Below, piece after piece: positions 1 through 64,000 of a stretch of DNA of 64,000 nucleotides. The stretch's first letter is position 1. Each line of letters opens with the position of its first letter. The notes under the pieces were generated by a model. That model saw only the letters and a list, made by a program, of their open reading frames with translations, searched no databases and was not told the DNA's origin. The DNA comes from Alphaproteobacteria bacterium (lineage in GTDB: Bacteria; Pseudomonadota; Alphaproteobacteria; Ferrovibrionales; Ferrovibrionaceae), in contig JAFKFH010000023.1 in assembly GCA_017307375.1 (NCBI GenBank), positions 62,001 to 126,000 of the forward strand, given 5' to 3'. A program made the position numbers and the translations under genes.

Positions 1-509
1 ATTTCTATCCCGAAGTGATCCATCCCGAGACGGCGGCGGTGCTGCCCGACGGCGAGAAGGGCGAGCTGGTCTTCACCTCGCTGACCAAGGAGGCCCTGCC
101 GATCATCCGCTATCGCACCCGCGACCTGACGCGGCTGCTGCCGGGCACGGCGCGGACGATGCGGCGGATGGAGAAGATCACCGGCCGGTCCGACGACATG
201 ATGATCGTGCGCGGCGTCAACGTCTTCCCGACCCAGATCGAGGAACTGATCCTGGCCTGCGACGGCCTGTCGGCCCATTTCCACGTCGAGCTGACGCGCG
301 AAGACCGCCTCGATGCGATGACCGTGGTCGTCGAGGCCCGCGAAACCCACGCCGCCGACGAGGCGCGCCACGCCCAGGGCCAGGTGCTCGGCGCCCGCGT
401 CAAGGAACTGATCGGCGTCTCGGCCGCGATCCGCGTGCTGGCGCCGGGCGGCGTCGAGCGATCGATGGGCAAGGCCCGCCGCGTGATCGACAAACGGCCA
501 AAGGAGTGA
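1..509 (+). CDS. paaK: Phenylacetate-CoA ligase, C-terminal part (5' end outside window)
   Basis: The reading frame is open from the first base of the window and ends at a TGA at 507-509, so only the last ~168 residues are present. They carry the C-terminal part of the adenylate-forming ligase fold of PaaK: a GELVFT segment, an RYRTRDL motif that contacts the ribose/AMP, a GRSDDMMIVRGVNVFP hinge, and a C-terminal lid ending in a short SMGKARRVID stretch. PaaK activates phenylacetate to phenylacetyl-CoA in the cytosol, the first step of the aerobic hybrid phenylacetate pathway. The next gene is a TetR regulator only 9 bases downstream, and a PaaX-type regulator follows, which fits a phenylacetate locus. 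A close relative acting on another aryl acid cannot be excluded from the C-terminus alone. Confidence 0.85.
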   Translation, partial: FYPEVIHPETAAVLPDGEKGELVFTSLTKEALPIIRYRTRDLTRLLPGTARTMRRMEKITGRSDDMMIVRGVNVFPTQIEELILACDGLSAHFHVELTREDRLDAMTVVVEARETHAADEARHAQGQVLGARVKELIGVSAAIRVLAPGGVERSMGKARRVIDKRPKE

Positions 510-518
510 TGCCGGCCG

Positions 519-1148
519 ATGGCCCGCCTGCGCGCCAAGGATTATGACGACAAGCGGCTGGCGATCCTCGAGCAGGCGGCCGGGCTGTTTGCCACCGAAG
601 GCTTCGCCGCCGCCTCGCTGAGCCGGCTTGCCGCCGCCTGCGAGACGTCGAAGGCATCACTCTACCACTATTACCAGAGCAAGGAGGCGATCCTGTTCGA
701 CATCCTCGACGGCCATATCCGGCTGTTGCTGGAAACGGTCGAGGCCGCGGCCCGTGAGACAGGGGCCGAGCCGCGGTCGCGGCTGAAGCATATGGTGCGC
801 GCGCTGATCGGCGCCTACGACCAGGCCGACAACGAGCATCGCGTGCTGCTGAACGAGATCACCCGGCTGGCACCCGAGCAGCAGCAGCAAATCAGGACGA
901 TGGAACGCGCGATCGTCGCCCGCTTCGCCGAGGCGATCGCGGCGGCGCTGCCCGAGATGTCGGACCATGCGCGCTGGCGCACGCCGGCGACGATGTCGCT
1001 GCTGGGCATGCTGAACTGGCACTATACCTGGTTCCGCCGCGACGGCTGGCTCAGCCGCGAAGCCTATGCCGATTTCGCCTGCGCGCTGTTCCTCGACGGG
1101 ATGCCGGCGGCGCTGTCACAGGCCGCCGAAGCGGCGGCGGAAGTCTGA
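519..1148 (+). CDS. TetR/AcrR family regulator, probably of phenylacetate genes
   Basis: This 209-residue protein has the TetR layout: an N-terminal helix-turn-helix (about residues 10-57, with SLSRLAAACETSKASLYHYY) and a longer helical ligand-binding part. It begins 9 bases after the paaK stop and is probably co-transcribed with it. TetR-type repressors called PaaR control phenylacetate genes in some alphaproteobacteria, using phenylacetyl-CoA as effector, so this gene is a good PaaR candidate. The effector assignment is inferred from position. Its last 33 bases overlap the 3' end of the convergent PaaX-type gene. Confidence 0.8.
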   Translation: MARLRAKDYDDKRLAILEQAAGLFATEGFAAASLSRLAAACETSKASLYHYYQSKEAILFDILDGHIRLLLETVEAAARETGAEPRSRLKHMVRALIGAYDQADNEHRVLLNEITRLAPEQQQQIRTMERAIVARFAEAIAAALPEMSDHARWRTPATMSLLGMLNWHYTWFRRDGWLSREAYADFACALFLDGMPAALSQAAEAAAEV

Positions 1149-2063
1149 CGCGGCGTCCGGCAGCGGGCCGCCGTCGCGGCCTTGCCAGTGAGCGGAAATC
1201 CAGCCCTCCGCCGCGAAGGCGATCGCACGATAGAGGCTGGCGGCCGCCTTCAGCGCCGCGCGGCCCGACCAGTCCGGCGGCATCAGCTCGGCCGGCAGCA
1301 ACGGATCGCGCAGGATGACGCGGCGATAGTCGTGGACCAGCATGACCCGGGCGACGAGGCAGTCCGGCGGGGCGAGGGTGTCGCCGGCGGCCAGTGCCGC
1401 GCCGAGCGCCGCGATCTCGTCGCCGAAGCGGCGATAGGCCTGGTCCAGCCCCGAGAAATCCCAGCAGCGCGCGACCAGGCCACGCAGCGCCTCGGGTGAC
1501 GGATCGAACTGGCTCGGGCCCGCCACCACGACCGGGCGTTCCCCGGCCGGCCAGTCGGCGACGAGTTGGGCCAGCGAGTCGGTATCGGGCGCGGGATGGA
1601 CCAGCACGGCCGGGGCGAGCTGGCCGAAGCCGAGCCATTGCAGCTGCCGCACCAGTTCGGCCCGCCGGTCGCGCGCCACCTCGGGCAGCACGGCGACCGC
1701 CCAGGCCCCGTCCCAGTCCGAGACACCGTCACGATAGATGCGCCGTGCCGCCGCCTGGAAGCGGCGGGCCCCGGCATCGGACAGACGATAGAAGCTTTGC
1801 CGCCCGATACGCTCGGCCACCAGCCAGCCGTCGGCGACCAGCCGCGACAGCGCGGTGCGGGTCTGGCTGTCGTTGACCCCGAGCCGTTCGAGCAGCCCGA
1901 ACAGGTCGGCCAGGAACAGCCCGCCGCCGCGCGGGGCGGCGGCATCGCCGAACACCGTCACGATGAGCGAACCGGCGCGCAACGGCCGGCGACCGGCAAA
2001 CTCGGCCCTCAGCCTTTCGAACGCCTGCGTCGCGGCGCCCGATGCAATGCCGGGCATAGCCAT
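1116..2063 (-). CDS. paaX: PaaX-family transcriptional repressor
   Basis: The 315-residue product matches PaaX, the phenylacetyl-CoA-responsive GntR-like repressor of phenylacetate operons. An N-terminal winged-helix region (about residues 25-100, with LFLADLFGLLERLGVNDSQTR and an RIGRQSFYRLSD wing) is followed by the PaaX central domain (WDGAWAVAVLPE near residue 140) and a C-terminal domain. The length is normal for the family (about 300). The start at 2063 gives the full N-terminus. Its tail overlaps the upstream TetR gene by 33 bases in convergent orientation, and it is divergent from the cyclase gene with only 53 bases between. Two different phenylacetate-type regulators side by side is unusual. 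Confidence 0.88.
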   Translation of the reverse strand: MAMPGIASGAATQAFERLRAEFAGRRPLRAGSLIVTVFGDAAAPRGGGLFLADLFGLLERLGVNDSQTRTALSRLVADGWLVAERIGRQSFYRLSDAGARRFQAAARRIYRDGVSDWDGAWAVAVLPEVARDRRAELVRQLQWLGFGQLAPAVLVHPAPDTDSLAQLVADWPAGERPVVVAGPSQFDPSPEALRGLVARCWDFSGLDQAYRRFGDEIAALGAALAAGDTLAPPDCLVARVMLVHDYRRVILRDPLLPAELMPPDWSGRAALKAAASLYRAIAFAAEGWISAHWQGRDGGPLPDAASDFRRRFGGL

Positions 2064-2116
2064 TACCGCTTCGGGCCCTTAGAGTACCGCATACATCCTG
2101 CTTACCGGCGGAGGCC

Positions 2117-4042
2117 ATGAACCGTCAATCGCGCAAGCCGCCGCGCCTCCGCGTGCCGCTGCATGTCAGCATCCTGACCCTGTTCCTCGGCCTGTTCGCC
2201 GTGCTGCTGGGCGGGCTGATCATCTTCCAGCATCGCGAATCGACACGGATCGCGCTCGCCGATGCCTCCGGCGATTTCTCGGCCGCGGCGCGCTCGGTCG
2301 TCGGCGATCTGGTCGACGCCTACCGGCCGATCGCCTCGATCGTCGACGTCACCGCGCGACTGCCGGAAATGCGCCGGCCGATGGGCGACGGGCAGGCGCT
2401 GCCCTTCGACTACATGCTGACCCTGCTGCGTCTCGCCCCGCGGATCTCGATGCTCTATGTCGGCTATGCCGACGGCGGCTCGGCCGGGGTGATGCGGCTG
2501 GGGCCGGACGGCGACAGCCTGCCGCAGACCTTCACCCCCCCGCCGGGCGCGCGCTACGCAATCCAGGTCATCGCCGTCCTGCCCGACGGAACCCGCCGGA
2601 TGTCGATGCGCTATCTCGACGACGATCAGGTCGAACTGGCGCGGGCGGACGACCTGCAGCCGGATTTCGACCCCCGCACCCGGCCCTGGTACCAATTGGC
2701 CCGGGACAGCGACACGGTCGTGCGCACGCCGCTCTACCGCTACCTCTACAATGTCGCCGGCATCACCTTCGCCCGCCGCCTGCCGGGGCCGACCGCCGGC
2801 GTCGTCGCCGCCGATATCGGCTTGGTCGGCATCGCCAACGTGCTCGACGACCTGCGCACCACACCCGGCACCCGGCTGATGCTGTTCAATGCCGAAGGCG
2901 GGCTGATCGCCCATGCCGGCAGCGGCGCGGCCGCGATGCCCAGGGCCGACGATGCGACCGGCGGCCTCAAGCTCGCCCATGTCCAGGACCTCGCCGATCC
3001 GGTGCTCAGCGCCGCCTACGAGCAGTACCGGCGGGCCCCCAAGCGCGGCGAGATCGCCTTCGAGGCGCGCGGGCGCAGCTATATCGGCGCCCTGTTCCCG
3101 TTGCCGGCCGATATCGGCCCCGACGAATACCTGTCGATCATCACGCCGCTGGATGAACTGACCGCGACGGCCGATGCGATTCGCGAACAGGGCATCCTGC
3201 TCTCGCTCGGCCTTGCGCTGCTGGCCGTGCCGATGATCATGGTCGCGGCCCGTCGCATCGCCCGGCCGCTGCGGATGCTGGCCGACGAGGCCCAGCGGAT
3301 CCGGCGTTTCCAGCTCGACGGCCGGATCGACGAGACCTCGATCATCCTGGAAGTCTGGCGGCTGGCCGAGGCGATGACGCGGATGAAGGACGCCCTGCGG
3401 GATTTCGGCCGCTATGTGCCCGGGCAACTGGTCGAACGCATCGTCGCCTCGGGCGAGACCCCGGCGCTGGGCGGCGAGCGGCGCGAACTGACCGTGATGT
3501 TCTCCGATATCGCCGACTTCACCCCGCTGGCCGAGGCGCTGGAGCCGGAGGCGCTGATGCGCCAGACCTCGGTCTACTTCACCGAGCTTGGCGCCGCGGT
3601 GGTGGCCGAGGGCGGCACCATCGACAAATATATCGGCGATGCGCTGATGGCGTTCTGGAACGCGCCCGACGCGCAACCCGACCATGTCTCGCGCGCCTGC
3701 CGCGCGGCCCTGGCCATCAAGGCACGGTCGGCCGCACTGAACGACCGATTCGCCGCCGAAGGGGCGCCGTTGATGTCGACCCGGATCGGATTGCATGCCG
3801 GCGAGGCGGTGGTCGGCAATGTCGGGTCGCTCGACCGCATGAACTACACCGCCCTCGGCGAAACCGTGAACCTCGCCGCACGGCTGGAAGGGCTCAACAA
3901 GGAGTTCGGCACCACGATCCTGGTCTCGCAGGCCGTGCGCGACGCGGCCGGACCGGAATTCGTCTTCCAGGCGGTCGGGTTGGCCCAGGCCAAGGGCGTG
4001 TCGCGGCCGGTTCCGGTCTACGAGTTGCAGGGCGTCGTCTGA
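2117..4042 (+). CDS. Membrane-bound class III adenylate/guanylate cyclase with periplasmic sensor and HAMP
   Basis: The 641-residue protein has a transmembrane helix at about residues 18-40, a periplasmic PDC/Cache-like sensor of about 310 residues (containing a TRPWYQLARDS segment), a second helix at about 357-376, a HAMP-like linker (ARRIARPLRMLADEA) and a C-terminal class III cyclase domain from about residue 450. Catalytic features are visible: MFSDIADF metal-binding Asp residues, DKYIGDALMAFW, and YTALGETVNLAARLE with the transition-state Asn and Arg. The Lys of DKYIG fits ATP as substrate, so adenylate cyclase is likelier than guanylate cyclase. Start ATG 2117 follows a GGCGGAGG-like ribosome site. 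A cAMP-type effector domain lies elsewhere in the window (30207-30674), but no direct link is shown. Confidence 0.88.
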   Translation: MNRQSRKPPRLRVPLHVSILTLFLGLFAVLLGGLIIFQHRESTRIALADASGDFSAAARSVVGDLVDAYRPIASIVDVTARLPEMRRPMGDGQALPFDYMLTLLRLAPRISMLYVGYADGGSAGVMRLGPDGDSLPQTFTPPPGARYAIQVIAVLPDGTRRMSMRYLDDDQVELARADDLQPDFDPRTRPWYQLARDSDTVVRTPLYRYLYNVAGITFARRLPGPTAGVVAADIGLVGIANVLDDLRTTPGTRLMLFNAEGGLIAHAGSGAAAMPRADDATGGLKLAHVQDLADPVLSAAYEQYRRAPKRGEIAFEARGRSYIGALFPLPADIGPDEYLSIITPLDELTATADAIREQGILLSLGLALLAVPMIMVAARRIARPLRMLADEAQRIRRFQLDGRIDETSIILEVWRLAEAMTRMKDALRDFGRYVPGQLVERIVASGETPALGGERRELTVMFSDIADFTPLAEALEPEALMRQTSVYFTELGAAVVAEGGTIDKYIGDALMAFWNAPDAQPDHVSRACRAALAIKARSAALNDRFAAEGAPLMSTRIGLHAGEAVVGNVGSLDRMNYTALGETVNLAARLEGLNKEFGTTILVSQAVRDAAGPEFVFQAVGLAQAKGVSRPVPVYELQGVV

Positions 4043-4070
4043 ACCGCACTGTCGGTGTTGCGAAGGGGAT

Positions 4071-4089
4071 TGAAACTCATTCGCATTGC
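4071..4089. promoter_or_regulatory. Possible iron-responsive (Fur-like) site upstream of bfd
   Basis: The stretch TGAAACTCATTCGCATTGC lies 47 bases before the bfd start. Read on the other strand it resembles degenerate Fur boxes of the GCAAATGCGAATGA type. The match is weak compared with the box at 5062-5080 and was judged by eye, so the assignment rests mostly on the iron-related gene that follows. Confidence 0.35.
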
Positions 4090-4135
4090 GGCTAATTATC
4101 AGGCACATCAGTTCGCTGGGGGTCACGTCGCTCCG

Positions 4136-4339
4136 ATGTACCTGTGCCTGTGCAACGGTTTTACCGACAAGCAGACGCGCCACGCGGTGGAAGGCGGCTG
4201 CGATTCCGTCTCCAAGGTCTACCGCCATTTCGGCTGCCGGCCGCAATGCGGCAAATGCGTGCCGGAAATCCGCGAGATGGTGAAGACCGGCCATTCCACG
4301 GCACGTGCGACGACCCGGGCCGGTGGCAGCGGCGACTGA
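4136..4339 (+). CDS. bfd: Bacterioferritin-associated ferredoxin
   Basis: The 67-residue protein begins MYLCLCNG and has the Bfd [2Fe-2S] ligand pattern: Cys4-x-Cys6 and Cys38-x2-Cys41 (QCGKC). Two further Cys (22 and 34) are present. Bfd docks on bacterioferritin and passes electrons to the heme to reduce and release stored iron. The frame is open from 4055, but the ATG at 4136 restores the canonical N-terminus, so I place the start there. bfr follows in the same direction, separated by 165 bases. The C-terminal tail after residue 52 is Thr/Arg/Gly-rich and probably disordered. Confidence 0.92.
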   Translation: MYLCLCNGFTDKQTRHAVEGGCDSVSKVYRHFGCRPQCGKCVPEIREMVKTGHSTARATTRAGGSGD

Positions 4340-4390
4340 AAATACCTTGCATTTGCGCCGGCAAATCCAATAGGCCAAGTCACCGCAAAG

Positions 4391-4453
4391 AATACTGACT
4401 TGCAACGCGACTGAAAAACGCTCGCAAACCCCAGTATTTTATTGAGTTTTCAG
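4391..4453 (+). promoter_or_regulatory. Interleaved inverted repeats in the bfr upstream region
   Basis: Four 7-base segments occur in the order A-B-A'-B': AATACTG (4391-4397), CTGAAAA (4411-4417), CAGTATT (4432-4438) and TTTTCAG (4447-4453). A pairs with A' and B with B', a geometry that could form a pseudoknot in RNA or two overlapping operator half-site pairs in DNA. The region is AT-rich relative to the genome and ends 51 bases before the bfr start. The segments are short and chance occurrence is possible. Confidence 0.3.
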
Positions 4454-4504
4454 CGTTCCCGCGCAATGTAGCCTCGATATCGGCGACGAGCGCAGGAGCA
4501 GGCC

Positions 4505-4984
4505 ATGAAGGGCGACAAGAAAGTTATTCAGCATCTCAACAAGGTGCTGACCAATGAACTCACTGCGATCAATCAGTATTTCCTGCATGCCCGGATGTGG
4601 CAGGCCTGGGGCTTCGAGCGCCTGGGCAAGCATGAATACGAAGAATCGATCGAGGAGATGAAGCACGCCGACAAGATCATCAAGCGCGTGCTGCTGCTGG
4701 AAGGCATTCCGAACCTGCAGGATCTCGGCAAGCTTGCGATCGGCGAAGATGTCCCGGAAGGGCTGAAGGGCGATCTGGCGGCCGAACACAAGGCGCGCGG
4801 CGACCTGGTCGCGGCCATCGCGGTCTGCGAGGGCGCGGCCGACTATGTCAGCCGCGACCTGCTGCGCGACATCCTTGAGGACACCGAGGAACATATCGAT
4901 TATCTTGAGACCCAGCTGGAGCTGATCGGCAAGGTCGGGATCCAGAACTACCTGCAGAGCGCGATGGGCGAAATCGGCTCCTGA
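4505..4984 (+). CDS. bfr: Bacterioferritin (heme-binding iron storage protein)
   Basis: The 159-residue protein aligns without gaps to classical bacterioferritins from memory. It forms a 24-subunit shell that oxidises Fe(II) at a diiron ferroxidase centre and stores the mineral. Visible ligands are Glu18, Glu51, His54, Glu94 and His130, and Met52 is the inter-subunit heme ligand. The oddity is position 127: canonical proteins have Glu127-x2-His130, but here the residues are Thr127-Glu128-Glu129-His130. Glu128 or Glu129 may take over, or the site may be altered. Start ATG 4505 is preceded by GCAGGAG. bfd lies directly upstream, and a strong hairpin terminator follows the stop. Confidence 0.95.
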
Positions 4985-4998
4985 ACGCGCCTCCGCTT

Positions 4999-5048
4999 GC
5001 GACGCCGGCCGCTCTCCCTCTCGGCCGGCGTCGCCCAGCGGATTTTTT
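4999..5048 (+). terminator. Rho-independent terminator after bfr
   Basis: A perfect 13-bp stem, GCGACGCCGGCCG (4999-5011) with CGGCCGGCGTCGC (5022-5034), closes a 10-base loop and is followed within nine bases by a run of six T (5043-5048). It starts 15 bases after the bfr stop codon. Confidence 0.88.
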
Positions 5049-5061
5049 CTACCCTCAAATT

Positions 5062-5080
5062 GCAAATGATTATCAATTGC
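5062..5080. promoter_or_regulatory. Fur-type iron box
   Basis: The 19-mer GCAAATGATTATCAATTGC agrees with the Fur consensus GATAATGATAATCATTATC at 13 of 19 positions by my count. It is itself almost a perfect palindrome: 9-base arms with one mismatch around a central T. It lies 37 bases before the start of the unknown gene at 5118 and just past the bfr terminator, so it most likely represses that gene when iron is sufficient. Confidence 0.75.
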
Positions 5081-5117
5081 CATAAGGTCCTCGAACAGTT
5101 TCCGAAGGACCCGTGCC

Positions 5118-5624
5118 ATGCGCTTTTCCGATCCGCGTCTCAGACCCGACCTGGTGCCCGCCGCCCGTGGCGGCGAGGCCTCATCGTGGCCGACCCGGCT
5201 GGCCGAACTGGCGCCGGCCGAACGGCTGGTGATCTCGGCGTTCCGCTACTGGGTCGGCAGCCCGACGGATCGCCAGGCGGTGCTGCCGCTGCATGCCCAT
5301 CAGGCAGGTGAGGCGGCGGCCCCGGCGCTGGCACAAGCCTTCGCCGGCTACGTCGAGTTGCTGCGCGACGGCGCAGCCAGGACGATTACCTATCACCAGC
5401 CGGGTTGCGACTGCCTCGGCCCTGACGAAATGCTGGTCATGCTGATCGTGATGGCCGAGCAGGCCGAGCTGCCCGATCTTGCCCGGCTGCTCGCCTCCTG
5501 GCTGGTGCGTCCTGTCGTCGTGCCCGGGCTGATCCAGGCCGCGCGCGCCTATGGCGATGCCCTGGCCCGGGCCGGCGTCGCGCTGCCCTGGCGACCGCTA
5601 CGCCCCGGACGGCTTCTGCACTGA
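5118..5624 (+). CDS. Uncharacterised protein, probably iron-regulated
   Basis: The 168-residue product has no signal peptide or membrane segment and matches no family I can name. Visible features are a mid-protein HQPGCDCLGPDEM segment with a Cys-x-Cys pair (around residues 97-99), a hydrophobic LVMLIVMAEQAELPDLARLLASW helix and a basic C-terminus. The Fur-type box 37 bases upstream and the adjacent bfd-bfr pair argue for a role in iron starvation or iron-dependent metabolism. The Cys-x-Cys and nearby His could bind metal, but this is only inference. It ends 10 bases from the convergent acid phosphatase gene. Confidence 0.75.
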   Translation: MRFSDPRLRPDLVPAARGGEASSWPTRLAELAPAERLVISAFRYWVGSPTDRQAVLPLHAHQAGEAAAPALAQAFAGYVELLRDGAARTITYHQPGCDCLGPDEMLVMLIVMAEQAELPDLARLLASWLVRPVVVPGLIQAARAYGDALARAGVALPWRPLRPGRLLH

Positions 5625-5634
5625 ACCCGGGCGG

Positions 5635-6906
5635 TTACCGGCCGCAGGCCGGCGGCAATGCCGCCAGCACGCGGCTGCGCAGCGTATCGAGCGGGCAGCC
5701 CTCGGGGCCGCAGCCGGGGAAGGCCACCGGCAGGCTGCGCACCGATGCCGGATCGAGCTGCCGCATCCCCTCCAGCTCGGCATAGAACAGCCGCAAGGCG
5801 ACGGTCACGTTGCCCGTCGCGGCATCGCGCCGGCGTTCCAGGGCGAAGGCCGTGGCCGGCGCCGTCGCGTCCGGCTGTCCGGGCAAGGTCCAGTCCACGC
5901 CGAACACCCCGGCCATGTTCGACAGATTGTCGTCATGTCCGGCAAAGGCGACGAGCTTGACGTCCGCTGCAATCGCCGGCGCGGCGGTGCGCGCCTCGCC
6001 GGACAGCACCGTCAGCATCGCGCGCGCCATCCCGGCGCCCTGCCGGACCGCCAGGTAAGGCAGGCGGCGGGTCAGTTCGGACAGCCGGTTGCGCGGGGCC
6101 AGCAGCGGCGCCAGCGCCGGCGCGGTATTCGCCCCGCCCCAGGCGATTTCGGCCGCCGGCATGTTGTTGGCATATTCCAGCAGGAAGATCTCGCCGGACG
6201 GGGCCGCGATGGCCAGCGGGCCGGAAATCACGATCTTGTCGGGATCAACCCGGAAGGTGCTGGCCTGCGCCGGGGCGGCGGCATCAGGCCGCAGGATGCG
6301 GAAGATCGCCGGAATCGCGGCCTTTGACGGTGCGTCCGCCAGGTCGCCATCGGGACCGAGCGCGGCCCGCATCGCCGCCGTGCCCTCGGCGGCATCGAGG
6401 GTGCAGGAACCGCCGACGCTGTCGAACAGGCTATCCTTGGCGCCGGGCGTGCCCGACTGCATCGGCAGCCCGCAGCCCGGCGCCAGCTGGGCGGCAAGCT
6501 GCTGCCCGCTGTCGCGGGTCCGGTCATCCTTGCTGTCGGCCCAGACGACGACATCGGACGACGGACAGGCCCCCGCCGGCAGCAGACCCTGCGCGACATA
6601 GTGCTTGCGGATGCCGCCTGCGATCATCGCGACGACCTGGCCGCCGCGTTCGGTCAGCTGGCCGGGCGCAACCGGCCAACGCGGCCAGCCCCGCGCGCTC
6701 CATTCCGCCAGCATCTCGGGCGATTGCGTCGGTGCCCGCACGCCGTGCCGCTGCACCAGGACCACCCGGTCCAGCACCGGCTCGGCCCGCACATGCTGAA
6801 TTGCCGGCACGCCGGCGACGAAGGCGACGCATGCCAGGAGGCGCATGGCGGTGCGGGAAACGAGACGACGGGTCATGCTGGCTCTCATGCTGCGATTCGC
6901 CGGCAT
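5635..6906 (-). CDS. Periplasmic histidine acid phosphatase (phytase/glucose-1-phosphatase type)
   Basis: The 423-residue protein has an N-terminal signal peptide (hydrophobic about residues 20-36, likely cleavage near HVRA at 41), the histidine acid phosphatase signature RHGVRAPT at 53-60 (His54 is the phospho-acceptor), and the C-terminal proton-donor pair His324-Asp325 in GHDDN. The family hydrolyses phosphomonoesters such as phytate or glucose-1-phosphate in the periplasm. The length matches AppA and Agp (about 410-430). Alternative in-frame starts exist at 6888 and 6876; all leave the signal peptide. It lies 30 bases downstream of the SDR gene on the same strand and may be the last gene of that transcript. 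Confidence 0.88.
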   Translation of the reverse strand: MPANRSMRASMTRRLVSRTAMRLLACVAFVAGVPAIQHVRAEPVLDRVVLVQRHGVRAPTQSPEMLAEWSARGWPRWPVAPGQLTERGGQVVAMIAGGIRKHYVAQGLLPAGACPSSDVVVWADSKDDRTRDSGQQLAAQLAPGCGLPMQSGTPGAKDSLFDSVGGSCTLDAAEGTAAMRAALGPDGDLADAPSKAAIPAIFRILRPDAAAPAQASTFRVDPDKIVISGPLAIAAPSGEIFLLEYANNMPAAEIAWGGANTAPALAPLLAPRNRLSELTRRLPYLAVRQGAGMARAMLTVLSGEARTAAPAIAADVKLVAFAGHDDNLSNMAGVFGVDWTLPGQPDATAPATAFALERRRDAATGNVTVALRLFYAELEGMRQLDPASVRSLPVAFPGCGPEGCPLDTLRSRVLAALPPACGR

Positions 6907-6936
6907 CTTAAACCAAAGTCTAATGATGTGAAGGGC

Positions 6937-7797
6937 TTAGAGCCCGCGATGCGCAGCCAGAAAATCCTCGAACGCCGCGTTGCCGTCGGCAAACGTCCGG
7001 CCGGCGGCGATGTCGCGCACGGCCGGCAGCGCCGCATTCAGAGCGTCGGGCGTCAGCTCGGCCGGCGCGATGCCCAGGCCCTCGACCACTGCCGCCCGCC
7101 TCACGCGGCCGGCACCGGCGACAAAGATGTCGCCGTTGACCGGGCAGGCCTCCGAGGCGAGCCAGGCGGCGACGGGCGCGACCAGGGCGGGATCCAGCCG
7201 CGGCTTCAGCGCGGGCGGCAGATGCGCATCGGTCATGCCGGTGGCGGCGAACGGCGCCAGCGCATTGCAGCGCACGCCCTGCGCCGCCCCCTCGATCGCC
7301 ACCGTCCGCATCAGCCCGATCACCGCGGCCTTCGAGGCGCCATAGGCCGGCAGGCCGTGCACGCCGTGCAACCCCGCCGCCGAGGTCGAGACGACGATGC
7401 GGCCATAGCCCGCGACGCGCATCGCGCGATAGCACGGCAGCAGGATGTTCAGCGTCGTGCCGAAGTTCGCGGCAAAGACCGTGGCGAACTCGGCAATGGT
7501 CTGCTTGTGCAGGCTGCGCGCCTCGGGTGCGCCGGCATTGGCGATCAGGATGTCGCAGGCACCGAACCGGTCCAGCGCCGCGGCGCAGAGGCCTTCGCCG
7601 ACCGCCGGATCGACGAGGTCGCCGGGATGGCTGATCGCCTCGGCGCCGAGATCGGCCGCCGCCGCGACGACCGCCGCGCAATCGGCCGCCGACCGGGCAT
7701 TGACGACGAGGCGGGCGCCGCGGCGGGCGAAATCCAGCGCATAGGCGCGGCCCAGGCCGCGCCCGGCGCCGGTGACGATGGCAACGCGCCCGTTCAT
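6937..7797 (-). CDS. Short-chain dehydrogenase/reductase
   Basis: The 286-residue protein is a classical SDR: TGAGRGLG nucleotide-binding motif at 9-16, NAG at 87-89, a catalytic Ser near 137-139, and the YxxxK pair Tyr152/Lys156 in LPAYGASK. It probably oxidises or reduces a hydroxy/keto group using NAD(P)H. The open frame extends much further upstream, but the ATG at 7797 begins the normal Rossmann strand (MNGRVAIVTG) and overlaps the stop of the upstream gene as ATGA. It is the last member of the acyl-CoA catabolic operon. The tail after residue 240 is longer than in most SDRs of this type. Confidence 0.85.
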   Translation of the reverse strand: MNGRVAIVTGAGRGLGRAYALDFARRGARLVVNARSAADCAAVVAAAADLGAEAISHPGDLVDPAVGEGLCAAALDRFGACDILIANAGAPEARSLHKQTIAEFATVFAANFGTTLNILLPCYRAMRVAGYGRIVVSTSAAGLHGVHGLPAYGASKAAVIGLMRTVAIEGAAQGVRCNALAPFAATGMTDAHLPPALKPRLDPALVAPVAAWLASEACPVNGDIFVAGAGRVRRAAVVEGLGIAPAELTPDALNAALPAVRDIAAGRTFADGNAAFEDFLAAHRGL

Positions 7798-8714
7798 GGC
7801 CGCGGCCAGGGAAAGAACCGCGGCGTCACCGCGGCATAGGCCGCCCATTCGTCGGGCCGGGTCTTGCTCATGTGGCGTTCCTTGAAGGGCGCGGCCGACC
7901 CGAAGCCCATGAACCAGGTGACGTAGAGCGGCCCGACGATCGCCAGCAGGCCGAGCGGACTGCCCAGGGCGAAGCAGAAATAGCCCCACCACATCGCCGC
8001 CTCGCCGAAATAGTTCGGGTGGCGGACCACGGCCCACAGACCGCCGCGCAACAACCGGCCGCGATTGGCCGGATCGGCGCGGAACCGCGTCAGTTGGACG
8101 TCCGCCCCGGCCTGGAAGACGAATCCCGTCAGCCACAGCGCCAGGCCGATCGCCACCGCCACGATTCCGGCCGGCATCGTGAAGGCCAGGGCGAAGACGA
8201 GCGACCAGATCCACACGGTGACGCCCTGCAGCAGGTAGACCTGAAAGAAGCTCCACCAGATCCAGTCACCCTCGTGCCGCCGCCGCCAGGTGGCATAGGG
8301 TTCGCGCTCGGCCCTGATGTTGTGGCCATAGGTCTGGACCGACAGGCGGATCGCCCAGGCCGCGACCAGGACCAGCAACAGCATCTGCCCGGGCGCCAGC
8401 GTCGGCTGCAGCGCCGCGGCGGTCGCCGCCGCGGCCAGCGGGGCCAGCGGATAGGCAATGTCCATGACACCATGGTTGCGCAGCCGCGTGCCGATCGCCC
8501 AGGCCGTCGTCAGCACGGCGAGGATGGCGACGGCCTCGGCCATCCACACGGCCAGGAACGGGATGGGCCACCAGGCCCAGGCCGCGATCGCGGCGAACGG
8601 CAGCAGGGCGTGGACGACACTCCACCGCCGGCCGCGCGCGTTGGCCGGCATCCGGAAGATCCAGATGCCGGAAACCAGCGCCCAGGCCAGCAGCGCCACC
8701 AGTGCCGGCATCAT
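7794..8714 (-). CDS. DUF1295-family membrane protein (steroid 5-alpha-reductase-like)
   Basis: The 306-residue protein has about seven hydrophobic segments and the DUF1295 hallmarks: a YGHNIRAEREPYATWRR loop, and a C-terminal VRHPNYFGEAAMWWGYF motif, a likely NADPH-binding region, shared with steroid 5-alpha-reductases and isoprenylcysteine methyltransferases. The fold suggests NADPH-dependent reduction of a lipid or isoprenoid substrate in the membrane. The start is one base after the TGA of the upstream binding-protein gene, and the stop overlaps the SDR start, so translation is probably coupled. Inclusion in an acyl-CoA operon hints at a hydrophobic, perhaps terpenoid or steroid-like, substrate. 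Confidence 0.82.
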   Translation of the reverse strand: MMPALVALLAWALVSGIWIFRMPANARGRRWSVVHALLPFAAIAAWAWWPIPFLAVWMAEAVAILAVLTTAWAIGTRLRNHGVMDIAYPLAPLAAAATAAALQPTLAPGQMLLLVLVAAWAIRLSVQTYGHNIRAEREPYATWRRRHEGDWIWWSFFQVYLLQGVTVWIWSLVFALAFTMPAGIVAVAIGLALWLTGFVFQAGADVQLTRFRADPANRGRLLRGGLWAVVRHPNYFGEAAMWWGYFCFALGSPLGLLAIVGPLYVTWFMGFGSAAPFKERHMSKTRPDEWAAYAAVTPRFFPWPRP

Positions 8715-8715
8715 C

Positions 8716-9897
8716 TCAGTAGGTCAGCGACTGGTCGACGACCCGCACCCATTTGCCGTTCTGGACGCGGTTCAGGTAGGTGGCCGTGCCGCCGCGATGA
8801 TCGGAGGCGCTGAAGTTCAGCACGGGGCCGCCGAAGATGTCGCGATAGCCCTGGATCGATTCCAGCCCCTTGACGAAGCTGTCGACCGTCAGGTTGCGCC
8901 CGGCGCGGTCGAGGCCCAGCGCAGTGAGGTCGGCGCCGACCCAGCCGTAGATCACCCCGGCATTGAGGTCCTGCTTGGTCCGCTCCTTGTAGACCTTGGC
9001 GAATTCGGCCACCGCCGGCGTCATGGTCTCGGGATAGGGCAGCACGATGCCCGAACCGGCATAGAGCCCGTCGGTCGCCCCGCCCGGCGCCGCCGCAACG
9101 ACGTATTCGTAGGCCGACGAGGTGCCGAGGAAGACGGCGTCGTTCCATCCCATGCGCTTGGCGGTGCCGATCGGGATGATCGTCGTGCGGATGATCGTCG
9201 CCATCGCGATCAGCCCGCAGCCGGACTGGCGCAGCTTGGTGACCGGCGCGGTGAAGTCGGTATCGCCGGGCTTCACGCTGACCATGTCCGCGACGGTCAG
9301 GCCCATCGCCTTCGCCTGGTCGCGCGCCGCCTCGATCACGTCGGCGCCGTAGTCGGTATCCTCGTAGAAGACGCAGAGGGTCTTCGGGCCGCCGTTCTCG
9401 ACGAGATGTTTGATGCCGGCGCGGATCTGGTCGTAGAACGACGTGCCCAGCGCGAACTTCAGGCGGTCGAGCGGCTCGAACATCGAGCGAACCGCGGTGA
9501 TCGGAAACAGGTTCGGCACGTTGGCGGCCGACTGGTCACGCCAGCCGGCATTGATGATCGACGATCCGGTGCCGCCGAGGATCGCGAAGACCTTGTCGCG
9601 GTTGATCAGCTTGTTGATCGCGGCGACGCCGCGCGGCACCTGGAACTGGGTATCCTCGACCACGAGCTTGATCTTGCGGCCCTGCACGCCGCCCTGCTCG
9701 TTGATCAGGTCGAAGCGCATGCGGGCGGCCTGCGAGACCGCGACGCCGTAGAAGGCGGCGGGCCCCGACAGGTCGGTATGCATGCCGATCACCACTTCCT
9801 TGTCGGTCACCCCGCGCAAGGTCTGGGCGGAAGCGCCCGAAACGAATGCGGCTGCCGCGGCAGCCCCCAGCAGCCAACGCGAGACTGAAGCGATCAT
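8716..9897 (-). CDS. Branched-chain amino acid-type ABC transporter substrate-binding protein
   Basis: The 393-residue protein starts with a signal peptide (cleavage likely after the ASA at about residue 24) and has the type I periplasmic binding fold of the LivJ/Peripla_BP_6 family: KEVVIGMHTDLSGPAAFYGV near the N-terminus, VVEDTQFQVPRGVAA, and a central NLFPITAVRSM segment. Members deliver amino acids, aromatic acids, fatty or urea-type solutes to Liv-type permeases. No permease or ATPase gene is nearby, so it must work with components encoded elsewhere or act as a sensor. Its place among acyl-CoA genes suggests it binds the operon's carboxylate substrate. Confidence 0.88.
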   Translation of the reverse strand: MIASVSRWLLGAAAAAAFVSGASAQTLRGVTDKEVVIGMHTDLSGPAAFYGVAVSQAARMRFDLINEQGGVQGRKIKLVVEDTQFQVPRGVAAINKLINRDKVFAILGGTGSSIINAGWRDQSAANVPNLFPITAVRSMFEPLDRLKFALGTSFYDQIRAGIKHLVENGGPKTLCVFYEDTDYGADVIEAARDQAKAMGLTVADMVSVKPGDTDFTAPVTKLRQSGCGLIAMATIIRTTIIPIGTAKRMGWNDAVFLGTSSAYEYVVAAAPGGATDGLYAGSGIVLPYPETMTPAVAEFAKVYKERTKQDLNAGVIYGWVGADLTALGLDRAGRNLTVDSFVKGLESIQGYRDIFGGPVLNFSASDHRGGTATYLNRVQNGKWVRVVDQSLTY

Positions 9898-9916
9898 GGC
9901 GTTTCCCCCGTTATTG

Positions 9917-10921
9917 TTATGGCAGGCGGATCAACTTGCGGCCGAAATTCTCACCCTTGAACAGACCGATGAAGGCGCCGGGCAGTTGCTCCAGCCCGTC
10001 GACCACATCCTCGCGATATTTCAGCCGGCCCGAAACGATCCAGTCGGTCATCTCGGCCCAGGCCTGCGGATAGGCCCGCACATAGTCGAAGGCCACCAGC
10101 CCGGCCATGGTCAGCCGGCTGGTGATGAAGAACTGCGTGTTGACGATGCCCGGCCGCTCGGCCCCGGCGTTGTAGTCGGCGACCTGGCCCGACACGACGA
10201 TGCGCCCGCCCCGCCGCATCAGCGGCAGCATCGCATCGATCAGCGCATTGCCGACATTGTCGAAGAAGACGTCGACACCATCGGGACAGGCACGGGCGAC
10301 GGCGGCGGCGATGTCGGGCTCCGCCCGCCGGTCGATGGCCGCGGCAAAGCCCAGGTCGTCGGTCAGCCACCGGCACTTCTCCGGGCCGCCGGCGATGCCG
10401 ACGGCGCTCGCCCCCTTGATCGCGGCGATCTGCCCGGCGGCCGACCCGACGGCGCCGGCGGCCGACGAGACCAGGACGGTCTCGCCTTCCTTCACCCGGC
10501 CGATTTCCTGCAGGCCGAAATAGGCGGTGATGCCGGGGATGCCCAGCACGCCGATGGCGGTCGAGGGCGGCACGCGGTCGTCGGCCAGCTTGCGCATGCC
10601 GCGCCCGTCGCTGAGACCGAATTCCTGCCAGCCGAAGGCCGAGGCGACCCAGTCGCCGACCATGAATTTCGGATTGTTCGAGGCCACGACCTGACCGACG
10701 GTCGCCCCTTCTACGACGGCCCCGATCGCCAGCGGCGCCGCGTAGGTCTCGGCCGCCGAGAGGCGCGAGCGCATGCCCGGATCGACCGAGACGAAGCGGT
10801 TGGCGACGATCACTTGGCCGTCGCCGGGGGCCGGCAGGTCGACCGTCTCCAGGCGGAAGTCTTCGACGACCGGCAGGCCCTGCGGGCGGCGCGCGAGAAC
10901 GAAGCGGCGGTTTGCGGTCAT
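9917..10921 (-). CDS. NADP-dependent medium-chain oxidoreductase (CurA/prostaglandin-reductase type)
   Basis: The 334-residue protein belongs to the zinc-independent MDR branch. Its N-terminal RRPQGLPVVEDFRLE opening and VSVDPGMRSRLS segment are typical of the YncB/CurA and leukotriene B4 12-hydroxydehydrogenase families. The Rossmann domain carries a GAVGSAAGQIAAIKG dinucleotide motif around residues 150-165, and the C-terminus has the KGENFGRKLIRL ending. These enzymes reduce the double bond of alpha,beta-unsaturated ketones or aldehydes with NADPH. Gaps to both operon neighbours are under 20 bases. Confidence 0.88.
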   Translation of the reverse strand: MTANRRFVLARRPQGLPVVEDFRLETVDLPAPGDGQVIVANRFVSVDPGMRSRLSAAETYAAPLAIGAVVEGATVGQVVASNNPKFMVGDWVASAFGWQEFGLSDGRGMRKLADDRVPPSTAIGVLGIPGITAYFGLQEIGRVKEGETVLVSSAAGAVGSAAGQIAAIKGASAVGIAGGPEKCRWLTDDLGFAAAIDRRAEPDIAAAVARACPDGVDVFFDNVGNALIDAMLPLMRRGGRIVVSGQVADYNAGAERPGIVNTQFFITSRLTMAGLVAFDYVRAYPQAWAEMTDWIVSGRLKYREDVVDGLEQLPGAFIGLFKGENFGRKLIRLP

Positions 10922-10930
10922 CGCGCCCTC

Positions 10931-12079
10931 CTAGAGTTGCGTGGCATCGGTCGGCAGCCCCATCAGGACCCGGCCGGCCAGTTCGAGCGTCGGCGGCGAA
11001 ACCATCAGATGCTGGGTGCCGACATGGCCGTCGCGGAAGCGGCGTTGCAGCGACGAGGCCAGGAACACCGACGATCCGCCGCCCAGGTCGTACATGTCGC
11101 GCGTCACCCGGGCCGCGGTGCGTGCCGCATGGGTCGCGGCAAGCCGCAGCGCCGCACGCTCGGCCACGCCGATCTCGCCGTCGCCACGCGCCTTCTCCCA
11201 GGCTTCGGCCACCGCCTCGTAGAAGAAGGCGCGCGCACCGCGCAGGGCGGCCTCGGCCTCGGCCAGCGTCACCTGGGCGGTGGCCCGTTCGGCCAGGGTC
11301 TTGCGCGATCCCTGTGGCTTCTTGCCCCCGGCCAGCTCGACCAGATCGTCGATCGCCCCGCGCGCATTGCCCAGCATCACCGCGGCGATGCCGAGGGCCA
11401 GCAGGCCGAAGACCGGAAAGGCATAGAGCGCGCCGGAGGCCGTCGGCCGGTCCGTCATCAGCGAGACCGAGCGGGCGCGCGGCACCAGGATGCCCTGCAC
11501 CTCCATCTCGCCCGACCCGGTGCCGCAGAGGCCCGAGACGTGCCAGGAATCGATCAGCGTCGCCTCGCCGGCCGGGAAGATCATCATCCGGGCGTCGGGC
11601 ATCCCGTTCGGCAGCAGGCGGGGCTTGCCATCGTCCAGAAGGACGCTGCCCCCCATCAGCCAGTGGCAGTTGGCGCTGCCCGAGGCCCACTGCCAGCGCC
11701 CCGAGACGCGATAGCCGTCGGGCTCGACGGTCGCCCGGCCCATCGGGGCGAACACCCCGCCGGTGATGGCCAATGGGTCGCCATAGAGCCCGCGCGCTTC
11801 GTCCGGTGCCAGATAGGCGGCGGTGACGCCGGTGGTCGCGCCGATCATGACGCACCAGCCGGCCGAGGCATCGGCCCGGCCGACCGCCTCGATCGTGCGG
11901 AACAGCGTCGCCGGCTCGACCTCGAGCCCGCCGACGGCGGCGGGCACCGCCATCCGGAAGAAACCGGCGGCGGCGAAGCGCCGGGCGATATCGGCGGGCA
12001 GCCGGCGCGCCGCCTCGATTTCGCCGCTGCGCGCGGCAATGTCCGGGGCCATGGCCCGGGCCTGGGCAACGACATCCAT
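10931..12079 (-). CDS. Acyl-CoA dehydrogenase-fold protein, flavin monooxygenase type (HsaA/DszC-like)
   Basis: The 382-residue protein has the acyl-CoA dehydrogenase fold but resembles the oxygenase branch: an N-terminal helical part (ARRLPADIARRFAAAGFFRMAVP), a central YRVSGRWQWASGS segment typical of HsaA/HpaH-type hydroxylases, and a C-terminal helical domain. I cannot identify the usual catalytic base. These enzymes hydroxylate phenols, steroids or thiophenes with FMNH2/FADH2 supplied by a separate reductase, which is not evident here. Start ATG 12079 lies two bases after the stop of the ligase gene. The alternative is an atypical acyl-CoA dehydrogenase. Confidence 0.8.
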   Translation of the reverse strand: MDVVAQARAMAPDIAARSGEIEAARRLPADIARRFAAAGFFRMAVPAAVGGLEVEPATLFRTIEAVGRADASAGWCVMIGATTGVTAAYLAPDEARGLYGDPLAITGGVFAPMGRATVEPDGYRVSGRWQWASGSANCHWLMGGSVLLDDGKPRLLPNGMPDARMMIFPAGEATLIDSWHVSGLCGTGSGEMEVQGILVPRARSVSLMTDRPTASGALYAFPVFGLLALGIAAVMLGNARGAIDDLVELAGGKKPQGSRKTLAERATAQVTLAEAEAALRGARAFFYEAVAEAWEKARGDGEIGVAERAALRLAATHAARTAARVTRDMYDLGGGSSVFLASSLQRRFRDGHVGTQHLMVSPPTLELAGRVLMGLPTDATQL

Positions 12080-12081
12080 GA

Positions 12082-13764
12082 TCAGCCCTCCTTCCTCAAT
12101 TCGGTCTTGAGGACCTTGCCGACGGGATTGCGCGGCAGGCCGGCGACGAGATCGAGCCGCTCGGGCAGCTTGAACTTGGCGATGCCGAGATCGGAAAGAT
12201 GGCCGACGATGTCGCCCAGGGTCGGACGCGCCTCGCCGCGCGGCACCACGACGGCCCTGACCCGCTCGCCCATCACCGGGCAGGGGTAGCCGACCACGGC
12301 GACCTCGGCCACCGCGGGATGGCCGGCGACCAGCGCCTCGATCTCTTCCGGCGCGATGTTCATGCCGCCGCGGATGATCAGGTCCTTGGCCCGGCCGACG
12401 AACCGGTAGTAGCGCGGCCTGCCGGCATCATCGGTCGCGATCTCGAACAGATCGCCGGTGCGGAACCACCCGGCCTCGTCGAAGGCGGCGGCATCCGCTT
12501 CCGGATTGCGCCAATAGCCCGAGAACACCATGGCACCGGTGATCAGCAGTTCGCCGGGCTGCCCGGCCTCGACGATCTCCACGCCGGTCGCCGGATCGAC
12601 CAGCCTGGTCGACTGGGTGTGGGCGACGCGCAAGGCCCAGTCGAAGCCGCCGGCGCCGAAGCGCGGGAACACCTGGGCACGCGCCGTCGGATCGGCCACG
12701 TCGGCCGCCCCCGACAGCAGGCAGACCCCTTCGTTGGAACCGAACATGTTGTTGATGGTGATGCCGAAGCGGTCGTGATAGCCCTGCACCATCGGCGGCG
12801 GCAGCGGCGCGGCACCGGAACCGACGATCTTCAGCGACGAGAGATCCGCCCGGGCCAGCAGCGCCTCGTTCATCAGCAGCATCGTCAGCAGGGCCGGCGG
12901 CGCCACCGTGTAGTCGGGCCGCTCGGTCGCGATCTGCTGCAGGAACAGCGGCAGATCGAGCGGATGATGGTTGATCAGGGTGGCGCCGGTCATCAGCCAG
13001 GGCACGATCATCCCGCCGATGCCGGCCATGTTGACCAGGGGAAACGGATTGAGCAGCCGCGAGGCGGCCGACAAGCCGGCACCCTCGACCGTGCTCCAGG
13101 CGATGGCGATCCATTCGTTGTGGCTGCGCGGCACCCCCTTGGGCGTGCCGGTGGTGCCCGAGGTGAAGCACAGCGTCGCGATGTCGTTGGCGTCGACGTT
13201 GTCGCTGGCGGCGCGGGGCGTCGCCGCGGTCAGCGCGGCGTCGAGGTCGACGGCGCCGGCCGGCACGCCGCCGCCCAGCGCCAGCACGGCCTGCAGGCCC
13301 GGCAGCCGGTCACGCAGCGACAGCACCAGTGCCGCGCGCGGCTGGTCGATCAGCCGGGTGGCGGTGACGAAAACCTTGGGACCGGCGAAGGCGCAGAGCT
13401 GGGCGAGCTCATATTCGCGGTACTGCACCGCGAACGGCATCATGATCGCGCCGAGCCGCGCGGTGGCAAGGTAGAGCGCGACCAGTTCGGCGATGTTGGG
13501 CAACTGCACGGCGACGATATCGTCGCGCCCCACGCCGTGGTCGACCAGAACGGCGGCGAGCCTTCCGGCAAGATCGTCGACACCGGCCCAGTCGAGCCGC
13601 CGCGGCGCACCGCCGCACAGCGCCTCGCGGTTGGGCGGATCGACCAGCGCCTCGGCGGTCGGCCGCGCCGCGACATGGCCGGCGGCGAGACCGGCCAGGG
13701 TGCGACGGCCCCACCAGCCGCGGGCGGTGTAGTCCCTGATGCGTTCGGCCGGTGCCAGGATCAT
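12082..13764 (-). CDS. AMP-forming acyl-CoA synthetase
   Basis: The 560-residue protein is a full adenylate-forming ligase: P-loop TSGTTGTPKG at 201-210, a GSNEG adenine-binding turn in the middle, FRTGDLFEI hinge region, and the catalytic Lys near 550 in NPVGKVLK. The opening (RIRDYTARGWWG) resembles cyclohexanecarboxylate- and medium/long-chain-type CoA ligases. It would convert the operon's carboxylic acid substrate to its CoA thioester in the cytosol. Start 13764 is four bases from the stop of the upstream nitronate monooxygenase gene. Exact chain or ring specificity cannot be read from the sequence. Confidence 0.92.
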   Translation of the reverse strand: MILAPAERIRDYTARGWWGRRTLAGLAAGHVAARPTAEALVDPPNREALCGGAPRRLDWAGVDDLAGRLAAVLVDHGVGRDDIVAVQLPNIAELVALYLATARLGAIMMPFAVQYREYELAQLCAFAGPKVFVTATRLIDQPRAALVLSLRDRLPGLQAVLALGGGVPAGAVDLDAALTAATPRAASDNVDANDIATLCFTSGTTGTPKGVPRSHNEWIAIAWSTVEGAGLSAASRLLNPFPLVNMAGIGGMIVPWLMTGATLINHHPLDLPLFLQQIATERPDYTVAPPALLTMLLMNEALLARADLSSLKIVGSGAAPLPPPMVQGYHDRFGITINNMFGSNEGVCLLSGAADVADPTARAQVFPRFGAGGFDWALRVAHTQSTRLVDPATGVEIVEAGQPGELLITGAMVFSGYWRNPEADAAAFDEAGWFRTGDLFEIATDDAGRPRYYRFVGRAKDLIIRGGMNIAPEEIEALVAGHPAVAEVAVVGYPCPVMGERVRAVVVPRGEARPTLGDIVGHLSDLGIAKFKLPERLDLVAGLPRNPVGKVLKTELRKEG

Positions 13765-13768
13765 CGGA

Positions 13769-14707
13769 TCAAGCCTTTCTGCCTTCCGCCACCGCGGCGG
13801 CGTAGTCGCGGGCGAAGCGCTCGACGATGGCGGCCGCCGGCTCGATCGCCGTTATCGAGCCGACGCCGTGGCCGGCCGACCAGATGTTCTTCCACGCCTT
13901 GGTCGCACCCTGCGGATCGCCGATCTCGACCCGCTCCTTCGGCCGCAGGGCCGCCGGATCGAGGCCGGCGGCGCGTATCGCCGGAATGAGCATGTTGGCC
14001 TTCACGCCGGTGAAGGCATCGGTCAGCAGGATGTCGTCGAAGCCGGCAGCGACCAGCATCTCGCGATAGGCCGGCGGGGCGAGGCTCTCCTCGGCCGCGA
14101 TGAACGGGGTGCCGACATAGCCGAGATCGGCGCCGAGCACCTGGGCTGCGCGAACGGCCCGGCCGGTCGCAAGCGAGCCGGCAAGGGCGATGATCCCGTC
14201 GAAATGCCGCCGCACCTCGGCGACGAAGGCGAACGGCGACATCGGCCCGGTATGGCCGCCGGCACCCGCCGCGACCAGGACCAGCCCGTCGACGCCGGCA
14301 TCGATCGCCTTGCGCGCGAAGACCGGCGAGTTCACGTCGGCCAGCACGATGCCGCCATAGCGGCGGACGACGTCGACCATGCGGCGCGGGCTGCCCAGCG
14401 CGGTGATCACGATTTCCGGCCGGTACTCCTCGACCAGGGCGACTTCCTCGTCCAGCCGGGCATAGGTCGGATGCACCATCAGATTGGCGGCCCAGGGGGC
14501 GTCGGCCGGCCCCAGCGTCGTCTTGAGCCGGTCGAGCCAGAGCCGCAGATCGCCGGCCGTGCGCGCATTGGGAAAGGGGAAAGACCCGATCACCCCGGCC
14601 CTGCAGGCGGCGATGACGAGATCAGGGCCGGAAACCAGGAACATCGGGGCCGCGACCAGCGGCAGGCGCAGCCGGCTGGCGAGCGGCCCCGGCAATCGCC
14701 CGGTCAT
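13769..14707 (-). CDS. Nitronate monooxygenase family FMN protein
   Basis: The 312-residue protein is a TIM-barrel flavoprotein of the 2-nitropropane dioxygenase/nitronate monooxygenase family. It shows the N-terminal PLVAAPMFLVSGPDLVIAACRAG segment, an AAGAGGHTGPMSPFAF FMN-phosphate loop with the family's catalytic His, and a GADLGYVGTPFIAAEE segment. In catabolic operons such proteins often act as enoyl or nitronate oxidoreductases of unproven substrate. The frame stays open upstream to 15778, but that part is a shadow of the next gene; ATG 14707 overlaps the upstream stop as ATGA and gives the normal N-terminus. Confidence 0.88.
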   Translation of the reverse strand: MTGRLPGPLASRLRLPLVAAPMFLVSGPDLVIAACRAGVIGSFPFPNARTAGDLRLWLDRLKTTLGPADAPWAANLMVHPTYARLDEEVALVEEYRPEIVITALGSPRRMVDVVRRYGGIVLADVNSPVFARKAIDAGVDGLVLVAAGAGGHTGPMSPFAFVAEVRRHFDGIIALAGSLATGRAVRAAQVLGADLGYVGTPFIAAEESLAPPAYREMLVAAGFDDILLTDAFTGVKANMLIPAIRAAGLDPAALRPKERVEIGDPQGATKAWKNIWSAGHGVGSITAIEPAAAIVERFARDYAAAVAEGRKA

Positions 14708-15876
14708 TCCGGCAGCCTCAGCCGACCGGCGATGTTGTTCTTCTGCATGTTCGACGAACCGCCGACGATCGGCATCACGCAGATGTCGCGCACATAGCGC
14801 TCCATGTCGTAGCCCTCGGCGCAGCCATAGGCGCCCATCACGCGCTGGCAGGCCAGCACGATCTCGACCGCGGTATCGCCGATGAACAGCTTGGCCATCG
14901 AGGTCTCGACCGAGCAGGGGCGGCCCTCGGAAGCGAGCCAGGCGGCGTGGTAGAGCATGTGGCGGCAGGCCTGCAGCCTGGTCTTCGCCTCGACCAGGGC
15001 GTGACGCACCGACTGATGGGCGCAGATCGGCTTGCCGAACTGCACCCGTTCCTGCGCATAGGCCCAGGCATCGTCGACGGCCGCGGCGGCGATGCCGTAG
15101 GCGCAGGCCGTGATCTCGAGCTTCTCGACATCCAGGGCCGGGCCCGCCAGCATCTTCCAGCCCTGGTTCCAGCCGGCCTCGCCGCCCAGGACATGATCGA
15201 CCGGCACGGCGACATCCTCGAACACCACGTCGGTCGTGGCCGCGTAGCGGATGCCGATATGGTCGATGTCGTGGATGGTGATGCCCGGCAGTCCGGTCGG
15301 CACCAGCACGAACGACAGGTTGCGATAGCGTCCCGCCGTCGGGTCCGACTTGACCAGGCAGATGATGTAGTCGGCAAAGCGCGCGCCGGTGCACCAGCGC
15401 TTGGTCCCGTTGAGGATCACCGAGCGGCCGTCGTCGCTCAGCCGCGCGGTGGTGCCGACCGAGGCGAGGTCGCCGCCGACATCCGGTTCGCTGAGCCCGT
15501 AGGCGAACAATACCTCGCCGCGGGCGATGCGCGGCAGCAGGTCGCGCTTCTGCTGCGGCGAGCCGTTCTCGCCGACGTTCAGCCCGCCATAGAAGGAGCA
15601 GTGGATGAACGGCCCCGACATCGACGCGCCGCGGCGTGCCAGTTCGTCGATCACCGTCACCGCGGCGACCAGGTCGCGTCCGGCACCGCCATATTCCTCG
15701 GCGACGGTCAGCCCGCACACCCCCATCTCGGCCAGCTTGCGGAATGTCGCCATCGGAAAGGTCCGGTCGCGATCCCACTGCCGCACCTTGTCGCGCGGCA
15801 TTTCGCGCTCGACGAAGCGCTTGACCGAATCCCGCAGAAGCGTGATGTGCTCGGGTTCGTCGGCGAACAGGTACAT
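14704..15876 (-). CDS. Acyl-CoA dehydrogenase
   Basis: The 390-residue protein is a standard acyl-CoA dehydrogenase. N-terminal helices begin MYLFADEPEHITLLRDSVKRF; the FAD/acyl region contains FAYGLSEPDVGGDLASV and a GTKRWCTGARFADYI segment; the C-terminal domain has ACQRVMGAYGCAEGYDMERYVRD, where the loop after GAYGCAEG is typical of FadE-like enzymes. It would introduce a 2,3 double bond into an acyl-CoA, passing electrons to ETF. The open frame extends 33 codons upstream, but ATG 15876 gives the family N-terminus and lies four bases after the enoyl-CoA hydratase stop. It shares ATGA with the next gene. Confidence 0.93.
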   Translation of the reverse strand: MYLFADEPEHITLLRDSVKRFVEREMPRDKVRQWDRDRTFPMATFRKLAEMGVCGLTVAEEYGGAGRDLVAAVTVIDELARRGASMSGPFIHCSFYGGLNVGENGSPQQKRDLLPRIARGEVLFAYGLSEPDVGGDLASVGTTARLSDDGRSVILNGTKRWCTGARFADYIICLVKSDPTAGRYRNLSFVLVPTGLPGITIHDIDHIGIRYAATTDVVFEDVAVPVDHVLGGEAGWNQGWKMLAGPALDVEKLEITACAYGIAAAAVDDAWAYAQERVQFGKPICAHQSVRHALVEAKTRLQACRHMLYHAAWLASEGRPCSVETSMAKLFIGDTAVEIVLACQRVMGAYGCAEGYDMERYVRDICVMPIVGGSSNMQKNNIAGRLRLPE

Positions 15877-15880
15877 CGCG

Positions 15881-16687
15881 TCAGCTCCCGCTGAACTTGG
15901 GCTTGCGCTTTTCGCGGAAGGCCGAGACGGCTTCCTGGTGGTCGGCGGTGAGATTGGTCGCCATCTCGTAGGCAACCGAGGCGTCCATCAGCTCGTGGGC
16001 CAGGCGGCGCAGCGGGATGTTGGCGACCGTCTTGGTCCAGCGGATCGCCCAGGTCGCACCATTGGCCAGCTGGTCGGCCATCGCCTGGACCCGGGCGTCG
16101 AGCTCGGCTGCCGGCACGACGTAGTTGATCAGCCCGATCCGCTCGGCCCGCTCGGCCGTCAGCATCTCGCCGGTCATCAGGAATTCCTTGGCCCGGGCGA
16201 AGCCGATCAGCTGCGGCCAGATCACCGCGCCGCCGTCGCCGGCGACGAACCCCATCTTGACATGCGGATCGCCGATCACGGCGGTATCGGCGGCAATGAT
16301 CACGTCGCACATCAGGGCGATGGTGGCGCCGAGGCCCGCGGCTGCGCCGTTCAGGCGGCAGATGATCGGCTTTTCCAGTTCCAGCAGGCTGAAGACGATG
16401 CGCTTGGCCGCCGGCGCGATGCCGCGGAATCGCCCGGGCTGGTCGATCATCGCCTGCATCCACGTGGCATCGCCGCCGGCGCAGAAGGCCTTGCCCGCCC
16501 CGGTCAGCACGACGACGTCGGTCTCCGGATCGTTGTTGATCTCGTCGAACACCCGGGAAAAGTCGTGGTGCATGTCGTCGTCGATGGCGTTGTAGGTCGC
16601 GGCGCGATCGATCGTGACCTGCAAGACCCGGCCGCGCCGCTCGAAAGCGAGCGTCTTGTAGCCGGCATAGGCGGCAGCTTCCTGCAT
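15881..16687 (-). CDS. Enoyl-CoA hydratase/isomerase
   Basis: The 268-residue protein is a crotonase-fold enzyme: TYNAIDDDMHHDF near the N-terminus, an oxyanion-hole segment AGKAFCAGGDATWM at about residue 66, a second one at NGAAAGLGATIALMCD, and VKMGFVAGDGGAVIWP, where crotonases usually place active-site acids. The typical catalytic Glu residues are not obvious, so isomerase or another crotonase reaction is possible instead of hydration. It is the first gene of the minus-strand catabolic operon and starts 27 bases from a perfect 25-bp palindrome and 126 bases from the divergent TetR gene. Confidence 0.9.
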   Translation of the reverse strand: MQEAAAYAGYKTLAFERRGRVLQVTIDRAATYNAIDDDMHHDFSRVFDEINNDPETDVVVLTGAGKAFCAGGDATWMQAMIDQPGRFRGIAPAAKRIVFSLLELEKPIICRLNGAAAGLGATIALMCDVIIAADTAVIGDPHVKMGFVAGDGGAVIWPQLIGFARAKEFLMTGEMLTAERAERIGLINYVVPAAELDARVQAMADQLANGATWAIRWTKTVANIPLRRLAHELMDASVAYEMATNLTADHQEAVSAFREKRKPKFSGS

Positions 16688-16713
16688 CGCCTGTTCCTCC
16701 CAATCTTGTTCGT

Positions 16714-16738
16714 TGAAACTGAGGCTACCTCAGTTTCA
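16714..16738. promoter_or_regulatory. Perfect 25-bp palindrome, likely operator of the divergent TetR repressor
   Basis: Arms TGAAACTGAGG (16714-16724) and CCTCAGTTTCA (16728-16738) are exact reverse complements around a CTA spacer. The site lies between the divergent enoyl-CoA hydratase operon (start 16687) and the TetR gene (start 16814), where an autoregulating TetR repressor would bind. Eleven-base perfect arms are very unlikely by chance in so short a region. Confidence 0.85.
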
Positions 16739-16813
16739 GGCGTTGTCAACCGCCGGCATCAGCCAATATTCTGTTTGCAATGCAGCAAATCTCGACCTTC
16801 GGATGATGTGAGC

Positions 16814-17485
16814 ATGGCTCAGGAAGCGGTCCAGGAAGGCCGCCGCGGCGCGCGGCAGGGTGACATTCTCAAGGCGGCCCGGGCCAGGTTCGTCAAGGAG
16901 GGGGGCTACGCGAAGGCGACGATGGCCGACATCGCGCGCGACGTCGGCGTCGCCGAAGGCACGGTCTACCTCTATTTCGCCTCCAAGCGCGAGCTGGTGC
17001 TGGCGGTGACGGTCGACTGGTTCGGCGAGATCACCGAGCGCACGGCGCGCGAGGTGGCCGCGATCCGCAACCCGCTCGATCGGCTGCGTTTCCTGGTGCT
17101 GCGGCATTTCGACGTGATCCTCGACAACCCCGAGCTTTACCTGATGTTCCTGCGCGAGGTCCGCGCGACGCCGGGCTACCGGCGCTCGGAAGGCCGCGCC
17201 TTGAATCGGCGCTACACCGACCTGCTGAAGGAAGCGCTGGGCAGCGCCACCGGCGGGCTGTCGCCGTCGGCGATGCGCGATCTCGTCTATGGCGGGGTCG
17301 AGCATGTCTGCCTGTCGGCAATCCATCGCGGCGAGGCGACGGCCGTCGACCGCCAGGCGCTGGCAGCCCCGATTGCCGAGGCCTATGCCCGCGCCTTCGG
17401 GCTGGCCGACGCCCAGCCGCTGGACGACCGGCTGCGCCGCATCGAGGAACGCCTCGGCCTCGAAGATCGGCGCGAGGCTGAATAA
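16814..17485 (+). CDS. TetR/AcrR family regulator of the adjacent acyl-CoA operon
   Basis: The 223-residue protein has an N-terminal TetR helix-turn-helix (about residues 13-60: ILKAARARFVKEGGYAKATMADIARDVGVAEGTVYLYF) and a C-terminal ligand-binding region ending in a charged coiled tail (LDDRLRRIEERLG). The frame is open far upstream, but the ATG at 16814 gives a normal N-terminus. It is divergent from the nine-gene acyl-CoA operon with the 25-bp palindrome between them, so it probably represses that operon and itself until an acyl-CoA intermediate binds. The effector is not predictable from sequence. Confidence 0.88.
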   Translation: MAQEAVQEGRRGARQGDILKAARARFVKEGGYAKATMADIARDVGVAEGTVYLYFASKRELVLAVTVDWFGEITERTAREVAAIRNPLDRLRFLVLRHFDVILDNPELYLMFLREVRATPGYRRSEGRALNRRYTDLLKEALGSATGGLSPSAMRDLVYGGVEHVCLSAIHRGEATAVDRQALAAPIAEAYARAFGLADAQPLDDRLRRIEERLGLEDRREAE

Positions 17486-17530
17486 AAGCCTGAAGCGCAT
17501 TCGCGGAACCGATTTCGGGCTGGCGCATTC

Positions 17531-17568
17531 CTTCGTGCGAGACGCCGCTGCAGCGGCGCGAGACGAAG
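17531..17568 (+). repeat. Two-tier inverted repeat upstream of csbD
   Basis: An inner perfect palindrome, CGCCGCTG (17543-17550) followed by CAGCGGCG (17551-17558), is enclosed by CTTCGT (17531-17536) and ACGAAG (17563-17568). It sits 45 bases after the TetR stop and 24 bases before the csbD start. It could be a factor-independent hairpin for the TetR message, without a T-run, or a regulatory hairpin or operator for csbD. Confidence 0.45.
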
Positions 17569-17591
17569 ACCAGCATGAAGGAGTTGTTCCG

Positions 17592-17792
17592 ATGAATACC
17601 GACCAGATCAAGGGCGAGTGGAAGCAGGTCGTCGGGCGGGTCAAGGCCGCCTGGGGCGAGCTGACCGACGACGACCTGGCCCGGATCAACGGCAAGCGCG
17701 ACCAGTTGATCGGCCGAGTCCAGGAACGCTATGGCATCGCCCGCGAGGAGGCCGAACGCCAGGTCAAGGATTGGGAACGCCGCGTCCAGTAA
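17592..17792 (+). CDS. CsbD family stress protein (cytosolic)
   Basis: The 66-residue protein is a typical CsbD-family member: MNTDQIKGEWKQVVG opening, a VKAAWGELTDDDLARINGKRDQL core and a YGIAREEAERQVKDWE helix. CsbD proteins are small, abundant general-stress proteins of unknown biochemical role. The frame begins upstream, but ATG 17592 gives the family N-terminus. A second, exported copy follows 54 bases downstream. Expression under a general stress sigma factor is usual for the family; I found no clear matching promoter here. Confidence 0.93.
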   Translation: MNTDQIKGEWKQVVGRVKAAWGELTDDDLARINGKRDQLIGRVQERYGIAREEAERQVKDWERRVQ

Positions 17793-17846
17793 CGCGCCGC
17801 CCGCCAGACCGATCACGCCATCCGACTCAACTCGCAGGAGCACGCC

Positions 17847-18164
17847 ATGAAGCTCAGCCGCCTCGGTGCCACGGCCGTCACCGCCATCGTCATTGCCCTG
17901 GGGGTCGCCCCGGCGATCACCCTGACCGCTACCGCCGCCCAGGCGCAGGACGGCAAGGTGGTCCCCAGCTGGGACCGGGTAAAAGGCAACTGGAACAAGT
18001 ATGCCGGCCAGGTGCGCCAGGAATGGGGCAAGCTGACCGACGATGACATTGCCGTGATCAACGGCCAACGGCAGGAACTGGTGGGTCGCCTGCAGATCCG
18101 CTACGGCCTGGCCAAGGAAGAGGCCGAGAAGCAGGTCGAGCGGTGGGAGAAGACCGTCAACTGA
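17847..18164 (+). CDS. Exported CsbD-like protein
   Basis: The 105-residue protein has an N-terminal signal peptide (hydrophobic core about residues 9-30, likely cleavage after AQA near 33) followed by a full CsbD-like domain that parallels the preceding gene: WDRVKGNWNKYAGQVRQEWGKLTDDDIAVINGQRQEL and YGLAKEEAEKQVERWE. The mature protein should be periplasmic. Tandem arrangement and close similarity suggest duplication followed by acquisition of a signal peptide. The start follows a GCAGGAG ribosome site. Confidence 0.88.
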   Translation: MKLSRLGATAVTAIVIALGVAPAITLTATAAQAQDGKVVPSWDRVKGNWNKYAGQVRQEWGKLTDDDIAVINGQRQELVGRLQIRYGLAKEEAEKQVERWEKTVN

Positions 18165-18363
18165 CCCGCAAGGGGCTCGCCAGATGGATGATTTTTAATG
18201 AATCCGCCCCTGGTATCGACAGGCCCATGTCCCATATGACGTTGTGACAGCGACAGGCCGGCAACGAAATCGCCCCGGTTCCCCCCTCCTGGCCGATGGA
18301 GCCAGCCGGTCGCCCGACGTCGGATCTCCCCCCGTCCGACGTCCTCCGTGTGACCACGGACCC

Positions 18364-18400
18364 TTGCGCCCGGCCCTTCTCCCCCGAGGGCCGGGCGCAA
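18364..18400. terminator. Hairpin between convergent genes, likely bidirectional terminator
   Basis: A perfect 14-bp stem, TTGCGCCCGGCCCT (18364-18377) with AGGGCCGGGCGCAA (18387-18400), encloses a 9-base loop. It lies in the 239-base gap between the exported CsbD gene and the convergent amidohydrolase gene, three bases past the stop of the latter. There is no clear T-run on either side, so termination strength is uncertain. The rest of the gap holds no convincing gene. Confidence 0.7.
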
Positions 18401-18403
18401 TAC

Positions 18404-19432
18404 TTATCGGACGGCCTCGAAGCCCTCCAGCACGGCGGCGAGGTTGGTGCCGAGCAGGTCGGAAAGATAGCCGCCCTCCTGCACCAGGACGGTAGGCAGG
18501 CCGAGGCGGGCCAGCGCCTCGCCGATCCGGCGGAACCCTGCCGTGGTCACCTTCAAGCCCGCCAGAGGATCATGCTCGGAGGCGTCCAGGCCTAGGGCCA
18601 CGACCAGAGCGCCGGGGGCGAAAGCCCGGATCGCCGCAGCCGCCTGGTCCAGGGCCGGCATGTAGCCGGCATCGTCGGTGCCCAGGGCCAGCGGCAGGTT
18701 GAGATTGGCGCCGAGCCCGGGCCCTTCGCCCCGCTCATGCGCATAGCCCCAGAAGAACGGATAGTACCGGCTCGGCTCGGCATGGATCGAGACGGTCAGC
18801 ACGTCGGGCCGGGCATAGAAGATGCCCTGGGTGCCGTTGCCGTGATGGACATCGACATCGAGGATGGCAACCCGCTCGTGACGCTGGCGCAGATGCGCCG
18901 CCGCGATCGCCGAATTGTTCAGGTAGCAGAACCCGCCGGCCATGTCGCGATAGGCATGATGGCCCGGCGGGCGGCACAGCGCGTAGGCGGCATCCTCGCC
19001 GCCCAGCACCATCTCGGCCGCCGTGACCGCGACGTCGGCTGCGGCGCAGGCGGCGGCGAAGGTGCCCGGCCCGATCGCGCAGGCAGTGTCGGCGGCATGC
19101 CAGCCCAGCCGGCCGACGATCCCGGTCGGGTAAGTGCCCGGCTGCTGGCGCACCGGGTGCATGTTCGGGATCATCTCGTCGCCGGCATCGGGCAAGGCCC
19201 GCCACTGGTCCCAGGCCTCGGCCAGGAACGCGAGATAGTCGGGGCTGTGCACGCGGGCGCGCGGGCCGCCGCCGAAGCCCTCGGCGACGATCAGATCATG
19301 GCGGCCGAGCTTCAGCCCCGCCATCAGGCGATCGGCGCGCTCCGGCTGTTCGGTGGTGCGTACGACCTTGCCGCGCACCAGGAAGAATTGCGGGTCGTGA
19401 CTGCGATGGGCGTCGCTGAAGACGGCTTTCAC
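18404..19432 (-). CDS. Histone deacetylase-family amidohydrolase (acetylpolyamine amidohydrolase type)
   Basis: The 342-residue protein has the arginase/deacetylase fold with the class hallmarks: RPPGHHAY (tandem catalytic His), DVDVHHGNGTQG (Asp and His zinc ligands), and LGLDASEHDPL (third zinc Asp). The opening MKAVFSDAHRSHDPQFFLVRGK with QPERADRL closely resembles bacterial acetylpolyamine amidohydrolases rather than histone deacetylases. It would remove acyl groups from N-acylated amines in the cytosol. Its start overlaps the stop of the GntR regulator gene as ATGA. The divergent aldolase-transporter operon may supply or process the same compound. Confidence 0.88.
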   Translation of the reverse strand: MKAVFSDAHRSHDPQFFLVRGKVVRTTEQPERADRLMAGLKLGRHDLIVAEGFGGGPRARVHSPDYLAFLAEAWDQWRALPDAGDEMIPNMHPVRQQPGTYPTGIVGRLGWHAADTACAIGPGTFAAACAAADVAVTAAEMVLGGEDAAYALCRPPGHHAYRDMAGGFCYLNNSAIAAAHLRQRHERVAILDVDVHHGNGTQGIFYARPDVLTVSIHAEPSRYYPFFWGYAHERGEGPGLGANLNLPLALGTDDAGYMPALDQAAAAIRAFAPGALVVALGLDASEHDPLAGLKVTTAGFRRIGEALARLGLPTVLVQEGGYLSDLLGTNLAAVLEGFEAVR

Positions 19433-20136
19433 CTATGGCCTCCCCTGGGGTCTGCGGGCATGGCGCGGACCAGCCCGGCGACCCCGCGCCAGGCATCGCC
19501 GAGATGGAATTCGACAGCGGCCGCGATACGCGCATCGTCACCGGATTCGATGGCGTCGAGCAGCGGCTTGTGGGTATCGGCAATGCGCTGCGGATCGTCG
19601 TAGAGACGCCCGATCAGCCCGATCACGATGCGCAGTTCGGACGACAGGTCGTCGAACAGGCGCAGCAGGCGGCGGTTGCCCGACATTTCGCAGATCAGCC
19701 TATGCAGGCGGTAATCCTCCTCGACCTGCGCCGCCGGGTCGTGGCCCTGGGCGGCGGCGTCGAGCACGGCCAGCTGGCGGCGCAGCGCCTGCGCCCCCTC
19801 GGGCGTCAACCGCCGGGCCGCCAGCACGGCCGCATGCTTCTCGATGCAGATGCGCAGGTCGTAGAGGTCGTCGATATCCTCGGGCGAATGGGCGCGCACG
19901 AAAAAGCCGCGGCCGGGATGGGTCACCAGCAGCCCTTGGCTTTCCAGCAGCCGCCCCGCCTCGCGCACCGGCGCCCGGCTGACCCCGAGTTCGCGGGCAA
20001 CCGCGGCCTCGGCCACCTTCGATCCCGGCGGCAACTGGCCCGAGACGATCGCCTCGGTCAGCGAGCGGGCGATCTGGCTGACCAGATCCTGGGCGGCGAC
20101 CGCGGTCAGCCCGACGGGCTTGGATGCATGACGCAT
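19429..20136 (-). CDS. GntR family (FCD-type) transcriptional regulator
   Basis: The 235-residue protein has an N-terminal winged helix (about residues 15-85: VAEAAVARELGVSRAPVREAGRLLESQGLL and a GRGFFVR wing) and a C-terminal all-helical FCD ligand-binding domain with metal-ligand-type residues (the Asp/His of EEDYRLHRLI and the HKPLLDAI His). FCD regulators usually respond to small organic acids. It is transcribed with the amidohydrolase gene and divergently from the aldolase/ABC-transporter operon; an inverted repeat at 20173-20196 between them is its likely operator. Confidence 0.88.
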   Translation of the reverse strand: MRHASKPVGLTAVAAQDLVSQIARSLTEAIVSGQLPPGSKVAEAAVARELGVSRAPVREAGRLLESQGLLVTHPGRGFFVRAHSPEDIDDLYDLRICIEKHAAVLAARRLTPEGAQALRRQLAVLDAAAQGHDPAAQVEEDYRLHRLICEMSGNRRLLRLFDDLSSELRIVIGLIGRLYDDPQRIADTHKPLLDAIESGDDARIAAAVEFHLGDAWRGVAGLVRAMPADPRGGHR

Positions 20137-20172
20137 GGGAAAGTTTCCTCGCTGGCGCGATCAGTACCGCCT

Positions 20173-20196
20173 AAAACGTCGACTGTCGACAGTTTT
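20173..20196. promoter_or_regulatory. Inverted repeat, candidate GntR operator
   Basis: The site reads AAAAC, GTCGAC, T, GTCGAC, A, GTTTT: two copies of the palindrome GTCGAC flanked by complementary AAAAC/GTTTT arms, imperfect by one inserted base. It lies 36 bases before the GntR start and about 58 bases before the chosen aldolase start, in the divergent promoter region. Confidence 0.65.
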
Positions 20197-20254
20197 GAAT
20201 TGCACCGTGTGTAGCCCCATGACACAGTTCGCCAAACACCAGCAGGGGTGGCAG

Positions 20255-21028
20255 ATGACGGTCGCGATCAGGACGGCCTCGAACGACGGCGATGCCGTGT
20301 GGGCGACCAAGGTCGACCTGGCGGCGGCCTACCAGTTGATCCATCGCCTGGGTCTCGACGATTCGATCTACACCCACATCTCGGCCCGGCTGCCCGGCCG
20401 GCATGACCGGTTCCTGATCAACCCCTACGGCGCGCGGTTCGAGGAGGTGCAGGCCTCCAATCTCGTCACCGTCGACCTCGACGGCGACGTGGTCGACGAT
20501 CCGATGGGTCTGGGCATCAATCCGGCCGGCTTCACGATCCATTCGGCGATCCACGGCGCCCGCCCCGACCTGGTCTGCGTGCTGCACACCCATACGGTCG
20601 CCGGCGTCGCCGTCTCGTCGCAGCGCGACGGCCTGCTGCCGCTGAACCAGTGGTCGATGCAGTTCACCGACCGCATCGCCTACCATACCTACGAGGGCAT
20701 CGCCCTCGACCTCGACGAACGCCAGCGGCTGGTCGCCGATCTCGGCCGGCACTACGTCATGATCCTGCGCAACCACGGCCTGCTGACTGCCGGCCGTTCG
20801 GTCGCCGAGGCGTTCAAGCTGATGCACAACCTGGAACGCTCGTGCCGGGCGCAGCTGGCAATCCAGTCGGCCGGTGCCCCGATCATGCAGCCGCCGGCCG
20901 GCATTCCGGCCCATACGGCCGCACAATACGACCGCTTCTACGCCGAGACCGAGGCATCGGGCGTCGACATCGAATGGAATGCCTTCAAGCGCTACCTGGA
21001 GCGGCAGGGTACCGACTATCGCAACTGA
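20255..21028 (+). CDS. Class II aldolase/adducin family protein
   Basis: The 257-residue protein has the class II aldolase fold: LINPYGARFEEVQASNLVTVDLDG, the zinc His pair in VLHTHTVAG, and a third zinc His in ILRNHGLL. Family members are fuculose-phosphate-type aldolases, dehydratases or decarboxylases; the exact reaction here is unknown. I chose ATG 20255 because an AGGGGTGG ribosome site precedes it; ATG 20219, which lacks one, would add 12 residues. It is the first gene of an operon with a Dpp-type ABC transporter and a 2-hydroxyacid dehydrogenase. Confidence 0.88.
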   Translation: MTVAIRTASNDGDAVWATKVDLAAAYQLIHRLGLDDSIYTHISARLPGRHDRFLINPYGARFEEVQASNLVTVDLDGDVVDDPMGLGINPAGFTIHSAIHGARPDLVCVLHTHTVAGVAVSSQRDGLLPLNQWSMQFTDRIAYHTYEGIALDLDERQRLVADLGRHYVMILRNHGLLTAGRSVAEAFKLMHNLERSCRAQLAIQSAGAPIMQPPAGIPAHTAAQYDRFYAETEASGVDIEWNAFKRYLERQGTDYRN

Positions 21029-21081
21029 TCCACCAAGGATCGGGCAAACCAACGATCACGAAAAACAGAAGGGGCTTTACG

Positions 21082-22641
21082 GTGCAGACAAGGACCTTGA
21101 CCGGATTCATCGCGACCTTCGGCCTGGCCACGCTGGTGACGGCAACGGCGCTCGCCCAGGGCAAGCCGGGCGGCGTCGCCAACGCGATCATCCAGCCGGA
21201 GCCGCCGGGGCTGATGCTCGGCCTCGTCCAGAACGGGCCGACGCAGATGGTGTCGGGCAACATCTACGAAGGCCTGCTCCGCTACGACGCCAAGCTCAAT
21301 CCGATGCCGTCGCTGGCCGAGAGCTGGACGATCTCGGACGACGGCAAGGTCTACACCTTCAAGCTGAAGCAGGGCGTGACCTGGCATGACGGCAAGCCGT
21401 TCACCGCGGCCGACGTCGTCTTCTCGACCGAATTCCTCAAGCAGACCCACCCGCGCGCCCGCGCCAACATGGCCCAGGTCGACAAGGTGGAGACGCCGGA
21501 CGACCACACCGTCGTCTTCACCCTGAAGCAGCCATTCGGCCCGTTCATCGGCGTCTTCGAGGTCGGCTCGATGCCGATGATCCCGAAGCACATCTACGAC
21601 GGCACCGACTACAAGACCAACCCGGCCAACAACACGCCGGTCGGCACCGGCCCGTTCATGTTCAAGGAGTGGCAGAAGGGTTCGTTCATCAAGCTGGTGA
21701 AGAACCCGAACTATCACGTCAAGGGCAAGCCGCTGCTGGACGAGATCTACTGGCATGTCGTGCCCGACGCGGCCGCCCGCGCGGTCGCCTTCGAGACCGG
21801 CAAGGTCGACATCCTGCCCGGCGGTTCGGTCGAGAACTTCGACGTGCCCCGGCTGTCCAAGCTCAAGGATGTCTGCGTCACCGGCAAGGGGTGGGAGTTC
21901 TTCTCGCCGCTGTCCTGGCTGTGGCTGAACAACCGCCAGGGCCCAACCGCGAACAAGCAGTTCCGCCAGGCGGTGATGTACGCGATGGACCGCGACTTCG
22001 CCAAGAACGTGATCTGGAACGGCCTGGGCAATGTCGCGACCGGCCCGGCCTCGTCGTCGGTGCGTTTCTACACCGACGACGTGCCGAAATATCCCTACGA
22101 TCCGGCCAAGGCCAAGGCGCTGCTGAAGGAAGCCGGCTACAAGGGCGAGAAGGTGCGCCTGCTGCCGCTGCCCTATGGCGAGACCTGGCAGCGCTGGGCC
22201 GAGGCGGTGCGCCAGAACCTGCAGGACGTCGGAATCAACGTCGAGATGGTCGCGACCGACGTGCCCGGCTGGACGCAGAAGACGGCCGAATGGGACTACG
22301 ACATCGCCTTCACCTACCTCTACCAGTACGGCGACCCGGCGCTGGGGGTGGCGCGCACCTACGTCTCGTCGCAGATCCAGAAGGGGTCGCCCTGGAACAA
22401 CGTCGAAGGCTACAGCAACGCTGCGGTCGACCAGTTGTTCGCCGATGGCGCCAACGCCTTTCCCGATCCCAAGCGGAAGGACATCTACGCCAAGGTCCAG
22501 AAGACACTGGTCGAGGACGTGCCGGTGGCCTGGCTGCTGGAACTCGAGTTCCCGACGATCACGCGCTGCAAGGTCAAGGATCTCGTGACCACGGCGATCG
22601 GGGTGAACGACGGCTTCCGCGACGCCTGGATCGACAAGTAA
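21082..22641 (+). CDS. Dpp/Opp-type ABC transporter substrate-binding protein
   Basis: The 519-residue protein is a family 5 periplasmic solute-binding protein: signal peptide (about residues 1-24, ending ALAQG), NIYEGLLRYDAKLNPMPSLAESW, WHDGKPFTAADVVFS and GTGPFMFKEW motifs. These proteins bind peptides, opines, nickel or other cationic or polar ligands. The start is GTG 21082, preceded by AAGGGG; no in-frame ATG fits the signal peptide. It lies 53 bases after the aldolase gene and is followed by its two permeases and a fused ATPase. Confidence 0.9.
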   Translation: MQTRTLTGFIATFGLATLVTATALAQGKPGGVANAIIQPEPPGLMLGLVQNGPTQMVSGNIYEGLLRYDAKLNPMPSLAESWTISDDGKVYTFKLKQGVTWHDGKPFTAADVVFSTEFLKQTHPRARANMAQVDKVETPDDHTVVFTLKQPFGPFIGVFEVGSMPMIPKHIYDGTDYKTNPANNTPVGTGPFMFKEWQKGSFIKLVKNPNYHVKGKPLLDEIYWHVVPDAAARAVAFETGKVDILPGGSVENFDVPRLSKLKDVCVTGKGWEFFSPLSWLWLNNRQGPTANKQFRQAVMYAMDRDFAKNVIWNGLGNVATGPASSSVRFYTDDVPKYPYDPAKAKALLKEAGYKGEKVRLLPLPYGETWQRWAEAVRQNLQDVGINVEMVATDVPGWTQKTAEWDYDIAFTYLYQYGDPALGVARTYVSSQIQKGSPWNNVEGYSNAAVDQLFADGANAFPDPKRKDIYAKVQKTLVEDVPVAWLLELEFPTITRCKVKDLVTTAIGVNDGFRDAWIDK

Positions 22642-22656
22642 GCGCGCCCGGCCGCG

Positions 22657-23625
22657 ATGTCCTTCATCGTCCAGCGTCTGGTCAAGATGGTCGTGGTGCT
22701 GCTGGCCATCGTGGTGCTGAACTTCTTCCTGATCCGGGCTGCGCCCGGCGACCCCGCCCTGGTGATGGCGGGGGAAGCCGGGGCGTCGGACGAGATCTTC
22801 GTCGCCCAGCTCCGCGAACGCTTCGGCCTCGACCAGCCATTGCCGGTGCAGCTGGCGCTGTACGTGAAGGGCATCGCGACCCTCGACCTCGGCTTTTCCT
22901 TCCGCCAGCAAATGCCGGTGGCCGACCTGATCTTCAGCCGGCTGCCGGCCACCCTGCTGCTGACGCTTTCCGCCTTCGCCATCTCGCTCGCCCTCGGCGT
23001 CCTGTTCGGCAGCTTGGCCGCCCGGCGGGCCGGCAGCTGGTCGGACACGCTGATCACGGTCGTCGCGCTGGTCTTCTACGCCACCCCGCTGTTCTGGGTC
23101 GCGCTGATGGCCGTGCTGGTGTTCTCGGTCACCATGGGCTGGCTGCCCGCCTTCGGCTACGAGACCGTCGGTGCCGGCCTGACCGGCGTCGCCCGCCTCT
23201 CCGACATCGCCCAGCACCTGGTGCTGCCGGCGACGACGCTGGGGCTGTTCTTCATGGCGACCTATGCCCGCATGACCCGCGCCTCGATGCTGCAGGTCTC
23301 GCGCCTCGATTTCGTCAAGACCGCGCGGGCCAAGGGCCTGGGCGAAGGCGTGATCCAGCGGCGCCATGTCCTGCGCAACGCCCTGCTGCCGGTGGTGACG
23401 CTGGCCGGCCTGCAGGCCGGCACGCTGGTCGGCGGCGCAGTATTGACCGAGACGGTATTCGCCTGGCCCGGCATCGGCCGCCTGATGTACGAGGCGCTGC
23501 TGCAGCGCGACTACAACCTGCTGCTCGGCATCTTCGTCGTCTCCTCGGCGATGGTGCTGATCTTCAACCTGGTCACCGACCTGATCTACCGGCTGGTCGA
23601 TCCGCGCATCGAGATCAAGGCATGA
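22657..23625 (+). CDS. Dpp-type ABC transporter permease 1 (DppB-like)
   Basis: The 322-residue membrane protein has about six transmembrane helices and the DppB/OppB hallmarks: an N-terminal FLIRAAPGDPALVMAGE periplasmic start, ERFGLDQPLPVQL, and the EAA cytoplasmic loop (DFVKTARAKGLGEGVIQRRHVLRNALLP) that contacts the ATPase. It starts 15 bases after the binding-protein stop and its TGA overlaps the start of the second permease. Confidence 0.93.
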   Translation: MSFIVQRLVKMVVVLLAIVVLNFFLIRAAPGDPALVMAGEAGASDEIFVAQLRERFGLDQPLPVQLALYVKGIATLDLGFSFRQQMPVADLIFSRLPATLLLTLSAFAISLALGVLFGSLAARRAGSWSDTLITVVALVFYATPLFWVALMAVLVFSVTMGWLPAFGYETVGAGLTGVARLSDIAQHLVLPATTLGLFFMATYARMTRASMLQVSRLDFVKTARAKGLGEGVIQRRHVLRNALLPVVTLAGLQAGTLVGGAVLTETVFAWPGIGRLMYEALLQRDYNLLLGIFVVSSAMVLIFNLVTDLIYRLVDPRIEIKA

Positions 23626-24458
23626 AGACGTTCTGGCGCAACCTGCTGCGCAACCGCGGCGCCGCCCTCGGCCTCGTCGTACTCGCCGTCGTGCTGGTCG
23701 TGGCGATCGCCGGCCCGATGCTGTTTCCGAATTCGCCCTGGCGCATGGTGCAGCGCCCGTTCCTGCCGCCGATGACGGTTCCGGGCTTCCTGCTCGGCAC
23801 CGACGCGCTGGGCCGCGACGTCACCGCCGGCCTGATCCACGGCGCGCGCGTCTCGCTGATCGTCGGGCTGGTCTCGACCCTTGCAGCCCTCGCCATCGGC
23901 GTGCCGATCGGGGCGATGGCGGGATATTTCGGCGGACGCGCCGACGACGCCCTGATGCGCTTCACCGAATTCTTCCAGACGATCCCGAGCTTCGCGCTGG
24001 CGATCGTGCTGGTCGCGATCCTGCAGCCGTCGATCTATTCGATCGTCGGCGCCATCGCCATCGTTTCCTGGCCGCCGGTGGCGCGGCTGGTGCGCGGCGA
24101 GGTCCTGTCGCTGCGCGCCCAGGAATACGTCCAGGCGGCGATCGTCACCGGGCACGGCCATGGCTGGATCATCTGGCGCGAGATCCTGCCCAATACCCTG
24201 TCGCCGGTCATCGTGCTGGCCTCGCTGATGGTGGCGACCGCGATCCTGCTGGAATCGTCGCTGTCCTTCCTGGGGCTGGGCGATCCGAACCTGATGTCCT
24301 GGGGCTACATGGTCGGGGCCGGGCGCACGGTGATGCGCCAGGCCTGGTGGATCACCGTGTTCCCCGGCTTTGCCATCCTGCTGACGGTGCTGGCGCTGAA
24401 CCTGATCGGCGAAGGGTTGAACGACGCCCTCAATCCCCGCCTGGCGCGGGAGCGTTGA
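23622..24458 (+). CDS. Dpp-type ABC transporter permease 2 (DppC-like)
   Basis: The 278-residue membrane protein has an N-terminal transmembrane helix (about residues 14-32), the LGTDALGRDVTAGLIHGARVS segment typical of DppC/OppC, and the EAA loop (EYVQAAIVTGHGHGWIIWREILPNTLSP). The frame is open far upstream, but ATG 23622 overlaps the stop of the preceding permease as ATGA and gives the correct N-terminus. It pairs with the first permease in the inner membrane. Confidence 0.93.
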   Translation: MKTFWRNLLRNRGAALGLVVLAVVLVVAIAGPMLFPNSPWRMVQRPFLPPMTVPGFLLGTDALGRDVTAGLIHGARVSLIVGLVSTLAALAIGVPIGAMAGYFGGRADDALMRFTEFFQTIPSFALAIVLVAILQPSIYSIVGAIAIVSWPPVARLVRGEVLSLRAQEYVQAAIVTGHGHGWIIWREILPNTLSPVIVLASLMVATAILLESSLSFLGLGDPNLMSWGYMVGAGRTVMRQAWWITVFPGFAILLTVLALNLIGEGLNDALNPRLARER

Positions 24459-24459
24459 G

Positions 24460-26064
24460 ATGGCGGAACCGGTCGTCTCGATCCGCGATCTGACCCTCGA
24501 CCTGCCGCTCGGCGGTGACCGTGTGCACGCGGTCGACGGCGTCTCCTTCGATCTGATGCCCGGCCGCATCCTCTGCGTCGTCGGCGAATCCGGCTCGGGC
24601 AAGTCGATGTGCGCCCACGCGCTGATGGGCCTGCTGCCCTCGGCGATCAAGGTGATGGGCGGCGAGATCCGCTTCGACGGCCGCGACCTGCTGAAGCAGG
24701 ATGCCGCCGCCTGGGCGGACCTGCGCGGCCGCCGGATCGCGATGATCTTCCAGGAGCCGATGACGGCGCTGAACCCGCTGATGCGGATCGGCGATCAGAT
24801 CGCCGAGATGTTCGAGGCGCACGGACTGCTGACGCCGGCGGAGCGGCGCGCCCGCGCCCTGGCGCTGGCCGCCGAGGTCGGCCTGCCCGACCCCGAGCGC
24901 ATCATCCGCGCCTATCCCCACCAGCTGTCCGGCGGCCAGCGCCAGCGCGCGATGATCGCGATGGCCCTGGCGCTGGAACCGGCCGTGCTGGTCGCCGACG
25001 AACCGACCACCGCCCTCGACGTCACCACCCAGGCGCAGATCCTGCGGCTGATCGCGGAATTGCAGGTCCGCCGCAACATGGCGGTGATGTTCATCACCCA
25101 TGATTTCGGCGTGGTCTCGCGTATTGCCGACGAAGTCGTGGTGCTACAGCACGGCCGGGTCGTCGAGCAGGGTGCGGCGGACGCGGTGCTGACCCGCCCG
25201 ACACATCCCTATACCCAGGCGCTGCTGGCGGCGGTGCCGTCGCTGGAACCGCCGCCGCGGATGCCGCTGCCCGCCGAGAACCCGGCGGTCGAGGTCACCG
25301 GCCTGTCGAAGACCTACGTCTCCTCGGCCGGCTGGTTCCGGCCCAAGCGCCGCGTGGCGGCGGCCCGCGACGTCGCCTTTGCCATCCGGCGCGGCGAAAC
25401 GCTCGGGCTGGTCGGCGAATCCGGCTCAGGCAAGTCGTCGATCGCCCGGCTGCTGGTGCGGCTGATCGAACCGGATGCCGGCGCGATCCGGGTCGGCGGC
25501 AGCGACTTCGCCGCCTGTACCGGCCCGGCACTGCGCATGGCGCGACAGCGCATCCAGATGGTGTTCCAGGACCCGTTCGCCTCACTCAACCCGCGGCGCA
25601 AGGTCGGCCGCATCATCGCCGACGGGCCGGTGGCCCATGGCGTTGCCCCCGACGCGGCGCTGGCGCGGGCCCGCGACCTGTTGCAGCTGGTCGGGCTGGA
25701 TGCGGGCGCGATCGACCGCTTCCCGCACGAATTCTCGGGCGGCCAGCGCCAGCGCATTGGCATCGCCCGGGCCCTGGCACTGGAGCCGGAGGTGCTGGTG
25801 GCCGACGAGCCGGTCTCGGCGCTCGACGTCTCGGTGCAGGCCCAGGTGCTGCGGCTGCTCGAGGATCTCAAGGCCCGGCTGGGCCTGTCGATGCTGTTCA
25901 TCACCCACGACCTGCGCGTCGCCGCCCAGATCTGCGACCGCATCGCGGTGATGCGCAAGGGCGAGATCGTCGAGCTGAAGACCGCGGCCGAGCTGTTCGC
26001 ACGGCCCGAACACCCCTATACTCGCGAATTGCTGGCCGCGGTGCCGTCGGGCGAGGCGGCGTGA
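24460..26064 (+). CDS. Dipeptide/opine-type ABC transporter ATP-binding protein, two fused ATPase domains
   Basis: The 534-residue protein contains two complete nucleotide-binding domains, equivalent to DppD fused to DppF. The first has Walker A GESGSGKS at 42-49, an LSGGQRQR signature, a Walker B with DEPTTALD and an H-loop His in FITHDFG. The second begins near residue 270 and repeats GESGSGKSS (about 320), FSGGQRQRIG, DEPVSALD and FITHDLR. Fused arrangements are common in alphaproteobacteria. The start is one base after the permease stop, and the end overlaps the dehydrogenase start as GTGA. Confidence 0.95.
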   Translation: MAEPVVSIRDLTLDLPLGGDRVHAVDGVSFDLMPGRILCVVGESGSGKSMCAHALMGLLPSAIKVMGGEIRFDGRDLLKQDAAAWADLRGRRIAMIFQEPMTALNPLMRIGDQIAEMFEAHGLLTPAERRARALALAAEVGLPDPERIIRAYPHQLSGGQRQRAMIAMALALEPAVLVADEPTTALDVTTQAQILRLIAELQVRRNMAVMFITHDFGVVSRIADEVVVLQHGRVVEQGAADAVLTRPTHPYTQALLAAVPSLEPPPRMPLPAENPAVEVTGLSKTYVSSAGWFRPKRRVAAARDVAFAIRRGETLGLVGESGSGKSSIARLLVRLIEPDAGAIRVGGSDFAACTGPALRMARQRIQMVFQDPFASLNPRRKVGRIIADGPVAHGVAPDAALARARDLLQLVGLDAGAIDRFPHEFSGGQRQRIGIARALALEPEVLVADEPVSALDVSVQAQVLRLLEDLKARLGLSMLFITHDLRVAAQICDRIAVMRKGEIVELKTAAELFARPEHPYTRELLAAVPSGEAA

Positions 26065-26969
26065 CCACCACCCGCTGCGTCCTGCTGTCGGCCGCTTTCG
26101 ACATGCACGAGTATTTCGGTGCGGTGATGGCCGAGCACGCCCCCGCGGTGACGCTGGTCGGCCCGGACACCGCCGAGCCCGAGGCCGTCACCCTGGCGCT
26201 GGCCTGGCGGCCGCCGGGCGATGGCTTCACCCGCTTTCCCGCGCTGCAGGCGGTCTGCGGCATCGGTGCCGGCATCGACAACATCCTGTCCTGCCCCAGC
26301 CTGCCCGCCGGCCTGCCAGTCGTACGCGTTCTGGACCCGCGGCAGGGCGCGGCGATGGCCGAGTACGTCCTGTTCCACGTGCTGTGGCACCACCGGCGCT
26401 TCGGCCGGTTCCTCGAACAGCAGCGCCAGGCGCGCTGGCAGCGCTTTGTCGCCCCGCCGGCCGGCGAGATGACGGTCGGCATCCTGGGGCTCGGCCGCAT
26501 CGGCGGCGAGGTCGCCGGTACCCTGCAGGGCCTCGGCTATCGGGTCGCCGGCTGGCGACGGGCGGACGGACCGGCCGGGCTCGATGCCGTTCTCGCCCGC
26601 TCCGACATCCTGGTGAACCTGCTGCCCTTGACGCCGGAAACCCGGGGCATTCTCGACCACCGGCTGTTCCGGCGAATGAAACCCGGCGCCAGCCTGGTCC
26701 AGGTCGGGCGCGGCGAGCATCTCGTGGAAGCCGACCTGCTCGCGGCACTCGACAGCGGCCGGTTGTCGGGCGCGGCGCTCGATGTGTTCCCCGACGAGCC
26801 GCTGGCCGCAAGCCATCCATTCTGGCACCACCCCGGTATCGTCGTCACGCCGCATGTCGCAAGCGAGGCTTCCCCGGTCGAGGTGGCCCGCACCCTGGCC
26901 CGGACGGCCGCCGAACTGGCGGCGGGCCAGCCACCCTCGGCGGCCATCGATCGGCGACGCGGCTATTGA
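26061..26969 (+). CDS. D-2-hydroxyacid dehydrogenase (glyoxylate/hydroxypyruvate reductase type)
   Basis: The 302-residue protein resembles GhrA-type 2-hydroxyacid dehydrogenases: GILGLGRIGGEVA dinucleotide-binding motif near residue 145, catalytic Arg in LVQVGRGEHLV, Glu in DVFPDEPL and His in VTPHVAS. It would interconvert a 2-oxo acid and a D-2-hydroxy acid with NAD(P)H. The GTG start overlaps the preceding stop (GTGA), so it is translationally coupled to the transporter, suggesting that the imported compound yields a 2-oxo or 2-hydroxy acid. Confidence 0.9.
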   Translation: MTTTRCVLLSAAFDMHEYFGAVMAEHAPAVTLVGPDTAEPEAVTLALAWRPPGDGFTRFPALQAVCGIGAGIDNILSCPSLPAGLPVVRVLDPRQGAAMAEYVLFHVLWHHRRFGRFLEQQRQARWQRFVAPPAGEMTVGILGLGRIGGEVAGTLQGLGYRVAGWRRADGPAGLDAVLARSDILVNLLPLTPETRGILDHRLFRRMKPGASLVQVGRGEHLVEADLLAALDSGRLSGAALDVFPDEPLAASHPFWHHPGIVVTPHVASEASPVEVARTLARTAAELAAGQPPSAAIDRRRGY

Positions 26970-27094
26970 GATATCAGTTGAATCAATAGCTTGGCCCGGT
27001 ATGCAGGGATCGCACCCCAGGCCGGCGCGCGATAGGATTTGCCTGGACGCGCCAGCCGCCCTATAGGAGCGGATCGGCTCTTTTCGGGTTCGGG

Positions 27095-27697
27095 ATGGAT
27101 TTCGCCAACGACAACGACGATGACGACGACCAGGGTCTGCTCGCCCTGCCCGCCAACCTGCGCCCGGTGGTGCGGCTGGCCCGGCATGTCGAGGGGTTCC
27201 CGTGGTTTGCGGCATTGGGCCAGCCCGTCGGCCTGGATGAAGAGGCCGACGCGGTGCTCTACGGTGCCGGGCTTGGTTTCGACCCGGTGCATATCGCGGT
27301 GGTCGAGACCTGGGCCGATGCCGCCCTGTTGACCGCCGAGCTGGAATCGGATGCCGAGACCTGGGACATCGAGGAGCAGATCCGGGCCGATCTGCTGGCG
27401 GTGGTGCGGGAAACCCTCGACGAGGCCGAGCTAGGTCTGGCCCTGACCGCCGTCGCCACCAAGGCGGCCCAGGCCGCCCGCGAGGGCGCGCAGGCGGCGG
27501 CCCGGGCCGAGGACGACGGCGTCGACGAGGCGCTGCTCGACCAGGCGGTCGAGGCCGCGGCGCTGACCGCGCGGCTGGCCGCTCTGGCGCTGGCCGCCGA
27601 TGCCGACGAGGACCACCCCTTCCTGCTCAAGCTGCGCCTCTACGAGGCCGGGCGCTGGCCGCTCGGCCTGGTCGGCCAGACGCTCCATCTGTTCTGA
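27095..27697 (+). CDS. Uncharacterised acidic alpha-helical protein
   Basis: The 200-residue protein begins MDFANDNDDDDD and is strongly acidic. The N-terminal half has LPANLRPVVRLARHVEGFPWFAALGQPVG; the second half (about residues 105-170) is Ala/Glu/Asp-rich and predicted helical. There is no signal peptide, membrane segment or recognisable catalytic motif. It precedes exonuclease III by 16 bases and may be co-transcribed with it. I do not recognise the family. Confidence 0.7.
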   Translation: MDFANDNDDDDDQGLLALPANLRPVVRLARHVEGFPWFAALGQPVGLDEEADAVLYGAGLGFDPVHIAVVETWADAALLTAELESDAETWDIEEQIRADLLAVVRETLDEAELGLALTAVATKAAQAAREGAQAAARAEDDGVDEALLDQAVEAAALTARLAALALAADADEDHPFLLKLRLYEAGRWPLGLVGQTLHLF

Positions 27698-27713
27698 AGG
27701 CTGCCATTCGCCC

Positions 27714-28553
27714 ATGCCCAAAGCCAAACCCGGCCCCGCCTCGCCCGCCCCGTGGCGCGTGCTGACCTGGAACGTGAACTCGATCCGCCTGCGCGGCGAA
27801 GGCGTGAAGGATGTCGTCGGCCGGTACAGCCCCGACGTCATCTGCCTGCAGGAAACCAAGGTCACCGACGACCTGTTTCCCCATGAGCTGTTCGACACCC
27901 TCGGCTATACCCATCGCGTCATCCGTGGCCAGCCCGGCTACAACGGTGTCGCCATCGCCTCGCGCATACCGTTCAGCGCCGATCACCGCCGGGTCTTCTG
28001 CTCGAAGGACGATTGCCGCCATATCGGCGTCACCCTGCCGGGCGGGGTCGAACTGCACAATTTCTACATTCCCGCGGGCGGCGACATTCCCGACCGCACG
28101 GTCAACGACAAGTTCGGCCACAAGCTCGACTTCGTCGCCGAAATGACCGACTGGTTCGCCGAGCGCCGGCAGCGCGACAACCGCATCGTCATCGTCGGCG
28201 ACTTCAATATCGCGCCGCTCGAAAACGACGTCTGGTCGCACAAGCAGCTGCTGAAGATCGTCAGCCACACGCCGATCGAGCTCGAGGCGATCGAGAAGAT
28301 GCGCGCCGCCCACGACTTCGTGGACGGCGTGCGCCACTTCGTGCCGGCAGACCAGAAACTCTATTCGTGGTGGAGCTATCGCAACCGCGACTGGAAGGCC
28401 TCCGACCGCGGGCGGCGGCTCGACCATGTCTGGGTCACCCCCGCGCTGCAGGACCGGCTGATGGCTGCCGAGATCTACAAGCCCGCGCGCGATCACAGCC
28501 CGCCCTCCGATCACGTCCCCGTCGTCGTCACCCTTGCCCCGGTCGTGGAATAA
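27714..28553 (+). CDS. xth: Exodeoxyribonuclease III (AP endonuclease)
   Basis: The 279-residue protein is an exonuclease III/APE-type phosphodiesterase: LTWNVNSIR near the N-terminus, LQETK metal-binding Glu, YNGVAIASR, GDFNIAPLENDVW, WWSYR and the C-terminal SDHVPV catalytic Asp-His. It cleaves abasic sites and 3' blocked ends in base-excision repair. The frame is open upstream, but the ATG at 27714 suits the family; the first 13 residues (Pro/Lys/Ala-rich) are a short extension. Confidence 0.94.
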   Translation: MPKAKPGPASPAPWRVLTWNVNSIRLRGEGVKDVVGRYSPDVICLQETKVTDDLFPHELFDTLGYTHRVIRGQPGYNGVAIASRIPFSADHRRVFCSKDDCRHIGVTLPGGVELHNFYIPAGGDIPDRTVNDKFGHKLDFVAEMTDWFAERRQRDNRIVIVGDFNIAPLENDVWSHKQLLKIVSHTPIELEAIEKMRAAHDFVDGVRHFVPADQKLYSWWSYRNRDWKASDRGRRLDHVWVTPALQDRLMAAEIYKPARDHSPPSDHVPVVVTLAPVVE

Positions 28554-28559
28554 GCCGTC

Positions 28560-29222
28560 ATGACCCATCTCGCCTTCCTGCATACCGCCGCCCAGCATGT
28601 CGCCACCTTCGAAGCGCTGGTCGCGCAAGGCTCGCCCGGCCTGATCGTCCGCCACCATGTGGCCCCCGACCTGTTGCGTCTGGCCGAGGCAACCGGCGAC
28701 AGCCCGGCGCTGCACGAGGCGCTGCGCCGCTCGCTCGGCGGGATCGGTGCCGCCGGTGCCCGCCACATCGTCTGCACCTGTTCGACGCTCGGACGCACCG
28801 CCGAGGAGATCGGCGAAGCGATCGGCCTGTCGGTGGTGCGCATCGACCGCGCGATGGCCGAAGCCGCCGTCGCCATCTCGGACAACCTGCTGGTCGTCGC
28901 CTGCCTCGCCGCCACCGTCGCGCCGACCGAGACGCTGTTGCGCAGCGTGTCGCCGCACCGCCCGCTCAATCTGCGCAGCCTGGTGCTGGCCGAAGCCTGG
29001 GGCCGGTTCCGCGCCGGCGACCAGGAAGGCTATCGCGATGCGCTGGCAGCGGGGGTGCGCGCCGCCTATGCCGGCGAAGGCGCCGTGGTGCTGGCCCAGG
29101 CCTCGATGGCCGCGGCCGCACCGCTGCTGGCCGATCTCGGGGTACCCGTGCTGTCGAGCCCGGCGCGCGGGGTTGCCGCGGCCCTTGCCGCGGTCGGCGC
29201 CCCCTCGTCGGCCTGCGCCTGA
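28560..29222 (+). CDS. Asp/Glu/hydantoin racemase-superfamily protein
   Basis: The 220-residue protein has the racemase fold: a first half with the conserved catalytic Cys region IVCTCSTLGRT (Cys72 and Cys74), and a second half with GAVVLAQASMAAAAP where two-Cys racemases usually have a second Cys. The second Cys is missing, so it is more likely a single-Cys relative such as a decarboxylase- or isomerase-type member than a true amino acid racemase. It starts six bases after exonuclease III, and its TGA overlaps the start of the GNAT gene. Confidence 0.72.
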   Translation: MTHLAFLHTAAQHVATFEALVAQGSPGLIVRHHVAPDLLRLAEATGDSPALHEALRRSLGGIGAAGARHIVCTCSTLGRTAEEIGEAIGLSVVRIDRAMAEAAVAISDNLLVVACLAATVAPTETLLRSVSPHRPLNLRSLVLAEAWGRFRAGDQEGYRDALAAGVRAAYAGEGAVVLAQASMAAAAPLLADLGVPVLSSPARGVAAALAAVGAPSSACA

Positions 29223-29737
29223 CCGGCTATCGCATCCGCCAGGCCCGCCGGGCCGAATTGCAGCTTCTGCCGGCGATCGAGCGGGCAGCCGCCGCCCGCT
29301 TCGCCACGATCGGCCTGGACCAGGTCGCCGCCGCACCGCTGACGTCCGACGAACCGCGGCAGCACGGCGACCTGACGCTCGTGGCGACGCGGGGAGACGA
29401 GATCGCTGGCTTCCTGCTGGCCCGCCGGCAGGACGACGCGGTCTTCGTCCGCGAACTCGACGTGCACCCCGACGATGCCGGCAACCGGCTGGGCGCTCGG
29501 CTGCTCGATGCCGCCGGCGATTGGGCGGCGCGGCATGGCGCGCGCTGGCTGACCCTGACGACCTTTGCCGAAGTGCCGTGGAACGCGCCCTACTATGCGC
29601 GCCTCGGCTTCGAGATCTTCTCGCCGGGCAGCGACGCGCCCGACCTGGCGGCACGGCTGGCGGCCGAGGAACCGGTCCTGTCGGGCTATGGCCGGCGCGT
29701 GGCGATGCGGCGGACCGCGGCTCAGCCGTTGCGATAG
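29219..29737 (+). CDS. GNAT family N-acetyltransferase, apparent CTG start
   Basis: The product of about 172 residues has the GNAT fold: an IRQARRAELQLLPAIERAA first strand-helix, a GFLLARRQDDAVFVRELDVHPDD central strand pair, an acetyl-CoA-binding loop GNRLGARLLDAAGDW, and FAEVPWNAPYYARLGFEI. No ATG, GTG or TTG lies near the expected N-terminus. The only start that keeps the first strand is CTG 29219, which overlaps the preceding stop as CTGA; a coupled CTG start is therefore inferred. An internal TTG near 29258 would remove the first strand. Its last 16 bases overlap the convergent methyltransferase gene. Confidence 0.72.
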   Translation: MTGYRIRQARRAELQLLPAIERAAAARFATIGLDQVAAAPLTSDEPRQHGDLTLVATRGDEIAGFLLARRQDDAVFVRELDVHPDDAGNRLGARLLDAAGDWAARHGARWLTLTTFAEVPWNAPYYARLGFEIFSPGSDAPDLAARLAAEEPVLSGYGRRVAMRRTAAQPLR

Positions 29738-30210
29738 AAGAAGTACCGCCCCTCGCGCACGCCCTCGGGCAGCGGCAGGGCGGTGAACCCTTCGGCCGAC
29801 AGCGGCTGGTCGGAAATCACGATGGCGCCCGGACGCAGCAGCGGCCGCAGCGCCGGGCCGAGCCAGGCGGCCTGGGCCGCCGTCGCCTTCACATCGCCCG
29901 AACCGGTATCGCAATGGGCCAGCGCCACGGTGGGGCCGAGCCTGTCGACCGCCTCGCCGATCGTTGCCGAGAATTCGCCGAGGAACAGATGGCCCGGTGC
30001 CGGCTGGCAGTCGGGATGGGCGTTGTTCTGGCGGTCGAAGGCATAGAGGGCGCGATCGGGCAGGCGGTCGCGCAGATGGTCGAAGGTGCGGCCGTTGCCG
30101 AGCCCGAGTTCCAGCACCGGGCCGGGCAGATCCCTGATCAGCGCCGCGGCGGCGTCGAGGCAGGCCCGCTGCGCCTCGAGCCGGCGGATGAACGAATCGA
30201 GCCGGCTCAA
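29722..30210 (-). CDS. Small class I SAM-dependent methyltransferase
   Basis: The 162-residue protein has SAM-binding motif I (VLELGLGNGRTFDHL, about residues 32-46), an acidic YAFDRQNNAHP motif II and a VALAHCDTGSG segment, followed by a short C-terminal part. It is short for a methyltransferase, so the substrate is probably small or protein-bound; no substrate can be named. The start overlaps the stop of the cyclic-nucleotide-binding gene as ATGA, placing it third in an operon with that gene and an unusual ABC transporter. Confidence 0.78.
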   Translation of the reverse strand: MSRLDSFIRRLEAQRACLDAAAALIRDLPGPVLELGLGNGRTFDHLRDRLPDRALYAFDRQNNAHPDCQPAPGHLFLGEFSATIGEAVDRLGPTVALAHCDTGSGDVKATAAQAAWLGPALRPLLRPGAIVISDQPLSAEGFTALPLPEGVREGRYFFYRNG

Positions 30211-30674
30211 CTGATGCCTGCCTGGCGCAGCCGGGCGGTGGCCTCGCGCAGGTCGGCCGTCGTGCGTTCGAGGCGCTGGCCCAGCACGCGCATGATCTCG
30301 ACCGCCATCTGCGGGAACTCGGCGGTCAGACGGAAGAACAGTTCCTTCGAGATGCGCAGGGTGGTCAATCCGGTGATCGCCGCGACGGTCGCGGTACGCG
30401 GCACGTCGCAGAGGATGGCGATCTCGCCGACGAAATCGTTCTTGCGCACCACCGCCACCCGCAGCGGGCCGTCGGCGGTGTTGACCAGGATCTCGGCCTC
30501 GCCCTCGACAATGATATAGGCGGAATCGCCGGGATCGCCCTGGCGGAACAGGACATCGCCGGCCTTGTAGGCCAGCCGTTCGCTGGTGAACGCCAGAAGC
30601 TTGAGCTTCGACGGCTCGATCCGGGCGAACAGCGGAATGCGCCGCAGCAGTTCGACTTCCTCGTGCAGGCTCAT
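30207..30674 (-). CDS. Stand-alone cyclic nucleotide-binding domain protein
   Basis: The 155-residue protein is a single CRP-type cyclic nucleotide-binding domain: an eight-stranded jelly-roll with Gly turns (GDVLFRQGDPGDSAYIIVEGEAEI) and the phosphate-binding cassette GEIAILCDVPRTATVA (Gly83-Glu84 and Arg93 in PRTAT). There is no DNA-binding domain, so it is probably a regulatory subunit. It lies 17 bases after the stop of the ABC transporter gene and overlaps the methyltransferase start, so it may confer cAMP or cGMP control on the transporter. That role is inferred from gene order. Confidence 0.88.
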   Translation of the reverse strand: MSLHEEVELLRRIPLFARIEPSKLKLLAFTSERLAYKAGDVLFRQGDPGDSAYIIVEGEAEILVNTADGPLRVAVVRKNDFVGEIAILCDVPRTATVAAITGLTTLRISKELFFRLTAEFPQMAVEIMRVLGQRLERTTADLREATARLRQAGIS

Positions 30675-30691
30675 GCCACCACTCCTTCGCT

Positions 30692-33346
30692 TCAGTTGCC
30701 GGCCAGCAGGCGGGCCAGCGGGCGACCCTCGCGGGTCAGCTCTTCATACGTACCCTGCTCGACGACGCGGCCGTTCTCGATCAGCACCACCCGGTCGAAG
30801 CCATCGGCCAGATGCGGGTTGTGCAGCGCCCAGACCAGGCCGCGGTCCTTGAACTCCTCGCGCAGCGCCGCCAGCAGCTGGGCCTGCGTGACATTGTCGT
30901 AACCCGAGATCGCCTCGTTCAGGATGATCAGGTCGGGCCGCTTCAGGATTGCGCGGGCCAGCACCACCTTCTGGCGCTGGGCGCCGGAAAGCCGGGCGCC
31001 GGCGATGCCGGTCTCGTAGGCCAGGCCGACCTCGATGACGATGTCGCGGAGGTCGAGCTCGTCGATCAGCGTCCGGACCAGCCGGCCGATCTTCTCGGCG
31101 GCCTGGGCCTGGCCGTAGGCGATCTTGCCGAACAGGATGTTGTCGAGAATCGAGCCGCCGAGGGTGTAGTGCTCGGGGTCGAAGAAGGCGACCGCCGAGC
31201 GCAGCTTCTCGGGCAGCCCCTCGGCGAACAGCTTGCGCGCCTGCAGGACCGCTTCCTGGAACTCGTCGTCGATATGGCCGAGGCGGTGACGGGCGACGAT
31301 CAGCTTGAACGGCAGCGACATCAGCCGGTTGCGCTTGGCCGCGTCGAGCTGGTCGACCTTGTCGGCCGAGACCTGGTTGACGATCTCCTGGTAGTCGGGC
31401 AGCTCCTCCGACGAGATGAACGAGAACTGCTGGAAGAATTCGTGGTCCGGCGGCAGGTCGGCGAACAGTTCGACCATCGTCGAGGCGACGTCGTAGCCGA
31501 CGGCCAGGAACCGGGTCTTCAGCCCCGCTTTTTCGAGCACCTCGAGCATGTAGGCATTCTCGGCCAGGCGGTCGGGCGCGAACTTGTCGCCGATCGGCAG
31601 GCCGAACATCAGGTTCTCGGCCACCGTCGCATTGCGGTTGTAGCGCTCGGCGTGCCAGTCCTCGATCAGGTCGGCATAGGCATCGTCGTGCATCTTGCCC
31701 TTCAGCGCGGCGCGCGCCTCCAGGATGCGGGCCGCCGCATCCGGCGCGCGCGCCGGATCGACCGAGCCGCGCAGGCCCAGCTGGTAGATATCCTCGTCGA
31801 GCTGGACGAGCTTCAGCGCCCGGATCATCGCCTCGCGCAACGAATCGCTGTCGGTGGCGCCGGCCGCGGCGTAGTCGGTGAAGTCGGCGTCGTAATCCTC
31901 GAGCGAGTTGCCGGACGCCTGGGCCTCGACCATCTCGCGGCGGAACCGGCGCTCGGCCTCGGCATCGCGCGCCACGGACTTCAGCGCCCGGTGGCGCAGC
32001 GAGAACAGCAGGTTATCGCCGATCGTCGAATTGAAGACATAGCCGGCGGGGCCGACATAGGCGAGGCGGCGGCCGGTCACCGCCTCGGGCAGCTGGCCGA
32101 GATTCTGGCCGGCGATCGAAACCTTGCCGCGCACCGGCTCGATCAGCCGGGCCATCAGCAGCGCGATCTCCTCGCGCCCGGAACCGCCGACCAATGCCAC
32201 GTGCCGCGGCATGTCGAGCGTCAGCGAGAAGTTCTCGAGCACGTGGGCCCCGGTCTCATCGGCATAGGACACGCCGGCGAACTGCACTTCGCCGACCAGC
32301 GAGACCGGCTCGGCCGGTTCGGTGGTCTGGTCGGCCTCCTCGCGCATGCCGTCGGGCGCGAATTGCGAGACCACCTGGTCGTACTTGATGCGCGCGTCCT
32401 CGCGCTGCTGGTAGTGGTTCAGCAATTCCTTCCACGGCGCGCCCATTTCCTTGTGGGCGGTGACGGCGGCGATGACCTGGCCGAGATCGAGCTGGCCCTT
32501 GATCACGAGGTAGCCGCCGATCGAGTAGAAGAAGAACGGACCCAGCTGCTGCAGGAAGTTGTTGATGAACTTGATCATGAACTTCCGCTGGAAGATCTCG
32601 TAGCGGATCCAGTAGATCTTGCCCAGCCGGCGGGTGAATTCGGACTTGAAGCGGTTCGAGGCGTCGTGGGTGTGGATCTCCTGGACGCCGGAGATCGATT
32701 CGTGGATGCGATCGGCCAGCTGGCGCGCGGTCTTGACCCGCTCCTTGCCCAGGCGATTGACGATGCGCTGCAGCTTGGGGATGACCCAAAATTGGAAGGG
32801 GTATAGAGATACCGCGGCAATCGCCATGATCGGGTTCTGCACGATCAGGAAGATGAAGGTCGTCAGCAGCATCCCGCCCTGGAAGATCGGCAGGGCGAAG
32901 CTGTCGGCGATGAAACCGCCGAGCGGCTCGACCTCGGCCGTGATCATCGGGATGATCTCGCCCGCCGACATCTTCTTGAACGTCGGCTGGGGAAAGCGCA
33001 GCACGCGGGAATAGAGTTCGTAGCGCAGGCGGCGCAGCATGCGCTCGCCCGAGATGCCCTGGAACACGTTGATCGCGTATTTGAAGCACTGCTGGACAAT
33101 GACGAGCAGCAGGAAGCCGAAGCACAGGACCAGCAGATAGCTTTCGGCGTTCAGCGACACGATGTGCAGGCCGAACAGGTCGACCGGATAGGTGACGCCC
33201 TTGCCGGCGATGCCCTGGTTGACGATCGTCTTGGGCATCGACAGGTAGTAGTAGTAGGGGATGAAGGACGTCAGCGCCAGGATCGTCAGGATGATCTGCT
33301 GGCGCAGGCTGTACTTGATGATGAATTTGTAAAGGCTGTGCTCCAT
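30692..33346 (-). CDS. Aberrant ABC transporter: membrane domain plus degenerate, expanded ATPase domain
   Basis: The 884-residue protein has an exporter-type membrane domain (hydrophobic segments near residues 18-35, 68-88, 155-190 and 268-283) and a C-terminal ABC domain from about 350. The ATPase motifs are altered: the Walker A position reads GGSGREEIA (386-394), lacking the invariant Lys; the signature LSGAQRQ is intact (786-792); Walker B reads LIILNEAISGYD (805-817), with Asn in place of Asp before Glu. About 335 residues separate the Q-loop-like YVGPAGYVFNS and the signature, where about 60-80 is normal. An N-[LI]-[LM]-F motif preceded by T/S, typical after a Q-loop, occurs three times: 440-449, 573-582 and 731-740. 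Start 33346 has a GAGAGGGG ribosome site. It leads an operon with a cyclic-nucleotide-binding protein and a methyltransferase. Confidence 0.85.
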   Translation of the reverse strand: MEHSLYKFIIKYSLRQQIILTILALTSFIPYYYYLSMPKTIVNQGIAGKGVTYPVDLFGLHIVSLNAESYLLVLCFGFLLLVIVQQCFKYAINVFQGISGERMLRRLRYELYSRVLRFPQPTFKKMSAGEIIPMITAEVEPLGGFIADSFALPIFQGGMLLTTFIFLIVQNPIMAIAAVSLYPFQFWVIPKLQRIVNRLGKERVKTARQLADRIHESISGVQEIHTHDASNRFKSEFTRRLGKIYWIRYEIFQRKFMIKFINNFLQQLGPFFFYSIGGYLVIKGQLDLGQVIAAVTAHKEMGAPWKELLNHYQQREDARIKYDQVVSQFAPDGMREEADQTTEPAEPVSLVGEVQFAGVSYADETGAHVLENFSLTLDMPRHVALVGGSGREEIALLMARLIEPVRGKVSIAGQNLGQLPEAVTGRRLAYVGPAGYVFNSTIGDNLLFSLRHRALKSVARDAEAERRFRREMVEAQASGNSLEDYDADFTDYAAAGATDSDSLREAMIRALKLVQLDEDIYQLGLRGSVDPARAPDAAARILEARAALKGKMHDDAYADLIEDWHAERYNRNATVAENLMFGLPIGDKFAPDRLAENAYMLEVLEKAGLKTRFLAVGYDVASTMVELFADLPPDHEFFQQFSFISSEELPDYQEIVNQVSADKVDQLDAAKRNRLMSLPFKLIVARHRLGHIDDEFQEAVLQARKLFAEGLPEKLRSAVAFFDPEHYTLGGSILDNILFGKIAYGQAQAAEKIGRLVRTLIDELDLRDIVIEVGLAYETGIAGARLSGAQRQKVVLARAILKRPDLIILNEAISGYDNVTQAQLLAALREEFKDRGLVWALHNPHLADGFDRVVLIENGRVVEQGTYEELTREGRPLARLLAGN

Positions 33347-33551
33347 CGCCCCTCTCGCCCCCGGGTCCGGCCGCCCGGTCCTGACGGCAGGCCGGCCGAG
33401 GGCGGACTGTACACGACGCGAACGGCCGAGGTAAGGGTTTGGGCGGGCGAGCAGATTCCGGCCCGGCAGATTCCGCGTGCCTCGGCGCGGCTGTCTGCTA
33501 TAGTCCCGCGCTTCCGAGCAACCTTGGATACCCGCAAGACCGGAGAGGACG
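33347..33551. promoter_or_regulatory. Divergent promoter region, ABC transporter / prfC
   Basis: This 205-base gap between divergent genes must hold both promoters. A TATAGT at 33499-33504, 48 bases before the prfC start, could be a -10 element, with no strong -35 match. I see no gene, repeat or terminator in it. Confidence 0.4.
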
Positions 33552-35162
33552 ATGTCCGTCGCCCCTGTTGCCATGCCGATTGCCGCGGCCGCCGACCAGC
33601 CGCTGCCGCGACGCACGTTCGCCATCATCGCCCATCCGGACGCCGGCAAGACCACGCTGACCGAAAAGCTGCTGAAGGTCGGCGGCGCGATCCGCCTAGC
33701 CGGCGAGGTCAAGGCACGCGGCGAGCGGCGGCGCACCCGGTCCGACTGGATGGCGATCGAGCAGCAACGCGGCATCTCGGTCTCGTCGTCGGTGCTGACC
33801 TTCGAGTACCGCGACATCATGTTCAACCTGCTGGACACGCCGGGCCACGAGGACTTCTCGGAAGATACCTACCGCACGCTGACCGCGGTCGATTCCGCGG
33901 TCATGGTGCTCGACGCGGCCAAGGGCATCGAGGCGCAGACCCGCAAGCTGTTCGAAGTCTGCCGGATGCGCGACATCCCGATCATCACCTTCATCAACAA
34001 GATCGACCGCGAAAGCCGCGATCCGTTCGAACTGCTGGACGAGATCGGCTCGACCCTGGCGCTCGACGTCACCCCGATGAACTGGCCGATCGGCATGGGC
34101 GTCGACTTCAAGGGCGCCTTCGACCTGCGACGCAACAAGCTGATGCTGCCGAGCGCGGGCGGTGGCGAACTGCCGCAGAGCCTCGACGTCTCCGGCCCCG
34201 ACGACGCGGCGCTGGACCAGCGCATGCCGGCCGAGCGGGTGGCCGAATTCCGCGAGGCGGCCGAGCTGGCCCTGTCGGCCTGCCCCGCGCCGGACATCGA
34301 CAGCTATCGCGGCGGCCACATGACGCCGGTCTATTTCGGCAGCGCGCTGAAGGATTTCGGCGTCGACGTCCTGCTCGACGGCCTGGCCGACCTCGCCCCG
34401 CCGCCACGCGCCCAGCCGGCCGAGCCGCGCGCGGTCGACCCCGACGAGCCCAAGGTCACCGGCTTCGTCTTCAAGGTCCAGGCCAACATGGACCCGAACC
34501 ATCGCGACCGCATCGCCTTCCTCCGCCTCTGCTCGGGCCGCTTCCGCCGCGGCATGAAGCTGAAGCAGAGTGCCACCGGCAAGGTGATGGCGATCCACAA
34601 CCCGATCTTCTTCTTCGCCCAGGACCGCGAACTGGCCGAGGAAGCCTTCCCCGGCGACATCCTGGGCATCCCGAACCATGGCACGCTGCGCGTCGGCGAC
34701 ACGCTGACCGAGGGCGAGGCGCTGCGCTTCACCGGGATCCCCAGCTTCGCACCGGAAATCCTGCGCCGCGTCCGGCTGGGCGACCCGATGAAGGCCAAGC
34801 AGCTCAAGCGCGCGCTGGAGGACCTGGCCGAGGAAGGCGTGACCCAGCTGTTCAAGCCGATGATCGGCTCGGCCTGGGTGGTCGGCGTCGTCGGCCAGCT
34901 GCAGCTCGACGTGCTGTCCTCGCGGATCGTCGCCGAATACGGCGTCGACATGGGCTTCGAGGCCGCGCCGTTCGAGACCGCACGCTGGATCTCGGCGGAC
35001 GACAAGGCCGAGATCACCCGCTTCATCGAGAAGAACCGCGGCGCCATGGCCGAGGACCGCGACGGCGCCCCGGTCTACCTCGCCCGCAATGCCTGGGAAC
35101 TCGGCTATACCGAGCGCGAATGGCCCAACATCCGCTTTGCCGCGACCCGCGAGCGGAGCTGA
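33552..35162 (+). CDS. prfC: Peptide chain release factor 3
   Basis: The 536-residue protein is a translational GTPase of the RF3 family: G1 HPDAGKTT, a GERRRTRSDWMAIEQQRGISVSSS switch I typical of RF3, G3 DTPGHEDF, G4 NKID, then domain II (FKVQANMDPNHRDRIAFLRLCSGRF) and a C-terminal domain. RF3 removes class I release factors from ribosomes after termination. The length is close to E. coli RF3 (529). Start ATG 33552 follows GGAGAGG. RF3 is absent from many alphaproteobacteria, so its presence is mildly informative. Confidence 0.96.
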   Translation: MSVAPVAMPIAAAADQPLPRRTFAIIAHPDAGKTTLTEKLLKVGGAIRLAGEVKARGERRRTRSDWMAIEQQRGISVSSSVLTFEYRDIMFNLLDTPGHEDFSEDTYRTLTAVDSAVMVLDAAKGIEAQTRKLFEVCRMRDIPIITFINKIDRESRDPFELLDEIGSTLALDVTPMNWPIGMGVDFKGAFDLRRNKLMLPSAGGGELPQSLDVSGPDDAALDQRMPAERVAEFREAAELALSACPAPDIDSYRGGHMTPVYFGSALKDFGVDVLLDGLADLAPPPRAQPAEPRAVDPDEPKVTGFVFKVQANMDPNHRDRIAFLRLCSGRFRRGMKLKQSATGKVMAIHNPIFFFAQDRELAEEAFPGDILGIPNHGTLRVGDTLTEGEALRFTGIPSFAPEILRRVRLGDPMKAKQLKRALEDLAEEGVTQLFKPMIGSAWVVGVVGQLQLDVLSSRIVAEYGVDMGFEAAPFETARWISADDKAEITRFIEKNRGAMAEDRDGAPVYLARNAWELGYTEREWPNIRFAATRERS

Positions 35163-35233
35163 TCGCCCGCGGTCATCGCGCATAACGGTCTTTGCTGCTA
35201 TCCTCCCCGCCAAAAGAGGGAGGAAGGCCTGAC

Positions 35234-36826
35234 ATGACCAGGATCTGGCGCGTCGCGTTGCTGCTTGCCGCCTTGACCGCGGGCGGCCCCGCCCTGGCCC
35301 AGAACGGCTATTCGTTCCTTGACGCCGACGCCTCGCCCCTCGACTACCGCCAGGCCTCGGTCCGGCCGCAGCGCGGGTGCGACAGCCTGCGGTCGCTCGG
35401 CGAGACCGATGTCACGATCATCGCGGCCGAGACCATTCCCGCCGCCGGGGCGGTACCCGAACATTGCCGGGTCAGCGGCCTGATCAGCCCGGAGATCCGT
35501 TTCGAGGTCAATCTGCCGGTCGTCTGGAACCGCCGCTTCTACATGTTCGGCAATGGCGGCGCCGCCGGCGAGACGCCCGAGACCGCGGCCCGGCCGCAGA
35601 CGCGGGCGACGGCCTTGACCCAGGGATTTGCCGTCGCCTCGACCAATACCGGCCACGACGCGACGCGCGAGCCGCTGGCGAGCTTCGGGGGCAGCGAGCA
35701 GAAGAAGATCGACTACGCCTTCCGGGCCGTCCATCTGACCGCGGTGCATGCCAAGCGCCTGACGGCGGCCTACTACGACCGCGCCCCGGCCTATGCCTAC
35801 TGGGACGGATGCTCGACCGGCGGGCGCCAGGGCCTGATGGAAGCCCAGCGCTTCCCGGGGGATTTCGACGGACTGGTGGTCGGCGCGCCGGTACTGAACT
35901 TCACCGCCACCAACCAGTTCGACCTGTGGAGTGCCAGGGTGCTGGCCGAGAACCCGATCGGCGAACCGCAATTGCGGCTGATCGCGGCCAAGGTGGCGGC
36001 GCTGTGCGGCAATGCCGACGGGGTGGTCGAGGACCCGCGCGCCTGCCGCTTCGACCCGGCCCGCGACCTGCCGATCTGCGCGGCCGGAACGGCCGCGTCG
36101 GACGCCTGCGTCACCGCCGGCCAGGCTGGGGCACTGGCCAAGCTCTATGCCGGCCCGATGGCGCAGGGAAAGCCGTATTTCTTCGGGATCGAACCGGGCA
36201 CGGAAGCCTGGGGCACGCCGTCCTTCGGCCCGCCGATGCCGGAAGTCTCGGGCTGGGACCGCTGGTTCCTGGCCCCGGAAGGCCAGCGCAACATCCATCT
36301 TGCCTACGGCGAGAGCTTCACCAAGTTTCTGGCCTTCCCCGCCGTCGATCCGAACTTCGACTGGAAGACCTACGATTTCGACCGCGACCCCGGGCGCAGC
36401 GCGGCCTGGGGCCGGGTGGTCAACGCCACCGACCCCGACCTTTCGGGGCTGCGCAGCCGGGGCGGCAAGATCCTGATGTATTTCGGCTGGGCCGATCCGG
36501 CGCTGATGCCGCGCATGGGCGTCGACTACTACGAAAAGGCGGTCGCGGCGAACGGGCCGGGCACGCGCGACTTCTTCAGGCTGTTCATGGTTCCCGGCAT
36601 GTTTCACTGCCGCGGCGGCAACGGCACCGACCGCTTCGACGCGATGACCGCGTTGATCAACTGGGTCGAGAACGGGCGCGCGCCCGACCGTATCGAGGCC
36701 GCACGGGTGATCGATGGCCGGTCGGTACGGAGCCGGCCGCTCTGCCCCTATCCGCAGGTCGCCCGCCACGACGGCCGGGGGCCGGCCGACAAGGCGGGAA
36801 GCTTCGCCTGTCGCGATCCCGGCTGA
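35234..36826 (+). CDS. Tannase/feruloyl esterase family secreted hydrolase
   Basis: The 530-residue protein has a signal peptide (about residues 1-23, ending ALAQ) and the tannase/feruloyl esterase signature: nucleophile Ser in CSTGGRQG, acid Asp in GWADPALMP and His in GMFHCRGG. The adjacent Cys of CS and HC are the disulfide pair that joins the triad in this family. It hydrolyses aromatic esters outside the cytoplasm, releasing phenolic acids such as ferulate or gallate. Start ATG 35234 is preceded by GGGAGGAAGG. It stands alone in transcription, with 71 bases after prfC. Confidence 0.92.
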   Translation: MTRIWRVALLLAALTAGGPALAQNGYSFLDADASPLDYRQASVRPQRGCDSLRSLGETDVTIIAAETIPAAGAVPEHCRVSGLISPEIRFEVNLPVVWNRRFYMFGNGGAAGETPETAARPQTRATALTQGFAVASTNTGHDATREPLASFGGSEQKKIDYAFRAVHLTAVHAKRLTAAYYDRAPAYAYWDGCSTGGRQGLMEAQRFPGDFDGLVVGAPVLNFTATNQFDLWSARVLAENPIGEPQLRLIAAKVAALCGNADGVVEDPRACRFDPARDLPICAAGTAASDACVTAGQAGALAKLYAGPMAQGKPYFFGIEPGTEAWGTPSFGPPMPEVSGWDRWFLAPEGQRNIHLAYGESFTKFLAFPAVDPNFDWKTYDFDRDPGRSAAWGRVVNATDPDLSGLRSRGGKILMYFGWADPALMPRMGVDYYEKAVAANGPGTRDFFRLFMVPGMFHCRGGNGTDRFDAMTALINWVENGRAPDRIEAARVIDGRSVRSRPLCPYPQVARHDGRGPADKAGSFACRDPG

Positions 36827-36886
36827 CCCCGGAGGGGCGAATCCGCACGGTTATCGACCCCCGTGGACGCGGCCGTCGCGACCGTT

Positions 36887-36903
36887 GCGCCCGGCCCGGG
36901 CGC
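36887..36903 (+). terminator. Small GC hairpin after the tannase-family gene
   Basis: GCGCCCG (36887-36893) and CGGGCGC (36897-36903) form a perfect 7-bp stem around GCC, 61 bases past the tannase-family stop. No T-run follows directly, so it is a weak terminator candidate. The rest of the 283-base gap up to dnaN has no convincing gene. Confidence 0.4.
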
Positions 36904-36986
36904 GCCGCCGCTTACATTCTTCCCCAAGCCACTGAAATGAAACAATTTTCCGCGCCGCAAAACGATAGGGCGGCATCCCGCTTTTT

Positions 36987-37018
36987 TTGACGCAAGAAAG
37001 GCCCGGATTTGCTAGTAT
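36987..37018 (+). promoter_or_regulatory. Possible promoter of the dnaN-recF-gyrB operon
   Basis: A run of seven T (36982-36988) leads into TTGACG (36987-36992), a good -35 match. A -10-like TAGTAT lies at 37013-37018 (20-base spacing), or TGCTAG at 37010-37015 (17-base spacing). Neither -10 is strong, so the assignment is tentative. dnaN starts at 37110. Confidence 0.4.
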
Positions 37019-37109
37019 TTGCGGCCCTTTAGGCCGGGTTTGAAGCGGCGGTCCCGAATCGGGGAACCGGAAGCGATCATCCCACATGGAATTGGTGCCT
37101 GGTGACGTC

Positions 37110-38228
37110 ATGAAGCTCAGAATCGAACGCGCCGCTCTGCTCGCCTCGCTCGGCCATGTCCAGAGCGTCGTCGAACGCCGCAACACCATTCCGATCCTGT
37201 CGAACGTGCAGATCGAGGCGTCGGAGGCGATGCTGGCGCTGACCGCGACCGATCTCGATCTCGCCGTGGTCGACAAGATCATGGCGACGGTCGAGCGCCC
37301 CGGCGCCACTACCGTGCCCGCCCATACGTTCTACGACATCGTCCGCAAGCTGCCCGACGGGGCCGAGATCGAGCTGACCTACGACCAGGCCCAGCGCCGC
37401 CTGGCGATCCGGGCCGGCCGCTCGTCGTTCCAGCTGTCCTGCCTGCCCAAGGAAGACTTCCCCGTCATGGCGACGGGCGACCTGCCGCACCAGTTCAGCC
37501 TGGGGGCCGAGGCGCTGAAGCGCCTGATCGACAAGACCCGCTTCGCCATCTCGACCGAAGAGACGCGCTATTACCTGAACGGCATCTACCTGCATGCGGC
37601 GGCGACCGCCGGCGTGCCGATGCTGCGTGCCGTCGCCACCGACGGCCACCGCCTCGCCCGCTCGGAGACGCCGTTGCCGTCGGGCGCCGCCGGCATGACC
37701 GGGGTGATCATCCCGCGCAAGACGGTCAACGAATTGCGCAAGCTGGTCGACGGTGCCGAAACCGACGTCGCCATCGCGCTGTCCGACACCAAGATCCGCT
37801 TCACCTTCGACCAGGTCGTGCTGGTCTCCAAGCTGATCGACGGGACCTTCCCGGATTACGAGCGGGTGATTCCGCAGGGCAACGACAAGCAGCTCGAGGT
37901 CGACGCCAAGAGCTTCGCCCAGGCCGTCGACCGCGTCGCCACCATTTCGACCGAGAAGAGCCGGGCGGTGAAGATGGCGCTCGACAACGGGCGTATCACG
38001 CTGTCGGCGACCAGCCCCGACCAGGGCTCGGCGATCGAGGAACTGACCGCGTCCTATGCCGGCGGCGGGCTCGAGATCGGCTTCAACTCGAAATACCTGC
38101 TCGACATCACCGGGCAGATCGAGGGCGATACCGCGCAATTCCGCCTGGCCGACGCCGCCTCGCCGACCCTGGTGCGCGATGCGGGCGACGAAAGCGCGCT
38201 CTACGTCCTGATGCCGATGCGGGTTTGA
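37110..38228 (+). CDS. dnaN: DNA polymerase III beta subunit (sliding clamp)
   Basis: The 372-residue protein is the beta clamp: three repeated clamp domains, starting MKLRIERAALLASLGHVQSVVERRNTIPILSNV, with EIGFNSKYLLDI and a C-terminal ALYVLMPMRV that ends the last domain. Clamp dimers encircle DNA and tether polymerase III. The frame is open from 37086, but ATG 37110 gives the normal N-terminus and length. recF starts within 17 bases of the stop and gyrB follows; dnaA is not upstream, as in many alphaproteobacteria. Confidence 0.97.
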   Translation: MKLRIERAALLASLGHVQSVVERRNTIPILSNVQIEASEAMLALTATDLDLAVVDKIMATVERPGATTVPAHTFYDIVRKLPDGAEIELTYDQAQRRLAIRAGRSSFQLSCLPKEDFPVMATGDLPHQFSLGAEALKRLIDKTRFAISTEETRYYLNGIYLHAAATAGVPMLRAVATDGHRLARSETPLPSGAAGMTGVIIPRKTVNELRKLVDGAETDVAIALSDTKIRFTFDQVVLVSKLIDGTFPDYERVIPQGNDKQLEVDAKSFAQAVDRVATISTEKSRAVKMALDNGRITLSATSPDQGSAIEELTASYAGGGLEIGFNSKYLLDITGQIEGDTAQFRLADAASPTLVRDAGDESALYVLMPMRV

Positions 38229-38245
38229 GTGAAGAAGACCGCCCG

Positions 38246-39430
38246 ATGACCGCCGTCGCGACGTCGCGCGCGGCGACCGCCAGCTCGCCTACGCCGGCCA
38301 GCGTCAGCCTCTCGCGCCTGACGCTTACCGACTTTCGCAACTACACGGCGCTGCGGCTCGAGGTCGATCCCCGCCCGGTGGTGCTGACCGGCCCGAACGG
38401 CGCCGGCAAGACCAACCTGATCGAGGCGATCTCGCTGCTCAATCCCGGTCGCGGCCTGCGCCGCGCCGCACTGGCCGAGGTGACGCGCCAGGGCGCGGCC
38501 GGCGGGTTCGGCATCAGCGCCCGCCTCGGCACCCCCGCCGGCGACCTCGATCTCGGCACCGGCATCCAGCCGGCGACCGCCGGCGAGCCGGAGCGGCGGC
38601 TGGTCCGCGTCAACGGCGCCAATGCCTCGGGGCCGGCGGTGATGGCCGAGCATCTGTCGCTGGTCTGGCTGACGCCGGCGATGGACCGGCTGTTCGTGGA
38701 AGCGGCGTCCGAGCGGCGCCGCTTCCTCGACCGGCTGGTCCATGGCGTCGACCCGGGCCATGCCCGCCGCGTCTCGGCCTACGAGAAGGCGATGCGCGAA
38801 CGCTCGCGCCTGCTGCGCGAAGGGCGCAACGATCCGCGCTGGCTGGGCGCGCTGGAAGACACCATGGCCGGGCATGGCATCGCCATCGCGGCGGCGCGCC
38901 GCGACCTGATCGCCCGGCTCGATGCCGCCCTGGCGCTGGGGTCGAGCGTGTTCCCCACCGCCGATCTCGCCATCGACGGCCTGCTGGAAGGCTGGCTGGG
39001 CGAGACCACGGCGGTCGACGCCGAGGACCGGTTCCGCGCCCGGCTGGCCGCCAATCGCGGCCGCGACGCCGAGGCGGGCGCGGCGACCAGCGGCCCGCAC
39101 AAGAGCGACCTGCAGGCCCGCCACGTCCAGCGCGACATGCCGGCAGCGCTGTGCTCGACCGGCGAGCAGAAGGCGCTTTTGATCGCCATCGTGCTGGCCA
39201 ATGCCAAGATCATCGCCGCCCGCCGGGCACAGGCCCCGATCCTGCTGCTCGACGAACTGGTCGCCCATCTCGACCGGGTGCGGCGCCAGGCCCTGTTCGA
39301 CGAAATTGCCGCATTGCGCGCCCAGGCGTGGATGACCGGCACCGACCAATCCCTTTTCGACGACTGGGGCGATCGCGCCCAGTTCCTCGCCGTCCTGGGC
39401 GGCGAGGTGGTCGTCGATCGCAAGCCTTGA
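38246..39430 (+). CDS. recF: DNA replication/repair protein RecF
   Basis: The 394-residue SMC-like ATPase has Walker A GPNGAGKT (49-56), a signature-like STGEQKALLIAIVLA segment and Walker B LLLDELVAHLD near the C-terminus. RecF loads RecA at gapped DNA with RecO and RecR. I chose ATG 38246; a TTG at 38225 overlapping the dnaN stop would add seven residues. The first 20 residues before SLSRLTLTDFRNYT are a poorly conserved extension. It lies in the dnaN-recF-gyrB operon. Confidence 0.95.
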   Translation: MTAVATSRAATASSPTPASVSLSRLTLTDFRNYTALRLEVDPRPVVLTGPNGAGKTNLIEAISLLNPGRGLRRAALAEVTRQGAAGGFGISARLGTPAGDLDLGTGIQPATAGEPERRLVRVNGANASGPAVMAEHLSLVWLTPAMDRLFVEAASERRRFLDRLVHGVDPGHARRVSAYEKAMRERSRLLREGRNDPRWLGALEDTMAGHGIAIAAARRDLIARLDAALALGSSVFPTADLAIDGLLEGWLGETTAVDAEDRFRARLAANRGRDAEAGAATSGPHKSDLQARHVQRDMPAALCSTGEQKALLIAIVLANAKIIAARRAQAPILLLDELVAHLDRVRRQALFDEIAALRAQAWMTGTDQSLFDDWGDRAQFLAVLGGEVVVDRKP

Positions 39431-39440
39431 AGCGGAGTAG

Positions 39441-41900
<2,460 letters not shown>

Positions 41901-41927
41901 GCGCGCGCCGCCCCCTTCAGTCGATTT

Positions 41928-41971
41928 TCGGGCCCTGCCAGTCGTTGCGACCGCCAGGGCCCGATTTGTTT
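41928..41971 (+). terminator. Rho-independent terminator after gyrB
   Basis: Stem arms TCGGGCCCTG (41928-41937) and CAGGGCCCGA (41955-41964) pair perfectly; a smaller GTCG/CGAC pair sits in the loop. The stem is followed by TTTGTTT (41965-41971). It begins 28 bases after the gyrB stop. Confidence 0.85.
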
Positions 41972-42000
41972 AACGGGCACGAAATCAGGAGAGGTCGGCC

Positions 42001-43122
42001 ATGGCCGCGACCATCACCGTCATGGCGGACAGGCTCGTCGCCGCCGTCGCCGCCATTTGCCTGGCGAGCGGCAGCGATGCGCGCGAGGCCGACCTGGTGG
42101 CGAGGAACCTGGTCCTCGCCAATCTGAGCGGCCATGACAGCCACGGTGTCGGCATGCTGCCGAACTATATTCCTGCCGTGGTCGAGGGGCGCCTCGAGGT
42201 CAACAGGCACGTGCGGGTCGACGGCGACGTCGGCGCCATCCTCAACCTCGACGGCGGCATGGGGTACGGCCAGGTCATCGGGCGCGAAGCCATGGCGCTC
42301 GGCATCCGCCGCGCCGCCGAGATCGGCGCCTGCGTCGTCGCGTTGCGCGACAGCCACCATCTCGGCCGGATCGGCGAGTGGGGCGAGCAATGCGCTGCCG
42401 CCGGCATGATCTCGACCCATTACGTCAACGTCGTCGGCCGGCCGCCGATGGTGGCGCCGCATGGCGGCTCGGATGCGCGGTTCCTGACCAATCCGTATTG
42501 CTGCGCCATTCCCGCCACCGAGCCCTGCGGCGACCCGATCGTGCTGGACATGGCGACGTCGCGGATCGCGATGGGCAAGGTCCGCGTGGCGATGAACAAG
42601 GGCGAGCAGGTCGCAAGCGGTACGCTGATCGATGCTCACGGCCATCCGACCACCGACCCGCGCACCGCCTTCGTCCCCCCGACCGGTGCCATCCTGCCGT
42701 TCGGCGAGCACAAGGGATATGGCCTCGCCGTCATCGCCGAACTGCTGGCCGGCGCCTTCACCGGCGGCAGCACGATGCAACCCGGCAGCTGGGCCCGGAA
42801 TACCATCACCAACAACATGCTTTCGATCATCATCGACCCCGCCAGGCTGGGCGGTGCCGATCAGTGGCGCGACGAGGCCCGGGCCTTCGTCGATTTCGTC
42901 CGCGCCTCGCCGCCGGCGCCTGGGTCGGACGGCGTGATGATCCCCGGCGAGCCCGAGCGCCGCACCCGGGCGACCCGCAGCCGCGAGGGCATTCCGATCG
43001 ATGCCGCCACCTGGGCCGAGATCGTCGCGGCCGGCGAGCTGGTCGGCGTCGATGCCGATCGGACCAACGCTACGGCGGGCGCGCCGTCGCAGCACGATTC
43101 ACAAGGAGGAACCCATGCCTAA
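42001..43122 (+). CDS. Malate/lactate/ureidoglycolate dehydrogenase family oxidoreductase
   Basis: The 373-residue protein belongs to the LDH2/YlbC/ComC family of NAD(P)-dependent dehydrogenases: DSHGVGMLPNYI near residue 50, a central LDMATSRIAMGKVRVAMNKG segment and an FGEHKGYGLAVIAELLAGAFTGG cofactor region. Family members oxidise 2-hydroxy acids such as malate, ureidoglycolate or sulfolactate, or reduce cyclic imines. The start follows GGAGAGG. The next gene (DUF1330) overlaps its 3' end by eight bases, suggesting co-transcription. Confidence 0.9.
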   Translation: MAATITVMADRLVAAVAAICLASGSDAREADLVARNLVLANLSGHDSHGVGMLPNYIPAVVEGRLEVNRHVRVDGDVGAILNLDGGMGYGQVIGREAMALGIRRAAEIGACVVALRDSHHLGRIGEWGEQCAAAGMISTHYVNVVGRPPMVAPHGGSDARFLTNPYCCAIPATEPCGDPIVLDMATSRIAMGKVRVAMNKGEQVASGTLIDAHGHPTTDPRTAFVPPTGAILPFGEHKGYGLAVIAELLAGAFTGGSTMQPGSWARNTITNNMLSIIIDPARLGGADQWRDEARAFVDFVRASPPAPGSDGVMIPGEPERRTRATRSREGIPIDAATWAEIVAAGELVGVDADRTNATAGAPSQHDSQGGTHA

Positions 43123-43426
43123 AGGTTACTGGATCGCCCTGGTCGATGTGAACGACCCGGAGGGCTACAAGGCCTATGTCCGGGCAAACGCCGCAGCCTT
43201 CAAGAAGTATGGTGCGCGATTCCTGGTGCGCGGTGGCGAGGGTGAGCGGGTCGAGGGCAGCATGCGCGCCCGCATCGTCGTCATCGAGTTTCCCGACTAC
43301 CAGACCGCGGTCGACTGCTACCATTCGCCGGAATACAAGGAAGCGCTTGCCCTGCGCCTGCCCTATTCGACCGGCGACGTCAGCATCGTTCGCGGCTACG
43401 ATGGCCCGCAGCCGGGTGACGGATGA
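43115..43426 (+). CDS. DUF1330 domain protein
   Basis: The 103-residue protein matches the DUF1330 ferredoxin-like alpha/beta fold, related to dimeric monooxygenase-type (ABM) proteins: GYWIALVDVNDPEGYKAYVRANAAAF, FLVRGGEGERVEG, RIVVIEFPDYQTAVDCYHSPEY. The function is unknown. The start ATG 43115 has a strong AAGGAGG site and overlaps the end of the preceding dehydrogenase by eight bases, so the two are translationally linked. Confidence 0.92.
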   Translation: MPKGYWIALVDVNDPEGYKAYVRANAAAFKKYGARFLVRGGEGERVEGSMRARIVVIEFPDYQTAVDCYHSPEYKEALALRLPYSTGDVSIVRGYDGPQPGDG

Positions 43427-43497
43427 CCCTGGCGACCGTGCCGGGACAGTCGTCCTAGGCAAGCGCTGCGTACTGCCGGTGGAGGGGAGGTACCGCG

Positions 43498-43965
43498 ATG
43501 TCGCTATCCCTGCTTGCGGCCTTGACGATCGGCATCGTCGCCGGGCTGCGCACGATGACGGCACCCGCGGCGGTGAGCTGGGCGGCATCGCTTGGTCACC
43601 TTGACCTCTCCGGCAGCTGGCTCGCCTTTCTGGGCCATGGCTGGACCCCCTGGATCCTGACCGCCTTTGCCGCCCTCGAACTGGTCGGCGACAAGCTGCC
43701 GTCGACGCCGAGCCGCAAGGTCCCGCTGCAGTTCGGTGCCCGCCTGGTCTCCGGCGCCCTGGCCGGCGCCGCGCTCGGCATCGGCTCAGGGGGGCCGATC
43801 GCGGGACTGGCGGCCGGCCTGATCGGCGCGATCGCCGGCACGCTGGGCGGCAGCGCCCTGCGGGCCAGGATGGCGGCCGCCTTCGGCCGCGACCTGCCGG
43901 CGGCGCTTGTCGAGGACGGCGTGGCCGTCATCGCCGCCATCCTGATCGTCGGGGTGCTGGCATGA
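43498..43965 (+). CDS. DUF4126 family membrane protein
   Basis: The 155-residue hydrophobic protein has three to four membrane helices and the DUF4126 features GIVAGLRTMTAPAAVSWAASLG, ELVGDKLPSTPSR and the Gly-rich IAGLAAGLIGAIAGTLGGSALRA. The role is unknown. A GGAGGGGAGG site precedes the start. The TGA stop overlaps the start of the following flavoprotein gene (ATGA), so the two are probably co-translated. Confidence 0.88.
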   Translation: MSLSLLAALTIGIVAGLRTMTAPAAVSWAASLGHLDLSGSWLAFLGHGWTPWILTAFAALELVGDKLPSTPSRKVPLQFGARLVSGALAGAALGIGSGGPIAGLAAGLIGAIAGTLGGSALRARMAAAFGRDLPAALVEDGVAVIAAILIVGVLA

Positions 43966-45332
43966 TGCGGTTCGACGCCATCGTCATCGGCGCGGGCCAG
44001 GCCGGCCCGGCGCTGGCTGCGCGCCTGACCACGGCCGGGATGACGGTCGCGATGGTCGAACGCAAGTTCGTTGGCGGTACCTGCGTCAATGTCGGTTGCA
44101 TGCCGACCAAGACGCTGGTCGCAAGCGCCCGGGCGGCCCATGTCGCGCGCCGCGGCACCGATTACGGCGTGCTGTTCGACGGCCCGGTGCGCGTCGACAT
44201 GGGCAAGGTTCGGGAGCGCGCCCGGACCGTGGCCCTGAACGCCCGCGGCAATGTCGACGCCTGGCTGCGCGGGATGAGGGGCCTCACCTTCTTTGCCGGC
44301 CATGCGTGTCTCGAAGGGGCTGACCGGGTCCGGGTCGGCGGCGACCTGCTGACCGCGCCACGCATCTTTCTCAATGTCGGCGGACGTACGGCGATACCCC
44401 CGATGCCGGGGTTGGACAAGGTGCCCTACCTGACCAGTTCGACGATCCTGCAGCTCGACCGGCTGCCGCGCCATCTCGTGGTGGTAGGCGGCAGCTATAT
44501 CGGGCTCGAGTTCGCGCAGATGTATCGGCGGTTCGGGGCGGCAGTGACGATCATCGAGCGCGGACCACGGCTGGTCGCCCGCGAGGATGACGACGTTTCC
44601 GAAGCGATCCGCGGCATCCTCGAAGGCGAAGGCATCACCGTGAGGACCAGCGCCGGGCGGACGAGCTTCGCACCACACCCGGATGGCATTGCCGTGACGG
44701 TCGACGACGACGACGCCATCATCGGCTCGCATCTGCTGATCGCGGTCGGGCGCCGGCCTAACACCGACGATCTCGGCCTCGAATCCGCGGGCGTCGCCAC
44801 GGACGAGCGCGGCTACATCACGGTCGACGATGGGCTCCGGACCAGCGTGCCGGGCATCTGGGCGCTGGGCGACTGCAACGGCCGCGGTGCCTTCACCCAT
44901 ACCGCCTACAACGACTACGAGATCGTCGCCGCCAACCTGCTGGACGGCGAGGCGCGCAAGGTCTCGAGCCGAATTCCCGGCTACGCCCTCTATATCGATC
45001 CGCCGCTCGGTCGGGTCGGCCTGACCGAGCGCGAAGCGCGGGCATCCGGCCGCCGCATCGAGGTCGCGACCCGGCCAATGACCCGGGTAGGCCGCGCGGT
45101 GGAGCGGGGCGAGACCGCGGGCTTCATCAAGCTCGTCGCCGATGCCGACAGCCGCCAGATACTGGGCGCGGCCATCCTCGGCATCGAGGGTGACGAGGCG
45201 ATCCACGGCATTCTCGATGCGATGAATGCCGGGACGCCCTATCCCGTGCTGCAATGGGCGGTGCCGATCCACCCCACGGTGTCGGAACTGATCCCGACGG
45301 TGATCGGCAGCCTGCGACCGGCGGTCGGCTGA
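43962..45332 (+). CDS. FAD-dependent pyridine nucleotide-disulfide oxidoreductase (mercuric reductase-like)
   Basis: The 456-residue protein has FAD-binding GAGQAGPALAARL, the redox disulfide GGTCVNVGCMPTK (Cys41, Cys46), the NAD(P)-binding VVVGGSYIGLEFAQMY and GIWALGDCNGRGAFTH, and the C-terminal HPTVSELIPT dimerisation motif. It resembles mercuric reductase and lipoamide dehydrogenase but lacks the extra C-terminal Cys pair and N-terminal metal domain of MerA. The disulfide substrate is unknown. It overlaps the DUF4126 gene (ATGA). Confidence 0.9.
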   Translation: MMRFDAIVIGAGQAGPALAARLTTAGMTVAMVERKFVGGTCVNVGCMPTKTLVASARAAHVARRGTDYGVLFDGPVRVDMGKVRERARTVALNARGNVDAWLRGMRGLTFFAGHACLEGADRVRVGGDLLTAPRIFLNVGGRTAIPPMPGLDKVPYLTSSTILQLDRLPRHLVVVGGSYIGLEFAQMYRRFGAAVTIIERGPRLVAREDDDVSEAIRGILEGEGITVRTSAGRTSFAPHPDGIAVTVDDDDAIIGSHLLIAVGRRPNTDDLGLESAGVATDERGYITVDDGLRTSVPGIWALGDCNGRGAFTHTAYNDYEIVAANLLDGEARKVSSRIPGYALYIDPPLGRVGLTEREARASGRRIEVATRPMTRVGRAVERGETAGFIKLVADADSRQILGAAILGIEGDEAIHGILDAMNAGTPYPVLQWAVPIHPTVSELIPTVIGSLRPAVG

Positions 45333-45365
45333 TCGGCAACGATCGAGGCCCGCTTCAGCGCGCTC

Positions 45366-45406
45366 AACCCGGTCGGCGCGGCGCCGGCGCGATAGCCGGC
45401 CGGGTT
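45366..45406. terminator. GC-rich hairpin between convergent genes
   Basis: AACCCGG (45366-45372) and CCGGGTT (45400-45406) form a 7-bp stem extended inward by CGGC/GCCG, in the 72-base gap between the convergent flavoprotein and chemoreceptor genes; it includes part of the chemoreceptor stop. There is no T-run, so its role as a bidirectional terminator is uncertain. Confidence 0.4.
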
Positions 45407-47564
45407 ACGCGGCGGCGACCAGGGTGTCGATCTCGTCCGCCAGGCCATCCGACAGGGAGAACTGGATCCTGACCCCGTCGGCGTCGTGGCCGGCAACGCG
45501 GCCCGGCAGCGGGCGTGCAAGGCCCACGACCCGCAGGGTTGCCGCCGTGCCCGGCAAGGCACCGGTGACGGCACCGGCAACAAACCGGGCGCCGCCCGCG
45601 CCCAGGTCGCTCAACCGACCATCGATCTCTTGCCCCGCAATCACCAGCGTCGCCTGCCGGTCTGACTTCACGCGGACGAAGCTGCGCCGTTCGCCGGCCG
45701 ATTTGACCGCGGCGAGGAAGCCTGCCACCTGCCGGCGCAGATCGGCCGAGACCTCCTCGACTCGCGCCGATTCCGCCCGCACGGCATTCGCCGCCTCGAA
45801 GGACCGGCCGGCCGTCGAGACGACCGCGACGGAGGCCTGCGAGACCCGGCCGACGGCCGCAGCCGCCTGCTGGATATTGCCGCTGATCTCGCGGGTGGCC
45901 GAAGATTGCTGCTCCACGGCCGAGGCCACGGCGGTGGCGGCCTCGGTCAGCTGGGTCACGGTCGACGAGATCCTGACGATGGCATCGACCGCCTCGTCCA
46001 CCGAAAGCTGGATGCCGCCGATCAGGCTGCCGATCTCCTCGGTGGCGCGGCCGGTCTGCCCGGCAAGAGTCTTGACCTCGCCGGCGACGACGCTGAAGCC
46101 CTTGCCCGCCTCGCCGGCGCGGGCGGCCTCGATCGTGGCGTTCAAGGCCAGCAGGCTGGTCTGGCCGGCAATCGACCGGATCAGGGCGACCACATGGTCG
46201 ATCGACCGGGCCGTTTCATGCAGGCGGCGAATGCGCATGCCTGCCTCGGCCCCCTGCTCGGCTGCCACGCGCGACATCTCGGACGTGCGCGCGATCTGCC
46301 GCGCGATCTCGCCGATCGACGCCGACAGTTGCTCGGAGGCGGCGGCGACGGTCTGCAGGTTGCCGTCGGTCTGCACGGCCGCCGCCGAAACGCTGGTCGC
46401 CTCGCTGTTGGCCGCATGGGCCAGGTGCCCGATATCCTCTGCCGTATCGCTCATCCGGTCCGCGGCGGTCGCCAGCGTGCCCATCACCCCGGTCATCACC
46501 CCGTCGAAGTCGGCGATCAATTCGGTCAGGGCCAGCGTCCGCCGCATGCGCTCGGCGGCGTCACGGCGCTCGCTCTGGCTGCGCTCGTCCTGCTCGCGGG
46601 CAGCCCGCTCGATGTTTTCCAGGCGCTCGGCCTGCAAGGCTGCCTCGGTCGCAAAGCGCTCCCGCTCGCTTTCGGCCTGGACCTCGGCATGGCGACGCGC
46701 CTGCTCCTCGCGCTGGCGACGCTCGCGCTCGCCCCGCGCCCGCACCGCCTCGCCTTCGTAGAGCGAGAAGCCAAGCCGGATCTGCATGTTCTGCAGCGCC
46801 TTCACGGCGCGGCCCAACTCGTCGTCGCGCTCGATCTTCAGCCGGCTGTTGAAGTCGCCGGCGATGATGCGGTCGAACCCGCGGTTCAGTTCGGCCAGCG
46901 GACCGGTGATGGAACAGCACAGCCGCCAGGCCAGCACGGGCAGCAGGGCACCGGCCACGACCAGCGCGCCCCCGATCGGCCCCGGCTCCTGCGCGCCGGC
47001 CATGACCGCGCAGCCCAGGCCGACGGTGACGATCAACGGCACGGAGAAGGTGGCGGCGACGCGGCGACGCATGCTGCCGCACAGCACCTGCATGATCCGC
47101 GCAGAGACGCCGGCCCGGCGCACGCGGCCGTCGACTATCCTCAGTCCCCTCGCCGTCCCCTCGCGAAACCGGCGATAGACGGCGTCCGCCTCGGCCTTTT
47201 CCGCCATCGTCGGCTTGGTGCGGATCGAGACGAACCCCTCGATGCCATCGGCCCCGAAGATCGGCGACACGCTGGCCCGGACCCAATAGAAATCGCCGTT
47301 CTTGCGCCGGTTCTTGACCAGCCCGGTCCATGGCCGCCCGGTCTTCAGCGTCGCCCACAGGTCGGCAAATGCCTCTGCCGGCATGTCGGGATGGCGCACG
47401 ATGCTGTGCGGGGCGCCGAGCAGCTCGTCCGGCGCGAAGCCGGAAACCTCGACGAACCGGTCGTTGAACGAGATGATGCGACCGTGCCGATCGGTCTGCG
47501 AGACCAGGTGGATGTCGTCTTCCAACTCGAGTTCATTGGCCGAAATCGGGAAATTCCGCCGCAT
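45405..47564 (-). CDS. Methyl-accepting chemotaxis protein with PAS input and C-terminal PilZ domain
   Basis: The 719-residue protein has a PAS domain of the Aer type at about residues 12-115 ([36 protein letters not shown]), two hydrophobic segments at about 160-215, a HAMP ([20 protein letters not shown]), a long charged coiled coil (about 270-345), the MCP signalling domain with hairpin region [22 protein letters not shown], and a C-terminal PilZ domain ([24 protein letters not shown]). It would sense redox or energy state via PAS and could be tuned by cyclic-di-GMP. The open frame continues 31 codons upstream; ATG 47564 fits the Aer start. Confidence 0.9.
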
Positions 47565-47708
47565 CTGACGCCAACCTTTCCAAGCGATTCCGGCTGTCGG
47601 AAAACAATCCACAGGATCCGGTCCTGCGCCGGCTCCGCAGCGGGCCAAGGTATCCATGCCTAACGGCTGGCTAAATAGAAGAAGCCGGATATTCGATCAA
47701 TTTCCAAC

Positions 47709-47734
47709 ATGTCGCCACGACCCGGGTGCGACAT
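47709..47734 (-). repeat. Short inverted repeat upstream of the chemoreceptor gene
   Basis: ATGTCGC (47709-47715) and GCGACAT (47728-47734) form a 7-bp stem around 12 bases, in the 240-base gap between the AAA ATPase gene (stop at 47805) and the chemoreceptor start (47564). It may be a terminator without T-run or an operator. Nothing else stands out in the gap. Confidence 0.3.
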
Positions 47735-47804
47735 TATTTCCACCTGCTTCGGCGCCCAGCTATCGCCGAAGCAGCCATTCCGCGGTCAACGACCTGCCGC
47801 GACT

Positions 47805-48953
47805 TCAGCGCACGGGCCAGGCCCAGCGTGCGTCGCCCGCTTGGTCGACGCGGGTCTCGCCGAAATCTTTCTCCAGGCGGAATGTCGCCACGGTTTCGTC
47901 CTGCCGCAGCGTCTCGACGAGCGGATGGCTGTGGGAGACAACGACGATCTGGCACTGGCCCGCCGCCTTGATCAGCAGGCGGGCCAGGGGTTCGAGCAAC
48001 TGCGGATGCAGGCTCGCCTCGGGCTCGTTCAGCACCATGATCTCGGGCGGGCGCGGCGACATCAGGGCGGCGATCAGCAACAGGTAGCGCAAGGTACCGT
48101 CGGACAGCTCGGCGGCTGCCATCGGCCGCAGCAGGCCGGTCTGGCGCATGCCCAGACCGGCATGATCGCCGCCACCGATCTCGAGCGTCGCGCCGGGAAA
48201 GGCGTCGTCGATCGCCTCGGCCAGGCCGTGGGCATCGCCGATCGCGCGGATCGTCGTCAACGCCGCGGCAAGATCGCCGCCGTCGCTTGCCAGGACCGGC
48301 GTATAGGTGAGCACGTGGGGCCGCCGCGCCGGCGCTTCGCGGTCGGTACGCAGCGAATCGTAGAAGCGCCAATTGCGCATCCGGTCGCGCATGCGCAGCA
48401 GTTCCAGGCCATCCTCCGGGTCGGCACAATGGGTCACCATGCTGTCATAGGGGGCCAGCAGGGTCGCGAGACGCCGCCAGTTGCCGGTGGCATGGCGGCG
48501 CAGGCGGACTGTCGGCCCCCGGCGCTCGGCGAACATGTTGGCTGGACGCGCCGTCTGCCCGGCCCACATCGCCTCGACCTTGATCTCGGGATCGAGCGGG
48601 AACGGTCCCCCGACCGGCAGGCCGAGGTCGACTGCATAGCCGAAATCATCGGTGGTGAAGCCAAGCTTCAGGCTGATCACCGCGGCGCGCCTGGTCCCCT
48701 GAACCGGGTGCTCGCCGGCCCGCATCGACCGGCTGATCTGCTCGGGCCCGGCCCACAGCACCGAGGCGAGGCCGCCTTCTTGTGCCAGGGAGGCGACAAG
48801 CCGGCCCTGCGCCGTCTCCGACAGCAGCCGCAAGGCCCGATAGAGGCTCGACTTGCCGCTGCCATTGGCCCCGGTGATCACGTTGAGCGGGCGCAGGCCG
48901 AGGGTAAGGTCGCGAATGGATCGATAGCCGGCAATGGCAAGCTGGGTCAGCAT
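47805..48953 (-). CDS. AAA family ATPase, SMC/OLD-like
   Basis: The 382-residue protein has an ABC/SMC-like head: YRSIRDLTLGLRPLNVITGANGSGKSSL with Walker A at about 27-35, a LSDGTLRYLLLIAALM signature, Walker B IMVLNEPEASLHP and a switch VVVSHSHPLV. There is no TOPRIM or coiled-coil arm, and no nuclease partner next door. Such stand-alone RecF-like ATPases are widespread and mostly of unknown function; some are defence ATPases, but no defence partner is visible here. It is followed on the same strand by the chemoreceptor 240 bases away. Confidence 0.85.
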   Translation of the reverse strand: MLTQLAIAGYRSIRDLTLGLRPLNVITGANGSGKSSLYRALRLLSETAQGRLVASLAQEGGLASVLWAGPEQISRSMRAGEHPVQGTRRAAVISLKLGFTTDDFGYAVDLGLPVGGPFPLDPEIKVEAMWAGQTARPANMFAERRGPTVRLRRHATGNWRRLATLLAPYDSMVTHCADPEDGLELLRMRDRMRNWRFYDSLRTDREAPARRPHVLTYTPVLASDGGDLAAALTTIRAIGDAHGLAEAIDDAFPGATLEIGGGDHAGLGMRQTGLLRPMAAAELSDGTLRYLLLIAALMSPRPPEIMVLNEPEASLHPQLLEPLARLLIKAAGQCQIVVVSHSHPLVETLRQDETVATFRLEKDFGETRVDQAGDARWAWPVR

Positions 48954-49014
48954 GCCCCGACCATAGCATCACGCCCGCGGACCCGCACACGGCGCAGGTC
49001 CGCGGGTCGGGCGC

Positions 49015-50067
49015 TCAGTCCTTCTTCAGGTCGCCCCAGGTCGGGGGCCGCTTGGCCGCGCCCCCGGCCGTGGCCGTCAGGGCACTGCCCGGCGGGTTGA
49101 ACAACTGGCATTTCGGCAGGGTCTTGTAGTCCAGGTTCCAGACCTGGTCCCAGGTCTCGGCCCGGTTCGGCTTGCGCATCGCGAAATCGGTATAGTTCTG
49201 GCTGACGATCGGCGCGAAATACTGCTGCGGCTGCGCGCCGGAGCCCGGCGGAAAACCCGGGAAACTGGAGAAGTAGAACGAATGCGGGTGTCGATAGGGC
49301 TTGGCGTTCCTGTCGACCGCGTCGGGGGTGGCCTGGGCGTAGAAGCCATAGCCGAACATGATGTAGCCATCGACCGTACGGTCCGGGCTGACGCCGGTCT
49401 GCATGATCTTGCCCGTCGGCTTGGAGGCCGGATCCATCCAGAACGAATAGCCCTGCAGCCTGGGCTTGCCCTTGCCGTCCGGATTGGTGCGCATGCTGTC
49501 GGCCAGGCTGTAGGGCAGATGCTTGATGAAGTCGCGGGCCGGCGGATGGTTCAGCGGCGAGAACAGGCAGACCTTGGGCATGTCCTTCGGGCGGTCGTCA
49601 TAGGTCACGAAGAAGGCGATCGGACCGAGCGAGATGAACGAACAGCTGTAGTTGTTCTCCATCGGGAAGATCGGCAGGCATTTCTTCTCGTAATGCTCCT
49701 CCATCGCGCCGCGGCCATGTGGTGTCCTGATGGTCGAATCGTAATAGGTCGTGCCGCGGGATTCCTCGTAGGTGGTGCCGGCCGGCGGCTTACCGTCATA
49801 GGGTGGCGGGTGTTGCTGGAAGCCCTCATAGACGCGGTACATGTTCCAGCTCGACGTCCAGTACGCCGGCCAGCGCGGGTTGCTCGGCTCGCCCTTGCTG
49901 CGCCTGTAGACGCAGGTCTTGGGGTTCTGGCAATTGGACTTGTCCGGCGGGTTGTGGGCGCCATAGGTCGAGTAGATGTCGCCGTCGTCGGCGCGCGCCG
50001 CGGGCGCGGCGAGGCCGAACCCCGCGGCGATGATGGCCATTGCGGCCAGGAACCGTGTGCCACGCAT
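49015..50067 (-). CDS. Secreted protein of unknown function in the VioB-like operon
   Basis: The 350-residue protein has a clear signal peptide (about residues 1-26, cleavage after AARA) and no membrane segment. The mature part is rich in aromatic residues, Pro and Gly, with Cys scattered as NCQNPKTC, KKCLPIF, YSCSF, KVCLF and PKCQL, suggesting disulfides, and no recognisable catalytic motif. I do not recognise the family. It begins 29 bases after the ferritin-like gene on the same strand, so it is probably the third gene of the VioB-like operon and acts outside the cytoplasm. Confidence 0.8.
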   Translation of the reverse strand: MRGTRFLAAMAIIAAGFGLAAPAARADDGDIYSTYGAHNPPDKSNCQNPKTCVYRRSKGEPSNPRWPAYWTSSWNMYRVYEGFQQHPPPYDGKPPAGTTYEESRGTTYYDSTIRTPHGRGAMEEHYEKKCLPIFPMENNYSCSFISLGPIAFFVTYDDRPKDMPKVCLFSPLNHPPARDFIKHLPYSLADSMRTNPDGKGKPRLQGYSFWMDPASKPTGKIMQTGVSPDRTVDGYIMFGYGFYAQATPDAVDRNAKPYRHPHSFYFSSFPGFPPGSGAQPQQYFAPIVSQNYTDFAMRKPNRAETWDQVWNLDYKTLPKCQLFNPPGSALTATAGGAAKRPPTWGDLKKD

Positions 50068-50096
50068 GGGATGACGTCTCCTCCGGTCGCTCGATG

Positions 50097-51140
50097 TCAG
50101 GAAGCGTAGGGCTGGTAGCGGAAGGCCAGGCCGGTCTGCAGCGCCGCGTCGCCCGGCAGCGGTATCGACAGCACTTCCTGCGCCTGCAGCCGCAGGTCGT
50201 ACATCAGGCCCATCACCCGATCGAAGGCGCGGGGATCGCCGTTGAACGTGTCATGCAGCGCCCCGAGGAGCTGGGTGTAGGTGTAGGCGAACAGGATCGA
50301 GACATGGCGCGCCCGGCTGCCGGCCGGCAGCCTGTCGGGGTCGGGATTGGGCTGCATGTTCCAGACCGCCCGGTCGTCGAGCGCCACGACCGCGCCGCGG
50401 AAGGCAAAGCCGGTGGGCTCGGTACGATCCTGCACCAGGAGGCGCCCCTTCACGATCTGCTCGAAGCGATAGTAGTGCGCGACCTCGCCCTGGGCATCGA
50501 GCGGCGAGGTCGGCGTCCCCTCGCCCTGGCGGACGATCACCTGGATGGCGTCCGAGGCGCTGCGCGGGCTGGTGATCGGAAACAGCTGATCGGGCGGGAA
50601 CCAGCTGTTGTCGACGAATTCCTCGTCGAACCGGCCGATGAACGCCGACTGGCCCAGCTCGCGCAGCTTGGCGTCGATCGCGGCATAGAACTCGCCGATC
50701 GTTGCGTATTGCGCGGTGGCGTCGGCCTTGAGCAACGTCGGAAACTCGATCGGATGCTCAGGCTTCTCGATTTCCATGAACACGTTCTGGATCAGGTCGA
50801 GCGAGCATTTCTGCAGCGGCACCACGACATCGCCGATATTCATCGGCAGCGGCCCCGGATAGACCGGGACGAAGCCCGGCTTGTCGATCACCGGATGCCC
50901 CCCGATCGCGATCATCAGGTTGGAGGCGATGCACATATGCAGCATCTCCTCCATCACCACGCTGCGGATGATCGAGGCCACCTCCTGGTTGGTGCCGGTC
51001 TTCAGCGTGAAGTAGGCGCAGAGATAGGTCGGGATCGTCGAATGTTCGAGCTCGATCGCCTTCTGCACGGCGTCGTAGAGGTCGGCCGGGACCGCCGCCT
51101 GGCGGACCTGGTCGACATACTTGCGTTCGATCTTCAGCAT
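50097..51140 (-). CDS. Ferritin-like protein matching the C-terminal half of VioB
   Basis: The 347-residue protein belongs to the ferritin-like family that includes the C-terminal part of VioB, RebD and StaD. Helix motifs supply a full diiron-type ligand set: Glu32 (ELEHSTIPTY), Glu65-x2-His68 (EEMLHM), Glu150 (IGEFY) and Glu219-x2-His222 (GEVAHYYRF). VioB dimerises indole-3-pyruvate imine in violacein synthesis. Here the second domain is a separate gene 15 bases after the VioB N-terminal-like gene. No vioA, C, D or E homologue is nearby, so the product is not violacein. Substrate unknown. Confidence 0.83.
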   Translation of the reverse strand: MLKIERKYVDQVRQAAVPADLYDAVQKAIELEHSTIPTYLCAYFTLKTGTNQEVASIIRSVVMEEMLHMCIASNLMIAIGGHPVIDKPGFVPVYPGPLPMNIGDVVVPLQKCSLDLIQNVFMEIEKPEHPIEFPTLLKADATAQYATIGEFYAAIDAKLRELGQSAFIGRFDEEFVDNSWFPPDQLFPITSPRSASDAIQVIVRQGEGTPTSPLDAQGEVAHYYRFEQIVKGRLLVQDRTEPTGFAFRGAVVALDDRAVWNMQPNPDPDRLPAGSRARHVSILFAYTYTQLLGALHDTFNGDPRAFDRVMGLMYDLRLQAQEVLSIPLPGDAALQTGLAFRYQPYAS

Positions 51141-51155
51141 CGTCCGTCTCCCGCT

Positions 51156-53189
51156 TCAGCCCGCCGAACCGGCGATGTCTTCGAGGTAGTTGCGGATCGC
51201 CGCCGTCTTGCCCTCGTTGCCCGGCCCCAGCCGGTCGATGGCGGCCTTGGCGGTGGCCGGTCGGAGGCGCCGCGGATGAGCGGCCGGCGTGACCGGCGGC
51301 AGGGCCGGCGCCGTGAGCACGGCGCCCTCGGGCAGGACCGGCAGGCCGGCATCGACGGGAAGTCCGCCGGGCAGATAGCCGGCCAGCCATTCGACCAGCA
51401 TCCGCATCTTGCCGGCCGACATGTCGCGCGTCGCCGGCATGTAGTTGGCATCGTCGATCGAGCGGGTGAAGGCGAAGAACAGCAGGCGCGCGTTCGCCGT
51501 CACCGTCGCGTAGTCGGCGATGTCGAACAGCCCGCGGCTCATGATCGGATAGAGATTGCCGTATTGCGTCAGGATCGGCGCCACGTCGGTCGCCCAGCTC
51601 GGCGTCGCGGGCGGCACGAAGGCGTCGCGAATATGGAACCAGATGCCTTCGAAAATCGGCATCGGCGACTGGGAGGGCAGATCGAAGGAATAGCTGAACT
51701 GGTAGATCTGGCCGTCGATATAGCCGCGCGGATTTTCGGGGTTGCAGTATGAGACGGCCATCTCGGCGATACCGTCGGCGCCGGCTGTCATGGTTGGCTG
51801 CGGCATCGATATCTTGTCGGCCGGCACGTTGTTCGGCGGTATCGGCGCCTGCGGCGGATCGGCGGCATTGCCCCCGTCACCGCCATTGCCGGTGGAAACG
51901 GGATCGAGCGAGGCGGTGAGCGACGCCCCGGCATAGGGCTGGCCGTAGCGCATGGCATAGAGGCTGACCGACGCCGGCAGCCAGCCGGTCGGGGCCGCGT
52001 CGAGACGCTGGACAAAATTGTCGGCGCGCACGAACAGCCCGCCGATCGTCTCGCGGATCAGGACGACGTTGCCGTTCTTGAGGATCGCCAGCGGATGGTC
52101 GGCGATCAAGGCCTTCGCCGCCGCAGGGATCGCGAAATCGGCGATGCCGCCGGTTCGGCGCAGCCAGGCGACGTCATAGCCGGTCAACGTGCCGATTTCG
52201 ACGCACAGGTCGGCCGCGAGCGTGGCTCCGGAAGCCGCCAGCGGCGAGGCGGCGTCGGAAGAGCCGTCTTTGTCGGCATGCGTCAGCACGACGACGGTGA
52301 GCGGCCCAAGATCCTGCGGCACGATGATCTCGCCGTCCGGTCCAGGCGAGGGCAGCAGCCACATCGGCAGCGAGTTGCCGAAATCGAGGCTGAGCGTCGA
52401 CTGGTCGGCCGATACGGCCCCGTCCATCCAGTTGATTCCCCCGGGAAGCTGGCCCGTCGGGGCGAAGCGGCGCGACCGCGCGAACATCAGCGGGTCGCCG
52501 TTGAACCACGGACCGATCGAACCGATCACGGTGCCGAAGGTGAAACCCTCTGCCTGCGGTGTCTTGCTGTAGCCGTAGGTCAGCAGGCTGCAGCCGAGAC
52601 GGCCTTGATTTGCCTGCGCCTCGGCCTGCAAGGCCTGCAGGGCCGGATAGCGCGCGGACCCCGCCCCCCAGACGATCTGGTGCAGGGTGCCGGTGAACCG
52701 GGCCGACGCCCCCGGGCTCTGCGGCACCGGCTGGCCGGTCCCCTTGTCGATCACCCGGGCAAAGTAGATGTCGCGGAAGCAGGTCGGCATCAGCGTCGCC
52801 GCCATCAGGGTCTCGGCCCCGTCGGTCAATTCGATCCGCAGGCACCATAGCGCCGAGGCGAATTGGAACTGGGGATCGAGGTCGACGATCTTGGCGGCGG
52901 TTCGGCCGACCTGGGCATTGAGGCGCAGCGCCAGTTCCGGCGTGCTCGCCGTATCGCCCCCCGTCACCGCGCCGGTGACCACGCAGTTCAGCAGGCGGAA
53001 GGCATTCGACCCGTCGGGGTTCCACCAGCCATTGTACTGGGTCTTGCCATCGTCGGCCGGGCGCTGCGGGGTCTGGAAGCGCGGCTCGAAGGTCGGCACC
53101 GAGAAATTGCGGACATCGTTGTTGACCGTGTTGACGTCGGCCTCGAACAGGCCGGCAAACGTCAGGCGCGGCAGGTTCAGATAGCTCAT
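51156..53189 (-). CDS. Protein matching the N-terminal half of VioB
   Basis: The 677-residue protein resembles the N-terminal two-thirds of VioB, from its opening (MSYLNLPRLTFAGLFEADVN) to a C-terminal region (YPIMSRGLFDIADYATV, then NYMPATRDMSAGKMRMLVEWL) that in VioB precedes the ferritin-like domain. A Pro/Gly/Asp-rich stretch around residues 425-460 looks like a flexible linker. With the following 347-residue gene, the pair totals 1024 residues, near the ~1000 of intact VioB. It is the first gene of the operon, divergent from eboD across an AT-rich gap. It has no signal peptide. Confidence 0.78.
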   Translation of the reverse strand: MSYLNLPRLTFAGLFEADVNTVNNDVRNFSVPTFEPRFQTPQRPADDGKTQYNGWWNPDGSNAFRLLNCVVTGAVTGGDTASTPELALRLNAQVGRTAAKIVDLDPQFQFASALWCLRIELTDGAETLMAATLMPTCFRDIYFARVIDKGTGQPVPQSPGASARFTGTLHQIVWGAGSARYPALQALQAEAQANQGRLGCSLLTYGYSKTPQAEGFTFGTVIGSIGPWFNGDPLMFARSRRFAPTGQLPGGINWMDGAVSADQSTLSLDFGNSLPMWLLPSPGPDGEIIVPQDLGPLTVVVLTHADKDGSSDAASPLAASGATLAADLCVEIGTLTGYDVAWLRRTGGIADFAIPAAAKALIADHPLAILKNGNVVLIRETIGGLFVRADNFVQRLDAAPTGWLPASVSLYAMRYGQPYAGASLTASLDPVSTGNGGDGGNAADPPQAPIPPNNVPADKISMPQPTMTAGADGIAEMAVSYCNPENPRGYIDGQIYQFSYSFDLPSQSPMPIFEGIWFHIRDAFVPPATPSWATDVAPILTQYGNLYPIMSRGLFDIADYATVTANARLLFFAFTRSIDDANYMPATRDMSAGKMRMLVEWLAGYLPGGLPVDAGLPVLPEGAVLTAPALPPVTPAAHPRRLRPATAKAAIDRLGPGNEGKTAAIRNYLEDIAGSAG

Positions 53190-53474
53190 GCCATCCCCCT
53201 TCGGGCGTGGATCCGGAAATTTGTCGCGAACGCGGACTCGACGCGGCGGATACAGCCTTTCGACACGTGAAAGCTGCTCTTATGTAATTTTAATGCCGGT
53301 GCGGTTGCGTTCAGGATGTGTATTTCTGGGCAAGTTGGCAACCCAAATTACTACCTATGAGATGTTATTTTCACGTAATGTCTCGTTAACGCATTGCAGA
53401 GCGTGGCGTCGTTGGCGATATTGACGATTATCTGACGTGCTGATGCAGCAACGATGCAACCAGGGGATCGTGTC
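53190..53474. promoter_or_regulatory. AT-rich divergent promoter region between VioB-like operon and ebo cluster
   Basis: This 285-base gap separates divergent starts at 53189 and 53475. By my count bases 53281-53400 hold 49 G+C of 120 (about 41%), far below the surrounding two-thirds. It contains the palindrome CGTTAACG and no gene. The composition suggests a regulated bidirectional promoter, possibly a target for a silencing or nucleoid protein; no specific operator could be assigned. Confidence 0.65.
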
Positions 53475-54650
53475 ATGCAGCAGGCCGCGGCCATCGTTCG
53501 CCAGCGCTTCGCGGTGACCTACGACTATGCGGTGGCTTTCACCCGCGGCTGCTTCGACCCGGGAAACGGCACGCTGGCGACGGTGATGGACTGTGCGGCC
53601 ACGCTTCCCCGGCCACGTTGTGTCGTCTTCGTCGATCTCGGTGTCGCCAGTTCCCGCCCCGACCTCGCCGCCGCGATCACGGCCCATTTCGGCACGCGCA
53701 GCGACCTGCCCGCCCTGGTACTGCCGCCGCGGATGATGCCGGGCGGGGAGACGATCAAGAACGAGGCGCATCTGATCGGGGAGATGCACGACATCATTCT
53801 CGACCACGGTATAGACAGACATTCCTATGTCGTGGCGGTGGGTGGCGGCGCCTTCCTCGATGCCGTGGGCCTCGCAGCCTCGACCGCGCATCGCGGCGTC
53901 CGCCTGATCCGCGTGCCGACCACGGTGCTGGCGCAGAACGACGGCGGGGTCGGGGTCAAGACCGCGATCAACCGCCGCGGCGCGAAGAACCAGATCGGCA
54001 CCTTCGCCCCGCCATGGGCCGTGGTCAACGACGCCGATTTCCTGGACATGCTGCCGGCGCGCGAGCGCATCGCCGGCATGGCCGAGGCGGTCAAGGTCGC
54101 CCTGATCCGCGATGCTGCCTTCTTCGACTGGCTGGAGACGTCGGCCCACAGGCTTGCCGCCCTGGCGCCGGAGGCGCTGGCCTGGCTGGTCCGCCGCTGC
54201 GCCGAACTGCATATGCGGCAGATCGCACAAGGCGGCGATCCGTTCGAGCAGGGCTCGGCCCGGCCGCTCGACTTCGGCCACTGGGCCGCGCACAAGCTGG
54301 AGAGCCTCAGCCGCCATCACCTGCGGCACGGCGAGGCGGTCGCGATCGGCGTGGCGCTCGATACCCGCTACTCGGTGCTGGCCGGCATGGCGCCGGCGGG
54401 CATCGAGGAGCGCGTCGCCACCCTGCTGGAACGGCTGGGCTTTCGCCTCTGGCATCCGCTGCTGGCCGAGCGCGACGCGAGCGGCCAGCCGGTCGTGCTC
54501 GCCGGGCTGGAAGAATTCCGCGAGCATCTCGGCGGGCGGCTGACCGTGACGCTGCTGGAAGCCGTCGGCATCGGGGTCGAGGTCAACGCGATGGACGATG
54601 TCCTGGTCGGTCGCGCGATCGACTGGCTGGCGGCGCGCGAGGCTGCGTGA
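53475..54650 (+). CDS. eboD: EboD: 3-dehydroquinate synthase-family sugar phosphate cyclase
   Basis: The 391-residue protein is a sugar phosphate cyclase: VVAVGGGAFLDAVG and PTTVLAQNDGGVGVKTAIN (NAD/substrate), and zinc ligands Glu in AEAVKVALI, His in FGHWAAHKLE and His in HGEAVAIGVALD. It resembles dehydroquinate synthase but belongs to the Ebo subgroup; it likely cyclises an unidentified sugar phosphate. I prefer ATG 53475 because CAGGGGAT precedes it; ATG 53454 would add seven residues. It opens the ebo cluster; its TGA shares one base with the eboE start. Confidence 0.9.
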   Translation: MQQAAAIVRQRFAVTYDYAVAFTRGCFDPGNGTLATVMDCAATLPRPRCVVFVDLGVASSRPDLAAAITAHFGTRSDLPALVLPPRMMPGGETIKNEAHLIGEMHDIILDHGIDRHSYVVAVGGGAFLDAVGLAASTAHRGVRLIRVPTTVLAQNDGGVGVKTAINRRGAKNQIGTFAPPWAVVNDADFLDMLPARERIAGMAEAVKVALIRDAAFFDWLETSAHRLAALAPEALAWLVRRCAELHMRQIAQGGDPFEQGSARPLDFGHWAAHKLESLSRHHLRHGEAVAIGVALDTRYSVLAGMAPAGIEERVATLLERLGFRLWHPLLAERDASGQPVVLAGLEEFREHLGGRLTVTLLEAVGIGVEVNAMDDVLVGRAIDWLAAREAA

Positions 54651-55807
54651 TGCTCGGCTATTGCCTCAACGTGCATCCGACCCAGACGCTCGCCGAAGTC
54701 GCGGCCGCGCTGCGCGGACCGGTGCGGGTGGTCAAGTCGCGGGTCTCGCCCGATGCGCCGCTCCCCGTCGGGTTGCGCCTGTCGGCCGAGGCCGCGGCCG
54801 ATCCCGTGGCGGCCGCAGCCCTGCTCGGCCGGATCTTCGCCGAGGAGGGCTATCTCGCCTACACGATGAACGGCTTTCCCTATGGCCCGTTCCACGGCAC
54901 GCCGGTCAAGGAAGCGGTCTACGAACCTGACTGGACGACGCCGGAACGCCGCCGCTACACCGCCGATCTCGCCGCCGTCATGGCCGCGCTGGTGCCGGAG
55001 GGCGAGATCGCGACGATCAGCACCGTGCCCGGCGGTTTCGCCCCGAAGGCGCAGGGCCGGGCCGCCGAGATCGCCGACGGACTCCTGCACATGGTCGCCG
55101 ATCTCGTGGCGCTGGAGCGGGCGACCGGCCGCACCGTCGCGCTGGCGCTGGAGCCCGAGCCCTGGTGCCTGCTGGATACCACGGCGGACGCCATCGCCTT
55201 CTTCCGCGACCATCTGTTCACCGACGCCGCGGCCGCACGCCTCGCCGCCAGCGCGGACCTGTCCGTCGCCGCCGCGCGCGATGCCCTGCCCCGTCACCTC
55301 GGCCTCTGCCTCGATGTCTGCCACATGGCCGTCGCCTACGAGGCGCCGGGACCGACCTTGCGGGCATTGGCCGGGGCGGGCGTGCCGATCCATAAGCTGC
55401 AGCTCAGCGCCGCGCTACGCGTCGAGCGGCTGGACGATGCGGCGCGCACCCGGCTTGCCGCCTTCCGGGACGCGATCTACCTGCATCAGGTCGTCGTCCG
55501 GGCGGCCGATGGCACGATGCGCCGCTTTCTCGACCTGCCCGAGGCGCTGGCGGCGCGCGATCTCGACCCGGCCGGCGAATGGCGGGTGCATTTCCACCTG
55601 CCCGTCTTCGCCGCGCCGATACCGCCCCTCGGTTCGACCCGGGACGTGCTGGAACGGGTGCTCGCCCTACACCGCGATCGGCCGATCGCCCGGCATCTCG
55701 AGGTCGAGACCTATACCTGGGACGTGCTGCCCGCCGAATTCCGCCAGCACGACGTGGCCGACGGCATCGCCAAGGAGATCGCATGGGTGTCGCAGGAACT
55801 TTGCTGA
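54650..55807 (+). CDS. eboE: EboE: TIM-barrel metabolite traffic protein
   Basis: The 385-residue protein is a xylose isomerase/AP endonuclease 2-like TIM barrel of the EboE family: YCLNVHPTQTLAEV opening, YTMNGFPYGPFHG, LALEPEPWCLLDT and GLCLDVCHMAVAYE metal-site strands, and VETYTWDVLP near the end. EboE is required, with other Ebo proteins, for scytonemin precursor export in cyanobacteria, but its chemistry is unproven. The start ATG overlaps the eboD stop by one base; eboC starts 25 bases before its stop. Confidence 0.9.
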   Translation: MLGYCLNVHPTQTLAEVAAALRGPVRVVKSRVSPDAPLPVGLRLSAEAAADPVAAAALLGRIFAEEGYLAYTMNGFPYGPFHGTPVKEAVYEPDWTTPERRRYTADLAAVMAALVPEGEIATISTVPGGFAPKAQGRAAEIADGLLHMVADLVALERATGRTVALALEPEPWCLLDTTADAIAFFRDHLFTDAAAARLAASADLSVAAARDALPRHLGLCLDVCHMAVAYEAPGPTLRALAGAGVPIHKLQLSAALRVERLDDAARTRLAAFRDAIYLHQVVVRAADGTMRRFLDLPEALAARDLDPAGEWRVHFHLPVFAAPIPPLGSTRDVLERVLALHRDRPIARHLEVETYTWDVLPAEFRQHDVADGIAKEIAWVSQELC

Positions 55808-56646
55808 TCCGGCCGCGGGCCGCGCTGGTCCTGGGTCGCGTTTCCAACCTGCCGACGGTGGTCAGCAACGCTCTGGCCGGGTTGATCCTGGCGGGGGCGC
55901 CCGCCGAAGGCCTGCCGCTGGTGCTAGCGGCGCTGGTGCCGTTCTATCTCGGCGGCATGTACCTCAACGATGCCTTCGATGCCGAGGTCGACGCCCGCGA
56001 ACGGCCCGGCCGTCCAATCCCGAGCGGCACCGCCACGCGGCAGGCGGTCTTCGCGGCCGGCTTCGTGCTGATGGGGCTGGGTCTTGCCGTGACCGTCGGC
56101 GCCGGGGCCGAGCCGGCGGGACTGGCCCTGTTCGCGGCGATCCTGGTCTACGATGCCGTCCACAAGCACACGGTGCTCGCCCCGGTGATCATGGGGGTGT
56201 GCCGGCTGCTCTGCTATGTCAGCGCGGCGGTGATGCTGTCCGGTCAGCTCGACCGTCCGGCCCTGATCGTCGGTGCGGCAGGATTGTTTGCCCATGTCGT
56301 CGGGCTGACCTACGCGGCGCGGCAGGAAGCCTACGACCGGCTGGAGGCCGCCTGGCCGCTGGCGGTACTGGCGGTGCCGCTGGCCTGGGCCCTGTGGTCG
56401 GCGCAGGACAGCCTGCTTGCCCTGGCGCTGTGTGCCGCCCTGGCCGGGGCGACCGGCTACGGCCTGCGGCTGCTGTTCCGCCGCGCCCCCGGCGACGTGC
56501 CGCGCGCCGTCGGCCTGCTGATCGCCGCCATCCCGCTCTACGATGCGGTACTGATCGCGGCCGCGGGGTCTGCGGCGATGGCGATCGTCGCAGCCCTGTG
56601 CTTTCCCGCCACCCTGGCGCTGCACCGGGTGGTGCCGGGAACCTGA
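55783..56646 (+). CDS. eboC: EboC: UbiA-family prenyltransferase-like membrane protein
   Basis: The 287-residue protein has eight to nine hydrophobic helices and UbiA motifs: NDAFDAEVDARERPGRPIPSG (Asp-rich prenyl-diphosphate site) and YDAVHKHTVLAPVIMGVCR (second motif). UbiA proteins transfer prenyl groups to aromatic or sugar-like acceptors in the membrane; in the ebo system the acceptor is unknown. ATG 55783 follows AAGGAGATCGC and overlaps eboE by 25 bases. It ends nine bases before the convergent eboF gene. Confidence 0.9.
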   Translation: MGVAGTLLIRPRAALVLGRVSNLPTVVSNALAGLILAGAPAEGLPLVLAALVPFYLGGMYLNDAFDAEVDARERPGRPIPSGTATRQAVFAAGFVLMGLGLAVTVGAGAEPAGLALFAAILVYDAVHKHTVLAPVIMGVCRLLCYVSAAVMLSGQLDRPALIVGAAGLFAHVVGLTYAARQEAYDRLEAAWPLAVLAVPLAWALWSAQDSLLALALCAALAGATGYGLRLLFRRAPGDVPRAVGLLIAAIPLYDAVLIAAAGSAAMAIVAALCFPATLALHRVVPGT

Positions 56647-56655
56647 ACCATGGGC

Positions 56656-58038
56656 TCAGCCGAAGACATGGGCCAATGCCAGATCCTTGAACGCGGTCGC
56701 CGCCACCGGCCCGTCGGGCAGCAGATGCGGCGCCGACGAGATCACCAGCGGTCCGGCCGCCGGGTCGCCACCGATACGGCCGTGCGAGCCACGTACGAGG
56801 TGGGTATCGCCGGCGGATATGACATCGAGCAGCCGGCGCTGGCCCAGCGCCCGCACCCCCAGCCGCCACGCCGCGGCGAGCTTGGGCCAGCGCAGCGCCG
56901 GATCGAAGAACAGTTCGACCGGGTCGTAGCCGGGCTTGCGGTGGATTTCGACGGTGCGGGCGAAATCGGGGGCGCAGGCGTCGTCGAGCCAGTAGTGATA
57001 GGCAAACCAGCTGTCCGCGGCGGCCAGGGCGACCAGTTCGCCGCTGCGCGGATGATCGAGGCCGTGGGCGGCCTTCTCGGCCTCGCCCCACACCGCCTCG
57101 ACGCCGTCGAGCTGCCCGAGCAGTGTGCGCGCCGGCGGGACATCGGCGGGGTCGCGGACATAGACATGGGCGACTTGGTGATCGGCCAGGGCGAAGGCGC
57201 GGCTGGCTCCGGGATCGAGCATGTCGCGGCCGAGTTCCCGCCTGACCGCGATCAGCCCGGCGGCGCGCAGCGCCCGGTTGATGAAGACCGCACGGCTGAC
57301 CGGCGTGATGCCGTATTCGGAAACCACGATCACGCGGGCGCCGCGCTGTTCCGCGGCAGCGATCAGGCGGCCGGCCAGCGCATCGACGTCGCGCAGGGAC
57401 GATCGCACGGCCCGATGGCCCTTGTCGGGGCCGAAGCGCTGCAGGTCGTAGTCGAGATGCGGCAGGTAGGTCAGCGTGAGGGTCGGGCCGCGGGTCGCCA
57501 TCACGTGCAGCGTGGCGTCGGTGATCCAGCGGCTGGAGGTGATGTCGGTCATCGGCCCCCAGAACTTGAACAGCGGGAACTGGCCCAGCCGGTCCGTCAG
57601 CTCGTCGCGCAGTTCCATCGGGTGGCTGTAGCAGTCGGGGATCTTGCGGCCGTCGGCCGGATACATCGGCCGCGGCGTCACGCTCCAATCCACCGACGCG
57701 TACATGTTGTACCACCAGAACAGCTTGGCGCAGGTGAAGCCGGGATCACGCCGGCGGCCGGCCTCCCACAGTTTCTCGCCGCCGACCAGATGGTTCGACT
57801 GGCGCCACAGCCAGATCTCGGCCTGGTCGCGGAAGTACCAGCCGTTGGCGACCGCGCCGTGCCCCGATGGCGGCAGGCCGGTGACCAGGGTGGACTGCAC
57901 CGTGCAGGTGACTGCCGGGACGACGGTGGCAAGCGGACGCAAGCCGCCACGACCGGCCAGCGCGGCCAGATGCGGCGTGTCCGGCCCGATCAGATCCGGG
58001 GTCAGCCCGACGACGAGGATGATCAAGGTTGGCTGCAT
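56656..58038 (-). CDS. eboF: EboF: alkaline phosphatase/nucleotide pyrophosphatase-fold protein, inverted
   Basis: The 460-residue protein has the phosphodiesterase/alkaline-phosphatase fold and the EboF sequence pattern: VVGLTPDLIG at the N-terminus, VPAVTCTVQSTLVTG with a possible Thr nucleophile, NGWYFRDQAEIW, FWWYNMY, HLDYDLQRFGPD, VVSEYGITPVS and RGSHGRIGGD. Compared with catalytic nucleotide pyrophosphatases, the first metal Asp (here VVG), the His of the Asp-His pair (LQRFG) and the second Asp-His (SEYG instead of SDHG) are replaced, so ordinary two-zinc catalysis looks unlikely. It is on the opposite strand to the other ebo genes. Confidence 0.88.
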   Translation of the reverse strand: MQPTLIILVVGLTPDLIGPDTPHLAALAGRGGLRPLATVVPAVTCTVQSTLVTGLPPSGHGAVANGWYFRDQAEIWLWRQSNHLVGGEKLWEAGRRRDPGFTCAKLFWWYNMYASVDWSVTPRPMYPADGRKIPDCYSHPMELRDELTDRLGQFPLFKFWGPMTDITSSRWITDATLHVMATRGPTLTLTYLPHLDYDLQRFGPDKGHRAVRSSLRDVDALAGRLIAAAEQRGARVIVVSEYGITPVSRAVFINRALRAAGLIAVRRELGRDMLDPGASRAFALADHQVAHVYVRDPADVPPARTLLGQLDGVEAVWGEAEKAAHGLDHPRSGELVALAAADSWFAYHYWLDDACAPDFARTVEIHRKPGYDPVELFFDPALRWPKLAAAWRLGVRALGQRRLLDVISAGDTHLVRGSHGRIGGDPAAGPLVISSAPHLLPDGPVAATAFKDLALAHVFG

Positions 58039-58082
58039 GCCGCGATTGTCGGTCAGCCGAAAACATCTTACAACTGTCTATT

Positions 58083-58805
58083 ATGAATAATAATCAATCT
58101 ATAGGGGATCTTCTCTACCGATGGATCGACCGGCAGGCCACGGTCGACGGATTGTCCGTCATGCTCGGCGAGATGGCGGCGGGGCCGGACGACGCCCGGC
58201 TCGACCTTGCCTTCGCCCGGTTGCCGCGCCTGGTCGGTCGTGCGCCGCTGACGCTTGCGCCGGCGGACGAGGCCGCCGCCGAAGCGGCAAGGCCGGGCTG
58301 GCGGCCGGCCGGATGGCCGGTCGACGCGGCCGCCCGCATCCTGCTGTTGCTGCATCTGCCGCGGGCGGGCTTCGCCGACCGGTTCCGGCGGCTGCGCCGG
58401 GTGGCGGATACCGCCGAACTGGTCGCCCTGTTTCGCGGCCTGCCGCTCTATCCCGATCCGGAGCGGCTGGAGGACGAGGCCGGCGAAGGCCTGCGCAGCA
58501 ACATGCGACCGGTATTCGAGGCGGTCGCCCATCACAGCCCCTACCCGCGCGAAGTCTTCGGCGAGCACCGCTGGAACCACATGGTGCTCAAGGCCCTGTT
58601 CGTCGACAGCCCGCTCGCTCCGATCCAGGGGCTGGACGAACGGGCGAACCCCGAACTGGCCATGATGCTGCGCGACTACGCCCGCGAGCGCCGCGCCGCG
58701 GGCCGACCGATCTCGCCGGAACTGTGGCGCTGTCTCATTCCCTTCGCGCAGGCGGTCGGCGCGGAAGCGGACGTTGCCCTGGCCGATCTGGAGCGCATCC
58801 CATGA
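58083..58805 (+). CDS. eboA: EboA domain protein
   Basis: The 240-residue protein matches EboA, an all-helical family defined by these clusters: NMRPVFEAVAHHSPYPREVF, RWNHMVLKALFVDSPLAPIQGLD, and ANPELAMMLRDYARERRAAGRPI followed by LWRCLIPF. Its biochemical role is unknown. ATG 58083 lies in an AT-rich segment with no evident ribosome site; ATG 58161 would drop 26 residues. It is divergent from eboF (45 bases between starts), and its TGA overlaps the eboB start. Confidence 0.87.
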   Translation: MNNNQSIGDLLYRWIDRQATVDGLSVMLGEMAAGPDDARLDLAFARLPRLVGRAPLTLAPADEAAAEAARPGWRPAGWPVDAAARILLLLHLPRAGFADRFRRLRRVADTAELVALFRGLPLYPDPERLEDEAGEGLRSNMRPVFEAVAHHSPYPREVFGEHRWNHMVLKALFVDSPLAPIQGLDERANPELAMMLRDYARERRAAGRPISPELWRCLIPFAQAVGAEADVALADLERIP

Positions 58806-59695
58806 TGTTCATCGACCCGCATGCCCACATGATCTCGCGGACGACCGACGACTACGAGGCGATGGCGGCGGCCGGCATCGTCGCGGTGATCGAGCCGGCC
58901 TTCTGGGTCGGCCAGCCGCGCACGCATGTCGCAAGCTATGCCGACTATCTCTCCGCCATTCTCGGTTTCGAGCGCTTTCGCGCCGGGCAGTTCGGGCTGC
59001 GCCACTACTGCACGATCGGGCTCAACTCCAAGGAAGCCAACGACGAGGCGCTGGCCGAGGCGGTGATGGAGATCCTGCCGCGCTTCGCCATCAAGGAAGG
59101 GGTCGTGGCGATCGGCGAGATCGGCTACGACGAGCAGACCGCGCTGGAGGACCGCTATTTCCGCCGCCAGCTGGAACTGGCCCGCGAACTCGACCTGCCC
59201 GTGATGATCCACACGCCGCATCGCGACAAGAAGCGAGGCACCACGCGCTCGATGGATGTATGCGAGGAACATGGCCTCGATCCGTCGCGCGTCGTGGTCG
59301 ATCACAACAACGAGGAGACGGTGGCCGAGGTGCTGCAGCGCGGCTACTGGGCCGCCTTCTCGATCTATCCGTCGACCAAGATGGGCGATGCCAGGATGGT
59401 CGAGATCCTGAAGCGGTACGGCGCCGAGCGCGTCATCGTCAACTCGGCCTGCGACTGGGGAATCTCCGACCCGCTGTCGGTGCCGAAGACAGCCAAGCTG
59501 GCCCTGGCCCAGGGCGTGGCCGCCGAGGACGTGCGCCGGGCCTGCTACGCCAATGCGCTGGCGGCCTTTGCTCCGTCGGGCCAGATCGCCGAGAGCGACT
59601 GGCTGAGCGGCCCGGCGATCGACCAGCGCACGCTGTACGAGGGGAACTCGATCCTGCGCGGCGGCCGCGATGCCCGGGTGACGGCGGCCGAATAG
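58802..59695 (+). CDS. eboB: EboB: TatD-family metal-dependent hydrolase
   Basis: The 297-residue protein is a TatD-like amidohydrolase-fold protein with its metal ligands present: DPHAHM (His7, His9), GEIGYDEQT (Glu), MIHTPHRDK (His), VVDHNNEETV (His) and NSACDWG (Asp). TatD enzymes are phosphodiesterases or exonucleases, but the Ebo branch probably acts on the cluster's small molecule. ATG 58802 overlaps the eboA stop as ATGA. It ends four bases from the convergent epimerase-type gene. Confidence 0.9.
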   Translation: MMFIDPHAHMISRTTDDYEAMAAAGIVAVIEPAFWVGQPRTHVASYADYLSAILGFERFRAGQFGLRHYCTIGLNSKEANDEALAEAVMEILPRFAIKEGVVAIGEIGYDEQTALEDRYFRRQLELARELDLPVMIHTPHRDKKRGTTRSMDVCEEHGLDPSRVVVDHNNEETVAEVLQRGYWAAFSIYPSTKMGDARMVEILKRYGAERVIVNSACDWGISDPLSVPKTAKLALAQGVAAEDVRRACYANALAAFAPSGQIAESDWLSGPAIDQRTLYEGNSILRGGRDARVTAAE

Positions 59696-59699
59696 CGTC

Positions 59700-60722
59700 T
59701 CAGGCCTGCGAACCCCAGCTGTCCGACAGGGCAAAGCCGTCCGGGAACGGATCGCGGTCGTCCAGACGCAGTTGCTCGCGTCCGTAGATCCAGGCCTGAC
59801 CGGTGATCCGCGGCAGGATGGCCGGACGGTCGCCGACGGTGGTCTCGCCGACCACTTCGGCGAGGAATTCCCCGCCGATGATCGAGCGCGAGCGCCGCCC
59901 CTCGCCTGCCCTGATCCGGCCGCGGGCGTGCAGGGTGGCGAGATTGGCCGAACTGCCGGTGCCGCAGGGCGAGCGGTCGACGCGGCCGGGCCTGAGCGTC
60001 GTGCAGGTTCGCACGGCACCGTCGGGTTCCCGGCCGCGGAACATCACATAGGCGATCTCGTCGAGGCCGGGCAATGTCGGATGGCTGACGCGGACCTGCC
60101 GGGCCAGCAGGGCCTTCAACGCGATGCCCGCCTCGGCCAGGTCGCGGGCCTGCGGCGGCGCGATGGCGAGCCCGACCTGCTCGACATCGATGATCGCGTA
60201 GTAGACGCCGCCGAAGGCGATATCCGCCGTGATGCGGCCCCAGCGCGGGGTTTCTACGGCCATATCCAGCGTCTCCACGAAGCAGTCGACATTGTCCAGG
60301 CTGACCGACAGGCAGCGGCCGTCGACGCAGCGGGCGCGGGCCACGATCAGCCCGGCCGGCGTGTCGATGCGGACCGTGGTTTCCGGCTCGACCATCGGCA
60401 CCCGGCCGGTTTCGAGCAGGGCGGTCACGACGCAGATGCAGTTCGACCCCGACATCGGGTGGGCGCGGTCGGCCTGCAGTACGATGAAGCCCGCATCGGC
60501 CTCGGGCCGGCAGGGCGGGACCAGCAGGTTGACCGACATCGCCACATGGGCGCGCGGCTCGGAAGTGACGAAACGGCGCAGGCGGTCGTCGCCGGCATTG
60601 ATTCGATTCATCTTGTCCAGCAGCGTGGCCCCGGGGATCTCGGGCGCACCACCGACGATGACCTTGCCGATTTCGCCCTGGCAATGGACCTGCAGCAGGT
60701 CGAGCGAATGTTCCCAGTTCAT
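59700..60722 (-). CDS. Proline racemase-superfamily protein (4-hydroxyproline epimerase type, Ser/Cys pair)
   Basis: The 340-residue protein is a proline racemase-fold enzyme. Proline racemase and 4-hydroxyproline epimerase use two Cys; here the first site reads MSGSN (Ser91 instead of Cys), and the second is SPCGTG (Cys253). I recall Ser/Cys members assigned as hydroxyproline epimerases and/or 3-hydroxyproline dehydratases. ATG 60722 fits the family N-terminus; the frame runs on upstream. It overlaps the aldehyde dehydrogenase stop (ATGA). Given its neighbours, it most likely converts trans-4-hydroxy-L-proline to cis-4-hydroxy-D-proline. Confidence 0.87.
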   Translation of the reverse strand: MNWEHSLDLLQVHCQGEIGKVIVGGAPEIPGATLLDKMNRINAGDDRLRRFVTSEPRAHVAMSVNLLVPPCRPEADAGFIVLQADRAHPMSGSNCICVVTALLETGRVPMVEPETTVRIDTPAGLIVARARCVDGRCLSVSLDNVDCFVETLDMAVETPRWGRITADIAFGGVYYAIIDVEQVGLAIAPPQARDLAEAGIALKALLARQVRVSHPTLPGLDEIAYVMFRGREPDGAVRTCTTLRPGRVDRSPCGTGSSANLATLHARGRIRAGEGRRSRSIIGGEFLAEVVGETTVGDRPAILPRITGQAWIYGREQLRLDDRDPFPDGFALSDSWGSQA

Positions 60723-62194
60723 TTGATGTACCAGCCCCAGGGATCGTCGCTGACGTAGCGTGTGATCTGCTTGGTTTCCAGATAGTTGTCGAGGCCCCAG
60801 CGTCCGAGTTCGCGGCCGATGCCGGATTGCTTGTAGCCGCCCCAGGGCGCCTCGGTGAAGGTCGGCTGCGAACAGTTGATCCAGACGATGCCGGCGCGAA
60901 GCGCCGCCGCTACCCGCTCGGCCCGGTCGAGGTCGGCCGACATGACCGCGGCCGCGAGGCCGTAGCACGACGCATTGGCAAGGCGCACGCCTTCGGCCTC
61001 GTCGGCGAATCGCCGCAGGCAGACGACGGGGCCGAAGATTTCCTCGCGCCAGGCCGCGCTGTCCAGCGGCACGTCGGTCAGCACCGTCGGCTCGACGAAG
61101 TAGCCGCGCGGGAGGCCGGCGGGCACACCGCCACCGGTCGCGACGGTTGCCCCGTCGGCGCGGGCGCGGGCAACCGCCGCCAGCACCTTGGTCCGCTGGG
61201 CATCGGAAACCAGGGGGCCGAGCAGTACGCCGGCATCGAGCCCGTTGCCGATCCGGATCCGGCGCGCCTCGGCCACCAGCCTTTCCACCAGGCGGTCATG
61301 GATCGCCCCATGCACCAGCACCCGCGACGTGGCCGAGCAGACCTGGCCCTGGTTCCAGAAGATGCCGAACATGATCCATTCGACAGCCTTCTCGATATCG
61401 GCATCGTCGAACACCAGGAATGGCGACTTGCCGCCGAGTTCGAGGCTGATCTTCTTGATGTCGCGCGCGGCGGCTGCCATCACCTTGGCACCGGTCGGCA
61501 CCGAGCCGGTGAAGGCGAGCTTGTCGACGGCCGGGTGATCGCAGAGCGGCTGGCCGGCGTCGGTGCCGGTGCCGGTGACGATGTTCAGCACCCCGGCCGG
61601 CAGCCCCGCCGCCTCGGCGATCACGCCGAGTTCCAGCGCGGTCAGCGGCGTCAGCTCGGACGGCTTGAGGATCATGGTGCAGCCGGCTGCCAGCGCGGGG
61701 GCGACTTTCCAGGCCGCCATCAGCAGCGGGTAGTTCCAGGGAATCACGGCACCGGCGACGCCAAGCGGTTCGCGTACCGCCCGGGCAACGAAACGCGGAT
61801 CGGGCAGCGCGATCTGCTCGGGGCCAGCCCCATCCATCGCCTCGGCGAGGCCCGCGTAGAACTCGAAGCAGCCGGCAGCATCGCCCACGTCCCATTCCGC
61901 CTCCGGCAGCGGCTTGCCATTGTCGAGAACTTCGAGACGGGCAAGCTCGACCAGACGGGCGCGGATACCGGCGGCGATCGCCCGCAGGGCCTGGCCACGC
62001 TCGGCGCCGCCGGCGCGCCGCCAGGGACCATCGTCGAAGGCGCGGCGGGCGGCCGCCACCGCCGCATCGATGTCTTCCGCCGTGCCGGCCGGCGCCTGGT
62101 GAATGACCGCCTCGGTCGCCGGGTCGATCACCGCAAGGCTGCCGCCGCGCTTCGGCGCGACCCAGCGGCCGTCGATGAAAAGCCTGTCGCGCAT
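60719..62194 (-). CDS. Aldehyde dehydrogenase, probably 2-oxoglutarate semialdehyde dehydrogenase
   Basis: The 491-residue protein has the full NAD(P)-aldehyde dehydrogenase set: VIPWNYPLLMAAWKVAPALAAG, FTGSVPTGAKVMAA, catalytic Glu in LELGGKSP, catalytic Cys in NQGQVCSATSRVLV and EEIFGPVVCL. In the hydroxyproline pathway the last step oxidises 2-oxoglutarate semialdehyde (2,5-dioxopentanoate) to 2-oxoglutarate; the neighbouring epimerase, oxidase and DapA-type genes make this the likely role. It lies 10 bases after the flavoprotein gene and overlaps the epimerase-type gene. Confidence 0.92.
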   Translation of the reverse strand: MRDRLFIDGRWVAPKRGGSLAVIDPATEAVIHQAPAGTAEDIDAAVAAARRAFDDGPWRRAGGAERGQALRAIAAGIRARLVELARLEVLDNGKPLPEAEWDVGDAAGCFEFYAGLAEAMDGAGPEQIALPDPRFVARAVREPLGVAGAVIPWNYPLLMAAWKVAPALAAGCTMILKPSELTPLTALELGVIAEAAGLPAGVLNIVTGTGTDAGQPLCDHPAVDKLAFTGSVPTGAKVMAAAARDIKKISLELGGKSPFLVFDDADIEKAVEWIMFGIFWNQGQVCSATSRVLVHGAIHDRLVERLVAEARRIRIGNGLDAGVLLGPLVSDAQRTKVLAAVARARADGATVATGGGVPAGLPRGYFVEPTVLTDVPLDSAAWREEIFGPVVCLRRFADEAEGVRLANASCYGLAAAVMSADLDRAERVAAALRAGIVWINCSQPTFTEAPWGGYKQSGIGRELGRWGLDNYLETKQITRYVSDDPWGWYIK

Positions 62195-62204
62195 GGCGCC
62201 CTCC

Positions 62205-63437
62205 TCAGAAGCGGTCGATGCGATAGGGTGTCATGTCGAGCGGCGGGGCCACACCGGTGACGAGATCGCCGATCAGCCGCGCCGTGGTCGCGGCCTGGGT
62301 GAGGCCGAGATGGCCGTGCCCGGTGGCGTAATAGACGCCGCGCGTCGTCGTCGACGGGCCGATGATCGGCACGGTATCGGGCAGGGCCGGCCGGTGCCCC
62401 ATCCATTCCGACGTGTCGCGCGCCTGCAGCCCCGGCAGCGCGACGCGGGCGCGGTCGACCAGCGCCCGGGCGCGGCGGTAGTCCGGCGGGGCGTCGAGGC
62501 CCGCCATCTCGACGGTGCCGCCGACGCGGATGCCACCGGCGGTCGGCGTGACCATGAAGGCGCGGGCCGGCCAGATCAGCGAATGCCGCAGGGCGATGCC
62601 CGGTGCCATGATCTGGGTGTGGTAGCCCCGCTCGGTCTCCAGCGGGATCGGCTCGCCCAGCATGCGGGCCAGCGCCCCGGTATGGGCGCCGCCGCACAGG
62701 ATCGCCGCGGTCGCCCCGATCTGCCGGCCATCGGCCAGGCGCAGCGCCGTCAGCCCGTCGTCGCGGTCGAATCCGACGACATCGCCGGTCGCAAACCTGC
62801 CGCCCATGGCTTCGAAACGCTCGACCAGCGCCACCACCAGCCGATGGGGGTCGCGCACCGACCGGTTCCGGGGGAACAGCACCGCGCGCCGGATGCCGGC
62901 CGAGATCTCCGGTTCCAGCGCCCGCAGCCGATCGGGTCCCAGCACCTCGTGCGGCAGGGCGAAACGTTCGAGCAGCGCAAGATGATCGCGATCGGCTGTG
63001 AACTCCCGGTCGTCGGCATAGAGGCTCAGGCACCCTTCGGCCGACAGCATGTCGCCCAGCCCTGCCGCGTCGAGCAGCGGCAGCAGATCGTCATAGACCC
63101 GGCCGCAGAGCGCGGCGCCGGCCGCTTCCAGGGCGCGTACCCGTGCCGGCGTCCCGGCCATCAGGAAACGGAGGAACCAGGGCATCGCCTCGAGCAGGTA
63201 ACCCGGCCGCACCCGTACCGGGCCCTCGGGATCGAACAGCCAGCCAGGAATCCGTGCCCAGATGCCCGGCCGCGACGACGGCAGGAATTCGGTGACCGCG
63301 ATGCTGGCCATGTTGCCGTAGGAAGCGCCGCGGCCAGGCGCGCCCCGGTCGATCAGCAGGACGTCGCGGCCGCGGCGCCGCAGCTCGAAGGCGATCGCCG
63401 CCCCGATGATGCCGGCGCCGACGACCGCGACGGTCAT
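62205..63437 (-). CDS. FAD-dependent D-amino acid oxidoreductase, probably D-hydroxyproline oxidase
   Basis: The 410-residue protein has a DadA-like glycine/D-amino acid oxidase fold: FAD motif VGAGIIGAAIAFELRRRG at the start, ASYGNMASI, and ATGHGHLGLTQA near the C-terminus. In hydroxyproline catabolism this class oxidises cis-4-hydroxy-D-proline to 1-pyrroline-4-hydroxy-2-carboxylate. The frame is open upstream to 63986, but ATG 63437 overlaps the preceding stop as ATGA and starts the Rossmann strand. Confidence 0.9.
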   Translation of the reverse strand: MTVAVVGAGIIGAAIAFELRRRGRDVLLIDRGAPGRGASYGNMASIAVTEFLPSSRPGIWARIPGWLFDPEGPVRVRPGYLLEAMPWFLRFLMAGTPARVRALEAAGAALCGRVYDDLLPLLDAAGLGDMLSAEGCLSLYADDREFTADRDHLALLERFALPHEVLGPDRLRALEPEISAGIRRAVLFPRNRSVRDPHRLVVALVERFEAMGGRFATGDVVGFDRDDGLTALRLADGRQIGATAAILCGGAHTGALARMLGEPIPLETERGYHTQIMAPGIALRHSLIWPARAFMVTPTAGGIRVGGTVEMAGLDAPPDYRRARALVDRARVALPGLQARDTSEWMGHRPALPDTVPIIGPSTTTRGVYYATGHGHLGLTQAATTARLIGDLVTGVAPPLDMTPYRIDRF

Positions 63438-64000
63438 GCCTGTGCCGCGGCGAAGACCGCCGAGAACGCGGTCTTCTCTTCCGCCGACAGCGGCATCAGC
63501 GGCCGCCGCGTTTCGCCGACGGCAAGGCCCGCGAGTTCGCAGCCATATTTGACCTTCTGCACGAACTTGCCCGATTCCAGATCGGTCATCGCCGGATAGA
63601 TCCGGCGCATCAGCGCCTGCGCCGCCGCCAGATCGCCGGACACGAACGCCTCGTAGAACTTGACCGCGGGCGCCGCAAAGCAGTTTGCCGGGCCGCAGAT
63701 CCAGCTGGTCGCGCCCCACATGAAGAAGTCGAAGGCCTGATCGTCGCTGCCGCAGGAAAGCGCGAGCCGGCCGGCATAGCGGCGGTTGATCTCGAGGGCG
63801 CGCAGCAGGTTGCCGCTGCTTTCCTTGATCGCGATCACCCTGGGCTCGTCGGCCAGCGCGTCCATCACGTCGAAGCCGACCTCGACGCCGGCGCGCAGCG
63901 GAAAGTTGTAGAGCACGATGCGCACGTCGACGGCATCGAGCACGGCGCGATAATGGCCGAGCAGTTCCTGCTGCGTCGGCAGGCAATAGTATGGCGGCGG
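63434..64000 (-). CDS. DapA-family aldolase/deaminase, probably 1-pyrroline-4-hydroxy-2-carboxylate deaminase (N-terminus outside window)
   Basis: Only the C-terminal ~188 residues lie in the window; the frame is open at the last base. The fragment has the DHDPS fold: PPPYYCLP at the edge, VLYNFPLRAG (catalytic Tyr region), IAIKESSGNL (Schiff-base Lys), and GSDDQAFDFFMWGATSWICGPANCFAAP. In the hydroxyproline pathway a DapA-type enzyme deaminates 1-pyrroline-4-hydroxy-2-carboxylate to 2-oxoglutarate semialdehyde. It is the first visible gene of the minus-strand operon and overlaps the flavoprotein gene by ATGA. Confidence 0.88.
   Translation of the reverse strand, partial: PPPYYCLPTQQELLGHYRAVLDAVDVRIVLYNFPLRAGVEVGFDVMDALADEPRVIAIKESSGNLLRALEINRRYAGRLALSCGSDDQAFDFFMWGATSWICGPANCFAAPAVKFYEAFVSGDLAAAQALMRRIYPAMTDLESGKFVQKVKYGCELAGLAVGETRRPLMPLSAEEKTAFSAVFAAAQA

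Follow-up and report, generated by a model that had tools for sequence, protein, structure and literature searches.

In a 64,000-nucleotide stretch of alphaproteobacterial DNA (the window), three closely spaced genes on the minus strand are transcribed in the order NT, CT, and G3. NT (51156–53189) encodes a 677-residue homologue of the N-terminal half of VioB without a signal peptide, CT (50097–51140) a 347-residue ferritin-like homologue of the VioB C-terminal half, and G3 (49015–50067) a 350-residue exported protein of an undescribed family with a predicted VioE/LolA-type fold. The three open reading frames (ORFs) were found exactly where the first-pass annotation had placed them. The gaps between them are 15 and 29 bases, an operon-like spacing, and the CT and G3 starts are each preceded by a purine-rich stretch resembling a ribosome-binding site. 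Next to these genes, in divergent orientation and outside 49015–53189, lies a full ebo set (eboD, E, C, F, A, and B; 53454–59695), which the first pass did not mention; its six genes stand together beside the pair, as identified by Pfam, NCBIfam, and Ebo HMMs. The intergenic region between NT and eboD (53190–53453) is the probable location of the promoters, judging from gene orientation. Diverging from NT on the plus strand are genes for an EboD-like protein of the 3-dehydroquinate synthase family (53454–54650; NF004852, E = 5.6e-163, and the EboD HMM), the metabolite traffic protein EboE (54650–55807; NF035939, 412.6 bits versus a cut-off of 250), and an EboC-like UbiA-family membrane protein (55732–56646, start approximate; PF01040, E = 2.6e-15; NF035940, 96.6 bits, below the cut-off of 250). 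These are followed on the opposite strand by a gene for an EboF-like phosphodiesterase/nucleotide pyrophosphatase (56656–58038, minus; PF01663, E = 2.2e-64, and the EboF HMM), and then on the plus strand by genes for an EboA-like protein (58083–58805; EboA HMM, 118 bits; start inferred, internal ATG) and an EboB-like TatD-family hydrolase (58799–59695, start approximate; EboB HMM, 499 bits).

Just past G3, a minus-strand gene (47805–48953) encodes an ATPase of the AAA_21 type that matches the methylation-associated defence ATPase MAD3 below threshold (E = 3.3e-19, 69 versus 420 bits). On the far side of the ebo cluster, three minus-strand ORFs (59700–63986), which by sequence appearance are epimerase-like, aldehyde-dehydrogenase-like, and FAD amino-acid-dehydrogenase-like, resemble a hydroxyproline/amino-acid catabolic group.

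VioB, the iminophenyl-pyruvate dimer synthase, couples tryptophan-derived units on the way to the purple pigment violacein. Four true VioB proteins of 997–1005 residues, from Pseudoduganella, Massilia, and Chromobacterium genomes, served as hhalign references for profiles built from 92 NT and 88 CT homologues. NT aligns to VioB residues 1–581 (probability 99.2, E = 1.8e-19), from its first residues (MSxLxxPRxxFxG) up to the segment preceding the ferritin-like part, and CT aligns to residues 595–933 (probability 98.8, E = 8.6e-17), colinear with the NT match. This agrees with the first-pass reading of the two proteins as the N- and C-terminal halves of a VioB-type protein, and their combined length (677 + 347 = 1024 residues) is close to that of VioB, as had also been claimed. 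In NCBIfam, NT gives a weak match to the VioB model TIGR04492 (E = 1.7e-7, 29 bits versus a cut-off of 1250); as this falls below the equivalog cut-off, NT is related to VioB but not filed as VioB. Neither a Pfam family nor a match among PDB sequences was found for NT. The AF2 model of NT (pLDDT 87, pTM 0.87) is predicted to contain beta-rich domains with a helical segment at the C-terminus. Searched against PDB folds, the model returned Ig-like matches over residues 383–523 (Z ≤4.5) and long Foldseek matches of low TM score, so the fold search of this predicted structure is uninformative and gives no evidence for a new fold. The PDB holds no VioB structure, so the profile alignment stands in for the structural comparison with the VioB N-terminal region that the first pass had suggested; heme b has been reported for VioB, which was without a structure as of 2021 (PMC9705886).

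CT belongs to Pfam PF12902 (E = 3.7e-68). Six candidate metal ligands (E32, E65, H68, E125, E207, and H222) are invariant in 58/58 homologues and present in 4/4 true VioB proteins, so the full diiron-type ligand set that had been noted in CT is indeed kept. Since the family is ferritin-like, these residues probably form a diiron-type site. The ferritin-like PDB entry 3hl1 is related to CT in sequence (E = 9.9e-20) but has no NT partner in its entry. A plain ferritin reading was considered and rejected.

The division into two ORFs is unlike the single VioB polypeptide of about 1000 residues. A genome scan found 158 NT relatives in species genomes and returned 79 loci; together with loci from plasmids and sampled genomes, this gave 87 NT loci. 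By the terms of the first pass, its reading would have been refuted by homologous families in which the two genes never adjoin. Instead, the neighbourhood recurs in other genomes, with CT directly downstream of NT in 81 of the 87 loci and a G3 homologue, before or after the pair, in 29. The remaining six loci comprise two natural NT–CT fusions (L080, 892 residues, and L085, 936 residues; hosts Undibacterium and a Chloroflexi MAG), one locus with CT just upstream of NT and fused behind G3 (L034), two whose contigs end near NT (L020 and L084), and L063. The split family occurs in about nine phyla (Pseudomonadota, Bacteroidota, Cyanobacteriota, Myxococcota, Acidobacteriota, Actinomycetota, Planctomycetota, Chloroflexota as a fusion, and SAR324); no relatives were found in viral contigs. 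In the CT tree, true VioB forms a separate 100/100 branch and the CT of the window clusters with those of Caulobacteraceae and Acetobacteraceae MAGs. A recently broken VioB gene, carrying a frameshift or stop and having no separate meaning, would agree with VioB in length and order as the pair does. However, both ORFs have separate starts and ribosome-binding-like sites, the same arrangement is found across phyla, and true VioB is a distinct branch; we exclude this explanation as having practically no chance of being right. The split is thus an old and stable one. True VioB and the split pair occur side by side in several violacein-type genomes, which sets the pair apart as a system other than the violacein enzyme. 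Four loci (L046, L049, L050, and L059) contain two divergent NT–CT pairs in tandem, which suggests two substrates or a hetero-oligomer.

The third gene had been described as encoding an exported protein without a known family, and this description stands: G3 begins with a Sec-type signal sequence (MRGTRFLAAMAIIAAGFGLAAPAARA) and matches nothing in Pfam, NCBIfam, or the PDB sequences. Some G3 N-termini resemble lipoprotein signals, and the LolA family is absent among the Pfam matches of 14 G3 members. In the sampled genomes and plasmids, G3 turned up only alongside VioB-N-like genes. It occurs in exactly three of 398 sampled genomes, those with NT or a divergent NT2, and in four plasmid records, each with NT and CT. 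When the AF2 model (pLDDT 76) was compared with known structures, the first three ranks were taken by VioE entries (Z 10.7, 10.6, and 10.6; 155–162 aligned residues), followed by ependymin-related EPDR1 (Z 10.3) and LolA (Z 9.8), which count as ties by the rule of the tool, whereas Foldseek ranked LolA-superfamily entries first. Given these ties, the safe statement is that G3 has a predicted VioE/LolA-type fold. An hhalign comparison of G3 with VioE gave E = 0.15, below shuffled controls and thus no significant sequence similarity; the best short stretch shares its register with the structural alignment, but the overall match is non-significant. G3 has many invariant residues, including an NHPP..DFIKHLPY stretch. 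For VioE itself, the catalytic residues are quoted as Tyr17, Ser19, Phe50, Asn51, Glu66, and Arg172 (PMC10452622). G3 is like VioE in that its predicted fold matches VioE best (Z 10.6–10.7, tied with ependymin and LolA) and in the company of VioB-type genes, and differs in being exported, larger, and without sequence similarity. The genomic context suggests that G3 may be a VioE counterpart. The earlier statement that violacein genes are absent was too strong: no VioA, VioC, or VioD adjoins the pair, but the third protein has a predicted fold whose top match is VioE.

It is also quite possible, somewhat short of an even chance, that G3 is an ordinary LolA/LolB-type carrier of lipids or lipoproteins and no counterpart of VioE, as the tied LolA score (Z 9.8 against 10.7), the precedence of the LolA superfamily in Foldseek, and the lipoprotein-like N-termini would have it. 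A carrier of this kind does not readily explain why VioE entries occupy ranks 1–3, why G3 is confined to VioB-N-like loci, or why its invariant residues exceed those usual for a passive carrier. A natural G3–CT fusion with a signal peptide is encoded in a Symploca MAG (L034, 5546–7474), where an assembly artefact is possible; if real, it would place CT possibly outside the cytoplasm in that lineage.

A second VioB-N-like family, NT2, occurs without CT and adjoins X4. A CxxCH c-heme motif is invariant among the X4 proteins, several of which begin with a signal-like stretch. NT2 and X4 are found together in L112 (G310:C48:42000-61000; 2642–10691), L006 (2899–6344), and L022 (13234–16272), and X4 alone in L086 (11868–13838); X4 was not found in the genome of the window. 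In L112, from sampled genome G310, ebo, X4, NT2, G3, X4, and NT2 follow one another with no CT, so G3 and ebo accompany a VioB-N-like module even when a likely c-type heme protein replaces the ferritin-like half. Separately, a family of short membrane proteins recurs near the pair (L015, L032, L034, L037, L065, and L086); the member in L032, the sole one tested, has a VTT/DedA-type domain by Pfam, and an N-terminal segment resembling this protein is fused to EboD in L112 (15498–17399).

The link to ebo extends well beyond the window. At least two ebo genes lie within about 10 kb of NT in 25 of the 87 loci, and in 20 of the 54 with full flanks. Linkage of the NT–CT pair to ebo extends over at least three phyla. 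Whole ebo clusters lie downstream of the pair in Aureibacter and Mycetohabitans, and ebo genes adjoin it in Gloeothece, while the Azospirillum copies are without local ebo linkage. The order and orientation of the ebo genes vary between lineages, and the linkage label must have changed at least 13 times on the CT tree, with supported branches forcing at least nine of the changes. This points to a recurrent association and not to one inherited block, with linkage gained or lost repeatedly. Among genomes whose pair is locally unlinked, EboE is present in 18/24 (19/25 counting a linked Nitrospirillum), against 2/397 other genomes in a sample of 398 Pseudomonadota; the two groups are unmatched by phylum, which makes the size of this contrast approximate. 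The association is one-sided, as many ebo clusters occur without NT, e.g. on Streptomyces plasmids, and in sampled genome G333, which has NT, CT, and G3, no EboE match was found. The ebo genes are widespread though little understood; they act in the export of scytonemin intermediates to the periplasm (PMC6282210). In the published ebo accounts consulted, among them PMC6282210 and PMC5133447, no partner of ferritin-like or VioB type is named; compared with the known traffic cluster, the window has the same six genes and differs by the VioB-type partner beside them.

No VioA/RebO/StaO-type amino-acid oxidase lies next to the pair among the genes read at 43596–63986, as had been noted before, with the exception of an apparent D-amino-acid-dehydrogenase-like ORF (62205–63986, by sequence appearance). 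The genome of the window contains no LodA, and only generic amine-oxidase-family genes, located elsewhere than the window. A LodA/GoxA-type CTQ oxidase with a flavoprotein partner occurs near the pair in L008 (3498–6559), L034 (1963–4171), and L082 (14735–17998). In these three unrelated lineages, imine or H2O2 could come from the CTQ oxidases.

To our knowledge, every characterised protein of the NT-plus-CT type, i.e. VioB and the chromopyrrolic acid synthases RebD and StaD, couples imines; the sequence comparison here was made with VioB. Compared with VioB, both halves are homologous and colinear and share the six candidate metal ligands, but the window has two genes, on a separate deep branch, with no VioA, VioC, or VioD adjoining. 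We propose, at only slightly less than an even chance, that an aromatic product is made by a heteromeric oxidase of VioB type, that the Ebo proteins export it, and that G3, with its predicted VioE/LolA-type fold, binds or rearranges it. NT and CT would be two subunits of one heteromeric oxidative enzyme with the diiron-type site in CT. Their cytoplasmic substrate would be an activated aromatic precursor derived from an aromatic amino acid, in all likelihood an imine or keto acid of the aryl-pyruvate kind, with the substrate oxidase supplied from elsewhere in the genome. The product would be a coupled or oxidised intermediate, which the neighbouring Ebo proteins would pass through the inner membrane in the way proposed for scytonemin, and which G3 would take up, bind, or rearrange in the periplasm. 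The analysis shows the homology to both VioB halves, the conserved colinear pairing and ligand residues, the recurrent linkage and co-occurrence with ebo, and the confinement of G3 to VioB-N-like loci together with its predicted fold. We infer from these that NT and CT form one complex, which metal and perhaps heme it uses, what it acts on and by what coupling chemistry, that Ebo carries the product, and what G3 does. Several observations count against this mechanism. The signal-bearing G3–CT fusion in the cyanobacterial MAG does not fit a cytoplasmic CT, there is no adjacent amino-acid oxidase, G333 lacks an EboE match, many ebo clusters are without NT, and G3 lacks sequence similarity to VioE, its Z score being tied with those of ependymin and LolA.

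Two other readings of the pair need to be weighed against this one. Diiron sites support varied oxidations, and the pair could instead carry out a non-coupling oxidation, such as oxidatively cleaving or oxygenating an Ebo-made molecule that derives from tryptophan or a cyclitol, Ebo then being biosynthetic and not a transport system. We regard this as unlikely, partly because VioB, RebD, and StaD are all coupling enzymes. EboC and EboD are homologues of UbiA and dehydroquinate synthase, and a prenylated cyclitol was once proposed as the ebo product (PMC5133447), but deletion work in Nostoc favours a translocation role for ebo (PMC6282210). The products dependent on the EDB cluster include monomeric indole-3-aldehyde and indolyl-oxoacetamide (PMC9655573), support that would hold if EDB has VioB-like genes. 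It is more improbable still that NT, CT, and G3 provide ferritin- or catalase-like oxidant protection, by H2O2 removal or iron storage, and are tied to ebo through stress or pigment islands. CT is ferritin-like, catalase activity and heme b have been reported for VioB (PMC9705886), and three loci have H2O2-releasing LodA-family CTQ oxidases close to the pair. However, NT homology covers the whole VioB N-half, which a ferritin would not need, and G3 occurs only with VioB-N-like genes. The repeated linkage to a metabolite-export cluster also fits biosynthesis better than oxidant protection. Nothing observed favours the catalase-like alternative raised in the first pass over an oxidative enzyme, though nothing contradicts it either.

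Another system that speaks for the proposal is the EDB cluster of Pseudomonas fluorescens NZI7, known here from published descriptions. It includes all of ebo along with signal-peptide ORFs (PMC6282210), and according to a review it converts tryptophan to indole compounds that repel Caenorhabditis elegans (PMC9655573). A wider generalisation, which we put forward tentatively and think rather doubtful, is a widespread and hitherto undescribed class of ebo-linked biosynthetic systems. In these, an aromatic intermediate would be made in the cytoplasm by a heteromeric oxidase of VioB type, or else by a VioB-N-like protein and its c-type-heme partner; Ebo would export it, and an exported VioE-like enzyme would finish it in the periplasm, giving surface-associated compounds that may deter grazers. 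The openly accessible literature, of which coverage was incomplete, contained nothing relevant on VioB-like or split VioB proteins, and the NT–CT–G3–ebo system is provisionally taken as not previously described.

In summary, the neighbourhood points to an uncharacterised exported metabolite. For the cargo of ebo beyond scytonemin producers, the pair gives a concrete and testable hypothesis. The split, smaller VioB-type enzyme offers separable subunits for structural work, and the arrangement provides a handle for mining genomes from about nine phyla for a class of metabolites yet to be characterised.
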